Below, in pieces: positions 1-64,000 of a stretch of 64,000 nt of DNA (its first letter is position 1; each line of letters opens with the position of its first letter). The translations under genes were made by a program, and so were the position numbers. The notes under the pieces were generated by a model that ran no database searches, had not been told where the DNA came from, and was given only the letters and a program-made list of their open reading frames with translations. Where the stretch lies: positions 12,212,944 through 12,276,943 of the forward strand of contig NC_087083.1 in the NCBI RefSeq assembly GCF_026151205.1, read 5' to 3'. This stretch comes from Bolinopsis microptera (lineage: Eukaryota > Ctenophora > Tentaculata > Lobata > Bolinopsidae).

Positions 1-1315
1 ACAGATGGATAGATGTTTATGTTGTGTACCGTGTTAGAATCAGAAAACTGGGAAAGAACCGATAACGTATAATGAGATCCAACTGTTCAATATCAACTTG
101 TAAAGATTTGATGTAAAGCTTTGCTTATCAGGTGACTAGAGTTTCAAACAATAGAGAATGATCAACATAATGTTGCGGGACATGAACATGTGATATCAGT
201 CATTAGTGTATGGCCGTAGCTGTTCAATGTTCATACATCTCAGAGTTTAACATTTTGGATTTTTTTTCAAGTAGCTCTAGTAAGCAAAACTTTTTTTATA
301 TATTTATAAAATAGAAGATTATCTGTAGGTACTCAATTCTCTTCACAAAATATCAATGATCGGAAAATCTGGTGGAGTTAACAAAGATAATATACAGATA
401 ACAGATTTACAATATTTATCACTGCTTTGATAGGTTGTCTTATAATTACAAAATGCATGATGTTAACATTATTTCTTTATCTGTTCAACTGAAATAACTA
501 GTTACTTGAGGCTGGTAGATACTAAGTCCTAACAACAAGTCCTGATGCCTTCAGATATTTTCAAAATATGCTATGCTTCATAAGCACTGTTTCTGCAGTT
601 TTATTCAACTCGATGCGATAAGTTTGTGCAACAAAAACGACAAATACTTAATATGAGAATAGTGAAAAAGACTGTAATTCTGATTGTATTAAAAATACAG
701 ATGAAGCAATAAGGAATTAGCCAAGTATTCAGGACATCCAAGAATTGGCAGGACAAATGAACAACCCGGCATCTTTCACAGATGTTTCCGTCAGCGTTGG
801 GTAATCCAACTTGGGTAACCCAACTTGGGTTTACAAATGATTATCATAATCAGAAACAACTTGAGTTCACAAATCACAAATGGTTATCATAATCAGAAAA
901 TTCAACAGCCAACGCCAGAAAACCCTACACGTGATATTGGAAACCAAATTCCTACATTCCCGGGCTTGAGCGTACCAAAGCAAAATGAGGATATTGCGGA
1001 GTGATAAAACATACAATTCATTCACAGCGCGCGGCGCCAACAGCCAACGAGTTTTGCGCGGCTCATCTAGTCTTATTTTGACGGTGACTTAAATTAGACC
1101 ACTTTGTTGTCTCGATCTGTTAATAATAATAAGTATATCGTTTATTAAATAATACGAAGTGGATATTTTTAAATTCTTCATTTCCATAAACGTTCATTTG
1201 CATTTTGCGTTTTAAGATTATTTTCAAAAATTTACGTTATTTTAAATTAAACAGATCGAGCCAAATTTTTGATTACACTTGCTCGCTGTTCTGAAAAAAA
1301 TCCGAAAACCTTTAA
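1..1315. other. gene-free DNA
   Basis: I see no convincing exon or RNA gene here. The sequence is AT-rich with stops in all frames. GC-rich scraps around 1028-1070 resemble the repeat family found again near 18.5 kb and 50-51 kb. Confidence 0.5.
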
Positions 1316-1752
1316 CGGGTGATACTCATAAAATATTTGTTTCAAATATTAGACCGTCGACGAGTCCAACTCTGCAGTGCGTGTTTTGGTAAGTTATATT
1401 TATAAACCTTTTAAAAACTTAATTTATTCATGTCGTATTGAAAGCATAATCTGATAACGTAAATATTTAATTGACGATGTCAATTCATGGCAGCTCGGCG
1501 CGGCACAGTAGCGCATCTCGCCGATCTAGCCAGTGTCGCTGTGAGAAGCCTTACTAAGTGCGCGGCGCGGCACAGTAACGCATCGCGCTACAACGTAAAT
1601 ATATGTTATGGTGTTCATTTTATTTTACGCTTAATCTAGTGATATTATGAAACGTTGAAACGTTGACGAATTACTTGCTCTATCCAGAACCCTTTCGCTT
1701 GCAGTATACTTACTTTACTTTATTTTAACAGATATTTTACGAGTATCACCCG
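1316..1752. mobile_element. 437-bp MITE with CGGGTGATAC termini
   Basis: The left end reads CGGGTGATACTCATAAAATA and the right end is its inverted copy (about 25 of 28 positions agree). The element is flanked by TAA on both sides, a likely 3-bp target duplication. There is no transposase ORF, so this is a non-autonomous DNA transposon. It contains a GC-rich part (about 1495-1600) and an ATTGACGATGTCAAT palindrome, both of which recur at 17.8-18.6 kb and 49.9-51.2 kb. Single ends of the same type lie at 48672-48692, 50937 and 51572-51690. Confidence 0.65.
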
Positions 1753-1881
1753 TAATTAAAGTATAATATAGTAGCGCGTGACCGCCGATACGAATTGGCG
1801 TAGACTCGACTCATGGCTAGGTCAAACGAATTACTTGTACTTTAAAAATTATGTTTGTTGCAGTATAACGACGCGAGAAAC

Positions 1882-1960
1882 TTACCTGAGGACCCCAGGC
1901 TTTAATGTTGTTAAACTAATAGAGATTAGGCGGAATGACCGGCCGAGCGCGGCCCAGTAA
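1882..1960. mobile_element. 79-bp MITE, copy 1, with 8-bp target duplication
   Basis: A 79-bp unit starting TTACCTGAGGACCCCAGG and ending GGCCCAGTAA. It is flanked by the exact 8-bp direct repeat CGAGAAAC at 1874-1881 and 1961-1968. Its ends form an imperfect terminal inverted repeat (TTAC-TGAG / CTCA-GTAA). An 8-bp duplication points to a hAT, P or Merlin type transposase acting in trans. Two further copies lie at 17749 and 50411. Confidence 0.75.
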
Positions 1961-1968
1961 CGAGAAAC

Positions 1969-4693
1969 GAGAATCATTACAAATTTTTATTAAACATATT
2001 TATCTAATTAAATTTATCTAGCTACTAATTATTATAAAATAAAATGATTCATTCAAACAATGTACACAAACAAATTTAGCTATATGGTAATTGTCTAAGA
2101 ATATAATAATAATAAAAATATAATAATAAGGTTAGGCACATTCCGTGCTCCAAAATATGATTCTATTAATTAATTTAAAATCCATATAAAAATCTGAGCA
2201 ATTACCTTTTGAAAATTAATAAAAGGCTTTTGTCTGAGAGTGCTATTTTTAGAGCACTATTAGTCTTCAATCCCCTTTTTCCTCTAAAAGCGATGACGGC
2301 GATTCCCAAGAGATCAAATCTCATTCTTTTTCTGATAAATGTCATTGCCTCACTATATTGTTTGCGAGAGTTTTTATATATTATATAGCTTATCTGCAAG
2401 CTTATTAAAAAATGCTGGCCTCTCTTCCAATTCCACTGCAATTGTCGTCGACAGAACTATTGGTGTTGAAGTTAAACTTCAATAATCCTTTCGTTCTAAG
2501 CATTTTTCTTCTGCCTCTCACGAGTCTGCTTCTCTCACGAGTACTGCTTCTCTCACGAGTCCTGCCATGAAGTTCGCTTCATGGACTTTACTTGGAATAA
2601 TCTCCTACTTGGAATAATCTCCTGCTGAACCCAAGAGTAAATCAGAGTGAGGGTCAGATACTGGATAAAATTGATGAAAGGAGCAAAAAGTTATTTCCTT
2701 GATACTCGAGCAGAAGCACAGACACCAAGGTTATGTCTCTCTTACACGGCCATGACATCACCTTTACAGCCTTCCAGGCAAGGGTGGCCAGCAACTGCAA
2801 CCCTCAGTGTCCAAATTGTCAGGTATTAGATAACAACTACCAAAAACTTTTCTCTTGTCCACTGTACAGTTGTTCCTACAGAGAAACCCTACAAGAGCAT
2901 CAAGTAAGAGATGATAGCGATGACAGCATCACTGCCTTCCGCTCTCTAGCACAAATTGCCATCGGTGAAATATCATCAAAGATTATTATTATAGTGCTCT
3001 CCCTGCCCATCTCCTTGTGACATTTCTTCCCCTTCGGCCTCTACTACTCACTCTACTGCCTCCTCTTCTAGATGTCATTATCTTCAGTTTAGTTGAGGAT
3101 TCTCAACACCCACTTTCAAGTCGATTACTCTCGTCCCACTTAGTCCACATGCCTTGTAAACTTACAGCACGGTATTTGTAATGGTCTAAGTTCCTAATAT
3201 TCGCCAAAGATGGTTCCTCCCTAGTCAATCGTAGGAGAAGAGAAAGCTTGACAACAAATTAGGTGGTTGTATTTTGTCTTGATTTTAATAGGTCCTAGTA
3301 TTTGTCCCTATTGTATTAAAGTTTTAAGAGTACTCTCCTTAAATTATTTTAATGCAGTCACTCAGAGAAGTTTTATACCAGGACACTTCAACAAAGACAC
3401 ATACTCTGCCCACAATAAAGGGACATAATTGTTTCAATTATGTAACTGTATATAGAATTATTATTATTAATATTCTCACGAGTAGTGTACATGATACTTT
3501 GTTGGAGCTCCTTAGCCTCATTGAGCTTGAGGATGAAATACTCTTACAACTAAAAATTCCCTTTCCAATGAGGCTCGGTGGTGACATCTTAGCAGCCAGC
3601 GGTTTGTGAAAGCTTTGCCAGCAAATCTCTCGAGGAGTTGTGGCGAAGTAAAGTGAAACATATCCTTTCTGTTTACATAGTGAATGATTAATGGAGTTAT
3701 TGCTACCACATACACATTTCTTGCAGAATCTTTGCATCATTAAATTCTTGCCTGTTCAGACGGACTCTGAATGACTTCTAGCTACCCAAATGATTGAAAT
3801 ATCAAGCAAAAAGATTTTTTGATTATGTGGGGATTTGGTGATTGGTTGACATTAGATCCGCACTGCAAGAATTGTGCCAAAAGCCCAACTACGGTGATGT
3901 AGCCGGTAGCACGCTAACTTGCACTTGACAATGATGAATGATGTAGAACACCATAACGTCATATTGGCTCATTATATTGTACATGACATGGGTATAGTGA
4001 TGTTAAGGGGACATACACCAAAACCTTTTTTGCCGGGACCCGCAATTTGACTTCACATTATGAAAATATAGATAAAAACAATAAGATTTCTGTAAATAAC
4101 ATATTCTGCTAGGCCTAGTGCAGGTTTCCCAGACTGTCTTTGCCTAAAGATGAATCTTAAATGCAAATGAAGCCCCTTATTCAATCCTTAAGTTTGTCAT
4201 GAACTGATTATAATTCACCAAGTGGCAGGTTTTTACTTTGAAACCTTTGATCACAAAGCTCAAATACACAGGAAATTCCGGCCGACCTCCACCCATTCAT
4301 AATTTTAAGTAGGTTTAGATGTAAGAATTATGGCCTCACATGTTTTAAGGAATTAGGGTACTTTTGTTACATTAGAATTAGAATTAGAAACAAATTTACG
4401 CAGCAATGCTATAAGGATAATAAATAATTTAAAGAATCTTCAATCTGCTGTGCCTGTGCAGGACGTTAAAATCAGTTCAAAAACTATTAGTAGAATGCCC
4501 CATTTAGGAAATAAGAATATAGTTCCTATAGTTGGGAATGAGGTAGTTGTCTGTTCACAGTTCGCCCTCTAAACTTACAAGGAAATATTTCCTGTAGATC
4601 CTTGGTATATAAGCAACATTTGACAAAGCATAGTGTGGAGTGAGCAATGTGCCCATCCTTGGAGAACCCGGTGGATGTCCTTGCTGTACGGCA
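1969..4693. other. gene-free stretch
   Basis: No gene that I can support. Short ORFs around 2.6-3.0 kb and 3.35-3.7 kb lack codon structure or recognisable domains. One of them (about 2733-2900) has a Cys-rich patch vaguely like the C-terminal zinc knuckle of LINE polyproteins, which is too weak to call. Confidence 0.4.
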
Positions 4694-4789
4694 GTGTTAA
4701 ACAAGGAACTGAAACCGAGGGGTTCCGTTCAGGCCCTTCACACTTTGTTTCTGTCTAGTTCTAATGTACCGTCACAATAGTGACTTTAA
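4694..4789 (+). repeat. 96-bp repeat, copy 1, identical to 20317-20412
   Basis: These 96 bases (GTGTTAAACAAGG... to ...GTGACTTTAA) occur again at 20317-20412 without a mismatch that I can find, while the flanks are unrelated. The unit can form two hairpins: GGAAC with GTTCC near its 5' part, and GTCAC-AATA-GTGAC near its 3' end. No target duplication, A-tail or coding potential is evident. It could be a young short MITE or SINE, or an RNA gene. Confidence 0.6.
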
Positions 4790-5402
4790 AATATATATTT
4801 AGGAAATAAGAATATAAGTGATTGAAAACATGGAACTGTACGTATGAAGGTAACCATTAAACTGTTTCGAAGATTACATAAATACCCATTTTGACATCTT
4901 AGTCAGTGATATAAACAGTTATTTGCTGAGTTGACCATTTTTAGTAATCTTCTTGAAAATAGCATGGTTGACGGTTACATGCATTCAACATAAACCATTA
5001 CCGATTGCATGATATGCAATAGGTTAACACCGTTAGTTATCAGTAATATTGGCCACGTTAGTAATCAGCACCATAACAGTAAAACAGCAACAAAAAGATA
5101 GACATTCGATGTCTGATGTCTAATACCCTCTGTCAAGTATATTCAATACAAGTTGATGATTGAACGCTATTTAAACCTGCTATAATAGTTAAATCAATAT
5201 GCTTAGATTGTACAAGCGGATGCGATTATGGTACTCACCATAATTATATTTCGATCCCAGTCAGGCAGGTTTGATTTTTTTGTGTGAAAGAAATTGAAAT
5301 ATTTATCTGCTAATGTTGATCGATCTGTTTATTTTTGCTGCATTATGAATTTCTTTCTGTATAATAGATTAATTTAAATCAAATTTACAGCTAGGTGAAA
5401 AT

Positions 5403-8375
5403 ATGGGAAAGGATTACTATTCAATTCTTTCCATTGAGAGGAGTTCATCTCAAACAGAGATAAGAAAAGCGTGAGTATTTCAATTCTTAATCTTGTTGTG
5501 TTGTTTTTTGTTTTTCAATCTAAATTCTAAAGGGACTTTTCTTAGCTTTATGTTTTGAATAATGTAAACAATGCACTGGCCAGTGGGCAAGAGATATAAT
5601 AAGTCTGTGCTACTAAAATGATTGTTTCATAAAATGAAATAGTTTTAAACAATGTTTCCAAACATAAATAATTGTTCAATAACAGACACAAATTTTAGTA
5701 TAGCCGGGGCGATGTAGTATTTCTCAGAAAAAAACCAAAACAACTGTTTAAATCTTACAATATTTTAGAGTCTCCAGAGTTATAAATAACTGTGGTATTT
5801 CCAAATATAGCTTAGACAATTTTATTTGGAAGTATGCAATAAGTTGGAATTTATATATTTTTTAACCAAAAAAGATAATTTAAAAAGTAAGATGTACCTT
5901 TACTAATCCTTTTGATATTTTCGAAAAAATCGTTTGCCTGTTTTAAAATTCAGTATTTGTATCACAACTAATATGAGTGATACATATCGAAACTTTAAAT
6001 ATTTAGATGGAAGATATTTATATTCTTCTTGGTAACAAAAGTCGATATTTAACATCGTAAATAGACTTGTAACATATCGAGATAGTTCCAGAATATGTTT
6101 TATTTCTTTTAAAACAAGTCGAGTAATGAGCATGGCATGTTCTTAAGAAAATTCTGATTCTGTCTGTACGACAAAGATATATCCTCATTCGAATCATGCG
6201 TGGAATAGAAACAGCAGGTGTTCCTCGATCTACTTCCGCCTGCATTTAAAATATTGGTGAAGTCGCAGTTGTTAGAAGTGAAACATGATAGAAAAGAATT
6301 TAGGTCGCTTCCTCACGACTAGAATATTCGAGTCGAATGGTAATATTTTGTTGCATTGAACTCTTGATGCCAACTTAATGAAGTAACAGGAAAAACAACG
6401 GCCAGACAATATGCTTCTAATAGTAATAATAATAATAACTAGAAATTTCAAATAGTTTTTCAAATAGAAATAGTAGGAAATAGTAATAATATTAGGAAAT
6501 TATTGTTGATAATTGGATGAAGAGTGAGAAGACAGTTTATGCAGTCGGAGTTAAAAGAAAATCAACTGTCATGAAAGTGTGGTTACTGATTGTTGATGTT
6601 CTGAAATTGGTAAGAAGTTGGCACAAGTCTTAACCTCAGAAACTATGTTCAGACCTTAAAACAATTTTTGGGAACTAAGGTATATTGAACTCACGCTCAA
6701 TCTGAAAAATTAGGAAACGAAACTGTTTACACATCAACCGTCGTGTCAGGAGTCAGGACACAAACCAGTCTTCTACCACCGTGATGGTGAAATTTGTATA
6801 CAAATTTGAGTGCGGCTAAAATCACGTACAAGCATTTATGCAACTTATTCAATGTTAACTAAAAGTGATGAGTATTTGCTAATTTGGAACTCTTACATAA
6901 ACTTTCCTTCGGGATATTAAATTCATTGACGTGTCATTCTCTTTTAAAAGAAAGAAAGAACCTCCGTTTACACATTCCTACTCGCAAATTAGAAATTCTT
7001 TTATTACTGATTACGAAATTTAAGTTCTGTAACTATAGAACCAGTCGAATTCTCGAACCTTCTCAACAATCCCTTCAAGGTTCAACATATATAACCACAC
7101 GAAAGGCTAGTTATTCCTGTCCAAGTTTTTATTTGTATCCTCCCCAGGTACCACCGGATGGCGCTTAAGTATCACCCCGATAAAAACAACAAATTAGATG
7201 GCTCCAGATTTTCTGAGATTGCGGAGGCATACGATGTACTAAGTAGCAGTAAGTTGATATCGCAACATCGTTGGTACAAGTTAATGATGATAATTGGATC
7301 CTTTTTACTTGATAATTGGATCCTTTTTACTTGATAATTGAATACTTTTTACTTGATAATTGAATACTTTTTACTTGATAATTGAATACTTTTTACTTGA
7401 TCAGTGATCACTATATATCTATCTATCAGAGCTGTAATTTGTCATGAGCCTTTGAGCAACTATCTATTCTTCTTTGAACCCTGTAAATTTATGTATCATA
7501 TGAAGCATATTATTTAGTACATTCAATTGACTATAACTGACTTTCTCGAACTTTCAAGACTTTTTTGTTTCAGGTAACAAACGTAAAGTATTCGATAGTT
7601 ATGGTGAAGAAGGTCTAAAATATAGATGTAAGTTTACCATGATTTCTAAATTTTGATTTTAGGCAGCGGTGGCTCAGACAATTTTATAATAAGTTCTTAT
7701 TTTTTATTTATGTATTATCCTGGAGAATATGTCACAAACTTTGGTGGTTCTGAACCTATAATAATCGTTGCAAATAAATCAAATTAGCTGAAGTTGTGGC
7801 TGTGCCTCGCAAATTAACTTTTGATGGAACATTCCAGTTGCAGTAAGATAAATCTAGAACGAATATGAACTTGTTAACACCTGAGGGTAATTAAATGTAA
7901 CGCGCGAAACCAATTTCAAATCTCAAGAGAAAAGAGTGTAGGTTTGAGCCACGAGTTTGACGTTATGCAAATCTTTGCGCGGCTCTGTGATCTTTTTCTA
8001 GCGTTTTCTCGAAACATCCTACCTGGCTATTGTTGAACAGTAATAGGAAGTCACACGTTAATATAATTGTGTGAGCCGCCAGCGAACAACAGCAAACTGT
8101 TTATTTATAAGGTTTTACCAACTTCGTTGAATATTTAAAAACAGAATTCCATGTCTTCCGTCTTACGATGTTTTCTTCGCCGGAAAGTTAAGACGGAACC
8201 ATACATTCATTTGTCGGAATATAAGATCTTTTTATCTAACAATCCCCAGTATCATATTTTAATTATCATTTTCCAGGTAACTACCAATTTTTGGCGGACC
8301 CTATGAAGATATTCCAGCAGATATTTTTTAGAGAGAATCCCGCGCATTCTTATCAAAGCAAGCGGCCAAGAATGA
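5403..8375 (+). CDS. DnaJ/HSP40 J-domain protein, exons 1-4 (3' end not found)
   Basis: J-domain co-chaperone: it stimulates the ATPase of HSP70. Four exons can be read: 5403-5470, 7148-7248, 7574-7627 and 8277-8375. Each has consensus borders (AAAGC|GTGAGT, CCCCAG|G, GCA|GTAAGT, TTTCAG|G, AGAT|GTAAGT, TTCCAG|G, ATGA|GTGAGT), and the phases join without a break. The product starts [11 protein letters not shown], has the HPD motif in ALKYHPDKN, then [26 protein letters not shown] and [15 protein letters not shown], the order of a DNAJB-type J domain plus the start of the linker. A likely acceptor at about 5390 suggests a 5' UTR exon. The last donor at 8376 demands further exons, but none is visible before the PLE at 9.4 kb, so either the rest lies beyond large insertions or the gene is cut. 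The J domain is certain; the subfamily is not. Confidence 0.85.
7296..7400. repeat. 22-bp tandem repeat in DnaJ intron 2
   Basis: About five copies of a unit of the form TTGATAATTGGATCCTTTTT. The first two carry GGATCC and the later ones GAATAC, so the array has diverged in blocks. It lies inside the intron between exons 2 and 3. Confidence 0.85.
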
Positions 8376-8380
8376 GTGAG

Positions 8381-9440
8381 TTCACGCTAATTTATTCAAA
8401 CTGGAAATTTGATGCTTGCTACATGGGAGAAAATTCATGCTTGTAACCAAGCGCGCGCGCGCCGCGCGCGCGCCGCATGGGCCCAGACTATATGATCAAT
8501 GGACGGAGATTAAAGAACTTACATACACACCAAAGCAAACTCATAGATGGCTTAACATTGAGCTAAGACATACTCCTACTATCAGATCCACATAAGTTAA
8601 AGAAACCATCATAATCAACACATCATATGTCAAAAATGAGGAAGCTTTGGACAAGTGGCGAGTGGTATTGCACAATTAGGTATAAAATAGGGCCCTGAAT
8701 CATAAATTTCTCATTAAATCACATATATCACGAATATTTGGTGGTGTTTGGGTGGTATCCTCATGTATCAACCATTCAATAATCTATAGCAGCTTTCGCT
8801 GATTCTTTATCTCATGAAAATGGGCAAAAAAGCTCACAAATAGTCCCAGAAACCGGTATCTAGGGGAGTCACGCGCTGCCGTGCGGCGTTGTTAGTTGAG
8901 ACTCGCGTGAGGCATTTCCTGGCACCGAGCCAGAGATCACGATGACGTATACTGATTTGGGTACTCAAAACAGATTTTTCGGATACCTCAGATCCCCAAC
9001 TAGCACAAGGAGCCCAGAAAGAACAGCATGTAAAGAGACTTTTTAAATTTCCAGGTTGAGAAACCCAATGTCACACTATTCGGTTTCCTTAATCTGCTTT
9101 CACTGGTTGGGTTCTGATCATTGCAAATGATTTAAATTGATTTGAGGGGTGAAATTAAAGAGGTCTTATCGCCGTGCCCACAAAATGCAACAGACCCCTG
9201 GAGTCTTAAAGCTGTTGCTACCTGGCTTTTGCTACCTGGCTTTTGCTCTATCCGTGAGGCGGGCGCGCGCTACTGCAAGCGCAAGGGCTCTGGCCAGATA
9301 CGTTGTATGACCCGCCGCGCACGAAGTGCGCGGCTCCCCCTGTATCGTCAGGACGATAGTGAAACGACCGTGGGGTTCGCAACGTGATACAAGGCAGAGC
9401 AAGGTCAAAGCCGCGGCGAACTTATTTATTGCGAATTTAA
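8381..9440. other. repeat debris between DnaJ exon 4 and the PLE
   Basis: No exon seen. A GCGC-only run at about 8450-8476 forms alternating purine-pyrimidine DNA. GC-rich pieces at 8860-8930 and 9235-9345 (including a stretch on CTATCC and GCAAGCGCAAGGGCTCT) match the internal sequence of the CGGGTGATAC MITE family in inverted orientation. Confidence 0.4.
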
Positions 9441-9444
9441 AGGA

Positions 9445-12400
9445 TTGCTAGTATTTTATGTATTTGTTTTCACTTCTGCACGTTTAGGCAGTTGCTCTTG
9501 TGACCAGAGTTTTAGAGTTATATATATACACAGGAGGGATGGGATAAAATCAAGACCACTTAACAGAAACAATGTCAGCCAAGTTGCATTAGACAAAACT
9601 GTCATTAATCTCTCGTCCAAAACAGTTACAAATGCTCATAAGTTTGTCTTCCACCTTGGAGAATCATTTGCAGTTACTCCTTCTAAAACGAACAGAGATA
9701 AACTAGTAGAAGATGTAAACTCCTGGGCAAACTCACTTAGAATGAGTTTCGTCCTCAGTAGAGTTGTAATCCCCACCCAAAATGTAGAAGAACATGAGAA
9801 AACCCTTGACCAGAAGGTAAAGCAAATGGAGAAAGTTCTAGGAATAAAAACCTCAAAGAAGAAGAATTTCTCTAACAGTGGTAATCATGCATTAGAACTG
9901 TTCATCAGCAATGTCAAGAAACAGATATCTAATCACCCTAGAAAACCAAAGCCAGCTCCTAGGAATGTAGACAAGGAGACTACAAAAGCAATCCAAGAGC
10001 TCAAAAGCTGGGATGATGCTGTAATTCGATTATTTGATAAAGGGACTGGGTTCTTTGTGTTAGACAAATCAGACTACATCAATAGAGTAGAAGCTGCTCT
10101 AAAAGATCAGAGCACTTTCAAACAAGTATCGGATCAACAACAACAGATCCACACAACCATCATCACCATTAAAGAGTGGGTTCTGAAATACTCAGCAGAT
10201 GCTGACTGCCCTGGCATGACCCCAAACTTTATGGAATGGGTAACACCTAGTGAAGAGGAAAATGAACCTGGAGTAAACTACATGAACCTGAAAGCTCACA
10301 AACCAGAGAAAAACTACCCTGGGAGACTTATCAGCACTGGATGTAACTCTTACATCAAGAACCTCTCAATATTCACAGCAGAAGAACTAAAGAAGGTAAC
10401 CCTGCCCCACTGCCTCATGGATTCTAATGATCTACTTATGAAGATGAAAGAACTCAATGAGTCAGGAAGATTGACTGGGAAGACCATCTACCACGTTACA
10501 TTTGATATTGTAAACATGTTCCCCAGCATTTCAAAGGAGATTGGACTACCAGCCTGTAGAACCTTACTAGACCAAAGAAGTACTAAACTTTTCTCCACAG
10601 ACTGCGTTATGGAAGCTTTGGAGATAACCCTGGATAACAACATCACTGTTTTCAATGGCAACATGTATGTACAGACAAGTGGAACTGCGATGGGTCCAAA
10701 TAATGCTTGCCAGTATGCAGACTCAGCTCTCAGCCCCTTGGACAGTAAGATCGTGGAGAGCCAAGAAATCACAACCCCTGAGTTCTATGGCAGATACCGT
10801 GACGACATATACATCACCTGGACTGAGTCACTGGAGAAGCTAGACCAGTTCCTACTTTGGCTCAATCAATACCATCCAAACCTCAAGTTTACAATGTCGA
10901 CACCTTCTACAGAGGGGACTGAATTTCTAGACCTGTTTATTTACTCGAAAAATTGCAAGCTAGAAACTAGGACGTACTGCAAACCTAGTGATGCCCATAG
11001 CTATTTACTCCCACAATCCTGCCACCCTACACACATAGCAGAGAATATTCCATATGGAGTAGCACATCGAGTGTTCAAAAACTGTTCAGAGGAAGAAGAG
11101 TATTTGAAATGTAAAATTGAATTTAGTGAATATCTAGAAGATAGGAATTACAATAAAGATCTTATCCATAAATCCTTTGAGAAAGTTGAGTTACTTAAAC
11201 GGGATGATCTGATTTCAAAAAACCTTACAAGCTCTAATAGTAAGAAGAGTGAAAGATGTTTTCCTTTAGTTTGTGATTTTGACCCTAACTTACCTCCAAT
11301 TGGTAAAATAGTTAACAAGAATAAATTTATCCTTGGCCTAGACCCCCTTTTAAAGTCTGTGATCCAGCCTAGTAAAGTATTTGTTTCATATCGTGGTAAT
11401 AAAACTATCAAAGAAACTTTAGTTCCGAGTAAACTTTCAGAAGATCGTAAGTATCATGAAGATAGTACTTTCAGCAGTACTTTCGATCATGTTGATAACC
11501 TGATGACCCAGATCAAAGTGCAATTGGAAAAGATCAATGATCATGTTTGTCCCTCAACGTCCACACAGAAATTTGATGAAGGTGAACTACCCAACAACGA
11601 CTCTATCGTTATGACCCCTAACACTACTTCCCCTCACTTTGCTCCATCTCAAATTTCTATAGACCCTGCATGTGACCCTTATATAACTTATCAGGAAGAT
11701 ATAGTGCCTGTTGAGCTTCACAGCAAACTTATAAAGCTGCTGGAGGACAGTAGTGCAGATTTTTCTTCGGTTGGTGGCAGCAGGGATGTCATCTACTTTG
11801 GTGAACATGGATACTGGTATACAGGAGCATATCATCAGGCAAAGGAAACTCCAGTAGAGATACAAGATCTTTTGGACTGTGTGCGCCCCTCTCTCCCCAA
11901 TAGGAAGAGCTGGCTGAACTCTTGCCTTGTAACAAGATATACAGGCAACAGTAGCCATATCCCTCAGCACTGTGACAATGAGGTACTTATTGACCCTGAA
12001 TCAATAATAGTCACTGTGTCTCTTGGTGAAGAACGCACAATAAAGTTCACTCATAAGTCGACTGAAAAGTCCTTAAAGCTCAAAGATGGAAGTGTGTACG
12101 TGATGTCCAGGTTGTCCCAGGAAATCTGGAATCATGGTATTGAACCTCTCACTAATGAAGAAGATGAAGAAGAATCTGATGAGAAAAATTCTGTGAGGTA
12201 CAGCTTTACCTTTAGGCATATTGCGCCTTACTACAAAAATAGCACAGTTTTAATTGGGGACTCAAACACTAAATACATTAAATTTGGTAAAGATGTTGGA
12301 ACTCTCGGAAAATGGGTTCCTGGTAAGCGAATGTGGGCTGCTAAAATTGACGATATTCCTGCTCCGAAAGACATAGGCCCTTATCGGAACATTGTTATAC

Positions 12401-12879
12401 ACACGGGAATCAATGATATTCGGGATGATTCCAACAGACCATCTACTAGAACACTTATTGCTAAGCTTAAGAAGAAATGTAGTGAAATTCAGCAATTTTA
12501 TCCTAATAGTAAAGTTCATATTAGTCTACTCTTGCCCACTAAATCACAGTTTGTTAACTCACGTATAGGGGAGTTAAACAGTTTAATTGTCGACATGGTT
12601 TATAATAGGAAAAACATGTTTATTATAGATAACTCTGTACTAGGTTCTGTTAACGGATGCATGCCTTCTAAGTATGGTCGATTCTCACGTGATGGCACAC
12701 CATTGGTCAATGATGTTGTACATCTCGGAAGAGAAGGCCTGAAAATATTTTGCATGAGTATAAAACGATGTATTGTACAACGTGGTGGAAGTCAGTCCAC
12801 GGAAAGATTTAAAGGTGGAAATGGTGACTATAGGAGTGCCCTAAGTAGGGGTAGTAGGGGTGATATCTTACCGATATGA
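9445..12879 (+). CDS. chimeric ORF: PLE reverse transcriptase fused to LINE AlkB-SGNH ORF1
   Basis: One open frame of 1144 codons covers parts of two elements. Residues 1 to about 665 are a Penelope-like RT: the N-terminal region with NLSSKT and DKGTGFFVLDKSDY, RT motif A FDIVNMFPSI (about 352), motif B GTAMGPNNACQYAD, motif C RYRDDIYITW (about 450), GTEFLDL, then the linker VFVSYRGNKTIKETLVPSKL. From about 665 on it is LINE ORF1: a short coiled coil, an AlkB-like 2OG-Fe(II) dioxygenase (about 748-927; HCD in PQHCDNE, distal H in WNHGI, arginines in RYSFTFR) and an SGNH hydrolase (about 935-1105; GDSN, GIND, DVVH). The N-terminal PHD of the intact family member is absent, so the LINE arrived 5'-truncated and by chance in frame. 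The stop overlaps the next ATG (ATGA). Whether the fusion is translated is unknown. Confidence 0.85.
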   Translation: MLVFYVFVFTSARLGSCSCDQSFRVIYIHRRDGIKSRPLNRNNVSQVALDKTVINLSSKTVTNAHKFVFHLGESFAVTPSKTNRDKLVEDVNSWANSLRMSFVLSRVVIPTQNVEEHEKTLDQKVKQMEKVLGIKTSKKKNFSNSGNHALELFISNVKKQISNHPRKPKPAPRNVDKETTKAIQELKSWDDAVIRLFDKGTGFFVLDKSDYINRVEAALKDQSTFKQVSDQQQQIHTTIITIKEWVLKYSADADCPGMTPNFMEWVTPSEEENEPGVNYMNLKAHKPEKNYPGRLISTGCNSYIKNLSIFTAEELKKVTLPHCLMDSNDLLMKMKELNESGRLTGKTIYHVTFDIVNMFPSISKEIGLPACRTLLDQRSTKLFSTDCVMEALEITLDNNITVFNGNMYVQTSGTAMGPNNACQYADSALSPLDSKIVESQEITTPEFYGRYRDDIYITWTESLEKLDQFLLWLNQYHPNLKFTMSTPSTEGTEFLDLFIYSKNCKLETRTYCKPSDAHSYLLPQSCHPTHIAENIPYGVAHRVFKNCSEEEEYLKCKIEFSEYLEDRNYNKDLIHKSFEKVELLKRDDLISKNLTSSNSKKSERCFPLVCDFDPNLPPIGKIVNKNKFILGLDPLLKSVIQPSKVFVSYRGNKTIKETLVPSKLSEDRKYHEDSTFSSTFDHVDNLMTQIKVQLEKINDHVCPSTSTQKFDEGELPNNDSIVMTPNTTSPHFAPSQISIDPACDPYITYQEDIVPVELHSKLIKLLEDSSADFSSVGGSRDVIYFGEHGYWYTGAYHQAKETPVEIQDLLDCVRPSLPNRKSWLNSCLVTRYTGNSSHIPQHCDNEVLIDPESIIVTVSLGEERTIKFTHKSTEKSLKLKDGSVYVMSRLSQEIWNHGIEPLTNEEDEEESDEKNSVRYSFTFRHIAPYYKNSTVLIGDSNTKYIKFGKDVGTLGKWVPGKRMWAAKIDDIPAPKDIGPYRNIVIHTGINDIRDDSNRPSTRTLIAKLKKKCSEIQQFYPNSKVHISLLLPTKSQFVNSRIGELNSLIVDMVYNRKNMFIIDNSVLGSVNGCMPSKYGRFSRDGTPLVNDVVHLGREGLKIFCMSIKRCIVQRGGSQSTERFKGGNGDYRSALSRGSRGDILPI

Positions 12880-15800
12880 CCTCAATAAACTTTAATATTA
12901 CAAGAGAGAGATGTCCAGGTTGTGATAGCAATGTACTAAGCCATCATAAAGTCATAATATGTGAGTGTTGCGATACAATATATCATGCCAAATGTTCTGA
13001 ACAGAGCTTTAAATTTGACCATGTTAAACAAATGTGGCACTGCAGTCAATGTTTCGCCTTCAAATCCCAAAGGTACAATCCTTTCAACTCAATTATTTAT
13101 GACAAATATGATCCCAACACTGTAGAAAGAGACGAAGATATGGAGACTATTTCAAACATTCTAAAAGACTGTAGGTCTTATAACATGACAAATTTCAACC
13201 GGCTGTCAAAAAACATACTTAACCATAACAAGCCGTTTATATCTATTGTGTTTAACAACATTGATGGGAACGCATCTAACTTTGACAGCTTTATTACTGA
13301 TATGAGTCAATATGGTGAGAAATTTGCAGTTATTGCGCTAGCTGAAACAAACATTGATGAGGAAAATAAAGATTTATACAAAATTGATGGTTACAGCAGT
13401 GAGTATAACTCCAAAACTGATGGGAAAAAGAAAGGTAGTGGCCTTGGTGTATATATTGACAATAAGTACCAATACAGCCGAATCGAAAAGTTATGTAAAT
13501 GCTCTGACAATCTTGAAACACTTTTTGTTGAGATCACTAACACAGAGGTTCCACAGATTGCTGGTGTTGTCTACAGGCCCCCTAGTGGTGATATTCTAGA
13601 TGCACTTGCTGAGCTTGACGTGTTGATGAAATTCCTACCGTCTAATAATGTAGCCTTGACAGGTGACTTCAATGTTGATCTTTTGGCCCAGGGACGAAAC
13701 ATAGCTGAATTTGAACAAACTATCTACAGTAACAATTTAATCCCTTTGATATCGATTGCCACCCATGCCAAGCCGGGTTGCAACGAAAGCTTAATTGATA
13801 ATATTTTAGTGAACTCTACTGAGCGTGTCTTAGGATCTGGAATTCTTGAATCCAAGATTTCCCATCATAACCCAATCTTCTGTTTCATATCGTGTAATAC
13901 TAAAGAGAGTCCAAATGATACCAAACTTAAACCTAAGTATGATTACTGTGAGTCTAATATAGAAAGCTTCCTTAATGATATTGGAAGGGATATCTACCGA
14001 TCGAACTTTTCGTATGATGAGGAAGGTTTTGAAAAATTTGTCGAAACTGTCCATGAAAAAATCGAACTGAATTTCAAATTGGACTCTACTGCTGGTTTTC
14101 AATCAAAACGCAATAGATTGATGAATCCATGGATCACTTCTGCGTTAATTAAATCTGTGTTTACTAAAGGCTTTCACTACAAGCGATGGAAGGCTTCGTG
14201 TACCAAAATCAACCCATTAGGTGAGGAAACTTTATATCTTAAGTATAAGGAGTATCGTTCTATCCTAAACAAAGCTATAAAATCTGCGAAAAAAGCCCAC
14301 TATGGAAAAAAATTTGAACTTGCTAAAGGAAATATTAAAAAAACCTGGGAATTGATTAACGAACTCAGGGGTAAATCTAAAAAAGATATAAAAGCATCAT
14401 TCTTAATTGATGGTCGAATTGTAACTGAACGCCGTGAGATTGCTAACGGATTTAACATCTACTTCTCGTCTATTGCTCGTAATCTTAATTCAAAAGTTCA
14501 ATCTTCTGTACCATCTCGTACGGTAACTGATGGCAATTTTATTAAGACGAAGTTTAAACAATACCTCAAGGGCAGAGAAAGAATAGTGAACTCTTTTTTT
14601 CTCAGCCCCTGTGACGAGGAAGAGATAAGTAAAATCATTGGTAGCCTTGAAAATGGGAAGGCAAGTGATATCTCTGTTAAAGTCTTAAAAAAGAGTGTAA
14701 ATTATCTGTCTGGTCATATCTCTAGATTCTTTAATTGGTTCTTGGACAATGGGGTCTTTCCAAACAAGCTTAAAACGGGCTCTATTACACCAATTTATAA
14801 AAAAGGAGACTCACGATGCCTTGATAACTATCGACCTGTTTCTACATTACCGATATTTGGAAAAATACTTGAAAAAATAATCTATAATAGGTTATATAAT
14901 TACCTCAGTGCTATGAACGTGATTTATGATCGACAATTTGGTTTTAGAAAACAACACTCAACATCTCATGCCGTAAACTATTCTGTCAATAAAATACTTA
15001 ATGAGATTGAACAGAAAAATCATGTAATTGGAATATTTATTGATCTAAGCAAAGCATTTGACACAATTGAGCACGATAAACTCCTGCATAAACTTGAACA
15101 CTATGGAGTAAGAGGTATTGCACTGAAAACTCTTGCTAGCTATCTAACAAACCGTAGCCAAGTAACTTCTTTTCAAACTGAAAAGTCGGACAAGTGTTCA
15201 GTTGAGTATGGTGTACCCCAGGGGTCAGTGTTAGGACCTCTACTATTTCTGATTTATATAAATGATATTGTGAGCTCCTCAAGCTTGGCTGAATTCGTCC
15301 TGTTTGCTGATGATACAAATATTTTTGTGACAGGTAGTTCAGCACAGGAAGCTTTTGAAAAAGCTAATCATGTAATGAAACAAGTCAGTAACTATATGGA
15401 GTCTAACAAGTTACATATAAATGCAGGGAAAAGTTGTTATATGCATTTTCAGCCAGGTTTGTCAAGAGCAACACAGACCTGTGCCAGAACACGGCCCTTT
15501 AACAGGAATCTAACGATTTTAATAGATGGCAAAAAGCTAGAAAAAGTTCAATGTACAAAGTTTCTTGGGGTGATAATAGACGAACAGCTAAGCTGGGAAC
15601 CACATCTTAATCATTTATCTTTAAAGCTGAACTCCAGTATTGTATCGATTAAGAGAATTTGCAAATTCATTCCCAAATCTGAATATTTGAAACTATACAA
15701 TGCTCTTTTTATGTCACATCTTAGCTATTGTATAAGTTGCTGGGGTGGGATCCCTAAACATAAGCTGAATAAAATCTTTGCAATTCAAAAACGATGTATA

Positions 15801-16675
15801 AGACTGCTATTTGGTAACATTCCCAATTTTGATCATAAAGAATACTATTTAACCTGTGCACGTTCAAGAACTTATAACGAACATATGGCTAGCAAGAACT
15901 ACTGTCTTGAACACACTAAACCGCTATTCACCGAGCAGAAAATTATGAACCTGGAGAATCTGCACATGTACCATACATTTATGGAATTATTCAAAATTCT
16001 TAAATTTGATGTCCCCCAGTCGATTAAAGATCTTTTCAAGTTCTGTCCTGGAAATGAAAAACTTCGTCTGATTGTCCCATTACTGAGGTTAGATATCTCC
16101 CAACAAAACTTTTTGTACACCTCTACGAAAATTTGGAATGACCTCAGCCCCTATGTATTCGAAATATGTGATGCTAATGTAGATGGGTTGATAATCCCGG
16201 GTTCTTCCAAGAATTCAGACTTATCAGCTTCGTCAGGTGTTATTAAATCTAACCTTAAAAAGCACTTGCTATCCCTCCAAAATCGAGATGACCCTAATAC
16301 ATGGTAACTAATCTATATTATATCTCAAACTCTACATCCGGTACGGCTATGCACACATGATATCTCTCTCTGCCATGAAACATGGCTAACCTTTTAAACT
16401 GTGATTCAAAACCTAAAGCTAAACTAAAACTCAACTGGGCTCTCCTTTGTCACCAAACTAAACCAATAAGTAATTTAAGATTATTATATTTTTCTATATT
16501 TGTATACTGTAATTAGTATATTGACGTACTGGATGGTTGAGGGGGTTTCAAGCACAGGTCACTCTCAAATCCTAAAGATAAGCAGTGGCCTTCGGCACTT
16601 GAAACCTCTTCAAACCTCCCCTGATTTATTTATTATTGATATTGTTTGATTGTGCCGTAAAAAAAAAAAATAAAT
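11440..16675 (+). mobile_element. 5'-truncated AlkB-type LINE inside the PLE
   Basis: About 5.2 kb: partial ORF1 (coiled-coil remnant, AlkB, SGNH), complete ORF2 (12876-16307), a 3' UTR of about 360 bp and a tail with 12 A residues at about 16657-16669 followed by TAAAT. The start is placed where PLE linker sequence gives way to ORF1-like sequence and is uncertain by some tens of bases. No clean target duplication could be recognised. The domain order matches the complete copy at 56679-62842, but the proteins are clearly diverged, so the two are separate lineages of one family. Confidence 0.75.
12876..16307 (+). CDS. LINE ORF2: PHD finger, APE endonuclease, reverse transcriptase
   Basis: 1143 codons, uninterrupted. 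Residues about 13-60 form a PHD-like C4HC3 zinc finger (CPGCDSN, CECCDTIYHAKC, WHCSQC). Residues about 125-345 are an APE-type endonuclease (NNIDGNASNFDSF, LAETN, VVYRPPSGD, LTGDFNVD, SLIDNILVN, SHHNPIF). The RT has ITPIYKKGD, NYRPVSTL, motif A FIDLSKAFDTIEH, motif B GVPQGSVLGPLLFLIYINDI and motif C LFADDTNIF. The C-terminus has no RNase H domain. The FADDT motif and overall layout fit the CR1/Jockey group. The ATG overlaps the ORF1 stop as ATGA, the usual arrangement for termination-reinitiation. All catalytic residues I can check are present. The PHD may bind histone tails and steer integration; that is inference. Confidence 0.9.
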   Translation: MTSINFNITRERCPGCDSNVLSHHKVIICECCDTIYHAKCSEQSFKFDHVKQMWHCSQCFAFKSQRYNPFNSIIYDKYDPNTVERDEDMETISNILKDCRSYNMTNFNRLSKNILNHNKPFISIVFNNIDGNASNFDSFITDMSQYGEKFAVIALAETNIDEENKDLYKIDGYSSEYNSKTDGKKKGSGLGVYIDNKYQYSRIEKLCKCSDNLETLFVEITNTEVPQIAGVVYRPPSGDILDALAELDVLMKFLPSNNVALTGDFNVDLLAQGRNIAEFEQTIYSNNLIPLISIATHAKPGCNESLIDNILVNSTERVLGSGILESKISHHNPIFCFISCNTKESPNDTKLKPKYDYCESNIESFLNDIGRDIYRSNFSYDEEGFEKFVETVHEKIELNFKLDSTAGFQSKRNRLMNPWITSALIKSVFTKGFHYKRWKASCTKINPLGEETLYLKYKEYRSILNKAIKSAKKAHYGKKFELAKGNIKKTWELINELRGKSKKDIKASFLIDGRIVTERREIANGFNIYFSSIARNLNSKVQSSVPSRTVTDGNFIKTKFKQYLKGRERIVNSFFLSPCDEEEISKIIGSLENGKASDISVKVLKKSVNYLSGHISRFFNWFLDNGVFPNKLKTGSITPIYKKGDSRCLDNYRPVSTLPIFGKILEKIIYNRLYNYLSAMNVIYDRQFGFRKQHSTSHAVNYSVNKILNEIEQKNHVIGIFIDLSKAFDTIEHDKLLHKLEHYGVRGIALKTLASYLTNRSQVTSFQTEKSDKCSVEYGVPQGSVLGPLLFLIYINDIVSSSSLAEFVLFADDTNIFVTGSSAQEAFEKANHVMKQVSNYMESNKLHINAGKSCYMHFQPGLSRATQTCARTRPFNRNLTILIDGKKLEKVQCTKFLGVIIDEQLSWEPHLNHLSLKLNSSIVSIKRICKFIPKSEYLKLYNALFMSHLSYCISCWGGIPKHKLNKIFAIQKRCIRLLFGNIPNFDHKEYYLTCARSRTYNEHMASKNYCLEHTKPLFTEQKIMNLENLHMYHTFMELFKILKFDVPQSIKDLFKFCPGNEKLRLIVPLLRLDISQQNFLYTSTKIWNDLSPYVFEICDANVDGLIIPGSSKNSDLSASSGVIKSNLKKHLLSLQNRDDPNTW

Positions 16676-16723
16676 ATTTGTTTTATTAGTAATGTTATAG
16701 CTTTAAACTCTAACACTGAAAAT

Positions 16724-17257
16724 GTGGCTCTGCCTACTAGTATAGAAGAGGGGGGATGTTATCATTGTAACTCCAGATGTAAAGCCTGTAGAATGTATAT
16801 TTGTGAATCAAAAACAGCTCAGAGCTACCACTCGGGGTACACTGTTAACATCATTGGACAACTAGACTGCAACACAGTAGGGGTGTGCTATCTAGTAAGG
16901 GATAAAGTCTGCAGACGTGCTTCAGTAGGAAGCACAGTTAACAATTTTAAGACCAGATGGCAGAACCACAAATCACATATTAGGAAAGCGGTTAGGAGTT
17001 GTGAAATTTCTTGTCATTTTAACGATAACCAGTTCCATAATCTTACCAAAGAGCCCTTAAAAACGTTTGACAATGAGTTATCCGATCAGATAGAGGTTAT
17101 TATTTTTGAAAAGCTAGATTTTATAAAATGTTTAACCTTAGAAGATAGAAGTAGGGTTGCTAAAGAAAGAGAATCATTTTGGCAAAACCAGCTTATGACC
17201 CTCAGTGATTTTGGAGGACTTAATAAACGTAGTGCTCTTAATGAAATAAAAAATTGA
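16724..17257 (+). CDS. PLE GIY-YIG endonuclease, 3' part of the split element
   Basis: 177 codons without a proper ATG (first codon GTG), as expected for a severed 3' half. It starts with the Cys-rich linker (GGCYHCNSRCKAC), then the nuclease region VCYLVRDKVCRRASVGST, NFKTRWQNHKSHI with the conserved Arg, CHF, and a distal RERESFWQNQL segment with the likely metal-binding Glu. In PLE endonucleases of this type the second core motif usually reads YVGST; here it reads SVGST, so the second tyrosine of GIY-YIG seems to have changed to serine, which may mean loss of activity. Identification as PLE EN rests on the spacing of Cys, GST, HKS and HF and on its partner RT upstream. Confidence 0.8.
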   Translation: MALPTSIEEGGCYHCNSRCKACRMYICESKTAQSYHSGYTVNIIGQLDCNTVGVCYLVRDKVCRRASVGSTVNNFKTRWQNHKSHIRKAVRSCEISCHFNDNQFHNLTKEPLKTFDNELSDQIEVIIFEKLDFIKCLTLEDRSRVAKERESFWQNQLMTLSDFGGLNKRSALNEIKN

Positions 17258-17748
17258 CCTTTATATGATATGCTTTAATATTAATCTTTCCACAGACACT
17301 TGCATTTTGATGTTTACTTTCACCTCTGCATCTTTTGTTTATATCTTATGATTGAATGAGACTTACTCACAAATTTCCCATCTCAGTATTGATCTATTTT
17401 TGTCATGTTTTTAATTTACTTCATAGAACAGTTATTTTAATAAACTTGCTTTCAGAATGAGACATGTAAAGATTACATAATCGATAGCTTAATGTGAATT
17501 TCGTGTTTTACTGTTTCACTGAATGTCTCAAATATATATATATAAGGTCAAAGCCTATAGGAAATATGTCTCTATGCGGAGATGGACCTAGGTTGAGTTC
17601 ATAGTGTGGGATTTAGCGAAAGTTCCTGGTGAATAATCCAAGGTTAGGTTACCTAAAAGAGTTTTCCCTTTCCAGTCGTGTCGACTATTCCACAATATGT
17701 TGGAGGACTTCGATGCGCCGCGCGAACTAGCATTTTTGCTTCGCATCG
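17258..17748. other. AT-rich PLE tail and flank
   Basis: No gene seen. An (AT)n run at about 17531-17544 may lie near the PLE 3' end. The first GC-rich repeat sequence begins near 17.7 kb. Confidence 0.3.
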
Positions 17749-17826
17749 TTACCTGAGGACCCCAGGCTATTATGTTCATTAACAATAAAGATGTGGCGGA
17801 ATGACAGGCTGAGCGCGGCCCAGTAA
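17749..17826. mobile_element. 79-bp-type MITE, copy 2
   Basis: The same unit as at 1882 (TTACCTGAGGACCCCAGG ... CAGTAA), 78 bp here. It is flanked by CGCATCG on the left and CGCATCGT on the right, consistent with a 7-8 bp duplication. It sits in the GC-rich MITE family, as does copy 1. Confidence 0.7.
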
Positions 17827-17884
17827 CGCATCGTCGATCGTTGCTCTGCCTCGCAGAATAACGATCTCGATGGGTTGACATCGT

Positions 17885-18282
17885 CAATCAACACAATATG
17901 GTTGAGTTTACTGTTGTTAAGATCGTCCGTAGGGGTTTACCAATTAATATCCTCATTCTGAGCGTAATGATCTCGATGCACTTGCAGAGGAGGTGCTGGG
18001 ATGTTTCTGCTTTTCCTGAAAAGTGTTCACAATCTTGAATCTCGAAGTTGATGTTGTTCGCCACGCTCTGAAAGTAAACTAATGGGCTGTGACCTATTCT
18101 GACAGCGGCCATGTTAGCCATCTGATGCAGTGATTTCCTGTATTTATATTTGTGGAGAAACATCTTAAGTATGATTTTTCTTTGTCACTGAGTGTGGCCT
18201 AATTGGGTTCTGGTCCTATGGGGATGTTGTTGGATTGATCGTCCCTTGCCAATTCGTCAGCCTGTCGTTGCATTCCACCGAA
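17885..18282 (-). pseudogene. LINE RNase H C-terminus and zinc-knuckle fragment
   Basis: Read on the minus strand, 18282-18210 gives GMQRQADELARDDQ...GPEP, the typical end of a retrotransposon RNase H domain, then a stop. A second frame (18163-17888) gives VRIGHSPL...NFEIQDCEHFSGKAETSQHLLCKC, the Cys/His knuckle that follows RNase H in many Jockey- and R1-like LINEs (CxxF...ETSxHLLCxC). Stops and frame changes make it a relic. It differs from the AlkB LINEs here, which have no RNase H. Confidence 0.6.
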
Positions 18283-19178
18283 TTTCTATTTATGAACATT
18301 GCATTATTATAAGTATTACTTAAATAAGCTGGTATATTTATTAGTGCTTTGTTAAATGGAGCCGGGGTTTGGACTGCCCTTTACCCGATTAATACGTTTC
18401 CATCACGATACATAATACTCAATACATGTAATAGTGTTGTAATTAGTTTAAAACTTTAAAACTTTACAGTAAAAGTATGCAACACAGATGTCCGAGTTGT
18501 AGCGCGATGCGTTACTGTGCCGCGCTGAGCTGCCATGAATTGACATCGTCAATTAAATGTCGGATTGGAGTGGGGCACGTAAGTTCTTCTCCATAGGTGA
18601 GTACTGTAACGTTTTTTATACTTTTATAAGATATTAATATTTTATACCAATATTTGTCCATAAATTCTGAATTTATAAAGTAATAAAGAAGTTCATAATC
18701 CTGATATTTCCACACTAAGTCTCCCTTGAATGACCTAAATGTACATCTTTGCAGAGGCGGCTATTGAGGGCATCCAGGCATCCGTGGACGCCCTGAATTT
18801 ATTATCTGGTGGGCCGCACAGTTTTAACACATAGTTAATTGCAAACGGGTACAAAGCATGTCATCGCATCAACGTACTGTTAATCTATATGATCAGGTTG
18901 TCCAGGACACCCTGCAATTTGAACTATCGACTGCTAGTGCTATCACACTGCGCGGCTTAGATCTTACACGTGTGGTGTCCTATTTCACCAATTTTATAAG
19001 TTTCCGTTTTTGTTTGCTGTCGCCTGTGACACATTACATACATGAGGCCCTGTGTGTAACTGTAATGTACATTAGAATAATTTAGTTAAAATTAATTAAC
19101 TTTCTGCAGTCATCGGCGAATAGCCGTCGGCATTTGCGGGTTCTGTGATGGGTCTACTCACTCAGATAGCACATCTGT
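18283..19178. other. no gene seen; MITE-family pieces
   Basis: Around 18500-18560 there is an inverted copy of the GC-rich repeat found at 1495-1600 (GTAGCGCGATGCGTTACTGT and then the GACATCGTCAATT palindrome half). The remainder has only short ORFs without recognisable content. Confidence 0.4.
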
Positions 19179-19182
19179 TTAA

Positions 19183-20016
19183 GGCCACAGGGGGGGTCCG
19201 AGGTTGAAAAAACTTTTTTTGCCAATTGGCAGACCACGTAAGTTATCTGACGCTTGCACACCACCCTTAGCCCCCCAGAGCACCTAGTTTGTCGTAAAAT
19301 TGAGGTTAACTATTGCCTTTATAATCAGTTAACCTCACAAATAACCATTTCTTAACATTTTGTTGCTCTCATCACAAGTTAAACTTATCAATGGGTATCA
19401 ATTGGCCATCCAATGTGAACAGAACTATTATATGTCCTTTATTTGTTGGAAAATTGAGGTTAACATATTTTCTCAGAATCAGTCTTTTGACTCTCCTGAA
19501 CAATTTATTTACCACCTCAAAAACCTATCTTCTCCTAGAGCTTTTATCCTTTTCACCTCAAATTTGGAACTTATGTTCCTGACATAAGTTTAAAAGTTTG
19601 TTATGTAACGATTGTTGTAATTTTGCTCCGTAACTCTTTTTATGAGGTTAACCATTTTAAATTTTGTAAATTTTGTAACGCACACTCATGGTTAACCTCA
19701 TATCTCAGCTTTGGAGCAAGATATCATAAATCGTTACATAACAAAAACTCAAAATACCTTGAAGAACATTGTTGCCAAGTTACAAGGTTCCAAGTCGTAA
19801 ACTGTAAAAGAAGATAGATTTTGAACACAATTTCATTTAAAGTTTTCATTTACAATAGAATTTCAGGTAAACCTCAAAATTTAACGTGCGATATCTTCAA
19901 ATAGGAAACTTTGTTTTCGGTAAGGACAAAAGCATTTGAAAATTTAGATCGAGCTCTACAACATATCTCAAAATCTCAAAATTGACCTCGGACCCCCCCC
20001 CCCCCCCCCTGTGGCC
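19183..20016. mobile_element. 834-bp TTAA-flanked MITE
   Basis: The left end GGCCACAGGGGGGGTCCGAG and the right end CTCGGACCCCC(n)CTGTGGCC are inverted copies. TTAA lies directly outside on both sides (19179-19182 and 20017-20020). TTAA target duplication is the mark of piggyBac-type transposition. There is no transposase ORF; inside are AT-rich sequence and repeated GAGGTTAAC motifs. The right end contains an 18-base C run, so its exact length may be unstable. Confidence 0.75.
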
Positions 20017-20316
20017 TTAATCATTGTTTTAATTTATTGAGGAATTTATCATATTGTGTTGATACTTTTAATTCAGATTGCATTAGACCGTTACCGTGGT
20101 ACTGTTGAATTCGATAAACAAAATTGACAACACACGGTCATAAAACTGTAAAACTAGATCGTGGTCTATGATTTTGCCACGTAAGCGGGTCACTTATGTA
20201 GTCACGTTTACCATTATATATTTGTCTAAATAATTGATATTGAAATATAGTTGAGTCCCAGCATATGATGGAAAGTAGACATGTTTCAGTATCTCACGAC
20301 GTATATAATGATATGT

Positions 20317-20412
20317 GTGTTAAACAAGGAACTGAAACCGAGGGGTTCCGTTCAGGCCCTTCACACTTTGTTTCTGTCTAGTTCTAATGTACCGTCACAA
20401 TAGTGACTTTAA
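20317..20412 (+). repeat. 96-bp repeat, copy 2
   Basis: Identical to 4694-4789, same orientation, about 260 bp upstream of the ZP-N gene. It may influence that gene's promoter; nothing in the sequence proves it. Confidence 0.6.
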
Positions 20413-20669
20413 TATACTAAGTAATACCAAGTAATCGGGATACGGGTACCGCGTTATATCGGCGTATAATTGGTGTAACATTCCAATGTAATCACACAGC
20501 CTTTTGAAGGCCATCCATTCGTTGTCTGAGTGCGGAAATAGTTGATTCTTTGAAGAACATTTTGAACATTTTACTTTTGAATATTTAACTTTTGATGATT
20601 TATCATATTTCACGTTTGGTTCACAATCGGTAAAGATACATTTAAAATCATTATACAGACTACATTGAT

Positions 20670-21364
20670 ATGGCAGTAATCATCTTGTTGGCATTGCTCA
20701 CTGTGATACCTTTCTGTGTAGCAACTGACGGTCAGTCTTACTTACTAAATAATTAATTGATTCAATTCCAGTCATTATCACTATAATATGATAGAATCAG
20801 TCATTACACTATGTGGTTGCTATTAGGCTGCTATATGGTTGCTATATGGTTGCTATATGGTTGCTATATGGTTGCTATATGGTTGCTATATGGTTGCTAT
20901 ATGGTTGCTAATATGGTTGCTATATGGTTGCTAACGATAAAAGTAAGAATTAACACTATCGTTAAATGAATAAACTATCGTTAAAGTAAACGTCATACCA
21001 TTATTTTACATTTTCCACAGTGGAGTGTGCTCCAGATACGATGACCCTAACCTTGACTGAAAATGAGAATTACGCGCTCTACCATCTCTCGGAAAAAGGC
21101 GAAGAATGCACATTTCCAGGAGACACACAGCAAATAGTGATAGCAGTGAACACGTGTGGAACTACATCCCACACAAACAGTACACACATCATGTACAAGA
21201 ACCTGGTAACAGCAGTAAAAGTAAAGAACCAACGGGATTACAATAACGGGATTGACCGAGGTAACAAGAGGTTCGCAGTTGCATGTAACTATCTGAGAAT
21301 TGTGGAGGTTACAGTGCAGGGGCCGGTTGTTGAAGGGGAGGAAGTAGCACGGAACAGCGCTTAG
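20670..21364 (+). CDS. secreted ZP-N-domain-only protein, two exons
   Basis: Exon 1 (20670-20730) encodes MAVIILLALLTVIPFCVATD, a clear signal peptide. Exon 2 (21021-21364) follows after GACG|GTCAGT and TTTCCACAG, with phase 1 kept. The 134-residue product begins its mature part with VECAPDTMTLTLT and shows four ZP-N-like cysteines (VECAP, EECTFPG, VNTCGT, VACNYLR), with HIMYKNLV between the third and fourth. This matches the ZP-N half of zona pellucida polymerisation modules. There is no ZP-C half, furin site or membrane anchor before the stop, so it is secreted and may bind other ZP proteins or act alone. A polyadenylation signal lies at 21554. Family assignment is from motif order; the splice model is strong. 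Confidence 0.75.
20811..20934. repeat. 11-bp tandem repeat in the ZP-N gene intron
   Basis: About ten copies of TATGGTTGCTA within the single intron of the ZP-N gene, nearly all identical. Confidence 0.9.
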
Positions 21365-21553
21365 CTAGAGGATTGGGCTGATCAGTTATTTGATGTATTT
21401 CAATGAGAAACACAACAATATGCTCGTAGGGAATGTGACAAATTTAGATTTGAAGATTACATTTAAATTGTTGATAGTCTAACCGCATGTATAATCAACC
21501 TAATTAGACTAGTTTGCAAATATCTTTGTTAGTTTATTCTCCGTTGATAATAC

Positions 21554-21559
21554 AATAAA
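21554..21559 (+). terminator. polyadenylation signal of the ZP-N gene
   Basis: AATAAA 190 bases after the stop codon, in AT-rich sequence. Confidence 0.5.
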
Positions 21560-21664
21560 TAATGATAATTATCTGACACCCGGTTATCTATTTTCTATAT
21601 TATTGGGGGGGGGGGTGTCACGTCCGTCGATGTCCGCTTGTCTCATAGAATCCAAAAAGGACAG

Positions 21665-21789
21665 GACATAGGCGGACATAGGCGGACATAGGCGGACATA
21701 GGCGGACATAGACGGACATAGGCGGACATAGGCGGACATAGGCGGACATAGACGGACATAGGCGGACATAGGCGGACATAGGCGGACAT
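21665..21789. repeat. 10-bp minisatellite (GGCGGACATA)n
   Basis: About twelve near-perfect copies with occasional GACGGACATA variants. ORFs here (repeats of MSAYVRLCP) are repeat artefacts. Confidence 0.95.
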
Positions 21790-21957
21790 TAATGGACACC
21801 TAAATTGCTAAATAAAATGTTCAATTTTTGCTGTTATAGGGGGATCATGTTTTTTGTCCGTTCGGTACCCTATATTTTCAAAACGGACAAAAAATAGAGC
21901 GGACAAAAACGGACAAAAATGGACAAAAACGGACAAAAATGGAAATAACATTTAGAT

Positions 21958-23118
21958 GCTTCCTCCTCCTACTCTTCCTCCTCCTCCCCCTGGGTCTTCC
22001 TGATCTTCCTCAGTCCTCTTCCTCCTCCCCTCCTCAGTCCTCCTCCTACTCCTCCTGACTCCTCCTCGTCCTCAGTCCTCCTCATCAGTCCTCAACAGTC
22101 CTCCTCCTCCCCAGTCCTCCTCCTCCTCCTGAGTCCTCCTCCTGGGTCCTCCTCCTGGGTCCTCCTCCTCCTCTTCATCCTCCTCCTCTTCCTCCTCAGT
22201 CCTCAGTCCTCCTCAGTCCTCCTCCTCATCCTTCTCATCAGTCCTCCATCCTCCTCCTCAGTCCTCCCCCAGTCCCCCTCCTCCTCCTCCTATTCAGTCC
22301 TCCTCCTCCTCCTCCTTCTCAGTCCTCCTCAGTCCTCCTCCTCCTCCTCCTCTTCCCTCTCAGTCATCCTCCTCAGCCATCCTCCTCAGTCCTCCTCAGT
22401 CCTCCTCCTTAGTCCTCCTCCTCCTGGGTCCTCCTCCTCCTCTTCATCCTCCTCCTCTTCCTCCTCCTCCTGGGTCCTCCTCCTCATCCTTCTCATCAGT
22501 CCTCCTCCTCCCCAGTCCTCTCCCAGTCCCCCTCCTTCTCCTCCTCCTATTCAGTCCTCCTCCTCCTCCTCCTCCTCAGTTCTCCTCAGTCCTCCTTCTC
22601 ATTTCTCCTAAGTCCTCCTCCTGAGTCCTCCTCCTGAGTCCTCCTCCTCTTCCTTCTGAGTCCTCCTCCTGAGTCCTCCTCCTCCTCCCTCAGTCCTTCT
22701 CCTCCTCCTCCTCAGTCCTCTTCCTCCTCTTCCTCCTCCTCCTCCCTCTCAGTCCTCCTCCTGAGTCCTCCTCCTCCTGAGTCATCCTCCTCCTGGGTCC
22801 TCCTCCTCCTGGGTCCTCCTTCTCCTCCTCAGTCCTTCTCCTCCTCCTCCTCAGTCCTCTTCCTCCTCTTCCTCCTCCTCCTCCCTCTCAGTCCTCCTCC
22901 TGCGTCCTCCTCCTCCTGAGTCATCCTCCTCAGTTCTCCTCCTCAGTTCTCCTCCTCCTCCTCCTAGGTCCTCCTTCTGGGTCCTCCTCCTCCTCCTCCT
23001 CCTGGGTCTTCCTGATCCTTCTCCTCCCTCTCAGTCATCCTCCTCAGTCATCCTCCTCAGTCATCCTCCTCAGCCATCCTCCTCAGCCATCCTTCTCAGC
23101 CATCCTCCTCAGTACTCT
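21958..23118. repeat. 1.15-kb CCT/CAGT polypyrimidine tract
   Basis: Plus strand almost purely pyrimidine: (TCC)n broken by CAGTCCTCC and GGGTCCTCC units, with blocks duplicated internally (for example GAGTCATCCTCCTC and the segments near 22700 and 22850). Such tracts can form triplex (H-)DNA. Confidence 0.95.
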
Positions 23119-23140
23119 TCAGTACTCTTCAGTCCTCAAA

Positions 23141-23357
23141 ATGTTTGTCCGCTAATGTCCACCAATGTCCGCTAATGTCCACCAATGTCCATCCAAGTCC
23201 GCCAATGTCCGTCCGGGTCCGCCAATGTCCGTCCGAGTCCGCCAATGTCCGTCCGAGTCCGCCAATGTCCGTCCGTGTCCGCCAATGTCCCAAAAAACAC
23301 GTCCGTTGTCTCATAGAATCCAAAAAGGACAGGACATAGGCGGACATAGACGGACAT
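23141..23357. repeat. GTCCG-type minisatellite
   Basis: About 9-11 bp half-units alternating GTCCGCCAAT and GTCCGTCCGA/G, followed by the TCTCATAGAATCC passage and three GGCGGACATA copies as at 21665. Confidence 0.9.
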
Positions 23358-23388
23358 GACACCCCCCCATTATTTCATTAGTCAAGAA

Positions 23389-23448
23389 ATTGTCATTAAA
23401 TTGTCATTAAACTGTCATTAAATTGTCATTAAATTGTCATTAAATTGA
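23389..23448. repeat. 12-bp tandem repeat (ATTAAATTGTC)n
   Basis: Five to six copies of TTGTCATTAAA with one C variant, just outside the preceding element. Confidence 0.85.
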
Positions 23449-23975
23449 ATAGCGCTAGTATAAGAAGGGATATTCTCCCCACAGATATAACTCTGTTCTT
23501 TTTTAATTTCATACAGTACAATTACATAGTGCATACAGTAGTGCAGTATAGTAGTGACGTAGTAATGCCTTATAGTAGTGACGTCAGCGGTGCTGGGTTA
23601 CAGCATAATCGTGCATCTTTCTGGTAAAATAGGATACAGAATTCTTATCGTGGCTTTTCGAGCCTTGGTACCCGGCAAAATCAGTTATCATCACAGAAGG
23701 TACCTTCTTTTTTTTACAATACAATTTAATATGTCAGTACATTTATTGTAATTAATAATTATCCTTTCCAATAATTATTGCTAAACTTAATAAATATTGT
23801 TAGTTGTAAAGGATGATACAAAGCAACTTAGCACACCCAGCTAACATAAATATTATTGTAATCATAATATTAGAAATAGACGAATATTAGGAATAAAAAT
23901 TGATATAACCTATCCAATTCTAACTGAAAATCGAATTATAGGGTGGTCACTGGTCAGAAGATGTGACGGCCCCGT

Positions 23976-24296
23976 CTAGTCTGGACGAAACTCAACATTG
24001 TAGGTAGGTGGATTATAATAAGCTACTAAGAATGTATTCCTTTCCACAAACACCAGCTGCCGGCTATGAAATTGACCCCTTAGTGCAGCTGTAAGGTTTT
24101 TATATGTTGATCGTTGCTCCGGGTTGAGGTTTTTAATAACCTTTCTTCCCACATGACCTATTGCTGTCTTCAAGGCTGACAACATCCTTTTGTCCTCACA
24201 GTTCCCATGATGAGCTGTCATAAAGTCTTCGAGGTCTTCAATATATTCATCTATTGTGGATGTAGCTGGTTCAAACTGCGGCATTTCTGACACCAT
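23976..24296 (-). pseudogene. Gag-like fragment of an LTR retrotransposon
   Basis: The 106-codon minus-strand frame reads like the core of a Ty3/Gypsy-type capsid: FEPATSTIDEYIEDLEDFM, KTAIGHVGRKVIKNLNP and AALRGQFHSRQLVFVERNTF, with the usual F...Y...L...F spacing and the FxxRxQ-like end. No zinc knuckle, protease or RT follows in this strand, and no LTRs are evident, so it is an isolated piece or a domesticated exon. Assignment is from pattern only. Confidence 0.5.
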
Positions 24297-24565
24297 GTTA
24301 AATTCGATGTTGTGAGTCTCAAGATAACAAGTGAAGACAGGTTTTGGTCATCAAAACAAACCTATAAAAGGATATGATTATTAGTTACAAATGTAATCGT
24401 ATAATAAATCTCATCAGTCAAATATATAAATATAATCAATAAATATAATCAATGAATATAACATTTAGTCATGATAGTCAAGTTTCTTACATGGTAACCA
24501 TATGCTATGTAATCTGCTAGCGTATAACACATGCAATCTGCATATTATAGTATTACTATTAATTA

Positions 24566-24864
24566 CTAGTGTTACCCGTGCCTACGGCCGGGGCTTCACT
24601 ATCGCAGTTGAAATGCAAAAGTGTAAACCCGCCTATTATATTTGAAAACACGCATAACAGTATCGTATGAACTCTCTCTACATGATGTTTAAATAGACCG
24701 CAATGAGTGCCCACCCGCCCCCCCCCCCCTGGATAGTTTGTCTGTGTTTCTTCTGGCCGATTACGATAATGTTATGCGTGTTTTCAAATATAATAGGCGG
24801 GTTTACACTTTTGCATTTCAACTGCGATAGTGAAGTCCCGGCTGTTTAGCACGGGTTACACTAG
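24566..24864. mobile_element. 299-bp fold-back MITE in a TA duplication
   Basis: The two arms of about 95 bp (left from CTAGTGTTACCCGTGCC, right ending GGGTTACACTAG) are near-perfect inverted copies. The spacer is about 110 bp and holds a C run. TA flanks both ends. This is the form of a Tc1/mariner-mobilised MITE. No ORF. Confidence 0.8.
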
Positions 24865-24869
24865 TATTC

Positions 24870-25900
24870 TTCCTTTCTTCTCTATAAGAGCAGAGGTGAA
24901 CATTGTTCTTTTGTACTGTGGCACACGGACTTCCCTTTTGTGTTCCTATTGTTCCTATTATTCTCCCAACTATGCGATAGCACATCACGAATTATTTTCC
25001 CATTGTAACTTGTAAGAGTCTCCAAAATCAAATAATTTAAGCGAATAAATACACAAAAGATACCAAAATAATATACTATATATAATATATATATATATAT
25101 ATATAGGTACTGTTCTGCTATATCGTTGATTTCAGTGCAGGATCCACATAATGGTTTTTTCATCCCAATCCTTTCTTTCTCCCAGCCTTACCACAGCTAC
25201 AGTAATGTTTGAAATTTCGACATAACGCTGCCGCGGTCGCGGTTCCTCTTTTAGACAAGCTCGGAATAATTAACGTTCATTATATTGCAATGATAGGGTC
25301 GACTTTTAAAACAGCTATTCCTCTTACTCTCTTAGATGCGTTGAGAAGAGGGCCAGAGTCTAAGTCTATGTAAACCGATAAATGCAGAAAGTTGCATGCT
25401 TCCAATTTTAAAATGAAGATGATGGAAACTATATTATATCTCAGTTATTTTAGATTATAATGATAACTTTAAATAAACCTACACATTTTTATAACTGAGA
25501 GTTTTAACACTTAACAGTACTGTTTTAGTCTCTCTTGTCTGTTTTGTGTCTCCTTGACCATTTGTATATGGACACGTTCATTTGAGTTTGAGGATATTGG
25601 TAAACAAAAATAATAGCGTTTTTGACGATAGTGGCTTAATTTTGACATCTATTAACCTAGCACGTTCAGAAGTTCTGAACATTAGCCACGTAACCCATAC
25701 TCCCATATGCACTGCTCAGAAAGAAAATCTATTGTTGTTAGGCACTATAATGTTTCAAATGTCACATTTTGTGTGACTTAGTTAACTGCAGTTGTCTAAT
25801 TATCATTCCTTGGTCTGAAATATAGTAAATTAGGTCAATCTAACAATTTTGATACAACATTGGTTAATGGGCACGGATCGAACGGTTACAAGGCAATATT
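24870..25900. other. AT-rich gene-free DNA
   Basis: Only an (AT)n run at about 25079-25104 stands out. Short ORFs here have no recognisable features. Confidence 0.4.
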
Positions 25901-26069
25901 TGGGTAACTTTGTCACACTCATGATACCATACCTCTATTCTACTGTGAGGTGTCCTAAAAACCCTTTCAACTCATTATTTTATGGTTGCTCTACCAAGCA
26001 TAGCCCTAAAATATGTTGTTTTGAATAGTTAGCTAATACAGGCACTTGGTTATTGGGAAATGAGGTTAA

Positions 26070-27690
26070 TTCTGTCACAATATATGAAATTTAAAATTTT
26101 GGGCGAATAATTTATATCTGATTTTGGTTTGAAAGGCGGGAAAATTTTATATGATGACAATGTAGTTGATGCAAGTTAAGATCAGTTGATGTTTACATTG
26201 TCACAAAAAATTATACGAAATCGTAAATAGATTAAAAACAATCATTATAGAATGAAATAGTCTCTTATAATAACTCTTATAATAACTGATGTGACAAAGT
26301 AAACATGTCTTGCCCCTATTTTGAAGATCTATATTCTATACCTCTATTAGAATATTGTCCAGAACATCAGAGCTTAAGTTTAACAATTTTAGGTTAAATT
26401 TGTCAAAGTCACTAAAAATGTGACAAAATTAACTTTTCATGCCCCAACAATTTCAAGATAGTGTGTATAAAAATTAGCATAGGCTGCTTTATTACCTATA
26501 TAAATCAATCCAAACTACAAAAATTATATGTTAATGTGATGACGATTACCTAACTCTTATAATAACTGATGTGACAAAGTAAACATGTCTTGCCCCTATT
26601 TTGAAGATCTATAACTCTATTAGAATTCAACATTCTTTCAGAAACGATTAGAAGAATATTGTCCAGAACATAAGAACTCAATTTTTAAAATTTAGATTTA
26701 TTTGTCAAAGACATTGAAAATGTGACAAAATTAACTTTCCCTGCCCCAACAGTATCAAGATAGTGTGTTAAAATTGGCATAGGATTTATTACAGGTATAT
26801 TAAAGTATTAATCGATCCAAACTACGAAAAATATCTTTTAATCTGATGACGATTACCTAACTCTTATAATAACTGATGTGACAAAGTAAACATGTCTTGC
26901 CCCTATTTTGAAGAACTATACCTCTATTAGAATACTATGTAACTTTATCATCAAAAAAATTTCGATAAACTAGTTATTTTGCCAGCAAGGAGCTAACAGA
27001 GTTATAATAATTTTTTGTGACGAAATTACCCTATTTTTGACCATGTAGCGGTAGTTTAATTGTGACACTGTTAACATATTACCACCTGATAATGATTTAT
27101 GTGACTGGTGCATGGTACTAGCAGTGTTGTTTGATCCATAGTACGTATAATATAAGGGGTTTAAGCTGGTATATCATTATTTGTTCAATTTCACACATGT
27201 TCAGATATTATCAAGATTATGTGACAAAGTAAGCTTGGTTGTGCCTTCTGTGATTTAATTCCTTACGACTATATGATATAATAACAATTCCCAGCACTTC
27301 CAGGCCATCAAATAAACTTACACTACTCAGCATTGCTTATCAGGGTGCCCTAAACATTCATCACACATTTTCTTTAATGTGTGACAGAGTAAACCTGAAT
27401 GCACCATCTAACGAAAAAAGTCGTCAAATATGTAGGTAATGGTCATATGTACCCATCCAATCAACTGGACACTCAAAAATTTGGTCAAAAACGGCAGCAA
27501 GGGGTCCATATTTACTCCGTCACATGTTTATAGTGTGACAATGTAACCATTTCCGTGCCGGCCGTATTTAAGCGATATCTTATCACCTGATTAAGATATC
27601 GTTATGTGACAAAGTTAGCCTAGAGGATGAGACGATTATCCTAACCATCAAGGGTTTAAGTAATTTCATAGTGTGACAAAGTCAACTACA
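26070..27690. repeat. diverged satellite-like array with GTGACAAAGT motif
   Basis: A motif near GTGACAAAGTAAAC occurs at about 26291, 26420, 26571, 26722, 26878, 27017, 27062, 27221, 27381, 27535, 27606 and 27673. Most spacings fall between 129 and 160 bp, with three shorter ones. A longer 60-bp passage (AACTCTTATAATAACTGATG... CCCCTATTTTGAAG) is repeated almost exactly at about 26272, 26552 and 26858. Inverted forms (TTTGTCACA, ATTGTCACA) occur at the 5' side from 25908. The rest of each unit has diverged strongly. Confidence 0.6.
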
Positions 27691-28881
27691 CTGTGCCTTT
27701 TAATAGGGTCACTTATATTTACCAATATCCTCAAACTCAAATGAACGTGTCCATATATATATTTTGTTGCTGTACAGTGTACTCCTACACATTGAAAGTC
27801 GGTGTTGATTATATATATATATATAAGTCAAACCTGCCCAAGCTAGAGAGCCATGGCATGGCCAGCGCCCAGCAAGCAAGGCCCGGACCAAAACAAACTG
27901 AGCCGTGTTTGCGGCTCATTTGTAGCTACATATGTGCGATTTCGACTCCCACATTGAACCATCGTATATTTGTATCTGGTTTGGGACTTTTCTTATTTCT
28001 TCAATTTTCCACAATGTTCTGAATCCTGGAGAACAATAAGACAAGAATTAGTCCACTTCAGTCACATACACTGAGATTTAGTGGAGACTGACCTACCCAT
28101 TTACGAACAACGGCTTGGCTGGTGTGCTACAATAACTAATTAAATATCCTTTAGTTCCTTTATTATCGCTTAATCCTGACCTATTCTTATCATTGTTGTG
28201 GTTTATAACAAGAATGGAACATTTGTTTTACAAGAATGGAACATTTTTTTTACTGTACACATTGGAGGTTTGTCAGTGGAATCAGATGGAAGAGCAATAC
28301 TGGAAACAATGGGAGGGGTTTCTTCTCTTGTCATCTACATGATGTGATGACCTACGGTAGAGTTATTATTAAGTTATTATTAAGTTATCATTAAGTTATT
28401 ATTAAGTTATTATTAAGTTAATTGGATTGATAAGAATGTATGATATTTTCCCAGGGAGAGGGAGATGGAATGAAATTTTTAACAAGGCTATGTGCCCTGA
28501 ACTTCTAGATTAATTTATTAAGGTTCCAATCCGTAAACGTTCAAATGTTGGTTATCATATTATGTTCTATTTAAGAACTTAAGTAAAATAATATTATTAA
28601 CACCAACGTAATGTTGATTATTACTTTTAGTCGAAAAACCTGACACATCAGTGTTATGTGTCTGTTAGAGTAACTAAAGCTATAATTCTTAGTTACTCCT
28701 CTATGTCCATACAACACGTGACCTTTACGTCACCACTACACGTACACGTGACCTCTACGTCATCCTCAGGTATTCGTCCCTCTTTAAAAATCTCTTATTC
28801 TTATTCTCCTATTCAATTATTGAATCAAAGATACAGACTATTTTAAGTCTGAACTTAATTAATTTTATTTACACATAGTAT
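27691..28881. other. gene-free DNA with short tandem repeats
   Basis: No supported gene. An (AT)n run is at 27811-27824, and a 12-bp array of TTATTATTAAG units is at about 28362-28422. Confidence 0.4.
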
Positions 28882-29201
28882 TACGAGATATTATGTTCTC
28901 AAAATAATGCCAATAAATTTATGCAATATTAAAAGTAAATTTACAAAAAAAAACAGCTTAATGTAGACCGTAAATAATAAAGTTTACGTTTTGGCAGACA
29001 TGATATGAAATCTTTTCTGTCACACCGTAAAGTAAAGGGTTGATCACAGAGTTGAGTGGTAGAATAATCATGGAAAATATGCCATACCAGGGAGTGGCAT
29101 CTAAAACTTCGAAAGAATGTAAGGCACAAATCACATTCAGGTACGAGATATTATGTTTTTAAATAATGACAAGAAATATACAAGTTATATGCAATATTAA
29201 A
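28882..29201. repeat. direct repeats flanking a receptor fragment
   Basis: A passage of 50-60 bp (ACGAGATATTATGTT...AATAATG...ATGCAATATTAAA) occurs at 28883-28933 and again at 29143-29200. The GPCR fragment lies exactly between the two. Confidence 0.7.
28958..29139 (-). pseudogene. copied 3' end (TM6-TM7) of the LDLa GPCR
   Basis: On the minus strand this reads VICALHSFEVLDATPWYGIF, then MIILPLNSVINPLLYG and on to a stop at 28958. It matches the end of TM6, loop and TM7 of the receptor encoded at 32259-36345 (CALHSLEVLDATPWYGIF, NSVINPLLYD). The match covers about 150 bp and the frame is open, but there is no splice acceptor at its upstream edge and no upstream receptor sequence. It is either a duplicated fragment or the last exon of a lost paralogue. 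Confidence 0.75.
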
Positions 29202-29792
29202 TGCGATATCAAGCCCTAAATTTTAGGGTTTAAATACGTCTCGATTAAAATCACGCTTCAAAAACGCACCATAATATACTAATTACTAATTAATTATAAT
29301 ATACTAATTACAACACTACAAATCTATTACATTTATTGAGGATGTTGCAGAAGGAATATATTTAATGTAGTTCTTACTCTGCTCACGTCCGACAATTGCG
29401 TTTCTCTTGTCGCTAATATGAAGGTTCACGCTATTTTAAATGCACGTTAAGTTTTACTCCCAATGTTGCACTTGAGTATTTAAATGCGAATTTAAATCAC
29501 GTACAACTTAAGTAAAAAAGTTTAAAAGTTGCACTGTTCAAAAATCCATTATTAAGATAAATTGTTTCCTGGTCAAATTATTTCTTCTCGCTATCGTTGT
29601 CCTAAAAATTCTTAGCCACATTCCTGTCTCCTCGTCACCACATTCTTATCTCCTTGATAATCTCCATGGGTGATACTGTTAGTGTACTAAAGTAACAATT
29701 TGACCAAATTGTTGAAAACGTGAGTGATGCGGTTAAAGTAAAGTAACAAGTTTTTGTAGATCATTTCCTTTCTAGTTTTTACTCACTTTCCA

Positions 29793-29822
29793 GATTGATG
29801 CAATAATATTGTATCAATCTGG
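29793..29822. other. perfect hairpin CCAGATTGAT...ATCAATCTGG
   Basis: The arms of about 10 bp (extendable with one mismatch to about 14) surround a short AT loop. There is no adjacent gene end; function unknown. Confidence 0.5.
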
Positions 29823-29977
29823 TAAACTAAAATGTACAATTTCTGTTTTTATTTAAAGCTGTATCTGGCAAAGGATGAATTCTCCGTTTTTGTGGCACGG
29901 CCCTCATTTTGTGCTCTGCTTATTATCGAGAGATGGCCAGTATTATTCTAACTTATTCTGACTTAAGCTATTAACAA

Positions 29978-30056
29978 CTATGATTGAACCCAATCATAGT
30001 TGTGAATAGGTTAATTACTTGCTCAATTATTGACAATTGCGAGCAAGTAATTAACC
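29978..30056. other. two adjacent hairpins
   Basis: ACTATGATTG-aaccc-CAATCATAGT is followed within 20 bases by GGTTAATTACTTGCTC and its inverted copy GAGCAAGTAATTAACC. They lie just downstream of the acidic-repeat ORF stop (30071, minus strand), so they would be in its 3' UTR. Confidence 0.5.
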
Positions 30057-30070
30057 GCGTTATCAACTTC

Positions 30071-30724
30071 TTAATTAGCTAGTAAATTTTGATAAAAACC
30101 TTGAAAATGGTTTACTTTAAGATAATATAATGTTATTGGTTTACCTTCATAGCAACTACAGTTATAGGGTTGCCATTTCATTAGAGCTCGAAGGTAAGTG
30201 CTTTCTATAAGATACTTTGCGTGCCCACTTTTTAATGGATGGCCATGGACGACTGTGCCAGGAGAATCTGTTATAAGTTGTGCTTTGAATAATCCATTCT
30301 TCTGGAAACACAACCTATAACTGATCACAAATTCTTCAGCTGCATCTTCTTCAGCGGTGTCTCCTACAGCTGCAGCTTCACCTTCTTCAACCGTTTCTAC
30401 TTGAGCTACAACTTCTTCAGCAGTTCCTCCATCATCCGTTTCTACTTCAGCTGTATCTTCTATTATAGTAGCCGTTTCTTCTTCAGCGGTTTCTCCCTCA
30501 ACTGCGTCTTCTTCAGCGGTTTCTCCTACTGCAGCTGCACATTCTTCAACCGTTTCTACTTCGACCGTTTTTACTGCAGCTGCACCTTCTTCAACGGTTT
30601 CTACTTCAGCTGTGTCTTCAGCAGTTTCTCCAACATGCGAATCTTCTTCATCCGTTTCTACTTCATTTGCCTCTTTTTCAGCTGTATCTTCTATAATAGC
30701 CGCCTCTTCTTTCGTTATTGAGAG
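30071..30724 (-). CDS. acidic-repeat protein with short Cys-containing C-terminus (exon)
   Basis: An open frame of about 217 codons with no start of its own; a stop lies directly upstream, so its beginning should be a splice acceptor. The first about 135 residues are degenerate acidic repeats around GETAEED, DTAEVET and VETVEEGAA. The last 85 residues are different in character: FVISYRLCFQKNGLFKAQL, HPLKSGHAKYLIESTYLRAL and YNCSCYEGKPITLYYLKV, ending FYQNLLAN. Codon-level conservation of the E/T/A repeats while DNA units vary argues for selection on protein. I do not recognise the C-terminal domain. Two other acidic Thr/Glu-rich minus-strand ORFs (39290, 47329) have a similar style but no shared domain that I can show. 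Confidence 0.5.
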   Translation of the reverse strand, partial: LSITKEEAAIIEDTAEKEANEVETDEEDSHVGETAEDTAEVETVEEGAAAVKTVEVETVEECAAAVGETAEEDAVEGETAEEETATIIEDTAEVETDDGGTAEEVVAQVETVEEGEAAAVGDTAEEDAAEEFVISYRLCFQKNGLFKAQLITDSPGTVVHGHPLKSGHAKYLIESTYLRALMKWQPYNCSCYEGKPITLYYLKVNHFQGFYQNLLAN

Positions 30725-32134
30725 TTAAGTTTGTTTTTATTGCAAATTTCTTTGGCCACAGGATGGCTGTAATCATCGTATACCAAACACATAAACTGAA
30801 CCACTATGAAACGGCTGGGGGCAAATGGGCCACAAATGAGGGCAAGCTGCGTCACAATTTTAGTAAAACCCGTTGCTTGTTTACTTTACGATTTGATATT
30901 ATTGGTTTACCTCATAGAAACTTCTATTATCATTATATACCAGACACATTCACTGAATCACTCTAAAACGGCCAGATATAGATAATAGTCTGTAGCGATC
31001 GTGCCAAAAATACAGAGAAAACATCGCCTCTAAATTCTAAAACTGAGAACGCCTCCTCTGCCCCTCTGCCGGGCAGCAGTGGCGAACATTTTCAGGAACG
31101 CGCAGCGCCGAATATGTTATTATTGACGAGTTCGCGCAGAAGCACATGGTCTATATACAGCACGCACGTACAATGTACGTCGTACATGGTCTGATCTATT
31201 GGTTTAGGGAGCAAACTTATCCAGTATCGAAATCGGAGTATAATATACAGGGTGGCCCAGTGTAATAATGTACATAAATATAATATGGATGACCACCCTG
31301 CATACTGGATAATTGGTAGGGTGCTAGGATATCGAAACTATACCGTTATTGGACAATAACTTTGTTTGCTTTGTTACTCGTATATAATATATATATGTGT
31401 GTATGGTAAATGCATGTGCACTGTGCAGGCAGTAACTGCTGCCTGTATACAATTGTCTAACAGCATGAATTGTTTGTAATTTATGGACATGTTTATTGCT
31501 TATGGATATTTAATTTTAAAATGCACTGCAAGTTTCCATCAAGGCTCAGATAGGGGGACTAACCTAGGTTCTTATTGCTGGAGTCAGATCATGTAGTGGT
31601 TACTGTTTAGGAATTTTTAGATATTCATCAAATCTTTTTCTCGTTAGCTAGGTAAAACTTTCGCCTTATTAATGAATTTGTAATCTCCGATGAGATGTGC
31701 TGGGTGTTAAATCTGTTAATTAATTGTGTATATTTTTCCACATCTTAATATCTGCAGCTCCTTGATCTTGCACACAAATCTAGAAAATTGCGCCGGCCGT
31801 GGTTCTCTAATAACTATTTGACTTACCTGGCACGCCGCCAATCCCTGGTCGTGGTGCTCTTTTAAAGCTTCCTGCACTCTAACCTTAATCCTATACACGA
31901 AAGTAGCGAGCAATAGACTAGCAAGGTAAATATTCGACGTATTACAAAATTTATGAAATGAATTGTACCTTTAGTACCGATGCACCATCAAAAGGGATGG
32001 CATGTAACCAGGTCATAGTTCATACTTTCATACGGTGGTTGAGTTATGATAAACTGGTTAAATAAATAAAACAAAACTATTGCTTCTCAGGAGTGAGACT
32101 CCTTGCAATCAAATTATGTTTTATTCAGTATAAT
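30725..32134. other. no gene seen
   Basis: AT-rich with short ORFs. The segment 31800-31925 (ACCTGGCACGC, GCTCTTTTAAAGCT, AGACTAGCA) is related to 52300-52415, so it belongs to an interspersed repeat family. Confidence 0.4.
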
Positions 32135-32169
32135 ATTTAAAACTAATACTGTCAGTATTAGTTTTAAAT
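32135..32169 (-). terminator. perfect 17-bp palindrome in the GPCR 3' UTR
   Basis: The arms ATTTAAAACTAATACTG and its exact complement are separated by a single base. It lies 90 bases beyond the receptor stop codon and would form a stable hairpin in the transcript. A role in 3' end formation is a guess. Confidence 0.4.
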
Positions 32170-32258
32170 TACAATCTAAAATTAAGATTACTCAATTACC
32201 CATAATGAATAATGATATTAGCAATGTTCTATGCTGGATTGTGCAGGACTTTTATCCT

Positions 32259-35200
32259 TTAATCCTCTTGAATATGCACCTCTGTTCCTTTTTCCGCAGA
32301 TCCATTCCCGTGGCTTTCTTCATTTCTGTTCCGGGTTTTGATACCAACAGCAACTTTATTCACATAGGATATATTTCTGCCTCTATAAACTTTCCCCCTG
32401 TTCTCACGATCACCAAGATCTTTATCTATATCCTTATCTATATCTTTCTCTATATCTTTCTCTATATCTTTCTCTACATCGTTCTTTGTTCTGATATTTT
32501 TGCTGTCTCCAAAACCACTGTCAGCTCCACTCGCATCTATTCGGATGTTTATTCGATCCATTTCAATTACCATAGCTTGTGATCTATAACTATAGAAGTA
32601 TTTAATAACTCTCGCGTAAATTGCTGAGTTGACGATTTTGGCAGAAATTATATGAAAACGTACCTGGAGCACGTCTGCCACAACATCATCGTAGAGTAAA
32701 GGATTGATCACAGAGTTGATGGGTAGGATTATCATGGAAAAGATGCCATACCAAGGAGTGGCATCTAAAACTTCCAAAGAATGTAAGGCACAAACCACTA
32801 TGAAAGGCACCCAACAGCAAAAATCGGTGGTAATGATAACTGCGATTTTCCTGTTAGTTCTGCGGTTTCTTTTATGAAGTTTATTATTATCCAGTGAAGA
32901 TGCTAAAGTTTCTGAAGAGTTTCTCGAGACAAGACCGATAAGAACATAAGATAAAGATATGAAGATAAAGCAGATAAAGTTAACTGCGAGGGTAGACCAC
33001 ACAAAGTATTTTTGGGTGTCATCTTTCTTCACAAAATATTTGAAAAGGCACACTCCATCATTTCCGTAGAAATCGAGTTTAGTGACCATCAAAGTATGAT
33101 CTTCATATCCAAAATCATGGGAGAACATGTTGCCGACCATCGTGAGGATCATTTCCCAACTAAGGGTATTTTCTTTCATCCGTCCATAGTACGCTTCAAT
33201 GACTGGAAGAATATTTTGTTTGTTTGGAGTTCCGATGAATAACTGAAGCTGGTCAGGAAACTTAAGTCCATTGACAAAAAAATCTTCTAAACCACTGATT
33301 ATCGGCGAAATTGCAATAGCTGCAGATATCATGAATATGAAGGAAACTCCAAGGACGACTCTGAGGCATTTTCCACGGTTAACTTCCCCAGGGACCCTTA
33401 GTAAGTGTCTAATGCCATTAAATCTGACTATACTCAAACCTACCATTGCAAAAAGAGAAACTTGTGATCCAATTGTGCTTAGAACCCCGATTGTGGAACA
33501 TTGGTAGCTGGTCATCCACTCAATTTGATTTTGACAATAAGTCTTTCCAAAGATTATGGTGTCATAGGTTGCTACAACTAATAAGTAACATCCAACCAAA
33601 AGGTCACCAAAAGATATGAGAATAATCAGAGATTTGTTATATAAAGCAACACTTGTTTTGCAGAGTTGTAAAGCTCCGGTGTTTCTCATTATGACAATCA
33701 GGTTTGTAGTCACTGCGAGTCCTCCTATGAGCCATGTGGTTACTTTGAGGAAATAAGTGTCTAGGATTTGTCTTGAGCACTGCTCATTGCATTCATCGGA
33801 CTTATCTAAGCAATCAAAATTATCATCACATTTACTAGTTTTTGGTATGAAACGAACGGAGGCATTGCATCTGAAATGGTTAGTACACGATGTCTCATCA
33901 GATGCATCTCCACAGTCATCAACTAAATCACAAACCTGGGAGTAGTCTATGCACCTGATCTTATTGTCGCACACGAAATATCTGTTAGTATAAATATTTC
34001 CTTGGGACTTGGTAAAGAAGGCTAGGTATTCGTTGTTGGCAATAGTTCCTATTCTGTCTGGGTATTGATCAGGACAAACCTCATATCTTGGATGATTCTT
34101 GAGTGGGCAAGAGGAGTTCATACATTTATTCATACAACTGGTGAACACATAATGCTCTCCGTACATGTGGTCACAGTTTTGTTGCGAATTGTTTTGGAGA
34201 TGTAATTCAGTTTTGTTACTCACCCCGAAATAATCATGATCAGGAAAAATGAAGAGTTCTTTCACGCAGTTAACCTTGTCGAGGCTTGCGATGCTTCTGA
34301 GTCCTTTCATGCAGTATGTCAGGTTTTTTAGGAGGCCATTCTTCGAACTGGAGATAGATGTGGATATTGTTTGGGAACTTCTAGATAATGAACAAATCTT
34401 GTTCTCGTTTCCACACGTTTCAAGTCCGTCACAAAGTTGATTCAATTCCACATAGCCGCCATCTCCAGAGAGACAAACAAAAACATTTTCACAGGTTGTA
34501 TTGCTGGTAACCAATCTATATGTCTTGCCCCTCCCACATGTCGGCCAAATCGCCAATTCGTCGCTTCCATCAATACAATCTTGTACACCGTCACTTAACC
34601 AGGTTAAAGGCAATGTCAGCTCACCTGCTTTTCCAACTTTTCTTTCGCAGGTGTTTTTGGTTTGACTGAGACATATTGGATGTAATTCGTCAGCATTGTC
34701 ATCACAAAAACGTTTGTTGTCACACATCATGTGTTTGTGAGTGTAGCAAGATTTTGAAATGTTGAGACATTGACTTTCAATACGATCATCACATATCGAT
34801 ACGCCCACAGCACAGATCATGTATTTGGAAACAGTAGATTTGAACCCGTTTATGTTGCACGTAGCTCCAACTCTAGCTGGATCTGTGCAATTTGTTTGAA
34901 CTTTCTTCATGTCTGTGCAATAAATATAATATTTATATTCTGTCATCTGATTCAACGTCACACATTTCGTAAAATTGTGGATTGGCACCACAGCTTTCGA
35001 AAAGGATTGCACACATTTGTTCCTTGTATTTTTAGTAACTGTACAGTTGACCTCATCTGCTCTGTCGTCACAATCTCTCCCTCCGTCGCATATTGAGTAT
35101 GGGTTAAGGTATACAGATTCCCCAAAATATGTGCAATACATTCCATAAGTTAGGCCGTTACATATAGCCTCATCCTGGCAGTCTTCAACCTCACACCTAT

Positions 35201-36345
35201 CGTTACAGACGAACTTAGACTGAACCACTAGTCCAGTTGGCAAGGTTGTCGTATTTGAACACCTAGTCTCATCGAGGTCTGTGTTTGTGCAGTCTTGAAC
35301 ACCGTCACAAACCCATCCCCATGCATTTAGATCTGTGAGGGTTACAACAGGATCACCTCCTTTTTGGGTAAACTCACAAATTTGGTTGCCACATAATGTA
35401 TCATCACTGTCCCTGTTCGTTATGCTGTATCCTGCAACTCTTCTGTCACAAGCTTGGTAAAAGTAAGGATCCTCAGAGCAAGCTTGTCCATGTTTATTCG
35501 GCCAGAACTTAGTGCCAAGGTAATAAAACTCTTCAGAAGCATGGCACTTGTACCTCTCTCCGCCCCATCTGTCATTTGAGCATCTGTACTTCAGAAACCC
35601 GCCATGTTCTCCAATATGACACGATTCAACGTCATCTGAAAGACAATGTAGTAAAATTGAAAAAGAAATTACTATAAAATCTCAGCCAAACTTCTCTCAT
35701 CAAACTACAGTCCTGACAAAATCTAACTTTTTTTTACGGAAGAGCTAAAGAGATGTAGATGTTTGAGGGGTAGGGGAATTTGCCAACCCCACATCTAAAA
35801 ACATATCCGTCAGGTTACCTGGTCTTGAAATACTATCTTTCGATTCTGTTGTTACAAACAGCCAAGAAGTAACTGAATATTTAAAATTCGTTAACATCCA
35901 TTTGGTTTCAAATATCCAAGTAGTTTCTGGACTCCCATATAACCAAGTAGTATCGTAACTCGAAACATCTGTTTTTAATTCTGATGGTCGACCTGTCACC
36001 GAATGTTTTTCCGGAACAGTTGTTGAATCTGAATTGGTAGAAATTACACGCTCAGACAATAACAATAAGGATTGAATTTTTGCAACTGATAAGGCGGTCG
36101 TTGTCTTGTGAAAGGGGGTTCAGGGTCATTCGCTTCCGGGAGAGAGTTCGGTCTGTCCCTGATTTCCTGGGTGTCCTTCGTCCAGTGTGACTCCGTTATT
36201 GGCTCCGAGCAGGGACAGAGAATACTGATAATGCTGATTATAAATCTATAAATCTACCTGAATGCGAAGATTCCGATTTGGGTGATGAAGAGGCTAAATC
36301 AGACAGGATCAGTATCAAAATGAACGTCAACATTTTACTCTGCAT
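32259..36345 (-). CDS. LDLa-rich 7TM receptor (LGR/GRL101-like), three exons
   Basis: Exon 1 (36345-36258) encodes MQSKMLTFILILILSDLASS, a signal peptide. The large exon 3 (35635-32259) holds an extracellular region of about 600 residues with eight or nine LDLa-like modules (e.g. CDGGRDCDDRADEVNC, CDDNFDCLDKSDEC), then TM1 at about residue 730 to TM7 at about 1060. A probable cassette exon (36028-35819, 210 nt) keeps phase 1 on both sides; with it the protein is 1224 residues. The 7TM core is LGR-like: LIILISFGDLLVGCYLLVVA in TM2, LSIVRF in place of DRY, DFCCWVPF in TM6, NSVINPLLYD in TM7. LDLa-bearing receptors of this class couple to G proteins; relaxin receptors and snail GRL101 are relatives. 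No leucine-rich repeats are visible here, unlike those. The tail has a KDIEKDIEKDIDKDID repeat. Ligand unknown. Confidence 0.9.
35819..36028 (-). other. probable cassette exon of the GPCR (Ser/Thr-rich spacer)
   Basis: Acceptor CCAATTCAG|AT and donor AGACCAG|GTAACC bound 210 nt that stay open and fit phase 1 to phase 1 between exons 1 and 3. The 70 residues are rich in Thr, Ser and Trp with repeats like DTTWLYGSPETTWIFETKW and TSWLFVTTES. Exon 1 also joins directly to exon 3 in phase, so skipping would give a receptor shorter by 70 residues. Confidence 0.6.
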
Positions 36346-36390
36346 ACCGTAATGAAAGGTAATGGTTGAACTTCTTCTAAAAGTGTCCAG

Positions 36391-36400
36391 CCTTTTAAAG
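36391..36400 (-). promoter_or_regulatory. TATA-like box upstream of the GPCR
   Basis: CTTTAAAAGG on the minus strand, about 46-55 bases before the ATG at 36345. The position would allow a very short 5' UTR. Suggestive only. Confidence 0.25.
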
Positions 36401-37204
36401 GTTAAGAGGGATCAGTGTCGAGCGTCATAGAGAGTATTTTTTGGTTATGTGCTTGTATTTTGTCGTAAATAATTTCCATTGTTCATCTTACGTTACTTTG
36501 AAATAGCCTGCAGCTCAGATAACAACAGATGTCTATGGAGATCGGAGCCCAGAGGTACATTTTCATTTAAGTTTTTAAGAAAGTGGTTTCAAAGTAACTG
36601 AGCAGCCAACTATAAGTGGATAGAACAGGCAATGTCATGAACCCGGCCCTCAAATTTGATCTCAGAACGTTATCATAAATTGCAAACCCTTTGTTCAATG
36701 AAAGAATAAGTTTTCGATGAAAAAATATTTTAGAGCAGCAATGCTGCCAGCTGCTGCAGCACAAGGTAGTTGAGGATGTACACGATTTTTGACATCACAG
36801 CGTTATTCGTATGGAAGTTATGCATCAAAAGCGTTTAGATATGCACTTTTTCGTGCACCTTTGCACAAACTTTATTGAATTACCTTTATAGAAGAAAAGA
36901 ATATATAGAAAGAAGAACAACAATTAATAATGAAAACGAATGAAAACAAATGAAAACAAAGAAATTCAGAAAGAAGATGAATAGTCTAAAAGATGAAGAG
37001 ATAGAAGAATTTCTGCGCTTAACCATTGACTAAACATGCCATCCCCACATCAACCTGAAATTATGTAATGAATGAACAGGTTTTGTCTATCTATATCTGA
37101 GTATCTGGTATATTCAAAGGTTTTACCGCTCGCTGCGTTGCCGAGGTATAACTTAACAGGATGTCGCAATTTACAGGATCACCAGCACATTATGCTCCTC
37201 CTAT
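36401..37204. other. no gene seen
   Basis: Intergenic AT-rich sequence between the receptor and an LTR-element relic. Confidence 0.4.
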
Positions 37205-37420
37205 TATACCAGACAGTAGACACTTCGTATATGATTTTTTTCAAGATTTTTCTGATAACTGATACACTTGCTCCACTATCGAATAAAATCATCCTTGGAC
37301 TCTCCGTTTGTAGAAACTAATCCATTTAGTCATAAACCATTCTATCCCCGCTATTTGTTGTTGCCCGCTTCGTTGCAATCTTTCTCGTGGTGTCCTTACT
37401 GCCCACACTTTATGAATCTC
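37205..37420 (-). pseudogene. LTR retrotransposon relic: zinc knuckle and aspartic protease
   Basis: On the minus strand, about 37412-37371 reads KCGQ-stop-GHHEKDC, a Gag CCHC knuckle with a stop inside. About 37315-37210 reads RMILFDSGASVSVIRK, the active-site segment of a retropepsin (DSGA), continuing for about 20 residues. A frameshift separates the two. They are in the correct order for the Gag-Pol of a Gypsy/BEL-type element. No RT or integrase follows. Together with the Gag-like piece at 23976 this shows that LTR elements once occupied the locus. Confidence 0.6.
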
Positions 37421-37689
37421 CTCTGGTAGCAATTATTTATACTTTTTTTCACATACACAGCAGAAAACTGTCGTTTTATTTATTTTACTAGGGTCACCAT
37501 CGATCAGACTCTCCAGTTCTTTTAAGGCGTTCGCCAGTATATCCTTTTCGCAGATTTCTCCAACATTTCTGTGACTATAAGCTGGAATGATAGCTTTGCT
37601 CTTACATTGTTTGGATATCATAACTATAAGTCTGATTTCAGAAGCATAGATAAAATAAAGAAGATTAATAACCACCGGTTATTAAACTC

Positions 37690-38790
37690 AGCTGATGAAG
37701 CTGGGGAAAAAAATAGCGAATAAAATCTAAAGATAGTGAAAAAAGATAAAATCGACAAAAACTGGACAAGAAAAATGATTCCGTATTTAAAGAAATGATA
37801 CATAGTCATGAAAAGAAAAAATGAAATAATAAGATAAGAATAATTACTGCACCCATTAAAAATACAAGAAAGAAAGAAAAAAGAAGCTAAACTTACATGG
37901 ACCTAAAATATCTTCTTCTCAGTGGTCAGTCTACTACTTTTACAATAATTTAAATGGTTTAAGATATTAACTAGGTCATAAGAAGTGGAGACTTATTTCT
38001 TGTTGTTGATTTTATCAGCATGTATAGATTGAATAGTAAGTTAGTCAACCATCTTGTTGATATTTATACTTATTGTAACTTTTAACTTTTTACAATCGCA
38101 TTTATACATTTAAATTGAGAAACTAAGTATCATATATTCTTCTAGAGGAAGACAATATGATACTAGTATTCCGTTACATTTGTCGGAATGTTCGAAGCAA
38201 TCGTTATTTAAACATTCTCAAGCACAGAGTCACTTGGGCTAAAAAATCTGGGGTACGACATTCATGGGTAGAAGTTATAATGACGTGGATGGTGATTCTT
38301 TAAAGGGATCTGGGGATCATCCGCATATGAACAAAACAAGTTCACCGTAGAAGCGTAGAGCTTGAACAGAAACCTGGAAACAGGGCAGAGGGCCTGGAAT
38401 CCTAGTGATGGCGGTCGTTGTCACAGTATGACGGACAAGAGAGGAATTGTCTCATCTTTTTCATGTATTGCACTATTCTGTCATCATTTGTATAATGTAC
38501 CCTTACATATAATATCTTGATGCTACAAGTACACCAGATTAGATGTTAAGTTAACATCTTTTACTTTGAAGCTAAGTTGCTATTACTCTATTAACCTTAC
38601 GTTAAAAGCGGCTCATGTAATATATAAACGATCCGTAAAATAAAATAACTATATTTATTATTAAACACGAGATGATGTTAAATTAATTTCCGTCTAAACT
38701 ACTACCTTATTGGACCTTTTTGGAATAGACATTAATTGAATGCTGGAGGCCCTAACGTTCATCTTAATCTCCATTGAAATAAAGTCCGTC
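37690..38790. other. no gene seen
   Basis: AT-rich noncoding DNA with A-rich runs at 37700-37890; nothing recognisable. Confidence 0.4.
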
Positions 38791-38809
38791 TGTCTAAGGT
38801 CAGTCCAAG

Positions 38810-39420
38810 TTATGGAGTTATCATTGTCCTCAGCAGCTATCTCCTCGGAGTTACCATCGTCCTCACCAGCTGTCTCCTTGAGGTTATCATTGCATCGTCC
38901 TCACCAGGCACCAGCTGTCTTCTTGAGGTTATCATTGCATCGTTCTCACCAGCTGTCTTCTTGAGGTTATCATTGCATCGTCCTCAACAGCTGCCTCCTT
39001 GAGGTTATCATCGTCCTAACCAGCTGTCTCCTTGAAGTTATCATCGTCCTCACCAGCTGTCTCCTTGAGGTTATCATCGTCATCACCAGCTGTCTCCTTG
39101 AGTTTATCATCGTCCTCAGCAGCTGTCTCCTTGAGGTTATTATTGCATCGTCCTCACCAGCTGTCTCCTTGAAGTTATCATCGTCCTCACCAGCTGTCTC
39201 CTTGAAGTTATCATCGTCCTCACCAGCTGTCTCCTTGAGGTTATCATTGCATCGTCCTCACCAGCTGTCTCCTTGAGGTTATCATCGTCCTAACCAGCTG
39301 TCTCCTTGAAGTTATCATCGTCCTCACCAGCTGTCTCTTTGAGGTTATCATCGTCCTCACCAGCTGTCTCCTTGAGGTTATCATCGTCCTCGCCAGCTGT
39401 CTCCTTCGAGTTATCATCAC
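38810..39420. repeat. 33-bp minisatellite coding for acidic repeats
   Basis: About 16 copies of a 33-bp unit (GTCCTCACCAGCTGTCTCCT and following). Some units carry an extra TTGCA, which shifts the frame. Two units have CCTAACC instead of CCTCACC, creating TAG stops on the minus strand. The array is in frame with the ORF at 39290-39901 only in its upstream part. Confidence 0.9.
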
Positions 39421-39901
39421 CAGGGACTTCGGCTGGTCCCATGTTGTCAGAGCCCTCGTTAGCTGTCCCTTCCTTTTCATTACTCGCGACCTCAGCTATG
39501 CTGATGTTCATGTGACAATAAGTGTCCGGAAAGATGGTAAGAAGGGAGAAGTTTTCCAGTAGAAAATTGTATACATTAAGCCTGCGTGGGTCGGATTTCT
39601 TATATATAATATTGACACTTCTACTGGTGTTGGCGTTGCCTAGATGCAAAAGGATGAGCGGCTGTCCTTCACTATCCATTTGGTTTTCAGCAGGAAATTT
39701 TTCAGTCTTATCAGGCAATATGGTGATCTTCATTCCGTTAAAGATAGGTTTAGTTGGGAGTAAACGGGTTGAGTTATTGATAGTTCTGCCAAGAAGATGC
39801 ATCAAGCACTTCCTCTGGTCGATTAGGTGTGGTGATTGGCCGTACGTATGGGCACGTGAGACGGCCTCAATCTCCTCTCCGTTCCACACTGTCTCCTTGT
39901 T
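39290..39901 (-). CDS. unrecognised protein with ETAGEDDDNLK repeats, end truncated by stop
   Basis: About 204 codons open on the minus strand from about 39901 (no ATG; first codons NKETVWNGEE, probably preceded by a splice site). The first about 135 residues are unique, moderately hydrophobic sequence (HTYGQSPHLIDQRKCLMHLL, FNGMKITILPDKTEKFP, GQPLILLHLGNANTSRSVNI, FPDTYCHMNISIAEV). They are followed by acidic ETAGEDDDNLK repeats ending at a TAG that is a GAG in neighbouring units. The protein therefore probably lost a long acidic tail by mutation, or ends here. The fold is not recognised; two Cys and an N-glycosylation-type NIS may fit a secreted product. Confidence 0.4.
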   Translation of the reverse strand, partial: NKETVWNGEEIEAVSRAHTYGQSPHLIDQRKCLMHLLGRTINNSTRLLPTKPIFNGMKITILPDKTEKFPAENQMDSEGQPLILLHLGNANTSRSVNIIYKKSDPRRLNVYNFLLENFSLLTIFPDTYCHMNISIAEVASNEKEGTANEGSDNMGPAEVPGDDNSKETAGEDDDNLKETAGEDDDNLKETAGEDDDNFKETAG

Positions 39902-39929
39902 TCACTCGGTCAATGTGAGCCGCCGTTGC

Positions 39930-40740
39930 CGGGACGGCAAAGACTGCCCTGGAAATCTTACTGAAAATTGGGAACACACCAGTGTGGGCATTCCATCAGG
40001 CAAGCAGTTCAAAGTCGAGAATCTCATCATCTGAGTTATTGATTTGTATTTCTCTATTTTCTGTCCAAGAGCACTTTTGGACTGTTAGTGATTTTTTCGA
40101 CAGTTCAAGTTTCAACAACTTTCGTTACTTACTCTTCTTTACTGGTTGAGTCCCATCACTTAACCCATCGTCCCCCGTTTACGTTCACTACTACATACAT
40201 CGAGATTAATGTCTTAGGGGCCATCTACTTAGGACGTCCGCCAAAATCGCAGATTTTTAGACCACCCCCCTCCCCCTGTCCGGGTGTGTCCGAATATTCA
40301 TGGCTAACTCCTTAGCTATCAGCAGAAACGCAGTTTGTGATCAGGTTATCTACAATCGATGTCACATCTTTAGTTACGGGATTCAGAAAGCCAGCAAGAC
40401 CGCTGTCTTGGTCAGAATTTCGCGGCGGCTGTCTGGGTCAAAATAACTGTTTAGAATATTTTAACTACAAGACCGTGCCTGATCGTTTTAATACTAAATA
40501 CAACTCGTCGCTAAGATGAATAATAGAACGCAAAAAATTCAGTCCCTCCTCCCCAATTCGTCAAACAAATAAAACACAGTTATCCGGTTGGATCAACAAT
40601 TTATGCAGATTGTGAAATAACTTCTGCACGAATGTAAATTTATTGTAAACCAAAGTGAAATGTGCTTTTTGGTTTTCCTCTTTTTTTTTGTTGGTTTCGT
40701 CTGTTTTAATTCTTTTTTGTTTGTTTTTATGATAATGTGT
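39930..40740. other. no gene seen
   Basis: No supported feature between the acidic-repeat ORF and the LINE tail. Confidence 0.35.
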
Positions 40741-40907
40741 AATGATAGGATACAAGGATACAAGGATACAAGGATACAAAAGTGATAATTATTTTATTGA
40801 ATTCACAATAGTTATAATTCTGAAATAATTTAAGGTTACACAATTCTAGTTATTTACAAATGTGTAGGGATAAAATAGAAATGTTTTATAATACTATTTT
40901 TGAGGTC

Positions 40908-43900
40908 CTATAGCATTATGCATTGGCCAGTATTTGAGTGGAAATCTGGGCTCTTATAGTAGGCTGTAAAATGTTCGTTCACAGAGAGAATTGAATGGAT
41001 TGCTCTTGCTGTGGCAGTAAATTTTGTAGGGTCTAGTGTTTTATCGGATAGCAAACCGGCTAGGTCAGTAATATTTTTGGGATGGAAGTTAAATTTTTCT
41101 CTAACTGAGGAGTAGAATAAACAGTCAGTTAGAACATGAATTTCGTCCTCAATAGGCTTAAGCCCCTTGCTGAGAAAGCAAAAAGTGCACCATCGATGTT
41201 CTCTTGGTACTAGGGGGGTTTCGTAACGGCCCCTCTCAATGTAAAGATTGTGGCAGCTAATACGAAACCTTGTTAAGCTTTTCCGAGCATCGGGGATCTT
41301 AACCACTCCTAAGTATGTTTCTGGTTCAAAATCATGTTTAATTTGATTGTAGAATTCTAATTTAGGTGAGGATGCCTTGGCAGATTTCCAGGTATCCACA
41401 AATTCTTCCCTCATGTTGTGACTGATTTGGGTAGAGAGCTTGGATTTTGAAGAGGATGAGTGGGGGAAGTTATATTTGGTGAGAAGATTAGAGATGTTGG
41501 TGTACCAAGGAAGGCCCAGCATAATCTGCTCGTGAAATGCAGCGGAGAGAAGTTCATTTTCAGTGCTTTCAAGACGACTATAGAAATCTATTGCAAGTTT
41601 GCAGGCTTCAAAGAAGAGGGGGTGGCGCCCACTTTCGCCCCAGCAGCCTATATTTGATGCTTTTGAATGGACAGACAAGGACCACTTGATAAACTTAAGG
41701 TGGAATCTTTCATAGTGGTCTTGTGAGATGTACCTGAGAGTATGCTGGGGGTTGGCTTTGCTATCTGTTTTGGAGAGGTATCTCATGGTTTTTGAGTGAG
41801 GACATAAGATTTGGCAGCCATATAGCAGTATCGGTTTTATTAGAGAGTCAAATAGAATGTTTAGGGAACGGTGAGAGAGGGCATCTTTGACGATATTGCC
41901 TTTGAGGCCATAGAGAGCACGGAGAGCCTTGGCCCTCAGTTCAGTATTTGCTGCTGTAAAAGATCCATTTCTGTGGAATATAATGCCAAGATAGCAGTAT
42001 TTTTCGGTGTGTTGGATGGGCTGGCCTCCCAAAATGAATGTTTCATAGGATTGTTTTCTTTTAGGAGGGCAGAATATGAGAATCTTGGTTTTTTTAATGT
42101 TTACTTCAAGGCCCATAGAGTTACAGAAGTCGAATAGGATGTTTATATTGTCTTGCAAGGCCTTGGGACTTAGGGCAAGTAGGACAAGATCGTCAGCCCA
42201 GAGCAGATGTGATATTAGGACGTCAGCTAGAATAGGATAATCACCAACAGATTTCAGGAGAGATGACAAGTCGTTGATATAGATTTTAAAAAGGTCCGGT
42301 GATAGGGGGTGTCCCTGCTCTGTTCCTTTTCCAATGTCAATATTAGGGGACAAGAGTTTGGAGATTTTTATATGAGCTATTGAGTTTCTATACATATCAC
42401 TTAGGCAATTGAAGAAGTTTCCAGTTATTCCAAGGCATGTGATTTTGTGCAGAAGGAGGTCCCTACATACAGTGTCAAAGGCCTTTCTTAGATCAACAAA
42501 GCATGCATAGAGGCGAGCTTTCTTAACCTTGGTATATTTGTCAATGACTGTCTTAAGGGTAAAAACGTGGTCATTTGTTTGAGCACCCTTCGAGAACCCT
42601 AGTTGTTCTTTTGGGTCAGGGCAGTAGAGCTTTTTGAAGTGCAGGAGACGCTCAAGTAAGATGCTAGAAAATAGTTTACCCATACAGCTACCAACAGCTA
42701 TTGCTCTGTAGTTGTCCGGGCTGAAAGGGTTGCCAGACTTGTAAATAGGAGTAATGATGCTGGTGTGCCATGGATAGTAACCAGAGACCAGTGAGTGGTT
42801 GAAGTTTTTGAGGATGGCTTTGAGACAAAGCGGAGTTACGCTCTGAAGCATCTCGTTGGATATCAAGTCGTTTGAGCAACTTTTACCTTTTTTGAGATTT
42901 TTGATGGCAGAGGTCACTTCAGATTCTGACATGAGCTTATTTAGGATATCCAGATCTGGTGGTTCAGGGTAATGTTTGTGATTGTGGTGAGTGAGATCTG
43001 GCTCCTGGTCTGGTTTTTTATAAAGGGATGCAAAGAAGTCATGGAAGCTAGCTAAATCAAATTTGTCAAGTAAGGGGCTAGTGTCATGTTCTTGTTTAAG
43101 CCGTTTAAATTTTTTCCAGTCGAGTATGTGACCTTCTTCTATAGCTTCATTTAACTTCTTAAGGAAAGCTACTTTCTTACTGTTTACAAAATTGCTATGC
43201 TTGTTGCGTTGCTTAAAGTATTCTCGTCTGAGGATACAGTTACAGTGCTTACTACCAAGCCGGTTTGCTAGCCTATTTAGGTTCCGCCGTGAGGAGTTGA
43301 CTTGTGGGTCGAACCATTTCTTACGGGCAGAATTTTTGGGAGGCTTTTTCACTTTTAAGGCTATATCAGCAGCACTGTGGAGACATTTTATGACTGCATC
43401 GTTCAGTTCGTGATTGCCCTCCAGAGTACTGCTAAATTCATTTGTCACAATGCTTTCCAGATTGTTGATAATTTCGGGCGAGGTAAGGGCTTTTTAAAAT
43501 AGTGAATGGGAGGTGTTGCTATCCCACTTATAGCCACAAGGAAAGTTAGAAAAGTCTGGGAGCTGGAAGTTTGCGACAAATGGTTCAAATGTAGTGAGTT
43601 TCAAGACTAATGGACAATGATCAGAGTATGATGTAAACTCTTTTACTTGGAGAGAGTTTACATGATCTCTTGCCCATGAGGTGATTACAAAATAGTCAAC
43701 CACACTGCTTCCATTGTATTTGTGACAGGTCATTTTTCCAGTGGTGTCCCCAAGGGTACGACCATTAAGAATTTTGAGTTGGTTATTGATAACCATGTCA
43801 AGAAAGTGTTGGCAGTGGGGTTCAGATATTGTAAGGTCAGAATTATTTCTTGGTTCTTCTATGTCGTGCTCGAGTCCAATGTCGTTATAGATGTCATGGA

Positions 43901-44399
43901 TGGCAGGTGCATTACAGGAAAGGATATAGTCTGGGAGTTTTCCAGTTCTTGCATTTGCATCGCCACACATAATAACTTCTCCCTTTTGACGTAGTCTGAT
44001 ACAGATAGAGTCAAGAGCAGAGAAGGTATTAGCAGTATAATCTGGATTCTTCTTGACATAGGACGAGTATGCAGGGCTAATATAATAACATACCAAAAAT
44101 AGGTCAAAATCAAGTTTAAAAAAGTTCTTGTCCAGTTTAGCAACAATAATGTCATCAGATTCATTACAAAGCACACTAGAGACACCTTTTCTTAGGCCAT
44201 TTTCAGCAAGAATGCAGACCCCTCCTGAGCGTGAATTTTTGCGGTTGCTATTAAAAGAGAGGTATCCTTCAATCTTAACTTGCTTCTTTGTTTCTTGGAG
44301 ACAAAGAATGTTAGCTTGTTTGAGGATTGACAAAAATTCGCTATTTTCAAATTTGTTAGACCCGTCTCCTGTGCTGTCCTGGATGTTCCAGGACATCAC
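40908..44399 (-). pseudogene. LINE ORF2 with one in-frame stop: APE endonuclease and RT
   Basis: From ATG at 44399 the frame runs through an APE endonuclease (MSWNIQD, LQETKK, CYYISPAYSS, MCGDANAR, VDYFVITSW, YSDHCPLVL). It meets TAA at 43496-43494 and continues in the same frame as an 846-codon ORF: ITPIYKSGNPFSPDNYRAIA, motif A CFVDLRKAFDTV, motif B GTEQGHPLSPDLFKIYINDL, motif C LLWADDLVLLAL, VNIKKTKIL, and a C-terminal Cys/His segment CTFC...HVLTDC. Full length would be about 1164 codons. The stop falls in the spacer between the two domains, where a single substitution explains it. All catalytic motifs are otherwise present. Clade not determined. Confidence 0.85.
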
Positions 44400-44448
44400 A
44401 GCGACTTGATCTCGTGATACTTGTTTTTTCTTGAATTTTAGGGTTAAT

Positions 44449-45304
44449 CTAACGCTCTGTAGGGGGCTGCTTTCTAGGGGATCTCATACCAAAGGCACGG
44501 TATAGGCCAAGTTTAATATTCAAACAAAGTTTTTTCAAACCATACTCTGAGACATGGAGTTGGTCCTCCTTCAACGGGTTAGGAGAGTCTTGGGATGACT
44601 CAGCAGCAGAGATGGCACGGGAAAAGTTTCCAGTATTGTTTACAGTATATAGATTATAGGCGGCGGTAAAAGTCACTTAACCCTCTTTTAGCTGAGACAA
44701 ATTGTGTTATTTCTGAGACAAATTGGTTGGTAAGTTCACTGATTAATCCAGGGGTTGGGGTGGGTAGGGAGATGACAACCTTTGCGCTGGAGCTCGAGAG
44801 GAGTTTATCGATGACTGATTTTGCATCCTCAATCGCTTTATTAACAGAGCAGGTTCTGTATCTGTAGTCGTTGACTCCAAGCTGGAGAATGTAACAGTCG
44901 ACCTCTGGCTGTTTAATGACATCTCTCATACAGTGGTCTTTTATCATGTCAGTATAAGAGCCTACTTTCATTTTTTCCACCTTGAACCCAGAGGAAAATG
45001 ACTCAGGTAGAAAGTTGTTCATCTGGGAGTCATGTAGGAGTAGAACCTTTTTCGGTTTTCGCGTTTGTCTACTAGGGCTGTGGGTTGGGTGGTTCTGGTT
45101 TTGAGGATGAGGCGATGGCTTTTTTCTTGATGGGTTGGTGCGGTCATTAAGCTGGAGAGACTGTAGGCAGGCCTTAGAGTCATCTACTTTGTTCTTAATT
45201 GCAGTGACATCTGCTTCGAAGGCTTTAAGGGAGGTGGCAGTTTCATGTTGTTTTTCGTTTATGCTGCTCATTATATCCTCTAACTTTTCAAGTCTCTTGT
45301 CCAT
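44449..45304 (-). pseudogene. LINE ORF1 with frameshift: coiled coil and SGNH esterase
   Basis: 45304-44654 encodes a coiled coil (MDKRLEKLEDIMSSINEKQH...), a basic Pro-rich linker (PSRKKPSPHPQNQNHPTHSP) and the first part of an SGNH hydrolase (VLLLHDSQMN, LQLGVNDYRYR). Near 44676 the frame shifts by one base, and the second frame, to 44449, contains the expected last block (DQLHVSEYGLKKL, with the catalytic D and H). The nucleophile block reads HDSQ instead of GDSN. Esterase-containing ORF1 proteins are known from CR1-like LINEs. Confidence 0.75.
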
Positions 45305-45439
45305 AGTGTTGAGTTCATTAGACAGGTTAGGGGGGCTGGCACTAACTTTTTGATTGGAATTACTGTCAGAACATAAGACAAGTGTTTGGAGGGTGCTATG
45401 TTGTAGACTTATTTTGGATTGTAGATCAGAAATATTGAT

Positions 45440-46950
45440 TGTAGATCAAGAAATATTAACTGAAAATATGCAAATATAGAATATCTTCGTGTGATGAAAT
45501 GTATATCCGTCTCACTCTTTTTTGATACGATTGCTTCAATTTCTTTCTTTGTCTCTCTTTCTTTGTCAATGTCTCTTGAAAGGATGCGTCATCCAAATTA
45601 AATCATTGGTCAACCAGTAGTTACTCCATTTAGAACCAGGTTTATCTTTGTGTACTTGTTGTACAATATTTATACTACGTCACGTGGTGTTACTTTCAGC
45701 TCACGTTATCTTCTGATTTCCTCATAACGACACTGTTCTGTGGGTTTTTGGGTTAAGTAATAGATAAAAACTACTTGTTTAACACTAACAGTTTACACAC
45801 TTGATTTAGACTTATGCGAGATTTAATATTAAATTAAAAAGTTGCTAACCTGGATAACAACAGGATTCTATTTCAGAGGAGATTCATACTATACAGGGTA
45901 GCCCCGTCACTTTTTCGTTGTATTTGAAGGATAGGGTCTGGGCTCTGAGTATTTTCTGCGATAAGACTAAGAGCTTCGTTATTCTTTTGGAGTTTTTTGT
46001 TTGTAATGATAGCCCAATAGTTGAGACTTTTAGGCTTTACGAATACATACCTCCTTTTCCTGACTGCCCCCGGTCGGAACAAGATCTTCTTCACATTTTT
46101 GGGCGGTGGAGTTGGTGTTGCTAATGCACCTTTCTTATTTCTTGGTTCTTGACACCGAGTGATCGAGCAGTCGTTAATAATAATATGAACTCAGCTTCTG
46201 GACGTCGGATCTTTGGATCATTGAGCTAGGGCTTGGGAGAGAGCTTTACTTGATTAGGTGAGATTTTGTGAGTATACTCTTTGGGAAGCACTGAGTGGCT
46301 GGGCGGGAGGATGGTGGGAGTCAAGGATATAGCATCATCTCTTTTCACTTCGATACCAGATACACATGGTGAGTCTTTTCTATTTTCAGGGTTCCTTCTG
46401 TGGCAGTATTCGGCACAGTCTGGTCTGTTTTTCTTGAGAGAAATTGTTCATTCAATCTTCTCCCCCTCGCAGACGACAGCCTATTGGCTGTGATATTAAG
46501 CGTGGATCTGATGGTTACGGGATTCACTGTAGACAGTATTTCGTTTAAATTGGCAGTTTCCAGACAACAGCAGCTCAGATAGAGACCACAACATTGCCAT
46601 ACAGCGGCATCAACTTTTCTGAGCATACTTCAGAAATAAGTTAGGGTGCGATCAATAATGAACATTTAATCATACTTTGTACTTCAAAAAACTTACATTA
46701 GTTATTTGATAGATGTCGGAATTACTGGGGTCATCGTTTTGATCAACAAATCCAAAGAAAGTTACAGGCCCAACTTAATTTTCATATTCTGGAATCCACC
46801 AGGTAACAATATATATTATACATCCGGTAACAATATGTATGTAATGAGATCGAAGATCAACTAACTCCCATTAAATATAAACAAAAGCTCTAAGAAACAG
46901 ATAGTAAACAAAGTAAACATTTCTGTCCCCTAATCTTTCTCAAAACAAAA
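45440..46950. other. mostly gene-free; one weak ORF
   Basis: Minus strand 46183-45873 is open for about 100 codons (CSITRCQEPRNKKGALATPT, PPPKNVKKILFRPG, VRKRRYVFVKPKSLNYWAI) and could be an exon of a basic protein, but no splice sites or family support it. Otherwise nothing. Confidence 0.25.
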
Positions 46951-46951
46951 G

Positions 46952-47221
46952 TTATGCAATTTGCATACTTCTCCATTTAACTCTATTCTGAGCGATTAAC
47001 GTTAAATAATTCAAATCATATAAATTATTCAACGATAATTTTCGAGCACTAAGGTCTTGTAGAATCAGCGAGAAAAGGTTTGACTGCGGTCTTCCACGCC
47101 GCCCTTGAAGCTGTAAGGTGTTAACAGCAAAAACAAGCGACGAATAGGCTGGACCATCTGTAGGCCCACGCATTACATGTCCGAGCATCCTCCACCGACT
47201 ACGAGCCACTTTAGCTGACAA
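46952..47221 (-). pseudogene. C-terminal fragment of an RTE-like LINE polyprotein
   Basis: The 89 codons read RSRWRMLGHVMRGPTDGPAY, then QGRRGRPQSNLFSLILQDL and LIAQNRVKWRSM. This is the signature that follows the RT in RTE-type and related endonuclease-RT proteins (RxWRxLGHVxRM, GRRGRPxxxL, DRxxWR). Nothing of the RT or endonuclease remains upstream. Confidence 0.65.
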
Positions 47222-47328
47222 TGGTTGACTATCCCATTAAATATAAAATTTAAAATCGGTATGCCATTACATTGATTGCAGTAGTTACGATTTGACCTAA
47301 TTTTTCTACTGATTTTTGATACATTTTT

Positions 47329-47535
47329 CTAGAAGTTATGTTGTAAGGTGTCAGTCGCATCTTCTACAGTCTCACCGATCTCTTGCGAGGTGTCAGTCGT
47401 ATCTTCTGTAGTCTCACGCATCTCCTGAGAAATCTCTCCAGTCTCTTGCGAAATCTCATCCGTGTCATGTGAGTTGTCACTTGTCACTCTGATCTCTTGT
47501 AAGGTGTCAACCGTCTTTCTCATTTCAAAATTCAA
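47329..47535 (-). CDS. short acidic Thr/Glu repeat ORF
   Basis: 68 codons: MNFEMRKTVDTLQEIRVTSD and then degenerate repeats of the form DEISQETGEISQEMRETTED. This could be an exon or simply a repeat in which one frame is open. It resembles the acidic repeats at 30.1-30.7 kb in composition. Confidence 0.25.
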   Translation of the reverse strand: MNFEMRKTVDTLQEIRVTSDNSHDTDEISQETGEISQEMRETTEDTTDTSQEIGETVEDATDTLQHNF

Positions 47536-47585
47536 CTTGTTCTACTCGTGCAATTATTGAATAACCCAATAATAGCGTTAATATC

Positions 47586-47811
47586 CCTCCCTCCCTCCCT
47601 CCCTCCCCCCCTCCCTCCCTCCCTCCCTCTCAAACTCCCTCCCTCCCTCCCTCCCTCCCTCCCTCCCTCCCTCCCTCCCTCCCCCCACCCTCTCTCCCTC
47701 CCTCCATCCCTCCCTCCCTCCCTCCCTCCCTCCCTCCCTCCCTCCCTCCCGTCCTCCCTCCCTCCCTCCCTCCCTCCCTCCCTCCCTCCCTCCCTCCCTC
47801 CCTCCCTCCTT
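47586..47811. repeat. (CCCT)n microsatellite
   Basis: About 225 bases of CCCT with few interruptions; the plus-strand ORF of Pro-Ser-Leu is an artefact. Confidence 0.98.
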
Positions 47812-47994
47812 TCGTGAAACTAAAGGAGATGATATATCTATTATCTATATATATATTTTTCTAGAAGTTATGTTTTCAGGAGTGCCCATATGATTATGAT
47901 GTAAACAATAAATCAGTTCATTAGAGACGCTCCCCTTACGAGGGGCTTTCAATCAATCAAATCAATTAAACCAATTTGCATTCTATTTTCAGAT

Positions 47995-48069
47995 ACTCAA
48001 AAAGAATGGAGATCTGACCAACACTATACATGTCACATAACTGATGACGGTGGCGGGTGGACCAGATAA
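47995..48069 (+). CDS. possible last exon of an Ig-like protein
   Basis: After CATTCTATTTTCAG, a good acceptor, one phase reads TQKEWRSDQHYTCHITDDGG and GWTR before TAA. DQHYTCHITD resembles the F strand of an Ig domain (DxxxYTCxI). No upstream exon was identified, so this is a weak proposal. Confidence 0.2.
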   Translation, partial: TQKEWRSDQHYTCHITDDGGGWTR

Positions 48070-48659
48070 GTGTTGTCCTAACAGTGCTTATCCTTGCTGC
48101 AGTGACGGTCACTGAGAAAACTAAAAAGCTGACATCTTCTAGTTGTGTGCGGACTGTCAGGATCTTTAAAGATATCAGAGAATATCTGATGAAATTGTTC
48201 GGTGGCTAAAAGATACAAATAAAACAAAAAATGCATTTCATACCCACAATCAATACATATTAAGTTCAAATATTTTAATACTTATAGTCAAATACCATTT
48301 CACAGACTGTATAAAGGAATTATCTGGAAAATTTGTGTTTTGATAAAAATTTGTTTACAAGTGTATTAATAAATATAAATCAGATACAATTAGATATTCC
48401 CTGTTTTGTGTTCTGTCGCAAGTATTTGTCAAAATGGTCCATACGGATATCAGTATACACTATACACTTACAGTATTATACATGTCAACTCTAAGATTGA
48501 AGATAAAAACTGATAACGACACAAGCTCTATCCTATCTTGTATCTGAAATGTGAAACATCGATGGTTGCTAAAATTGTTCATTTTTATTATAATTTCTAC
48601 CTTCAACATTTAACTTAACTTGTTTATATATCCAATGAAACAATATATTTCCTAATATC

Positions 48660-50385
48660 TGGAACAAATATTTTACGAGTATCACCCGTTACGGTTAAGT
48701 CGCAGTCATACTTGACACACGTTGATACTCCTTATATCGCGCACGGCGCGGCTGGCCGCAAAACACAGGAGGAGCTAAGTGCAAAGAAACTGCTACTAAC
48801 TGCCACTCACTGCTACAATCGCGCCCACGCATTCGCGCGCCGTTTGTAGCAGTTAGTGGCATTGCATGGTTTCGCGCGGTGTGCGTTGGCTAAGGCTCTC
48901 TCCTGTGAGAAGGCTCTCTCCGGCACGAGAGAGGTATCCGTATTAGTAGAGGCTCTTACGGGCATTGTCTGCTCGATACGCTAGGGACCCCAGATACACC
49001 TTACTAGACGTATTTTTGACCGTAGAATCGATTAAAAGTGGTTTCAAGATGATTGGACTGAGTTAGTGCGTTTAAAATCGCAAAAAACCGATTTTGTTTT
49101 TTGATAATTTGAGCAAGTTAATTTTGTTGGCATGTCGGCAAAACTTGCATGAAGATAGCTGAAAGACAGCCGCACAAGATGGTATAAAAATAAAACAAAT
49201 CCCTCTATTTTAGCGCAGGTAAAAATCCAAAAAAGTGGTAAAAATTTTGACTTTGTTGCTTGAAGTTTGAATAATTTTTTGCAGTTGTATTAAATCAACC
49301 CAAAAATAGTTACATCGTGTTTGCCTAAATTTTTCCTTTCCGAGAAGTACCCACTTCATATACTTTATCGAAGTTTGAATATTGTCACTCCGCAAGCGTT
49401 TTTGCCAAATTTTCGACGCGCACTACGCGCAAAAGCATTTAGTTGTTATCAATTGGCACCCGCGCGTTCATCATAAATTTCAAACAGCTATAACTCAGCG
49501 AGATTATGTTCGTTCTAGCTCATATTTTCACACCAAATAGAAAATAATGTGATCTTATTGCTGACAAAATATGAATATAATTACTCTATTTGCCTTAGAG
49601 TAATAGACTGTCAAAGTTTAAAACGCGCATTGGTATAGCACGTGACTAATAAAGCCAAATTTATACTTCGTAACATATTATCGATCCTTAGACATCATAC
49701 TATTGTGTCCAATTAGCGGTTAGGTCTCTAAACTCGTAGCAGAAAACACGTATTTTTGCCCGTAAGAGCCTCTACTATATACACAATATAACATATAACG
49801 TGTAGCAGAGTCATACCAGGTTCGCAGTTCGTTTGTTGCAAAGAGCACTGAAGGGTACTGCGAATGATATGTGACCTTGTACAACTACCTGCACCACAAT
49901 GAACACTAAATACTAGCTGGCCGGTTGCCCACAAAATATTATTTCTCGCTATAACCATGCCTGATTCACGTTGTCAATCTTTCCCAGATCGGCAAGGCCC
50001 AGTGGTGCATCTCGCCGATCTGTGGTTTGTGTTTGCGAGAAGCATTATTGGATGTGCGGCCCAGTAGTGCATCGTGCTACAAGCTAGTGTTACCACGAGA
50101 TCCTAGCAAAGCCACTTTAATATTTGTATATTAATAACATTAATGATGAACCTACCAGGACGCGCACCTAGTAAATGACTGAGTGAATTACGCATTACTC
50201 GATTTCCATTACACTGAAAAAAGTGCAGATGCTCATTGAAAGTTAATTAATAATATGCATGACCAGCATATTCACGGAATCGTTTATAATCATTAATCAA
50301 TTGCGACTTCACGTGCACGGCGCTGCAACTACCAATCGGGAAAAAGTGACGTATACGCTACAATATAAAATGAGCCGCGCGCTTC
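48660..50385. other. MITE-rich region
   Basis: A CGGGTGATAC-type right end lies at 48672-48692, followed by GC-rich repeat sequence (48735-48900). A copy of the CATCTCGCCGATCT repeat seen at 1495-1600 lies at 49985-50090. No gene seen. Confidence 0.45.
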
Positions 50386-50410
50386 CAGGAAAAGTTACCG
50401 GCTGGTGGTG

Positions 50411-50489
50411 TTACCTGAGGACCCCAGGCTATTATGTTCATTAACGAATAAAGATTTGGCGGAATGACAGGCTGAGCGCGGCTCAGTAA
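50411..50489. mobile_element. 79-bp MITE, copy 3, inserted in an inverted-repeat arm
   Basis: The same unit as at 1882 and 17749. It is flanked by CTGGTGGTG on both sides (50402-50410, 50490-50498). The other arm of the inverted repeat (about 51528-51540) lacks the insert and has one copy of this target, which demonstrates the insertion event. Confidence 0.85.
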
Positions 50490-51120
50490 CTGGTGGTGGT
50501 ACTAGAGTTGGTTTAATTTAAACAGACGGCTTGACCTCGCGCGCGACAACAAGCATGATTTGCACGCGTGGCGTATTCCAATGTTCAAGCAGCTTCCACG
50601 TAACACAATTCAGCCAACCAGAGTACAGGAATCCGCAAAGTTAAAGTTGCAAACTTTTGATCGGCCCGAAAGGGGACTTTTCTGGAAATTTTGATATAAA
50701 TAAACAATTACGTTGTCTTGAATTTTCCTCCTGGAGAGGTAAGGTTACTTTTAAAAGAGGAACATGTTACAAAAAACCGGAAGTCTCCAACTCTTTTACT
50801 TTCAAAGTTAAGCCCCATCCGGTCAGGGTTCCTGGGCTGAGTCAGAGTAAGATATTGTGAAATTGAAAATACGACTATTTGCATATTGGATTGTTAAATC
50901 GCAAAAAAGCGCCTGCTTGCGCGATTAAGAGGTTAACGGGTGATACTCGTAAAATATCTGTTCCAACTCGGCGCGCGTCCTGGTAGGTTGTAAACCTACA
51001 ATTAAAAGGGTACATACGCAAAGCTTTGTTTATGAACTTGTAGCGCAATGCACTACTTATTGGGTCGCGACGCGCATTTTCTCGCAACCACGTATGCAGA
51101 TCGGCGAAATGCGAAGGATT

Positions 51121-51172
51121 GACATCGTGAATCAATTTATGAAAATATGTTCATAAATTGATTCACGATGTC
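51121..51172. other. perfect 23-bp hairpin
   Basis: Two exactly complementary 23-base arms (starting GACATCGTGAATC) surround a 6-base loop AATATG. The GACATCGT-type sequence also forms the shorter palindromes at about 1475 and 18540. Confidence 0.85.
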
Positions 51173-51552
51173 ATAATAATTGGGGTCCCCCCAGAAACCC
51201 TTACTGGATGGGGCTTAACTTCGAAAGTAAAAGAGTTGGAGACTTTCGGTTTTTATAACATGTTCCTCTTTTAAAAGTAACGTTACCTCTCCAGGAGAAA
51301 ATTCAAAACTACGTAGTTGATGAGTTATCTCAAAATCTCCAGAAAAGTCCCATTTCGGGCCGATCAAAAGTTTGCAACTTTAACTTTGCGGATTCCTGTA
51401 CTCTGATTAGCTGAATTGTGATACGTGGTAGCTGCTTGAACATTAAAATGCGCCACGCGTGCAAATCATGCTTGCTGTCGCGCGCGAGGTCGAGCCGTTT
51501 GTTTAAATTAAACCAACTCTAGAACCACCACCAGCCAGTAAATTTTCCTGAG

Positions 51553-52430
51553 CCGTCCCCATGTACGTGTAAACGGGTGATATACATGATACATTAACAA
51601 ATTAATTGTTTCTAATATTGCATTGACCGTCCAAGGCCAAGAATACCGTCGACAAGTCTAATTAAAAACTTGACTTTACCTCAACGGGTGATACTTTGCA
51701 CTATCCAGAGCCCTTGCGCTTGCAGTAGCGCGCGCAGCGGCGCGAAAGCACATGGTTAGGTAAGGTGAAGGTGATACTAATACTTGTAAAATATTTGTTT
51801 TACTCGGCGCGCGTCCTGCATGGTAGATTATGAACCTACAACCCAGGAAACCTTACTGGTAGGGGCCTAACTTCGAAAATAAAAGAAATAGAAACGTTTG
51901 GTTTTCAACAAAATGTTCGCTTTGTAAAAACATCGTTTCCTCCCCAGGAGGAAAATTCAAGACAACGTAGTTTTTGAATTATCGCGAAAAGTCTTATTTT
52001 GGGCTTTATAAAAGTTCGCAGCTTTAACTTTGCGGATTCTTGTTCTCTGATTGGCTGAATCGTATCACTTGGTACGTGGTACAATTGCATTTTTGGAATA
52101 TTTGAAGCGTGCAAATGCAATATACTAACGAGCGCGCGCCGAGTTCAACAAGCTGTGAAGAGGCGATCACCTTCAGTAATATCGCCAGCCAGTAAGGTCT
52201 GCTGGGAAGACTAGTTACCTGTTAACAAATATTAGTGGTCTGGCCTTGTGCACGCCATTTCGTAGCACTTGCCATTGGGCCTAACATCCGTCAACTTCAC
52301 CTGGCACGCTAATCCTTGTGTGGCATGTGCAGGGCGCTCTTTATAAAGCTATTTCCAGCTTTATGTGCAATGTGAAAGGATTAAGCAAAAGACTAGCATG
52401 CTAGGTAAGTCCAACCTGGCGCGCGTCTTG
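51553..52430. other. further MITE debris
   Basis: Single ends of CGGGTGATA type at 51572 and 51684, the CTATCCAGAGCCCTTGCGCT block (also at 1680 and inverted at 9240), the diverged third arm copy, and the 52300-52415 segment related to 31800-31925. Confidence 0.45.
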
Positions 52431-52714
52431 GACCTTGATTGTTGAAGATGTTAATGTCAGTTGTTAAATTTGGTCTTTTACAAATGATACGAACCAATAC
52501 CGGATACAAATAACATTTTGTATATATTAAGTGTTAGAAGGTATTATATCATTAAATTACTCGATCATAATATGTCCTTGACAATCCAACTATGATGAAA
52601 AACTTTTAATATAACTGGCTGCGATGAGCATTTTATAAACAATAAATATTTAAAATCAAAAACTTTAATTTCCAACAGAAATGTTTAGAAACACACCTTA
52701 AAAATTCTACCCTG

Positions 52715-53735
52715 CTAAAAAGCTATTAAAAACATTAATGGTTTCGTATAAAATTTAAGATTTAAACAATTACTACACTTCAAAATACTATTAAAAATGT
52801 CCATGTAACAAACTAATTGACTTAACCAGTCTCTTGCATCTTGACGTTTCAAAATAATTAATTTGCAGGGTCCAGGATTATGCAATGGCTGTAATGAGTC
52901 TAACGATTGTTTTAATTCACTCATGCCTGCAGCTGCGGTGTGCTCATTGGCGCAGAGTGCAGTGAGCTGTTCAGATGAAGCTGAGGGTGAGGAGGGTTCT
53001 AAAGCTGGTCTGGATGACAAATGTTCAAGGTCCTTCTGAAGTCAGCGATATTGGTATTGATTGATTCTAATGATTTGTCATGGAGCTTTATTTCATTATT
53101 CAGCCCATTAAGCGAGTTGTCTTTAAGAAGCAGGTGTTGAAGATGAGCGTCGAATTGGCCAAGTGTATCAATTCTGTTACTGAATTCAACAAAGTCAATA
53201 TCCTTAACAAGCTTGCAACATTTGGCAGAGGGTTCTAGTTGAGATGGAATAAGTGCGGTTTCTAGCTCCAGGTTTGACTGCTGTAATGATAAGGTGTTCC
53301 TGCAGATATGGCAGACATCGAGGTCGTATTTCATGGTTGGGACTGGTGCTACATAACAGAATGGGCATAGATATTCTACCAGTTTGTTGATTTGGGACTG
53401 TCCCGTACCCTTCATGCTTAAACAATTCACATGCCAAAACTGGTGACATTTTGAACAGTCAATCTTCCATGAATCTGAGGAATTGCCACAAGGGCACTGG
53501 TCTAGGTCTCTGTGGTTGGTAAGCAGGGCAGCAGTATCTCTAACTGGAACCACATTTAGGGCTGTCTGCAGCACATCTATATCCTTTTTCTGAGATGACT
53601 TCTTGGCTATTTTTTTTCTGTCCTTTGCGTCTGTAGGGGTGTTTGTGAGTGATGTCCGCCGCGCCTGTTACCAGAGGGTTTGATGCCAACGGTCTTTTGA
53701 CTTGACATTTAGTCCCTGGCTTTCCACAATTTCAA
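52715..53735 (-). pseudogene. ORF1 N-terminal relic of an AlkB-type LINE
   Basis: The minus strand is open from about 53735 without an ATG: a basic linker (TDAKDRKKIAKKSSQKKD), a PHD-like finger (DQCPCGNSSDSWKIDCSKC, HQFWHVNCLSMKGT, YLCPFC) and a coiled coil (RIDTLGQFDAHLQHLLLKD, NEIKLHDKSLESINTN). Near 53010 the frame shifts, and a second frame continues (SSRPALEPSSPSASSEQLTA) to about 52870 before degenerating. The finger matches ORF1 of the intact element at 56.7-62.8 kb (CPCRASSEGKEWLLKCCRC, HWHASCSNLKG). The AlkB and SGNH parts and ORF2 are missing. A LINE that keeps its 5' part and loses its 3' part is unusual and implies a later deletion or rearrangement. Confidence 0.65.
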
Positions 53736-53739
53736 CACA

Positions 53740-54690
53740 GACACTTCTTAACATAGAGTCTCTGGAACAGTTCAGTATGATAGAGGCCTGCTCAGCTGCT
53801 TATTCGACAATGGACCTTCCACTATTACACAGAGTGATGACTGATGATGCGTTTAGCTTGACACTGTAGATTCCTTCCAATCCAACTAAAGTAAGTTCGT
53901 ATTTATTTAGTCCTGTAAAGTCTCTAATGATGAGTTTTTAATAGCTTTGAACACTTCAATAACCAAGTATGAAATAATAATATATGATTCGCTAGCTGTC
54001 ACTATATCTAGCATTTTGCTGTTTTTCTTACATAATTACTTGGTTAGATCTTCATACAGTGCAGCCTGTCCCGAAAATGGCAACCAAGTGATCATTCTTA
54101 AGAACTCCAGATCAATTTGAGAACATCATTAATTATTATTGACATGGGCTTTAACTTTTAAGGTATGACCTTCAGAACTTTCGTAAGGTAAGAGAGTTAT
54201 TAACTAAAGTAACTTGGTTGCCTTTATTGGGACACCCTGTGTCCTGGTATGTATAACATGATTGCAAGTGGTGTTAATAACTATGATTCAGGTATTTCAA
54301 TTACTCCTAACATTTCAGCATAACAACTATCAAGACAATTGTCCTAAAGTTAAACTCCTCGATACTGCCTCATCTGAAGAAATGAGGTCTCGTAAGTGAT
54401 AACTGATGCTGCTTTTTAAGGTAAGTTACTTATTCAACCAATGTACAGTATACACATAATATATGCATACGACCCTATATAAAAATTCAATAAAAATCAG
54501 GGTAAATTTTATAAAAACCCCTACAAGTAGTAAAAGTAGCCAATTCAGTGTACTGGCTCTTAATTTATATAAAGTCTACTATTTTTACTGTACTACTACT
54601 TTTCAACCCTCTTTCTCCTCTAAGAACAATGACTGTTGTTCTCAATAGGTAAGTAACTTGATTATTTTTCGTTAACTTGTTGACCAAATT
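53740..54690. other. no gene seen
   Basis: AT-rich DNA between the LINE relic and the next gene model; nothing recognisable. Confidence 0.35.
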
Positions 54691-54693
54691 GAT

Positions 54694-55412
54694 TTAATCA
54701 CGCTCATCAATGATTGGATGGGTGGCTATGGCATACATGTGATTAGCATTGGGATCTCCGTGTGTGGTGTCTTCCTGAGATAATATGACCTCCTCAGAAT
54801 CTGAAACGATCAGTTTTGATAGAGATTTATAGGTATTGTGTAGTAATGTGTAGAAAACGAATTTATAATAATAATAATAATGTCGTCAGTTTACGACAGT
54901 TCACGCTATCTAGCGCTATATAGCTCCAGATATTAAACTGCAAAGATTGTACTATTAACTATTGTTGTTACTATTGGAAGTATACTAACTTGTTCGGCAG
55001 TGCATATAATACTCGGTTAAGATTTGGGTGTACTGGTTTTGATAACCTTGTATCGTTGCTCTCCTGTCGGGTTGGGCTCCAAAACGTCTCTCCACTGTAG
55101 GGAAACACAGGTGGCAATACACAATTGTTCTCCCTGAAATGTGATATGTTTGAGTCTACAGTTGACACACTTGACCAACTAACCTAAATGAGTATTGAGT
55201 AGTGGCTAAGAGTATGTCCCTTTTATGTTACCTTTTCAAAGGCAGAAAAGAAGATGAAATTAAGAAGAGAAAAAAAGTTTTAAAATGTACTCACTTAATC
55301 GGTCTGTTATTATACATCCACATGCAAGAGGCGGCAGTATTGGTGGAGCAATACCAGGCATTCTTCCAGCGGGTGCTCTTCCTCCAGGTGCTCTTGCGCA
55401 TCTTGGAGCCAT
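54694..55412 (-). CDS. small multi-exon gene, unrecognised (partial model)
   Basis: Three exon candidates on the minus strand. 55412-55295: MAPRCARAPGGRAPAGRMPG, a Gly/Pro-rich part and CGCIITDRL, with donor TTAA|GTGAGT. From 55133, after CACATTTCAG: RENNCVLPPVFPYSGETFWS, joining in phase 1; its 3' border is uncertain (about 55000). 54800-54694, after ATCGTTTCAG: DSEEVILSQEDTTHGDPNAN and HMYAIATHPIIDERD, then TAA. The last exon reads like the cytoplasmic tail of a membrane protein. A TM-coding exon has not been found. An acceptor-like CCTTAG just before the first ATG means that this exon may be internal. Family unknown. Confidence 0.4.
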
Positions 55413-55419
55413 TTTCTAA

Positions 55420-56605
55420 GGTCTAAGGTAAAACAAGTAACAAAAGAAAAAAAGAAGGAAGTGAGGCAGACATATTATCGGTAAAGGTCCGTAAAATCTT
55501 CACAACGTAATCTCTGCTAAAAAGGTTTTAGTTGTATGTCGTATTTCCGACGGGGCTTGCCAAACCGCCATTCTACCTCAAAATCTAGTGTTATAATGAT
55601 TCTAGAAAGTTCCTACAATAATATTTGTACGAGTTTTATGAAGCATGTTTAAACGTATTACGTTACAGCCTGTTCTACGGAATTATGTTTACTGGCTTTG
55701 AAATTTGAGGAATGAAGATAAGGAAAAAACGGAGACTGAATATTCTTAGTTTTTGTGGAATATTTAAAACATATCTAACACATTGATAACATTTAAAGTA
55801 TTTAAGGTTTACTGCTGCAAATAATCACAACTTGTTGGTATTTCTTATATAGCGTCACTATAGCTACTTTCTTGTATTAGTAAGCTCTGAGTAAAATATG
55901 TCCCATTTCGTCAGAATGTTCTTGTACCTTCCAGCTGGGATAGTGTCTCAGTTAAATTAGTGGAGTCCATTTCTAACTGCTTTATTGTTTGTAGTTTAGT
56001 TCCACTGGATATAGTGGAGATCTTGCTTTACTAGAACTTAATTCAACTATCAAATATACTCACATAAAGTAAGTATCAATAAAACTTAGTATTTAAAGTA
56101 TCCGCCTTCGATTAAAGGATAAAAGTTATTTAGAATTCTAGTTTCGTTTTTGTATTTTATATTTCAATTACCTAAATACAGTATCTTTTAAGGAGTATGA
56201 TTACATTATCTTGTAATTCCCCTGACAATAATAATAAAATCAACTTTAAGTCATAGAAACAGAAACTGAATATTATAAGAGAACAATTAAAGTACATTTA
56301 ATATATTAAATCTATTCCGCATCCATTTCTTTTCACAGTCAATATACTTGTGATTAGACCTACATGCTGTGCATTGTCTTATCGTCATCTCATACCAAGT
56401 GTATAATTAATAAAATTTAAAGAACACAGTCTGCTCACTTAATCTATTCCAACTTATTGTAAGTTTTTATCCCAACTTATTGTAAGTTTTTCTAAGATAT
56501 CGTTAGTGAGTACTTGTACTAGTGTTATTCGTAAAAAGGAGAGGTTACCATACATTCCATCTTATGAGGTAACGGAACATTCTGCCATCTTCCAGTTGTA
56601 TCTTC
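55420..56605. other. no gene seen
   Basis: AT-rich noncoding sequence, possibly upstream or intronic to the preceding gene. Confidence 0.35.
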
Positions 56606-57311
56606 TCTGGTAAAGACTAGATTAGCGGAAAACGTTTCTAACCGCTTTAATGTCTTGTTCTGCTCAGCAGTTTTAGTCAATGAAACAAGAAATTCAATGA
56701 AACAAGAAATTTAATTTTAGCACATTTTACAGAATAAAAAGATGTAAAACAATTCATAAAATATAATGCCCATTTGGTGTATGACTTTTTGTCCTTGACT
56801 GCTAGTTTGGTTTTGGAAGGACAGGTAACTAACGGGGCAAGGAATGCGCGTGCCTGAAAGCTTTTGCACACACCGAAACGCTAGTTCAGTTAGGTTTTTA
56901 GAGACAGGGCTCATTTTAGGACTAGAAGAAATTTGTTAGTAGACATTACGGGGTTCTGTTTATAGTTGTTACTATAGGTTGCAGTCTTGTTGTGACAAAA
57001 AGTCTACACTAAAACATGCTTTAGTTTATATTGTGTGGTTCAAGGATATAAAATGTGGCTTCAAGGTGGATATTAAAGAGCTTGCGAAAGATTATGGCCT
57101 TTGTATCAATGGTTATAATAAGCTATAAATATCTTAAACTATACAGTGCTAATTAAAAATTTCTTTATACTTCATTCTCAGATTAGATTTAAAAATTCAA
57201 AAAATATACATTTATTTTATTAATACCTTCTCACACATTCTTTACTCACAGGACAAGACTTGGAAAACAGTAGCCTAGAGGAATTTAATTGAGATGTGTG
57301 TGAACAGCCAG

Positions 57312-60300
57312 TTATAATGTTTGGAAAATAATATTTGTGCAGTCAAAATCTTTTACGGTCCAATCAAGCAGGGCGTGGTTATGCTGATTGGCTAATAGCG
57401 CACTTTTAAGTTTTCCTCGCAAGCACATTACACTAGTAGTAAAGTCAGTCATTCTGAACTTTGGGGTTAAAATGTTAAAAATTTTGGTTGACCTAGTGTT
57501 GTGGTTGTCAGGTGGGTCTACCTGACAGATAAGAAGGCAGGGTTTCCTCGACGAACATGTGTAACCCTCATATAGGGATATTGGAGCACGGAATTTCATT
57601 ATCTTGTAGAGCTCGAGGTAACTGTGGTATGTATAGAGATTTTGTATAGCTAGAATATTATTATGCTTGAATATCGGTTTGGTGTGTTCTTTTATGAAAA
57701 ATTTTTGGTCAAGTTTCTGGTGTCCTATAGGCCTAGTACGTGCACAAGTCTTAAACTTATCAAGGTACGCCAGCCTATCACCAAATAGTACTCTGAGACA
57801 GTACTTCTGAGCAGTAAATATTGAGCTTATACGTTGCTTAGCTGCCCCACCCCATACAGATATACAGTAGGAAAGATGTGATTCGAACAGAGTATAATAT
57901 AATTGTTGATGTAGAAATTCTGGAAGGGAGCAGCGAAGTCTACATAAAGTGGATGTGGAATGATTTAGGGTTCGCTTAAGAGCTTTAATGTGATCTTCCC
58001 ATGATAGGTTCTCGTCAATTATAACACCCAGAAACTTTGCGGATGAAACCTTTTTGATTGGATAGTTGTCTATAGTTAGTACAGGTTCAGGGTGTGATAA
58101 AATCTCTGACTTAGAACCTGCCATGTTGGGTTTGAAGTGTATGTAGCAGCACTTGGACATGTTTATATGTAACTTATTCGCTCTCATATAAGACTGTAAT
58201 GATGACAAAAGCTCATTTCCTCGTTCATATGCCTCACGTTTTGTTTTGCCGACAACAAATATATTAGTATCATCAGCAAAGGTAACAAATGATCCTAGTT
58301 TAGAACTGTTTGTGATGTCGTTCATATAAAGAAGAAATAGGAGAGGTCCAAGAATTGAACCCTGTGGGACACCAAATTGAATAGATAGGGTATCTGATTT
58401 TTCTCCTACAACTTCAGTGTATTGTTGCCTGTTTGTTAAGTAGCTTTTTATGAGGTTATTTGCAACTCCTCTCACTCCACATCCCTCTAATTTTATAAGA
58501 AGTGTTGAATGATCGATGGTGTCAAAAGCTTTGCTAAGGTCAATGAATATTCCTAAAACATGATTCTTAAGTTTAAGAGATTTCGTAATTAAATCTACAG
58601 AGTAATTGACTGCATGCGATGTAGAGTGAGATTTCCTAAATCCAAACTGTGTCTTCGATATAACTCCCTGGGAGCTAACAAATCCGTATATTCTAGAATA
58701 TATGAGCTTTTCAAAGATCTTACCGAAGACGGACAGTGTGGAGATAGGACGGTAGTTCTCGATTTCTTCTGGGTTACCTTTCTTATATACAGGTGTTATT
58801 TTACCAGTTTTCAGGACATCAGGAAATATACCTTGGGTCATAAGGATATTGAAGTAATTCGATAATACAGGTGCAATTACATGAGATGACTTTTTTATTA
58901 CACTTATGGGAATGTCACTGGCTTTACCATTTTCGAACTCTCTTATGATTTTCAATATTTCGTTCGAGGAGCAATCTTCTAACCTAATATTTTTTTCATT
59001 TCTTGGGTTCAGGAAGTCATAGAAAGTTTTCATGGGTAATATAGGCAGGCCATTAGATAGATTATTCAGTGTCTCATTCAGCTTTGGTGCAATAGAGACA
59101 AACCAAGCATTGAATCCATTAGCAATTGCTCTTCTATCAACTATTCTTTGGTTATCAATGATAAATGGGGGCTTGGTTTGCCTCTTCTTTTTGCCTCTGA
59201 GTTCGTTAATAATTTGCCAGGTTTTCTTGCTGTTTTCACAGTTGTTTAGAATTTCGTTACAGTAATGCCAACGTTTGGCAGCTTTAATGATAGCTTTGAG
59301 CATCCTACGATAATCACTAAATACTTGGTATAGCAAGATATTACCACCAGGGTTCTTATTGGTAACGGTGTCAGACCACTCCTTACGTAGTTCATGCTTT
59401 CTTTCTACAGACTGGATGATACTGTCTGTAATCCATGGGTTAAGTTTGGGAGTTCTTTTTGTCACTTTCGGTACCTCCAGTTTGCAGTGTTTGTCAAGTG
59501 TCTGGTCAAAACATGCCGTAAACTCATCAAATTTTGTTGAAGGAGTGAGCTGGTTTACCTTTACCTCAAGTTCAGTTACAAAGCTTTTCAATTTGGAACT
59601 TGAGTAATCATAATAGCGGACATGTTTCTGAGGCTCTGTACTGCGAGGGGTCTTTACTGAAGTGAAGGTAAATATAGGGGCATGCTCACCAAGCCGTTCT
59701 TCAATAACACCTGATAAGACTATATTCTCAATTTTATTTGTTAAAATGTTATCGATGCAGGAACTTTTACAGTTTTGACGAAAATGTGTTGCAATGGAGA
59801 TAGTCGGGTAAAAGCCGTTTCTGTATAAAGTATCCTCAAAGAGCTGGGAACTGGTAGAAATATTAAGTATGTTTGAGTTAAAGTCTCCCAACAAATTGAC
59901 AGTTTTCCCATTTAGCTGCTTTGCAGGTAGTTCCAGGGTTTCACAAAAGCTATCAAAGCAGCCATTAGGGGGTCGGTAAATGACTCCATGAACAATTTTG
60001 CTGCCTGCGCTATCTGTGGTTTCAACAAAGAGGCTCTCAATATTTGTAGTACAGTGTGATACGTTTTCTAAGACCACAGTATTTAAATGGTCAGATACAT
60101 AGAGTGCAACACCTGTGCCTTTTTTCTTACCTGCCAATGTTTCTTGATAGAATCCTGTGTATGATGGAATTTGGTACAGGCCCTGCTGTGCAGGATCAGT
60201 ATTGGTTTCAGCAAGACCAATCATATCAAACGAGTGCCCTATACTTTTGAGTTCAATTAGGAAGCTATCAAAGTTAGATGCGTTTCCATCTATATTGTAG

Positions 60301-60677
60301 AATAAAGTTGATAACATAGATTTTTTTGAGGAATTGAGCTGCTTGATTGCATTTAAGAACTCGAGTTTAGAGTAGCGACGGCAACGTTCAAGTACAAGGG
60401 CGTATGATGCAATTAAGGCATCTTCCTGGTTTCTATTATCATAAAATCTATCAGAATCTATAGATTCCTCATCAGATGGAAATGGGCAGTACCGTTCCTC
60501 TGCAGAACTGGCACACTCGCAGCACATCCATAGTCCATTTTTGCATGAGTATTTAGCTGATTTGAAACACTTAGTATGGATGGCATTATTACAGTTTTCA
60601 CACTCTAGTAAAGGTTGTCCGATGTTAATAGATCTACTACATGGCTCACACACATCTTTAATCATTTTCATAATCAT
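57312..60677 (-). CDS. LINE ORF2: PHD finger, APE endonuclease, reverse transcriptase
   Basis: 1121 codons. PHD-like finger at residues about 9-55 (CEPCSRS, CENCNNAIHTKC, WMCCEC). APE endonuclease at about 115-335 (FYNIDGNASNFDSFL, LAETNTD, GVIYRPPNG, LLGDFNSN, SCIDNILTN, GEHAPIF). RT at about 620-880 (ITPVYKKGNPEEIENYRPIS, FIDLSKAFDTIDH, GVPQGSILGPLLFLLYMNDI, TFADDTNIFVVG, SAKFLGVIIDENLSWEDH). It is the counterpart of 12876-16307 in every domain, at a similar length. The start lies 5 bases after the ORF1 stop (TAG TAAAA ATG), so translation by reinitiation is likely. No RNase H. CR1/Jockey-like group. No disabling mutation seen. Confidence 0.92.
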   Translation of the reverse strand: MIMKMIKDVCEPCSRSINIGQPLLECENCNNAIHTKCFKSAKYSCKNGLWMCCECASSAEERYCPFPSDEESIDSDRFYDNRNQEDALIASYALVLERCRRYSKLEFLNAIKQLNSSKKSMLSTLFYNIDGNASNFDSFLIELKSIGHSFDMIGLAETNTDPAQQGLYQIPSYTGFYQETLAGKKKGTGVALYVSDHLNTVVLENVSHCTTNIESLFVETTDSAGSKIVHGVIYRPPNGCFDSFCETLELPAKQLNGKTVNLLGDFNSNILNISTSSQLFEDTLYRNGFYPTISIATHFRQNCKSSCIDNILTNKIENIVLSGVIEERLGEHAPIFTFTSVKTPRSTEPQKHVRYYDYSSSKLKSFVTELEVKVNQLTPSTKFDEFTACFDQTLDKHCKLEVPKVTKRTPKLNPWITDSIIQSVERKHELRKEWSDTVTNKNPGGNILLYQVFSDYRRMLKAIIKAAKRWHYCNEILNNCENSKKTWQIINELRGKKKRQTKPPFIIDNQRIVDRRAIANGFNAWFVSIAPKLNETLNNLSNGLPILPMKTFYDFLNPRNEKNIRLEDCSSNEILKIIREFENGKASDIPISVIKKSSHVIAPVLSNYFNILMTQGIFPDVLKTGKITPVYKKGNPEEIENYRPISTLSVFGKIFEKLIYSRIYGFVSSQGVISKTQFGFRKSHSTSHAVNYSVDLITKSLKLKNHVLGIFIDLSKAFDTIDHSTLLIKLEGCGVRGVANNLIKSYLTNRQQYTEVVGEKSDTLSIQFGVPQGSILGPLLFLLYMNDITNSSKLGSFVTFADDTNIFVVGKTKREAYERGNELLSSLQSYMRANKLHINMSKCCYIHFKPNMAGSKSEILSHPEPVLTIDNYPIKKVSSAKFLGVIIDENLSWEDHIKALKRTLNHSTSTLCRLRCSLPEFLHQQLYYTLFESHLSYCISVWGGAAKQRISSIFTAQKYCLRVLFGDRLAYLDKFKTCARTRPIGHQKLDQKFFIKEHTKPIFKHNNILAIQNLYTYHSYLELYKIMKFRAPISLYEGYTCSSRKPCLLICQVDPPDNHNTRSTKIFNILTPKFRMTDFTTSVMCLRGKLKSALLANQHNHALLDWTVKDFDCTNIIFQTL

Positions 60678-60682
60678 TTTTA

Positions 60683-62821
60683 CTAAGTGGGGTTGTTAGA
60701 CCCCACTGACTGGTTGTGTTTTCCACGTCTTGTCCGCTCTTGCCTCTCTCTCACATACACCCAATGCTTCACACATCTCACAAATTTGGTAATACCATAA
60801 ACTCCTAAATGAATATCATCACCACCTCTGGTCAGGTTGGTGGCAAGGAGTCCCCTACTATCTAAGAAGTGGCCAACTCCAAGGTGCCACACACTCTGGT
60901 TGAAGTTGGCACTTAACATTTCTCCAACAAGCCGATTGAAGGTCATAATGTTTTTGTTCATTTGAGGCAATCTTGATGGGAGGACTGCTGCGACGAATAT
61001 TTTGATACTTGGGCAGAGCTTTCTTATCTGTTGAATCTTCAAGTGGAGAACGTCAACCAGCTGATGGATTTCATTCTCTCCTCTAAGGTTTTCTACCCGG
61101 AGGTCATTGGTACCACAAACGATAACAACGTTGCTGTACCCAATGCAGCGACAAGGGTCAATCAAACTGACTTTACCTGCCTTGACTCTTTCACCAGGGA
61201 AAGACTGGCCCATAGTACCAGCACCACACCCAAACTTGATTGTTTTGGTGTTCGAATCTCCCATAATGAGCGTGCTTCTTTTGAATTTGTTGTTAATGGC
61301 TCTAAGGGTAATGGAAAATCGTCCGTGTATGGCCGGGTTGACTTCAGTTTTTTGGGTGGCCTTGATTCCATGCTTGAACCAAGCTTGTGAGGAACGAGTC
61401 ATAATATAGGCCGAGTTGGATTCCAGGGACATTTCAGTCATTTTTGTAGGTGAATGGCCTTCATGGACAGGTACAAAGCTTATCTTTCTTACTTCTCCTA
61501 TTGAAATTGTGGCTATTTCGGAGTCAGCAAGTATTTCTTGCTCATCGTCACAGTGGAAGGGTAACATGCTTTCCTCAACCCCAGTGCTAGGAGGGAAGTA
61601 GTTTATGAGCACAGAGTTAGGCTTGTGTGTAAGTTTGCACTGGGAGGTGACTCTATCAATAGCAGCTGCTAATGGTGGTGGGATGGCTGGAGAGGAGGGG
61701 GCGTTTGTGTCTCCAGAGTATGTGTAGCTTTCTCCATATTTAAGGACTGACCTTCCGTTCATCTGGCTGAACTTACCAGCTTCTTTGCACTCAGTCAGAA
61801 AACTGGTGACCTCATCAAGCAGATTTTTGTCTAGGATGTCTACTTGGTAGTCCTTAATCGGCGGCATTACACATTTGGGGAGGGCTACTGTTGACCTCAT
61901 CTCTTGTTTGACTGCTGCTGGAGGGCCCATTTGAGGGCTTCTGGATTTTTGGAAGGAGTAAATCTCTTCACTAAGTTGCGACAGTCTTGACTCAAGTGAA
62001 GATATCTCCACGGTGGGTATGCTGTTGGATACAGCACTCGAGATGGCATCAGATACAGCTTGGATGTTTTTGCTGTAGTCGACGCTAAACTTGAGAGCTT
62101 CATCCAATTTAGACGCGGTGCTGCTGTTTGGCTTGGGATGGATTGATGTGAAGCACCATGGACATTCCCAGTACTGAAGGATGGCATCAAGACCAATCTG
62201 TTGTGGGGAGCCACTTGTAATCTGGTTTGCTCCCTTGAGGTTGCTGCAGGAGGCGTGCCAATGCTGAGAGCATCTGCAACATTTGAGAAGCCATTCTTTG
62301 CCCTCAGAGCTTGCTCGACAGGGGCAGTTACCTTTAATGGCACGTTGCTTTGGACTTCCTTGATCTTTTTCTTCTTCTTCTGTATGGAAGGGTGGGAACG
62401 GTTTGTAAATAGGGCTCATAGGGCTATGAGGACTATCTCTTAGGCCACCAGGGTCGATTATGAGGCTTGGACTAATTTTTAGGGTCAGAGATGTAGGTGG
62501 CTGTAATGTTGATGGTCCCGGTGAAGCAACAGTAAGCTTTTCAGTTGGCAGACTGTTTGATCTTCGCCGTCCTGAGATGTTGGCTGCAGGGTTCTTCTGA
62601 TTAGCCTTGCTTGTGAGGGGGCTCTTTCTGTGAAGATGATTAGTCACTTTAGGGGAATGAGGTGGAGTAGCCTTAGCCTTAACAGATGCTGCAGGAGAGG
62701 TGTTTCTGGGCGAGCGTCTGTTTTGTGGTGGTGGTGTTGGAATTCTCTTCATGACTGTGGATTGATCACGGGGATGTGCTGAGTGCCCTCTGGGCTGCCA
62801 CCACCGGCGAATTAGCTGCAC
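60683..62821 (-). CDS. LINE ORF1: PHD-like finger, AlkB-like dioxygenase, SGNH esterase
   Basis: 712 codons. Residues 1-160: basic, Pro/Ser-rich, probably RNA-binding. About 164-235: PHD-like finger (CPCRASSEGKEWLLKCCRC, HWHASC, WECPWC). About 240-300: coiled coil (SSLESRLSQLSEEIYSFQ), likely for multimers. About 317-510: AlkB-type 2OG-Fe(II) oxygenase with the lid-like YGESYTYSGD, metal ligands HCD in LPFHCDDE and H in FKHGI, and 2-oxoglutarate arginines in RFSITLR. About 517-677: SGNH hydrolase with GDSN, VCGTNDLR and DDIHLG. Esterase ORF1s are known from CR1-type LINEs; the dioxygenase is the unusual part. AlkB enzymes remove methyl groups from N1-A or N3-C in DNA or RNA. Action on the element's own RNA or cDNA is inference. 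All catalytic residues are present. Confidence 0.9.
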   Translation of the reverse strand: MQLIRRWWQPRGHSAHPRDQSTVMKRIPTPPPQNRRSPRNTSPAASVKAKATPPHSPKVTNHLHRKSPLTSKANQKNPAANISGRRRSNSLPTEKLTVASPGPSTLQPPTSLTLKISPSLIIDPGGLRDSPHSPMSPIYKPFPPFHTEEEEKDQGSPKQRAIKGNCPCRASSEGKEWLLKCCRCSQHWHASCSNLKGANQITSGSPQQIGLDAILQYWECPWCFTSIHPKPNSSTASKLDEALKFSVDYSKNIQAVSDAISSAVSNSIPTVEISSLESRLSQLSEEIYSFQKSRSPQMGPPAAVKQEMRSTVALPKCVMPPIKDYQVDILDKNLLDEVTSFLTECKEAGKFSQMNGRSVLKYGESYTYSGDTNAPSSPAIPPPLAAAIDRVTSQCKLTHKPNSVLINYFPPSTGVEESMLPFHCDDEQEILADSEIATISIGEVRKISFVPVHEGHSPTKMTEMSLESNSAYIMTRSSQAWFKHGIKATQKTEVNPAIHGRFSITLRAINNKFKRSTLIMGDSNTKTIKFGCGAGTMGQSFPGERVKAGKVSLIDPCRCIGYSNVVIVCGTNDLRVENLRGENEIHQLVDVLHLKIQQIRKLCPSIKIFVAAVLPSRLPQMNKNIMTFNRLVGEMLSANFNQSVWHLGVGHFLDSRGLLATNLTRGGDDIHLGVYGITKFVRCVKHWVYVRERQERTRRGKHNQSVGSNNPT

Positions 62822-62847
62822 CTCAAATTATTTGTTATATAGTAGTC

Positions 62848-64000
62848 CAGCAAGATAAACAGATTGATGACAGCGTCGTACTCGTCAAAAGTTTATTTTG
62901 TTCTTAAATCTACTGCTATTTATTCTCATCTGAGAGTGCAAACTCTCTCTTTTCTGATTGATTGTTCTGGTATTGTTTGCAATTCTGATGGTTCCAAATT
63001 ATCTTAGAGGCAATATTTATAAAAAAAAGTTGTACGGTACAGTCCGCAACAAATTTTTATTACAACGAAAATTTTGTAATGATCAGTGTCTAATATCACA
63101 TATCATCTTCATCAGAACGGGGTGAAACCTGGTTTCGGTTTCTTCACGTTCTTGTTGACGATCTTGACTGTCGTAGTTGTTTCTCTCTGGTAAAGACTGG
63201 TAAAGACTAGATCAGCGGAACACATTTCTAACCGCTTTAATGTCTTGTTCTGCTCAGTAGTTTTAGTGTCCAGCAATATAAACAGATTGATGATAGTGTC
63301 GTACTCGTCAATAGTTTATTTTGTTCTTAAATCTACTGCTATTATTCTCTTCTGAGAGTGCAAACTCTCTCTTTTCTGATTGATTGTTCTAGAATATCCC
63401 ATTTTGTGATAGACTGATACCTCTCAGTATGATCGACATTAAATTTGTGCTAACTTTTAAATTGGCACACAAATTACATGTAATTATGTCATCATTGGAA
63501 GGATTCGCTCGATAAATGCCGTCAACAGCATTAGCTACTTGGTCAACGATGTAACCAATACTTCGATTTGCTCTTTTAGCAACTTGCAGAAGTTCTGTCA
63601 ACCGTGGTACATTATTTTCTGTCAAAGCGTCCAGCAGTCTTTGGTGAAACGTCAGCTTCTTATTGCAAGCCGTCAATTTCTTTGTTAGATTAAATGCTGC
63701 AAGTCTTTCCCTTTCTTCTAAAAGTTTAACACTTTTGAGAGTGCAAACTCTCTCTTTTCTGATTGATTGTTCTCTTATTGTTTGCAATTCTCATGGTTCC
63801 AAATTCTCTTAGAGGCAATATTTATAAAAAGAAGTTGTACGGTACAGTCCACAACAAATTTTTATTACAACGAAAATTTTGTAATGATCAGTGTCTAATA
63901 TCACATATCATCTTCATCAGAACGGGGTGAAACCTGGTTTCGGTTTCTTCACGTTCTTGTTGACAATCTTGACTGTCATGTCAATCTCGTCATCAAGTCG
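62848..64000. repeat. local duplications downstream of the LINE
   Basis: The 37-bp passage GAGAGTGCAAACTCTCTCTT... to GATTGATTGTTCT occurs at about 62932, 63353 and 63737. The stretch 62932-63175 is repeated at 63737-63990 with few differences. The stretch 62848-62968 is repeated at 63270-63388. The stretch 56606-56678 is repeated at 63202-63270. The unit includes a near-palindrome (ACAAATTTTTATTACAACGA and following). The last copy runs off the window. Confidence 0.8.
63389..63787 (-). CDS. unrecognised helical ORF between direct repeats
   Basis: 132 codons from ATG at 63787 to a stop at 63389: MQTIREQSIRKERVCTLKSV, LLEERERLAAFNLTKKL, LTFHQRLLDALTENNVPRL, VDQVANAVDGIYRANPSNDD, ITCNLCANLKVSTNL. 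It is predicted mostly helical, with a CxxC near the end. Its first about 17 codons come from the 37-bp repeated passage, which also lies at the other edge, so the segment is bracketed by repeats. It could be an exon of a locally duplicated gene or the cargo of a repeat. No family recognised. Confidence 0.35.
   Translation of the reverse strand: MQTIREQSIRKERVCTLKSVKLLEERERLAAFNLTKKLTACNKKLTFHQRLLDALTENNVPRLTELLQVAKRANRSIGYIVDQVANAVDGIYRANPSNDDIITCNLCANLKVSTNLMSIILRGISLSQNGIF

Follow-up and report, generated by a model that had tools for sequence, protein, structure and literature searches.

An ALKBH2/3-type dioxygenase joined to an SGNH esterase in ORF1 of a recently active ctenophore LINE

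Introduction

Why the ORF1 proteins of LINE retrotransposons have enzymatic domains is an open question, and the role of the esterase found in some of them is still a proposal. The closest described proteins are the Type IV ORF1 products of CR1/L2 LINEs, such as ZfL2-1, which are two-ORF, APE-type elements with an SGNH esterase behind a linker (PMC3905857, PMC4120745). PHD fingers are common in CR1/L2, and in one L2 subgroup such a finger sits at the probable start of ORF2, as it does here (PMC4120745). A 2014 survey placed esterase ORF1s in two vertebrate groups only (PMC3905857, PMC4120745). The available text of the 2014 paper (PMC4120745) distinguishes ORF1 types I–V and does not name AlkB, and no AlkB domain is named for Type IV ORF1 in the excerpts of either source.

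AlkB-type dioxygenases are known from other selfish elements that copy RNA. Plant RNA viruses have captured an AlkB domain, which lies in the replicase polyprotein rather than in a retrotransposon ORF1 (PMC544882). A Ty3/Gypsy retrotransposon of the orchid Phalaenopsis encodes its own AlkB dioxygenase with conserved cofactor residues; this is an LTR element with a separate AlkB ORF, and the product is an ALKBH5 homologue that acts on m6A in vitro (PMC9289625). The human enzymes ALKBH2 and ALKBH3 are stand-alone host repair proteins and, like AlkB, have m1A and m3C among their substrates (PMC13390031).

Here, we describe a LINE in a 64,000-nucleotide stretch of the Bolinopsis microptera genome (the window) in which an ALKBH2/3-like AlkB domain is fused to an esterase inside ORF1, unlike the arrangement in the orchid element. 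The parallel with virus-borne AlkB domains drawn in a preliminary description of this DNA is a fair one. Its suggestion of novelty needs narrowing: no AlkB-bearing LINE was found among the top-ranked matches in the full-text literature searched (a body of text that lies mostly outside subscription journals), but a retrotransposon-borne demethylase has already been published in the orchid (PMC9289625), so the LINE could not be claimed as the first demethylase-bearing transposon.

Results

Organization of the element

The features of the element are listed in Table 1. ORF1 lies directly upstream of ORF2 on the same strand, and its open frame proved to be uninterrupted, as the preliminary description had it. 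ORF2 contains a reverse transcriptase (Pfam RVT_1, E = 7.5e-37, above the cut-off) and an endonuclease (Exo_endo_phos, 8.3e-5, slightly under the cut-off). A PHD/C1-like finger at its N terminus (60513–60650) is additional to the finger in ORF1 and falls below the Pfam cut-off.

Table 1. Positions of features of the two AlkB-bearing LINEs and of the leader arrays (window numbering unless a contig is given)
Feature	Position	Strand	Remarks
Whole LINE copy	56678..62846	-	~6.2 kb; 3' end near 56677/56678, 5' end inside spliced leader
ORF1 open frame	60683..62821	-	712 codons GTG to stop, 0 internal stops
ORF1 counted from first AUG past leader	60683..62752	-	689 aa; junction sequence
ORF2	57312..60677	-	1121 aa: PHD/C1-like finger, APE-type endonuclease, reverse transcriptase
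Spliced-leader remnant	62822..62846	-	last 25 nt, abutting ORF1 exon
PHD-like zinc finger, residues 166–226	62144..62326	-	PHD_4 E 0.0048, below cut-off; C/H pattern
AlkB-type Fe(II)/2OG dioxygenase domain, residues 318–512	61286..61870	-	Pfam, ALKBH2/3 profile match, fold model
YTYSG nucleotide-recognition-lid motif, residues 366–370	61712..61726	-	row alignment
HCDDE: Fe ligands H423 and D425; E427 aligns with ALKBH2 Glu175	61541..61555	-	
H484, distal Fe ligand	61370..61372	-	row alignment
RX5R motif, R501...R507 (2OG binding)	61301..61321	-	row alignment
SGNH esterase domain, residues 513–700	60722..61285	-	catalytic blocks and CE2 fold match
Paralogous uninterrupted copy of LINE-flanking sequence (natural empty site)	63197..63390	+	flank matches
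Second, divergent AlkB-SGNH LINE ORF1, 5'-truncated, within Penelope-like element	11472..12879	+	
ORF2 of second LINE	12876..16307	+	identity to first LINE ORF2
Leader-GTA tandem arrays	C3:13511055-13533420; C5:21341875-21352054		

The element has the hallmarks of a LINE: dispersed copies, a shared 3' end and a variable 5' end. The 3' end is common to most copies, with 36 of 39 other long genome matches stopping at query positions 923–930 (window 56671–56678). No LTRs were found by self-comparison of the window, in which the repeats seen sit in flanking sequence. The LINE had been called intact; this is correct as far as both ORFs and the 3' terminus are concerned, whereas the 5' end retains 25 of the 41 leader bases described below. 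The flanks at 56607–56677 and 62840–62968 match the empty site at 94.4% and 94.6%, respectively. This site and the existence of copies that are 99–100% identical show that the element moved recently.

Spliced leader and start of ORF1

In two families, full-length copies share a 41-nt leader at their 5' ends. Its last 25 nt were found without any change in 18 of the 30 loci L001–L030, at one of two alternative acceptors: 6 adjoin ORF1, and 12 use a distal acceptor, which gives RNAs with a longer 5' region. (Besides the window copy, these are L002–L005, L007–L009, L014, L016, L018 and L020–L026.) The leader of L006 has one mismatch, while L015 has a variant leader at the same acceptor.

Followed by GTA, the leader occurs 179 times in the genome and 0 times in the control. 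Of the first 100 such places, 47 belong to a pair of tandem arrays, one on contig C3 (35 places, spacing ~591 bases) and one on contig C5 (12 places, ~857), which are probably spliced-leader RNA genes. A published leader from Hormiphora (PMC8527503) is very similar by alignment to that of the element. Taken together, the copies, the arrays and the likeness to Hormiphora indicate that the element RNA is trans-spliced before insertion.

We considered the possibility that the copies without the ~0.5–0.8 kb between leader and ORF1 had instead lost a 5' UTR intron by cis-splicing. This was rejected in favor of trans-splicing, because longer copies have GATGTAG or GACTAGC after the leader, with no GT donor, and because the leader is identical between families that are otherwise 60% identical. 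The tandem leader-GTA arrays, the different leader of L015 and the resemblance to the Hormiphora leader argue in the same direction.

The last leader base of the window copy is at 62822, and the bases GTG, from 62821 on, open the exon. This GTG had been taken as the start of ORF1, a reading that we reject: it represents the first bases past the spliced-leader junction, and the first AUG in this RNA is therefore at 62752 (residue 24 of the open frame). A leader copy on the opposite strand was also seen beside a Penelope-like element at another locus (L040).

The AlkB domain

Residues 362–507 of ORF1 match the Pfam model 2OG-FeII_Oxy_2 with 63.9 bits (cut-off 31.2) and E = 3e-17, in agreement with the preliminary description, and all the residues named there (HxD, distal H, RX5R and a YxYSG lid) are present, as Y366-x-Y368-S-G, H423-x-D425, H484 and R501-x5-R507. 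When AlkB domains of the genome were scanned singly against the AlkB profile, 9 of 9 matched. H423, D425, E427, H484, R501 and R507 are present in 51, 51, 51, 49, 48 and 48 LINE rows, respectively, which is every covering row of the 51; these rows are related copies from about six families, and 2 are gapped at the distal H and 3 at RX5R. The same six residues occur in 19 of 19 aligned AlkB rows, including 3 that are host-like. The structure prediction called for in the preliminary description gave a double-stranded β-helix, and the predicted model matches ALKBH2. The E-values, the occurrence of further copies and families in this genome, and purifying selection (see below) exclude a chance match.

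The SGNH esterase and the PHD-like finger

The SGNH hydrolase of the preliminary description was also borne out. The match alone has E = 0.03, under the Pfam cut-off, yet all 48 rows that span the GDSN, G[T/I]ND and DxxH catalytic blocks expected of a Type IV esterase ORF1 retain them (3 of the 51 being gapped), and 47 of these 48 have the block-II Gly. The fold model resembles CE2-type esterases (2waa, E = 5.8e-9), and 2waa has also been reported as the top match for the CR1 group-7 esterase (PMC4120745). The PHD-like finger is less secure, as its profile match lies under the Pfam cut-off (Table 1), but its C/H pattern, judged by eye, is kept among families (6 of 6 representatives shown). A fragment elsewhere in the window (53347–53496) has 33% identity to this finger over 61 positions. 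In sequence order, the ORF1 protein of this recently active, two-ORF LINE comprises the PHD-like finger, then a linker, then the ALKBH2/3-type dioxygenase, which has all of its catalytic residues, and finally the SGNH esterase.

Copies and families in the genome

The genome searched comprises 232 contigs with a total of 264,652,675 bases. A search of it with the ORF1 protein gave at least 63 matches (63 of 1348 candidates were scored), a lower bound in which some matches are two halves of one copy. Residues 33–707 or more are covered by 23 of the 63, and 21 of these 23 have no stop. The identities of the full-length matches fall into bands of 99–100% (five, including the window copy), about 83–86% and about 60%, and rows of about 42% identity span residues 93–712.

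The AlkB Pfam model gave at least 151 matches (150 of 587 candidates scored), a few of them host-like; every match listed was above the Pfam cut-off. Eight frame lengths (approximately 551, 593, 611, 646, 676, 707, 777 and 843 aa) were each found at more than one place, and some frames exceed 3000 aa. One representative of each of the eight classes was inspected, over the AlkB stretch. The 843-aa class carries AlkB, linker and SGNH, and a 3366-aa frame has the reverse order, SGNH then AlkB. (In this frame, at L061, C12:8337500-8340500, long degenerate repeats lie beyond SGNH-AlkB.) Related LINE families of this genome retain the AlkB-SGNH pair, and the two domains occur in both orders. The remaining frame classes are probably LINEs as well. 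Among the AlkB matches listed, six have a leader copy about 0.7–0.8 kb upstream; these frames are ~646 aa long in four cases, 611 aa in another and 382 aa in the last. No relatives were found in viral contigs.

In a tree of 19 AlkB rows, 14 formed one clade (support 99/97). The 843/777 class fell outside it; branches in this tree are long and its deepest nodes are poorly supported, and the AlkB domains of this genome may not all form a single lineage.

Selection on ORF1

dN/dS was calculated by the Nei–Gojobori method with codon bootstrap for four pairs: three among L002 (near-identical to the window copy), L006 (~86%) and L007 (~83%), and one from the second family described below. Distant pairs were left out because of synonymous saturation, and near-identical pairs because they have too few changes. 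For the AlkB domain, the three pairs gave 0.113 (0.062–0.179), 0.101 (0.056–0.169) and 0.156 (0.084–0.270), and the second-family pair 0.190 (0.083–0.377). Since the upper limits are well below 1, the AlkB domain is constrained, that is, under purifying selection. Elsewhere in ORF1, values were 0.035–0.148 for SGNH and 0.365–0.819 for the N-terminal region. The N terminus provides only a weak contrast, because its intervals overlap those of AlkB in 2 of 4 pairs and because, between L002 and L006, AlkB has the higher dN (0.092, against 0.074 for the N terminus).

Between L002 and L006 or L007, the synonymous distance leaps from ~0.1–0.4 in residues about 24–230 to ~0.6–1.9 in residues 264–520, a pattern that suggests that the window subfamily arose as a mosaic, by recombination.

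Other elements in the window

A second LINE in the window has an ORF1 with 30.6% identity to the first over 409 positions (E = 4.7e-35) and a Pfam AlkB match of 1.5e-18, and an ORF2 with 41.0% identity over 1118 positions (residues 5–1096 of 1121). Copies of this family are mostly 92–100% identical, one at 99.86% over 2905 bases.

The ORF1 of this LINE forms part of a 1144-aa in-frame chimera (9445–12879) with a reverse transcriptase that we take to be Penelope-like from its motifs; no Pfam reverse transcriptase match was found in that part. The chimera might be read as a two-RT fusion protein, a Penelope-like RT with AlkB-SGNH, a reading that was rejected because the two kinds of copies separate at a DNA boundary at 11467/11472. 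Matches to Penelope-like copies extend no further than residue 688, and those to the main LINE copies set in near residue 671; the start lies earlier, at residues 611 and 642, in two LINE rows that have stops or a lower identity. The chimera was thus made by insertion, when a 5'-truncated LINE landed in a Penelope-like element, and would mislead gene annotation.

A third LINE (40908–45304) looks 5'-truncated. Over 179 positions, its ORF1 piece shares 72.6% identity with the final part of an 843-aa AlkB frame (L074), and none of the AlkB queries used matched this LINE. A 994-aa frame at 32259–35243 looks by eye like a G-protein-coupled receptor with LDL-receptor repeats.

Discussion

Subtype and probable substrates

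A profile of nine AlkB domains from the genome was searched against solved structures. The best matches were ALKBH3 (E = 2e-25) and ALKBH2 (4e-25), followed by ALKBH8 (1.3e-12), E. coli AlkB (3e-9), ALKBH1 (0.011) and ALKBH5 (0.022), while FTO was absent at E up to 1. In Foldseek, ALKBH2 ranked first for both fold models, and upon structural realignment the top match was ALKBH2 or ALKBH3. The fold scores of FTO and ALKBH5 are near the best, and the models separate the subtypes less sharply than the profiles do. The HxD, H, RX5R and lid motifs and the equivalents of Glu175/Glu195 are shared with the human ALKBH2 and ALKBH3; this acidic residue near the active site is named in PMC3985658. By profile rather than by tree, the domain is placed with ALKBH2/ALKBH3, which directly reverse m1A and m3C, and not with the m6A erasers ALKBH5 and FTO. 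The preliminary description had proposed m1A, m3C and m6A-type marks as substrates; this likeness favors m1A and m3C and weakens the m6A option.

Proposed template cleaning by ORF1p

We propose, with a probability of about 0.5, that the AlkB domain of ORF1p strips m1A and m3C, which block reverse transcription, from the element RNA and/or cDNA, in a protein that also carries a putatively membrane-acting esterase and serves a trans-spliced RNA. The host spliced leader would bring the element RNA into the mRNA pool of the cell. ORF1p would then assemble on its own RNA, where AlkB would remove N1-methyladenine and N3-methylcytosine, whether these were enzymatic marks or alkylation damage; single-stranded cDNA might be an additional or alternative target. 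Both modifications lie on the pairing face and obstruct reverse transcription, so that a cleaned template would raise the yield of full-length insertions. Methylated nucleosides impede reverse transcription, a problem for which AlkB serves as a remedy (PMC8053708, PMC7968990). The esterase may act at membranes, as was proposed for ZfL2-1 ORF1p. The esterase ORF1 proteins in RepBase are described as being without a structural RNA-binding domain (PMC3905857), so a nucleic-acid enzyme would fill a gap here: AlkB would supply a nucleic-acid-binding domain plus an activity. As several kilobases are copied from one RNA molecule, cleaning of the template in the element's own particle would be the simplest account of the conserved catalysis.

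Alternatively, the domain might strip m6A from element or host RNA and thereby evade silencing by reader proteins, a role already suggested for the orchid Ty3/Gypsy element. A transposon-borne AlkB with m6A activity in vitro does exist (PMC9289625), and the fold scores of FTO and ALKBH5 given above fit this view. We consider it unlikely, since the orchid protein is nested among ALKBH5 homologues (PMC9289625), whereas the present family shows no such nesting by profile. The AlkB subtype differs from that of the orchid case, and the substrate is thus probably different.

The main substrate of ORF1 proteins is the RNA of the element, which weighs against a role in DNA repair, in which an ALKBH2-like activity at the target site or the cDNA-DNA joint would protect integration intermediates rather than RNA. 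ALKBH2, a dsDNA enzyme (PMC3985658), is among the top matches, and 17 of 19 AlkB rows retain R357, which seems to correspond to ALKBH2 Arg110; ALKBH3, which acts on ssDNA (PMC3985658), scores equally well, however, and we regard such a role as improbable. Finally, AlkB might mainly substitute for an RRM and keep nucleic acid bound within the particle, as the absence of structural RNA-binding domains from esterase ORF1ps (PMC3905857) could suggest, but this is very unlikely, because pure binding does not require the Fe and 2OG ligands that are invariant in all covering rows.

Implications

A broader reading, which we put forward tentatively and as somewhat doubtful, is that ctenophore LINEs possess an old, clade-wide, self-encoded template repair of ALKBH2/3 type in their RNP protein, which has persisted across deep divergence in several families and occurs in both AlkB-SGNH and SGNH-AlkB orders. 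If template cleaning by ORF1p is correct, these elements would carry out reverse transcription with built-in removal of m1A and m3C from the RNA about to be copied. The acquisition of AlkB by selfish elements that copy RNA, seen in plant viruses and in the orchid Gypsy element, is extended here to animals and to LINEs, and a demethylase that is constrained in several families would offer a direct handle on whether methylation of RNA or cDNA limits retrotransposition.
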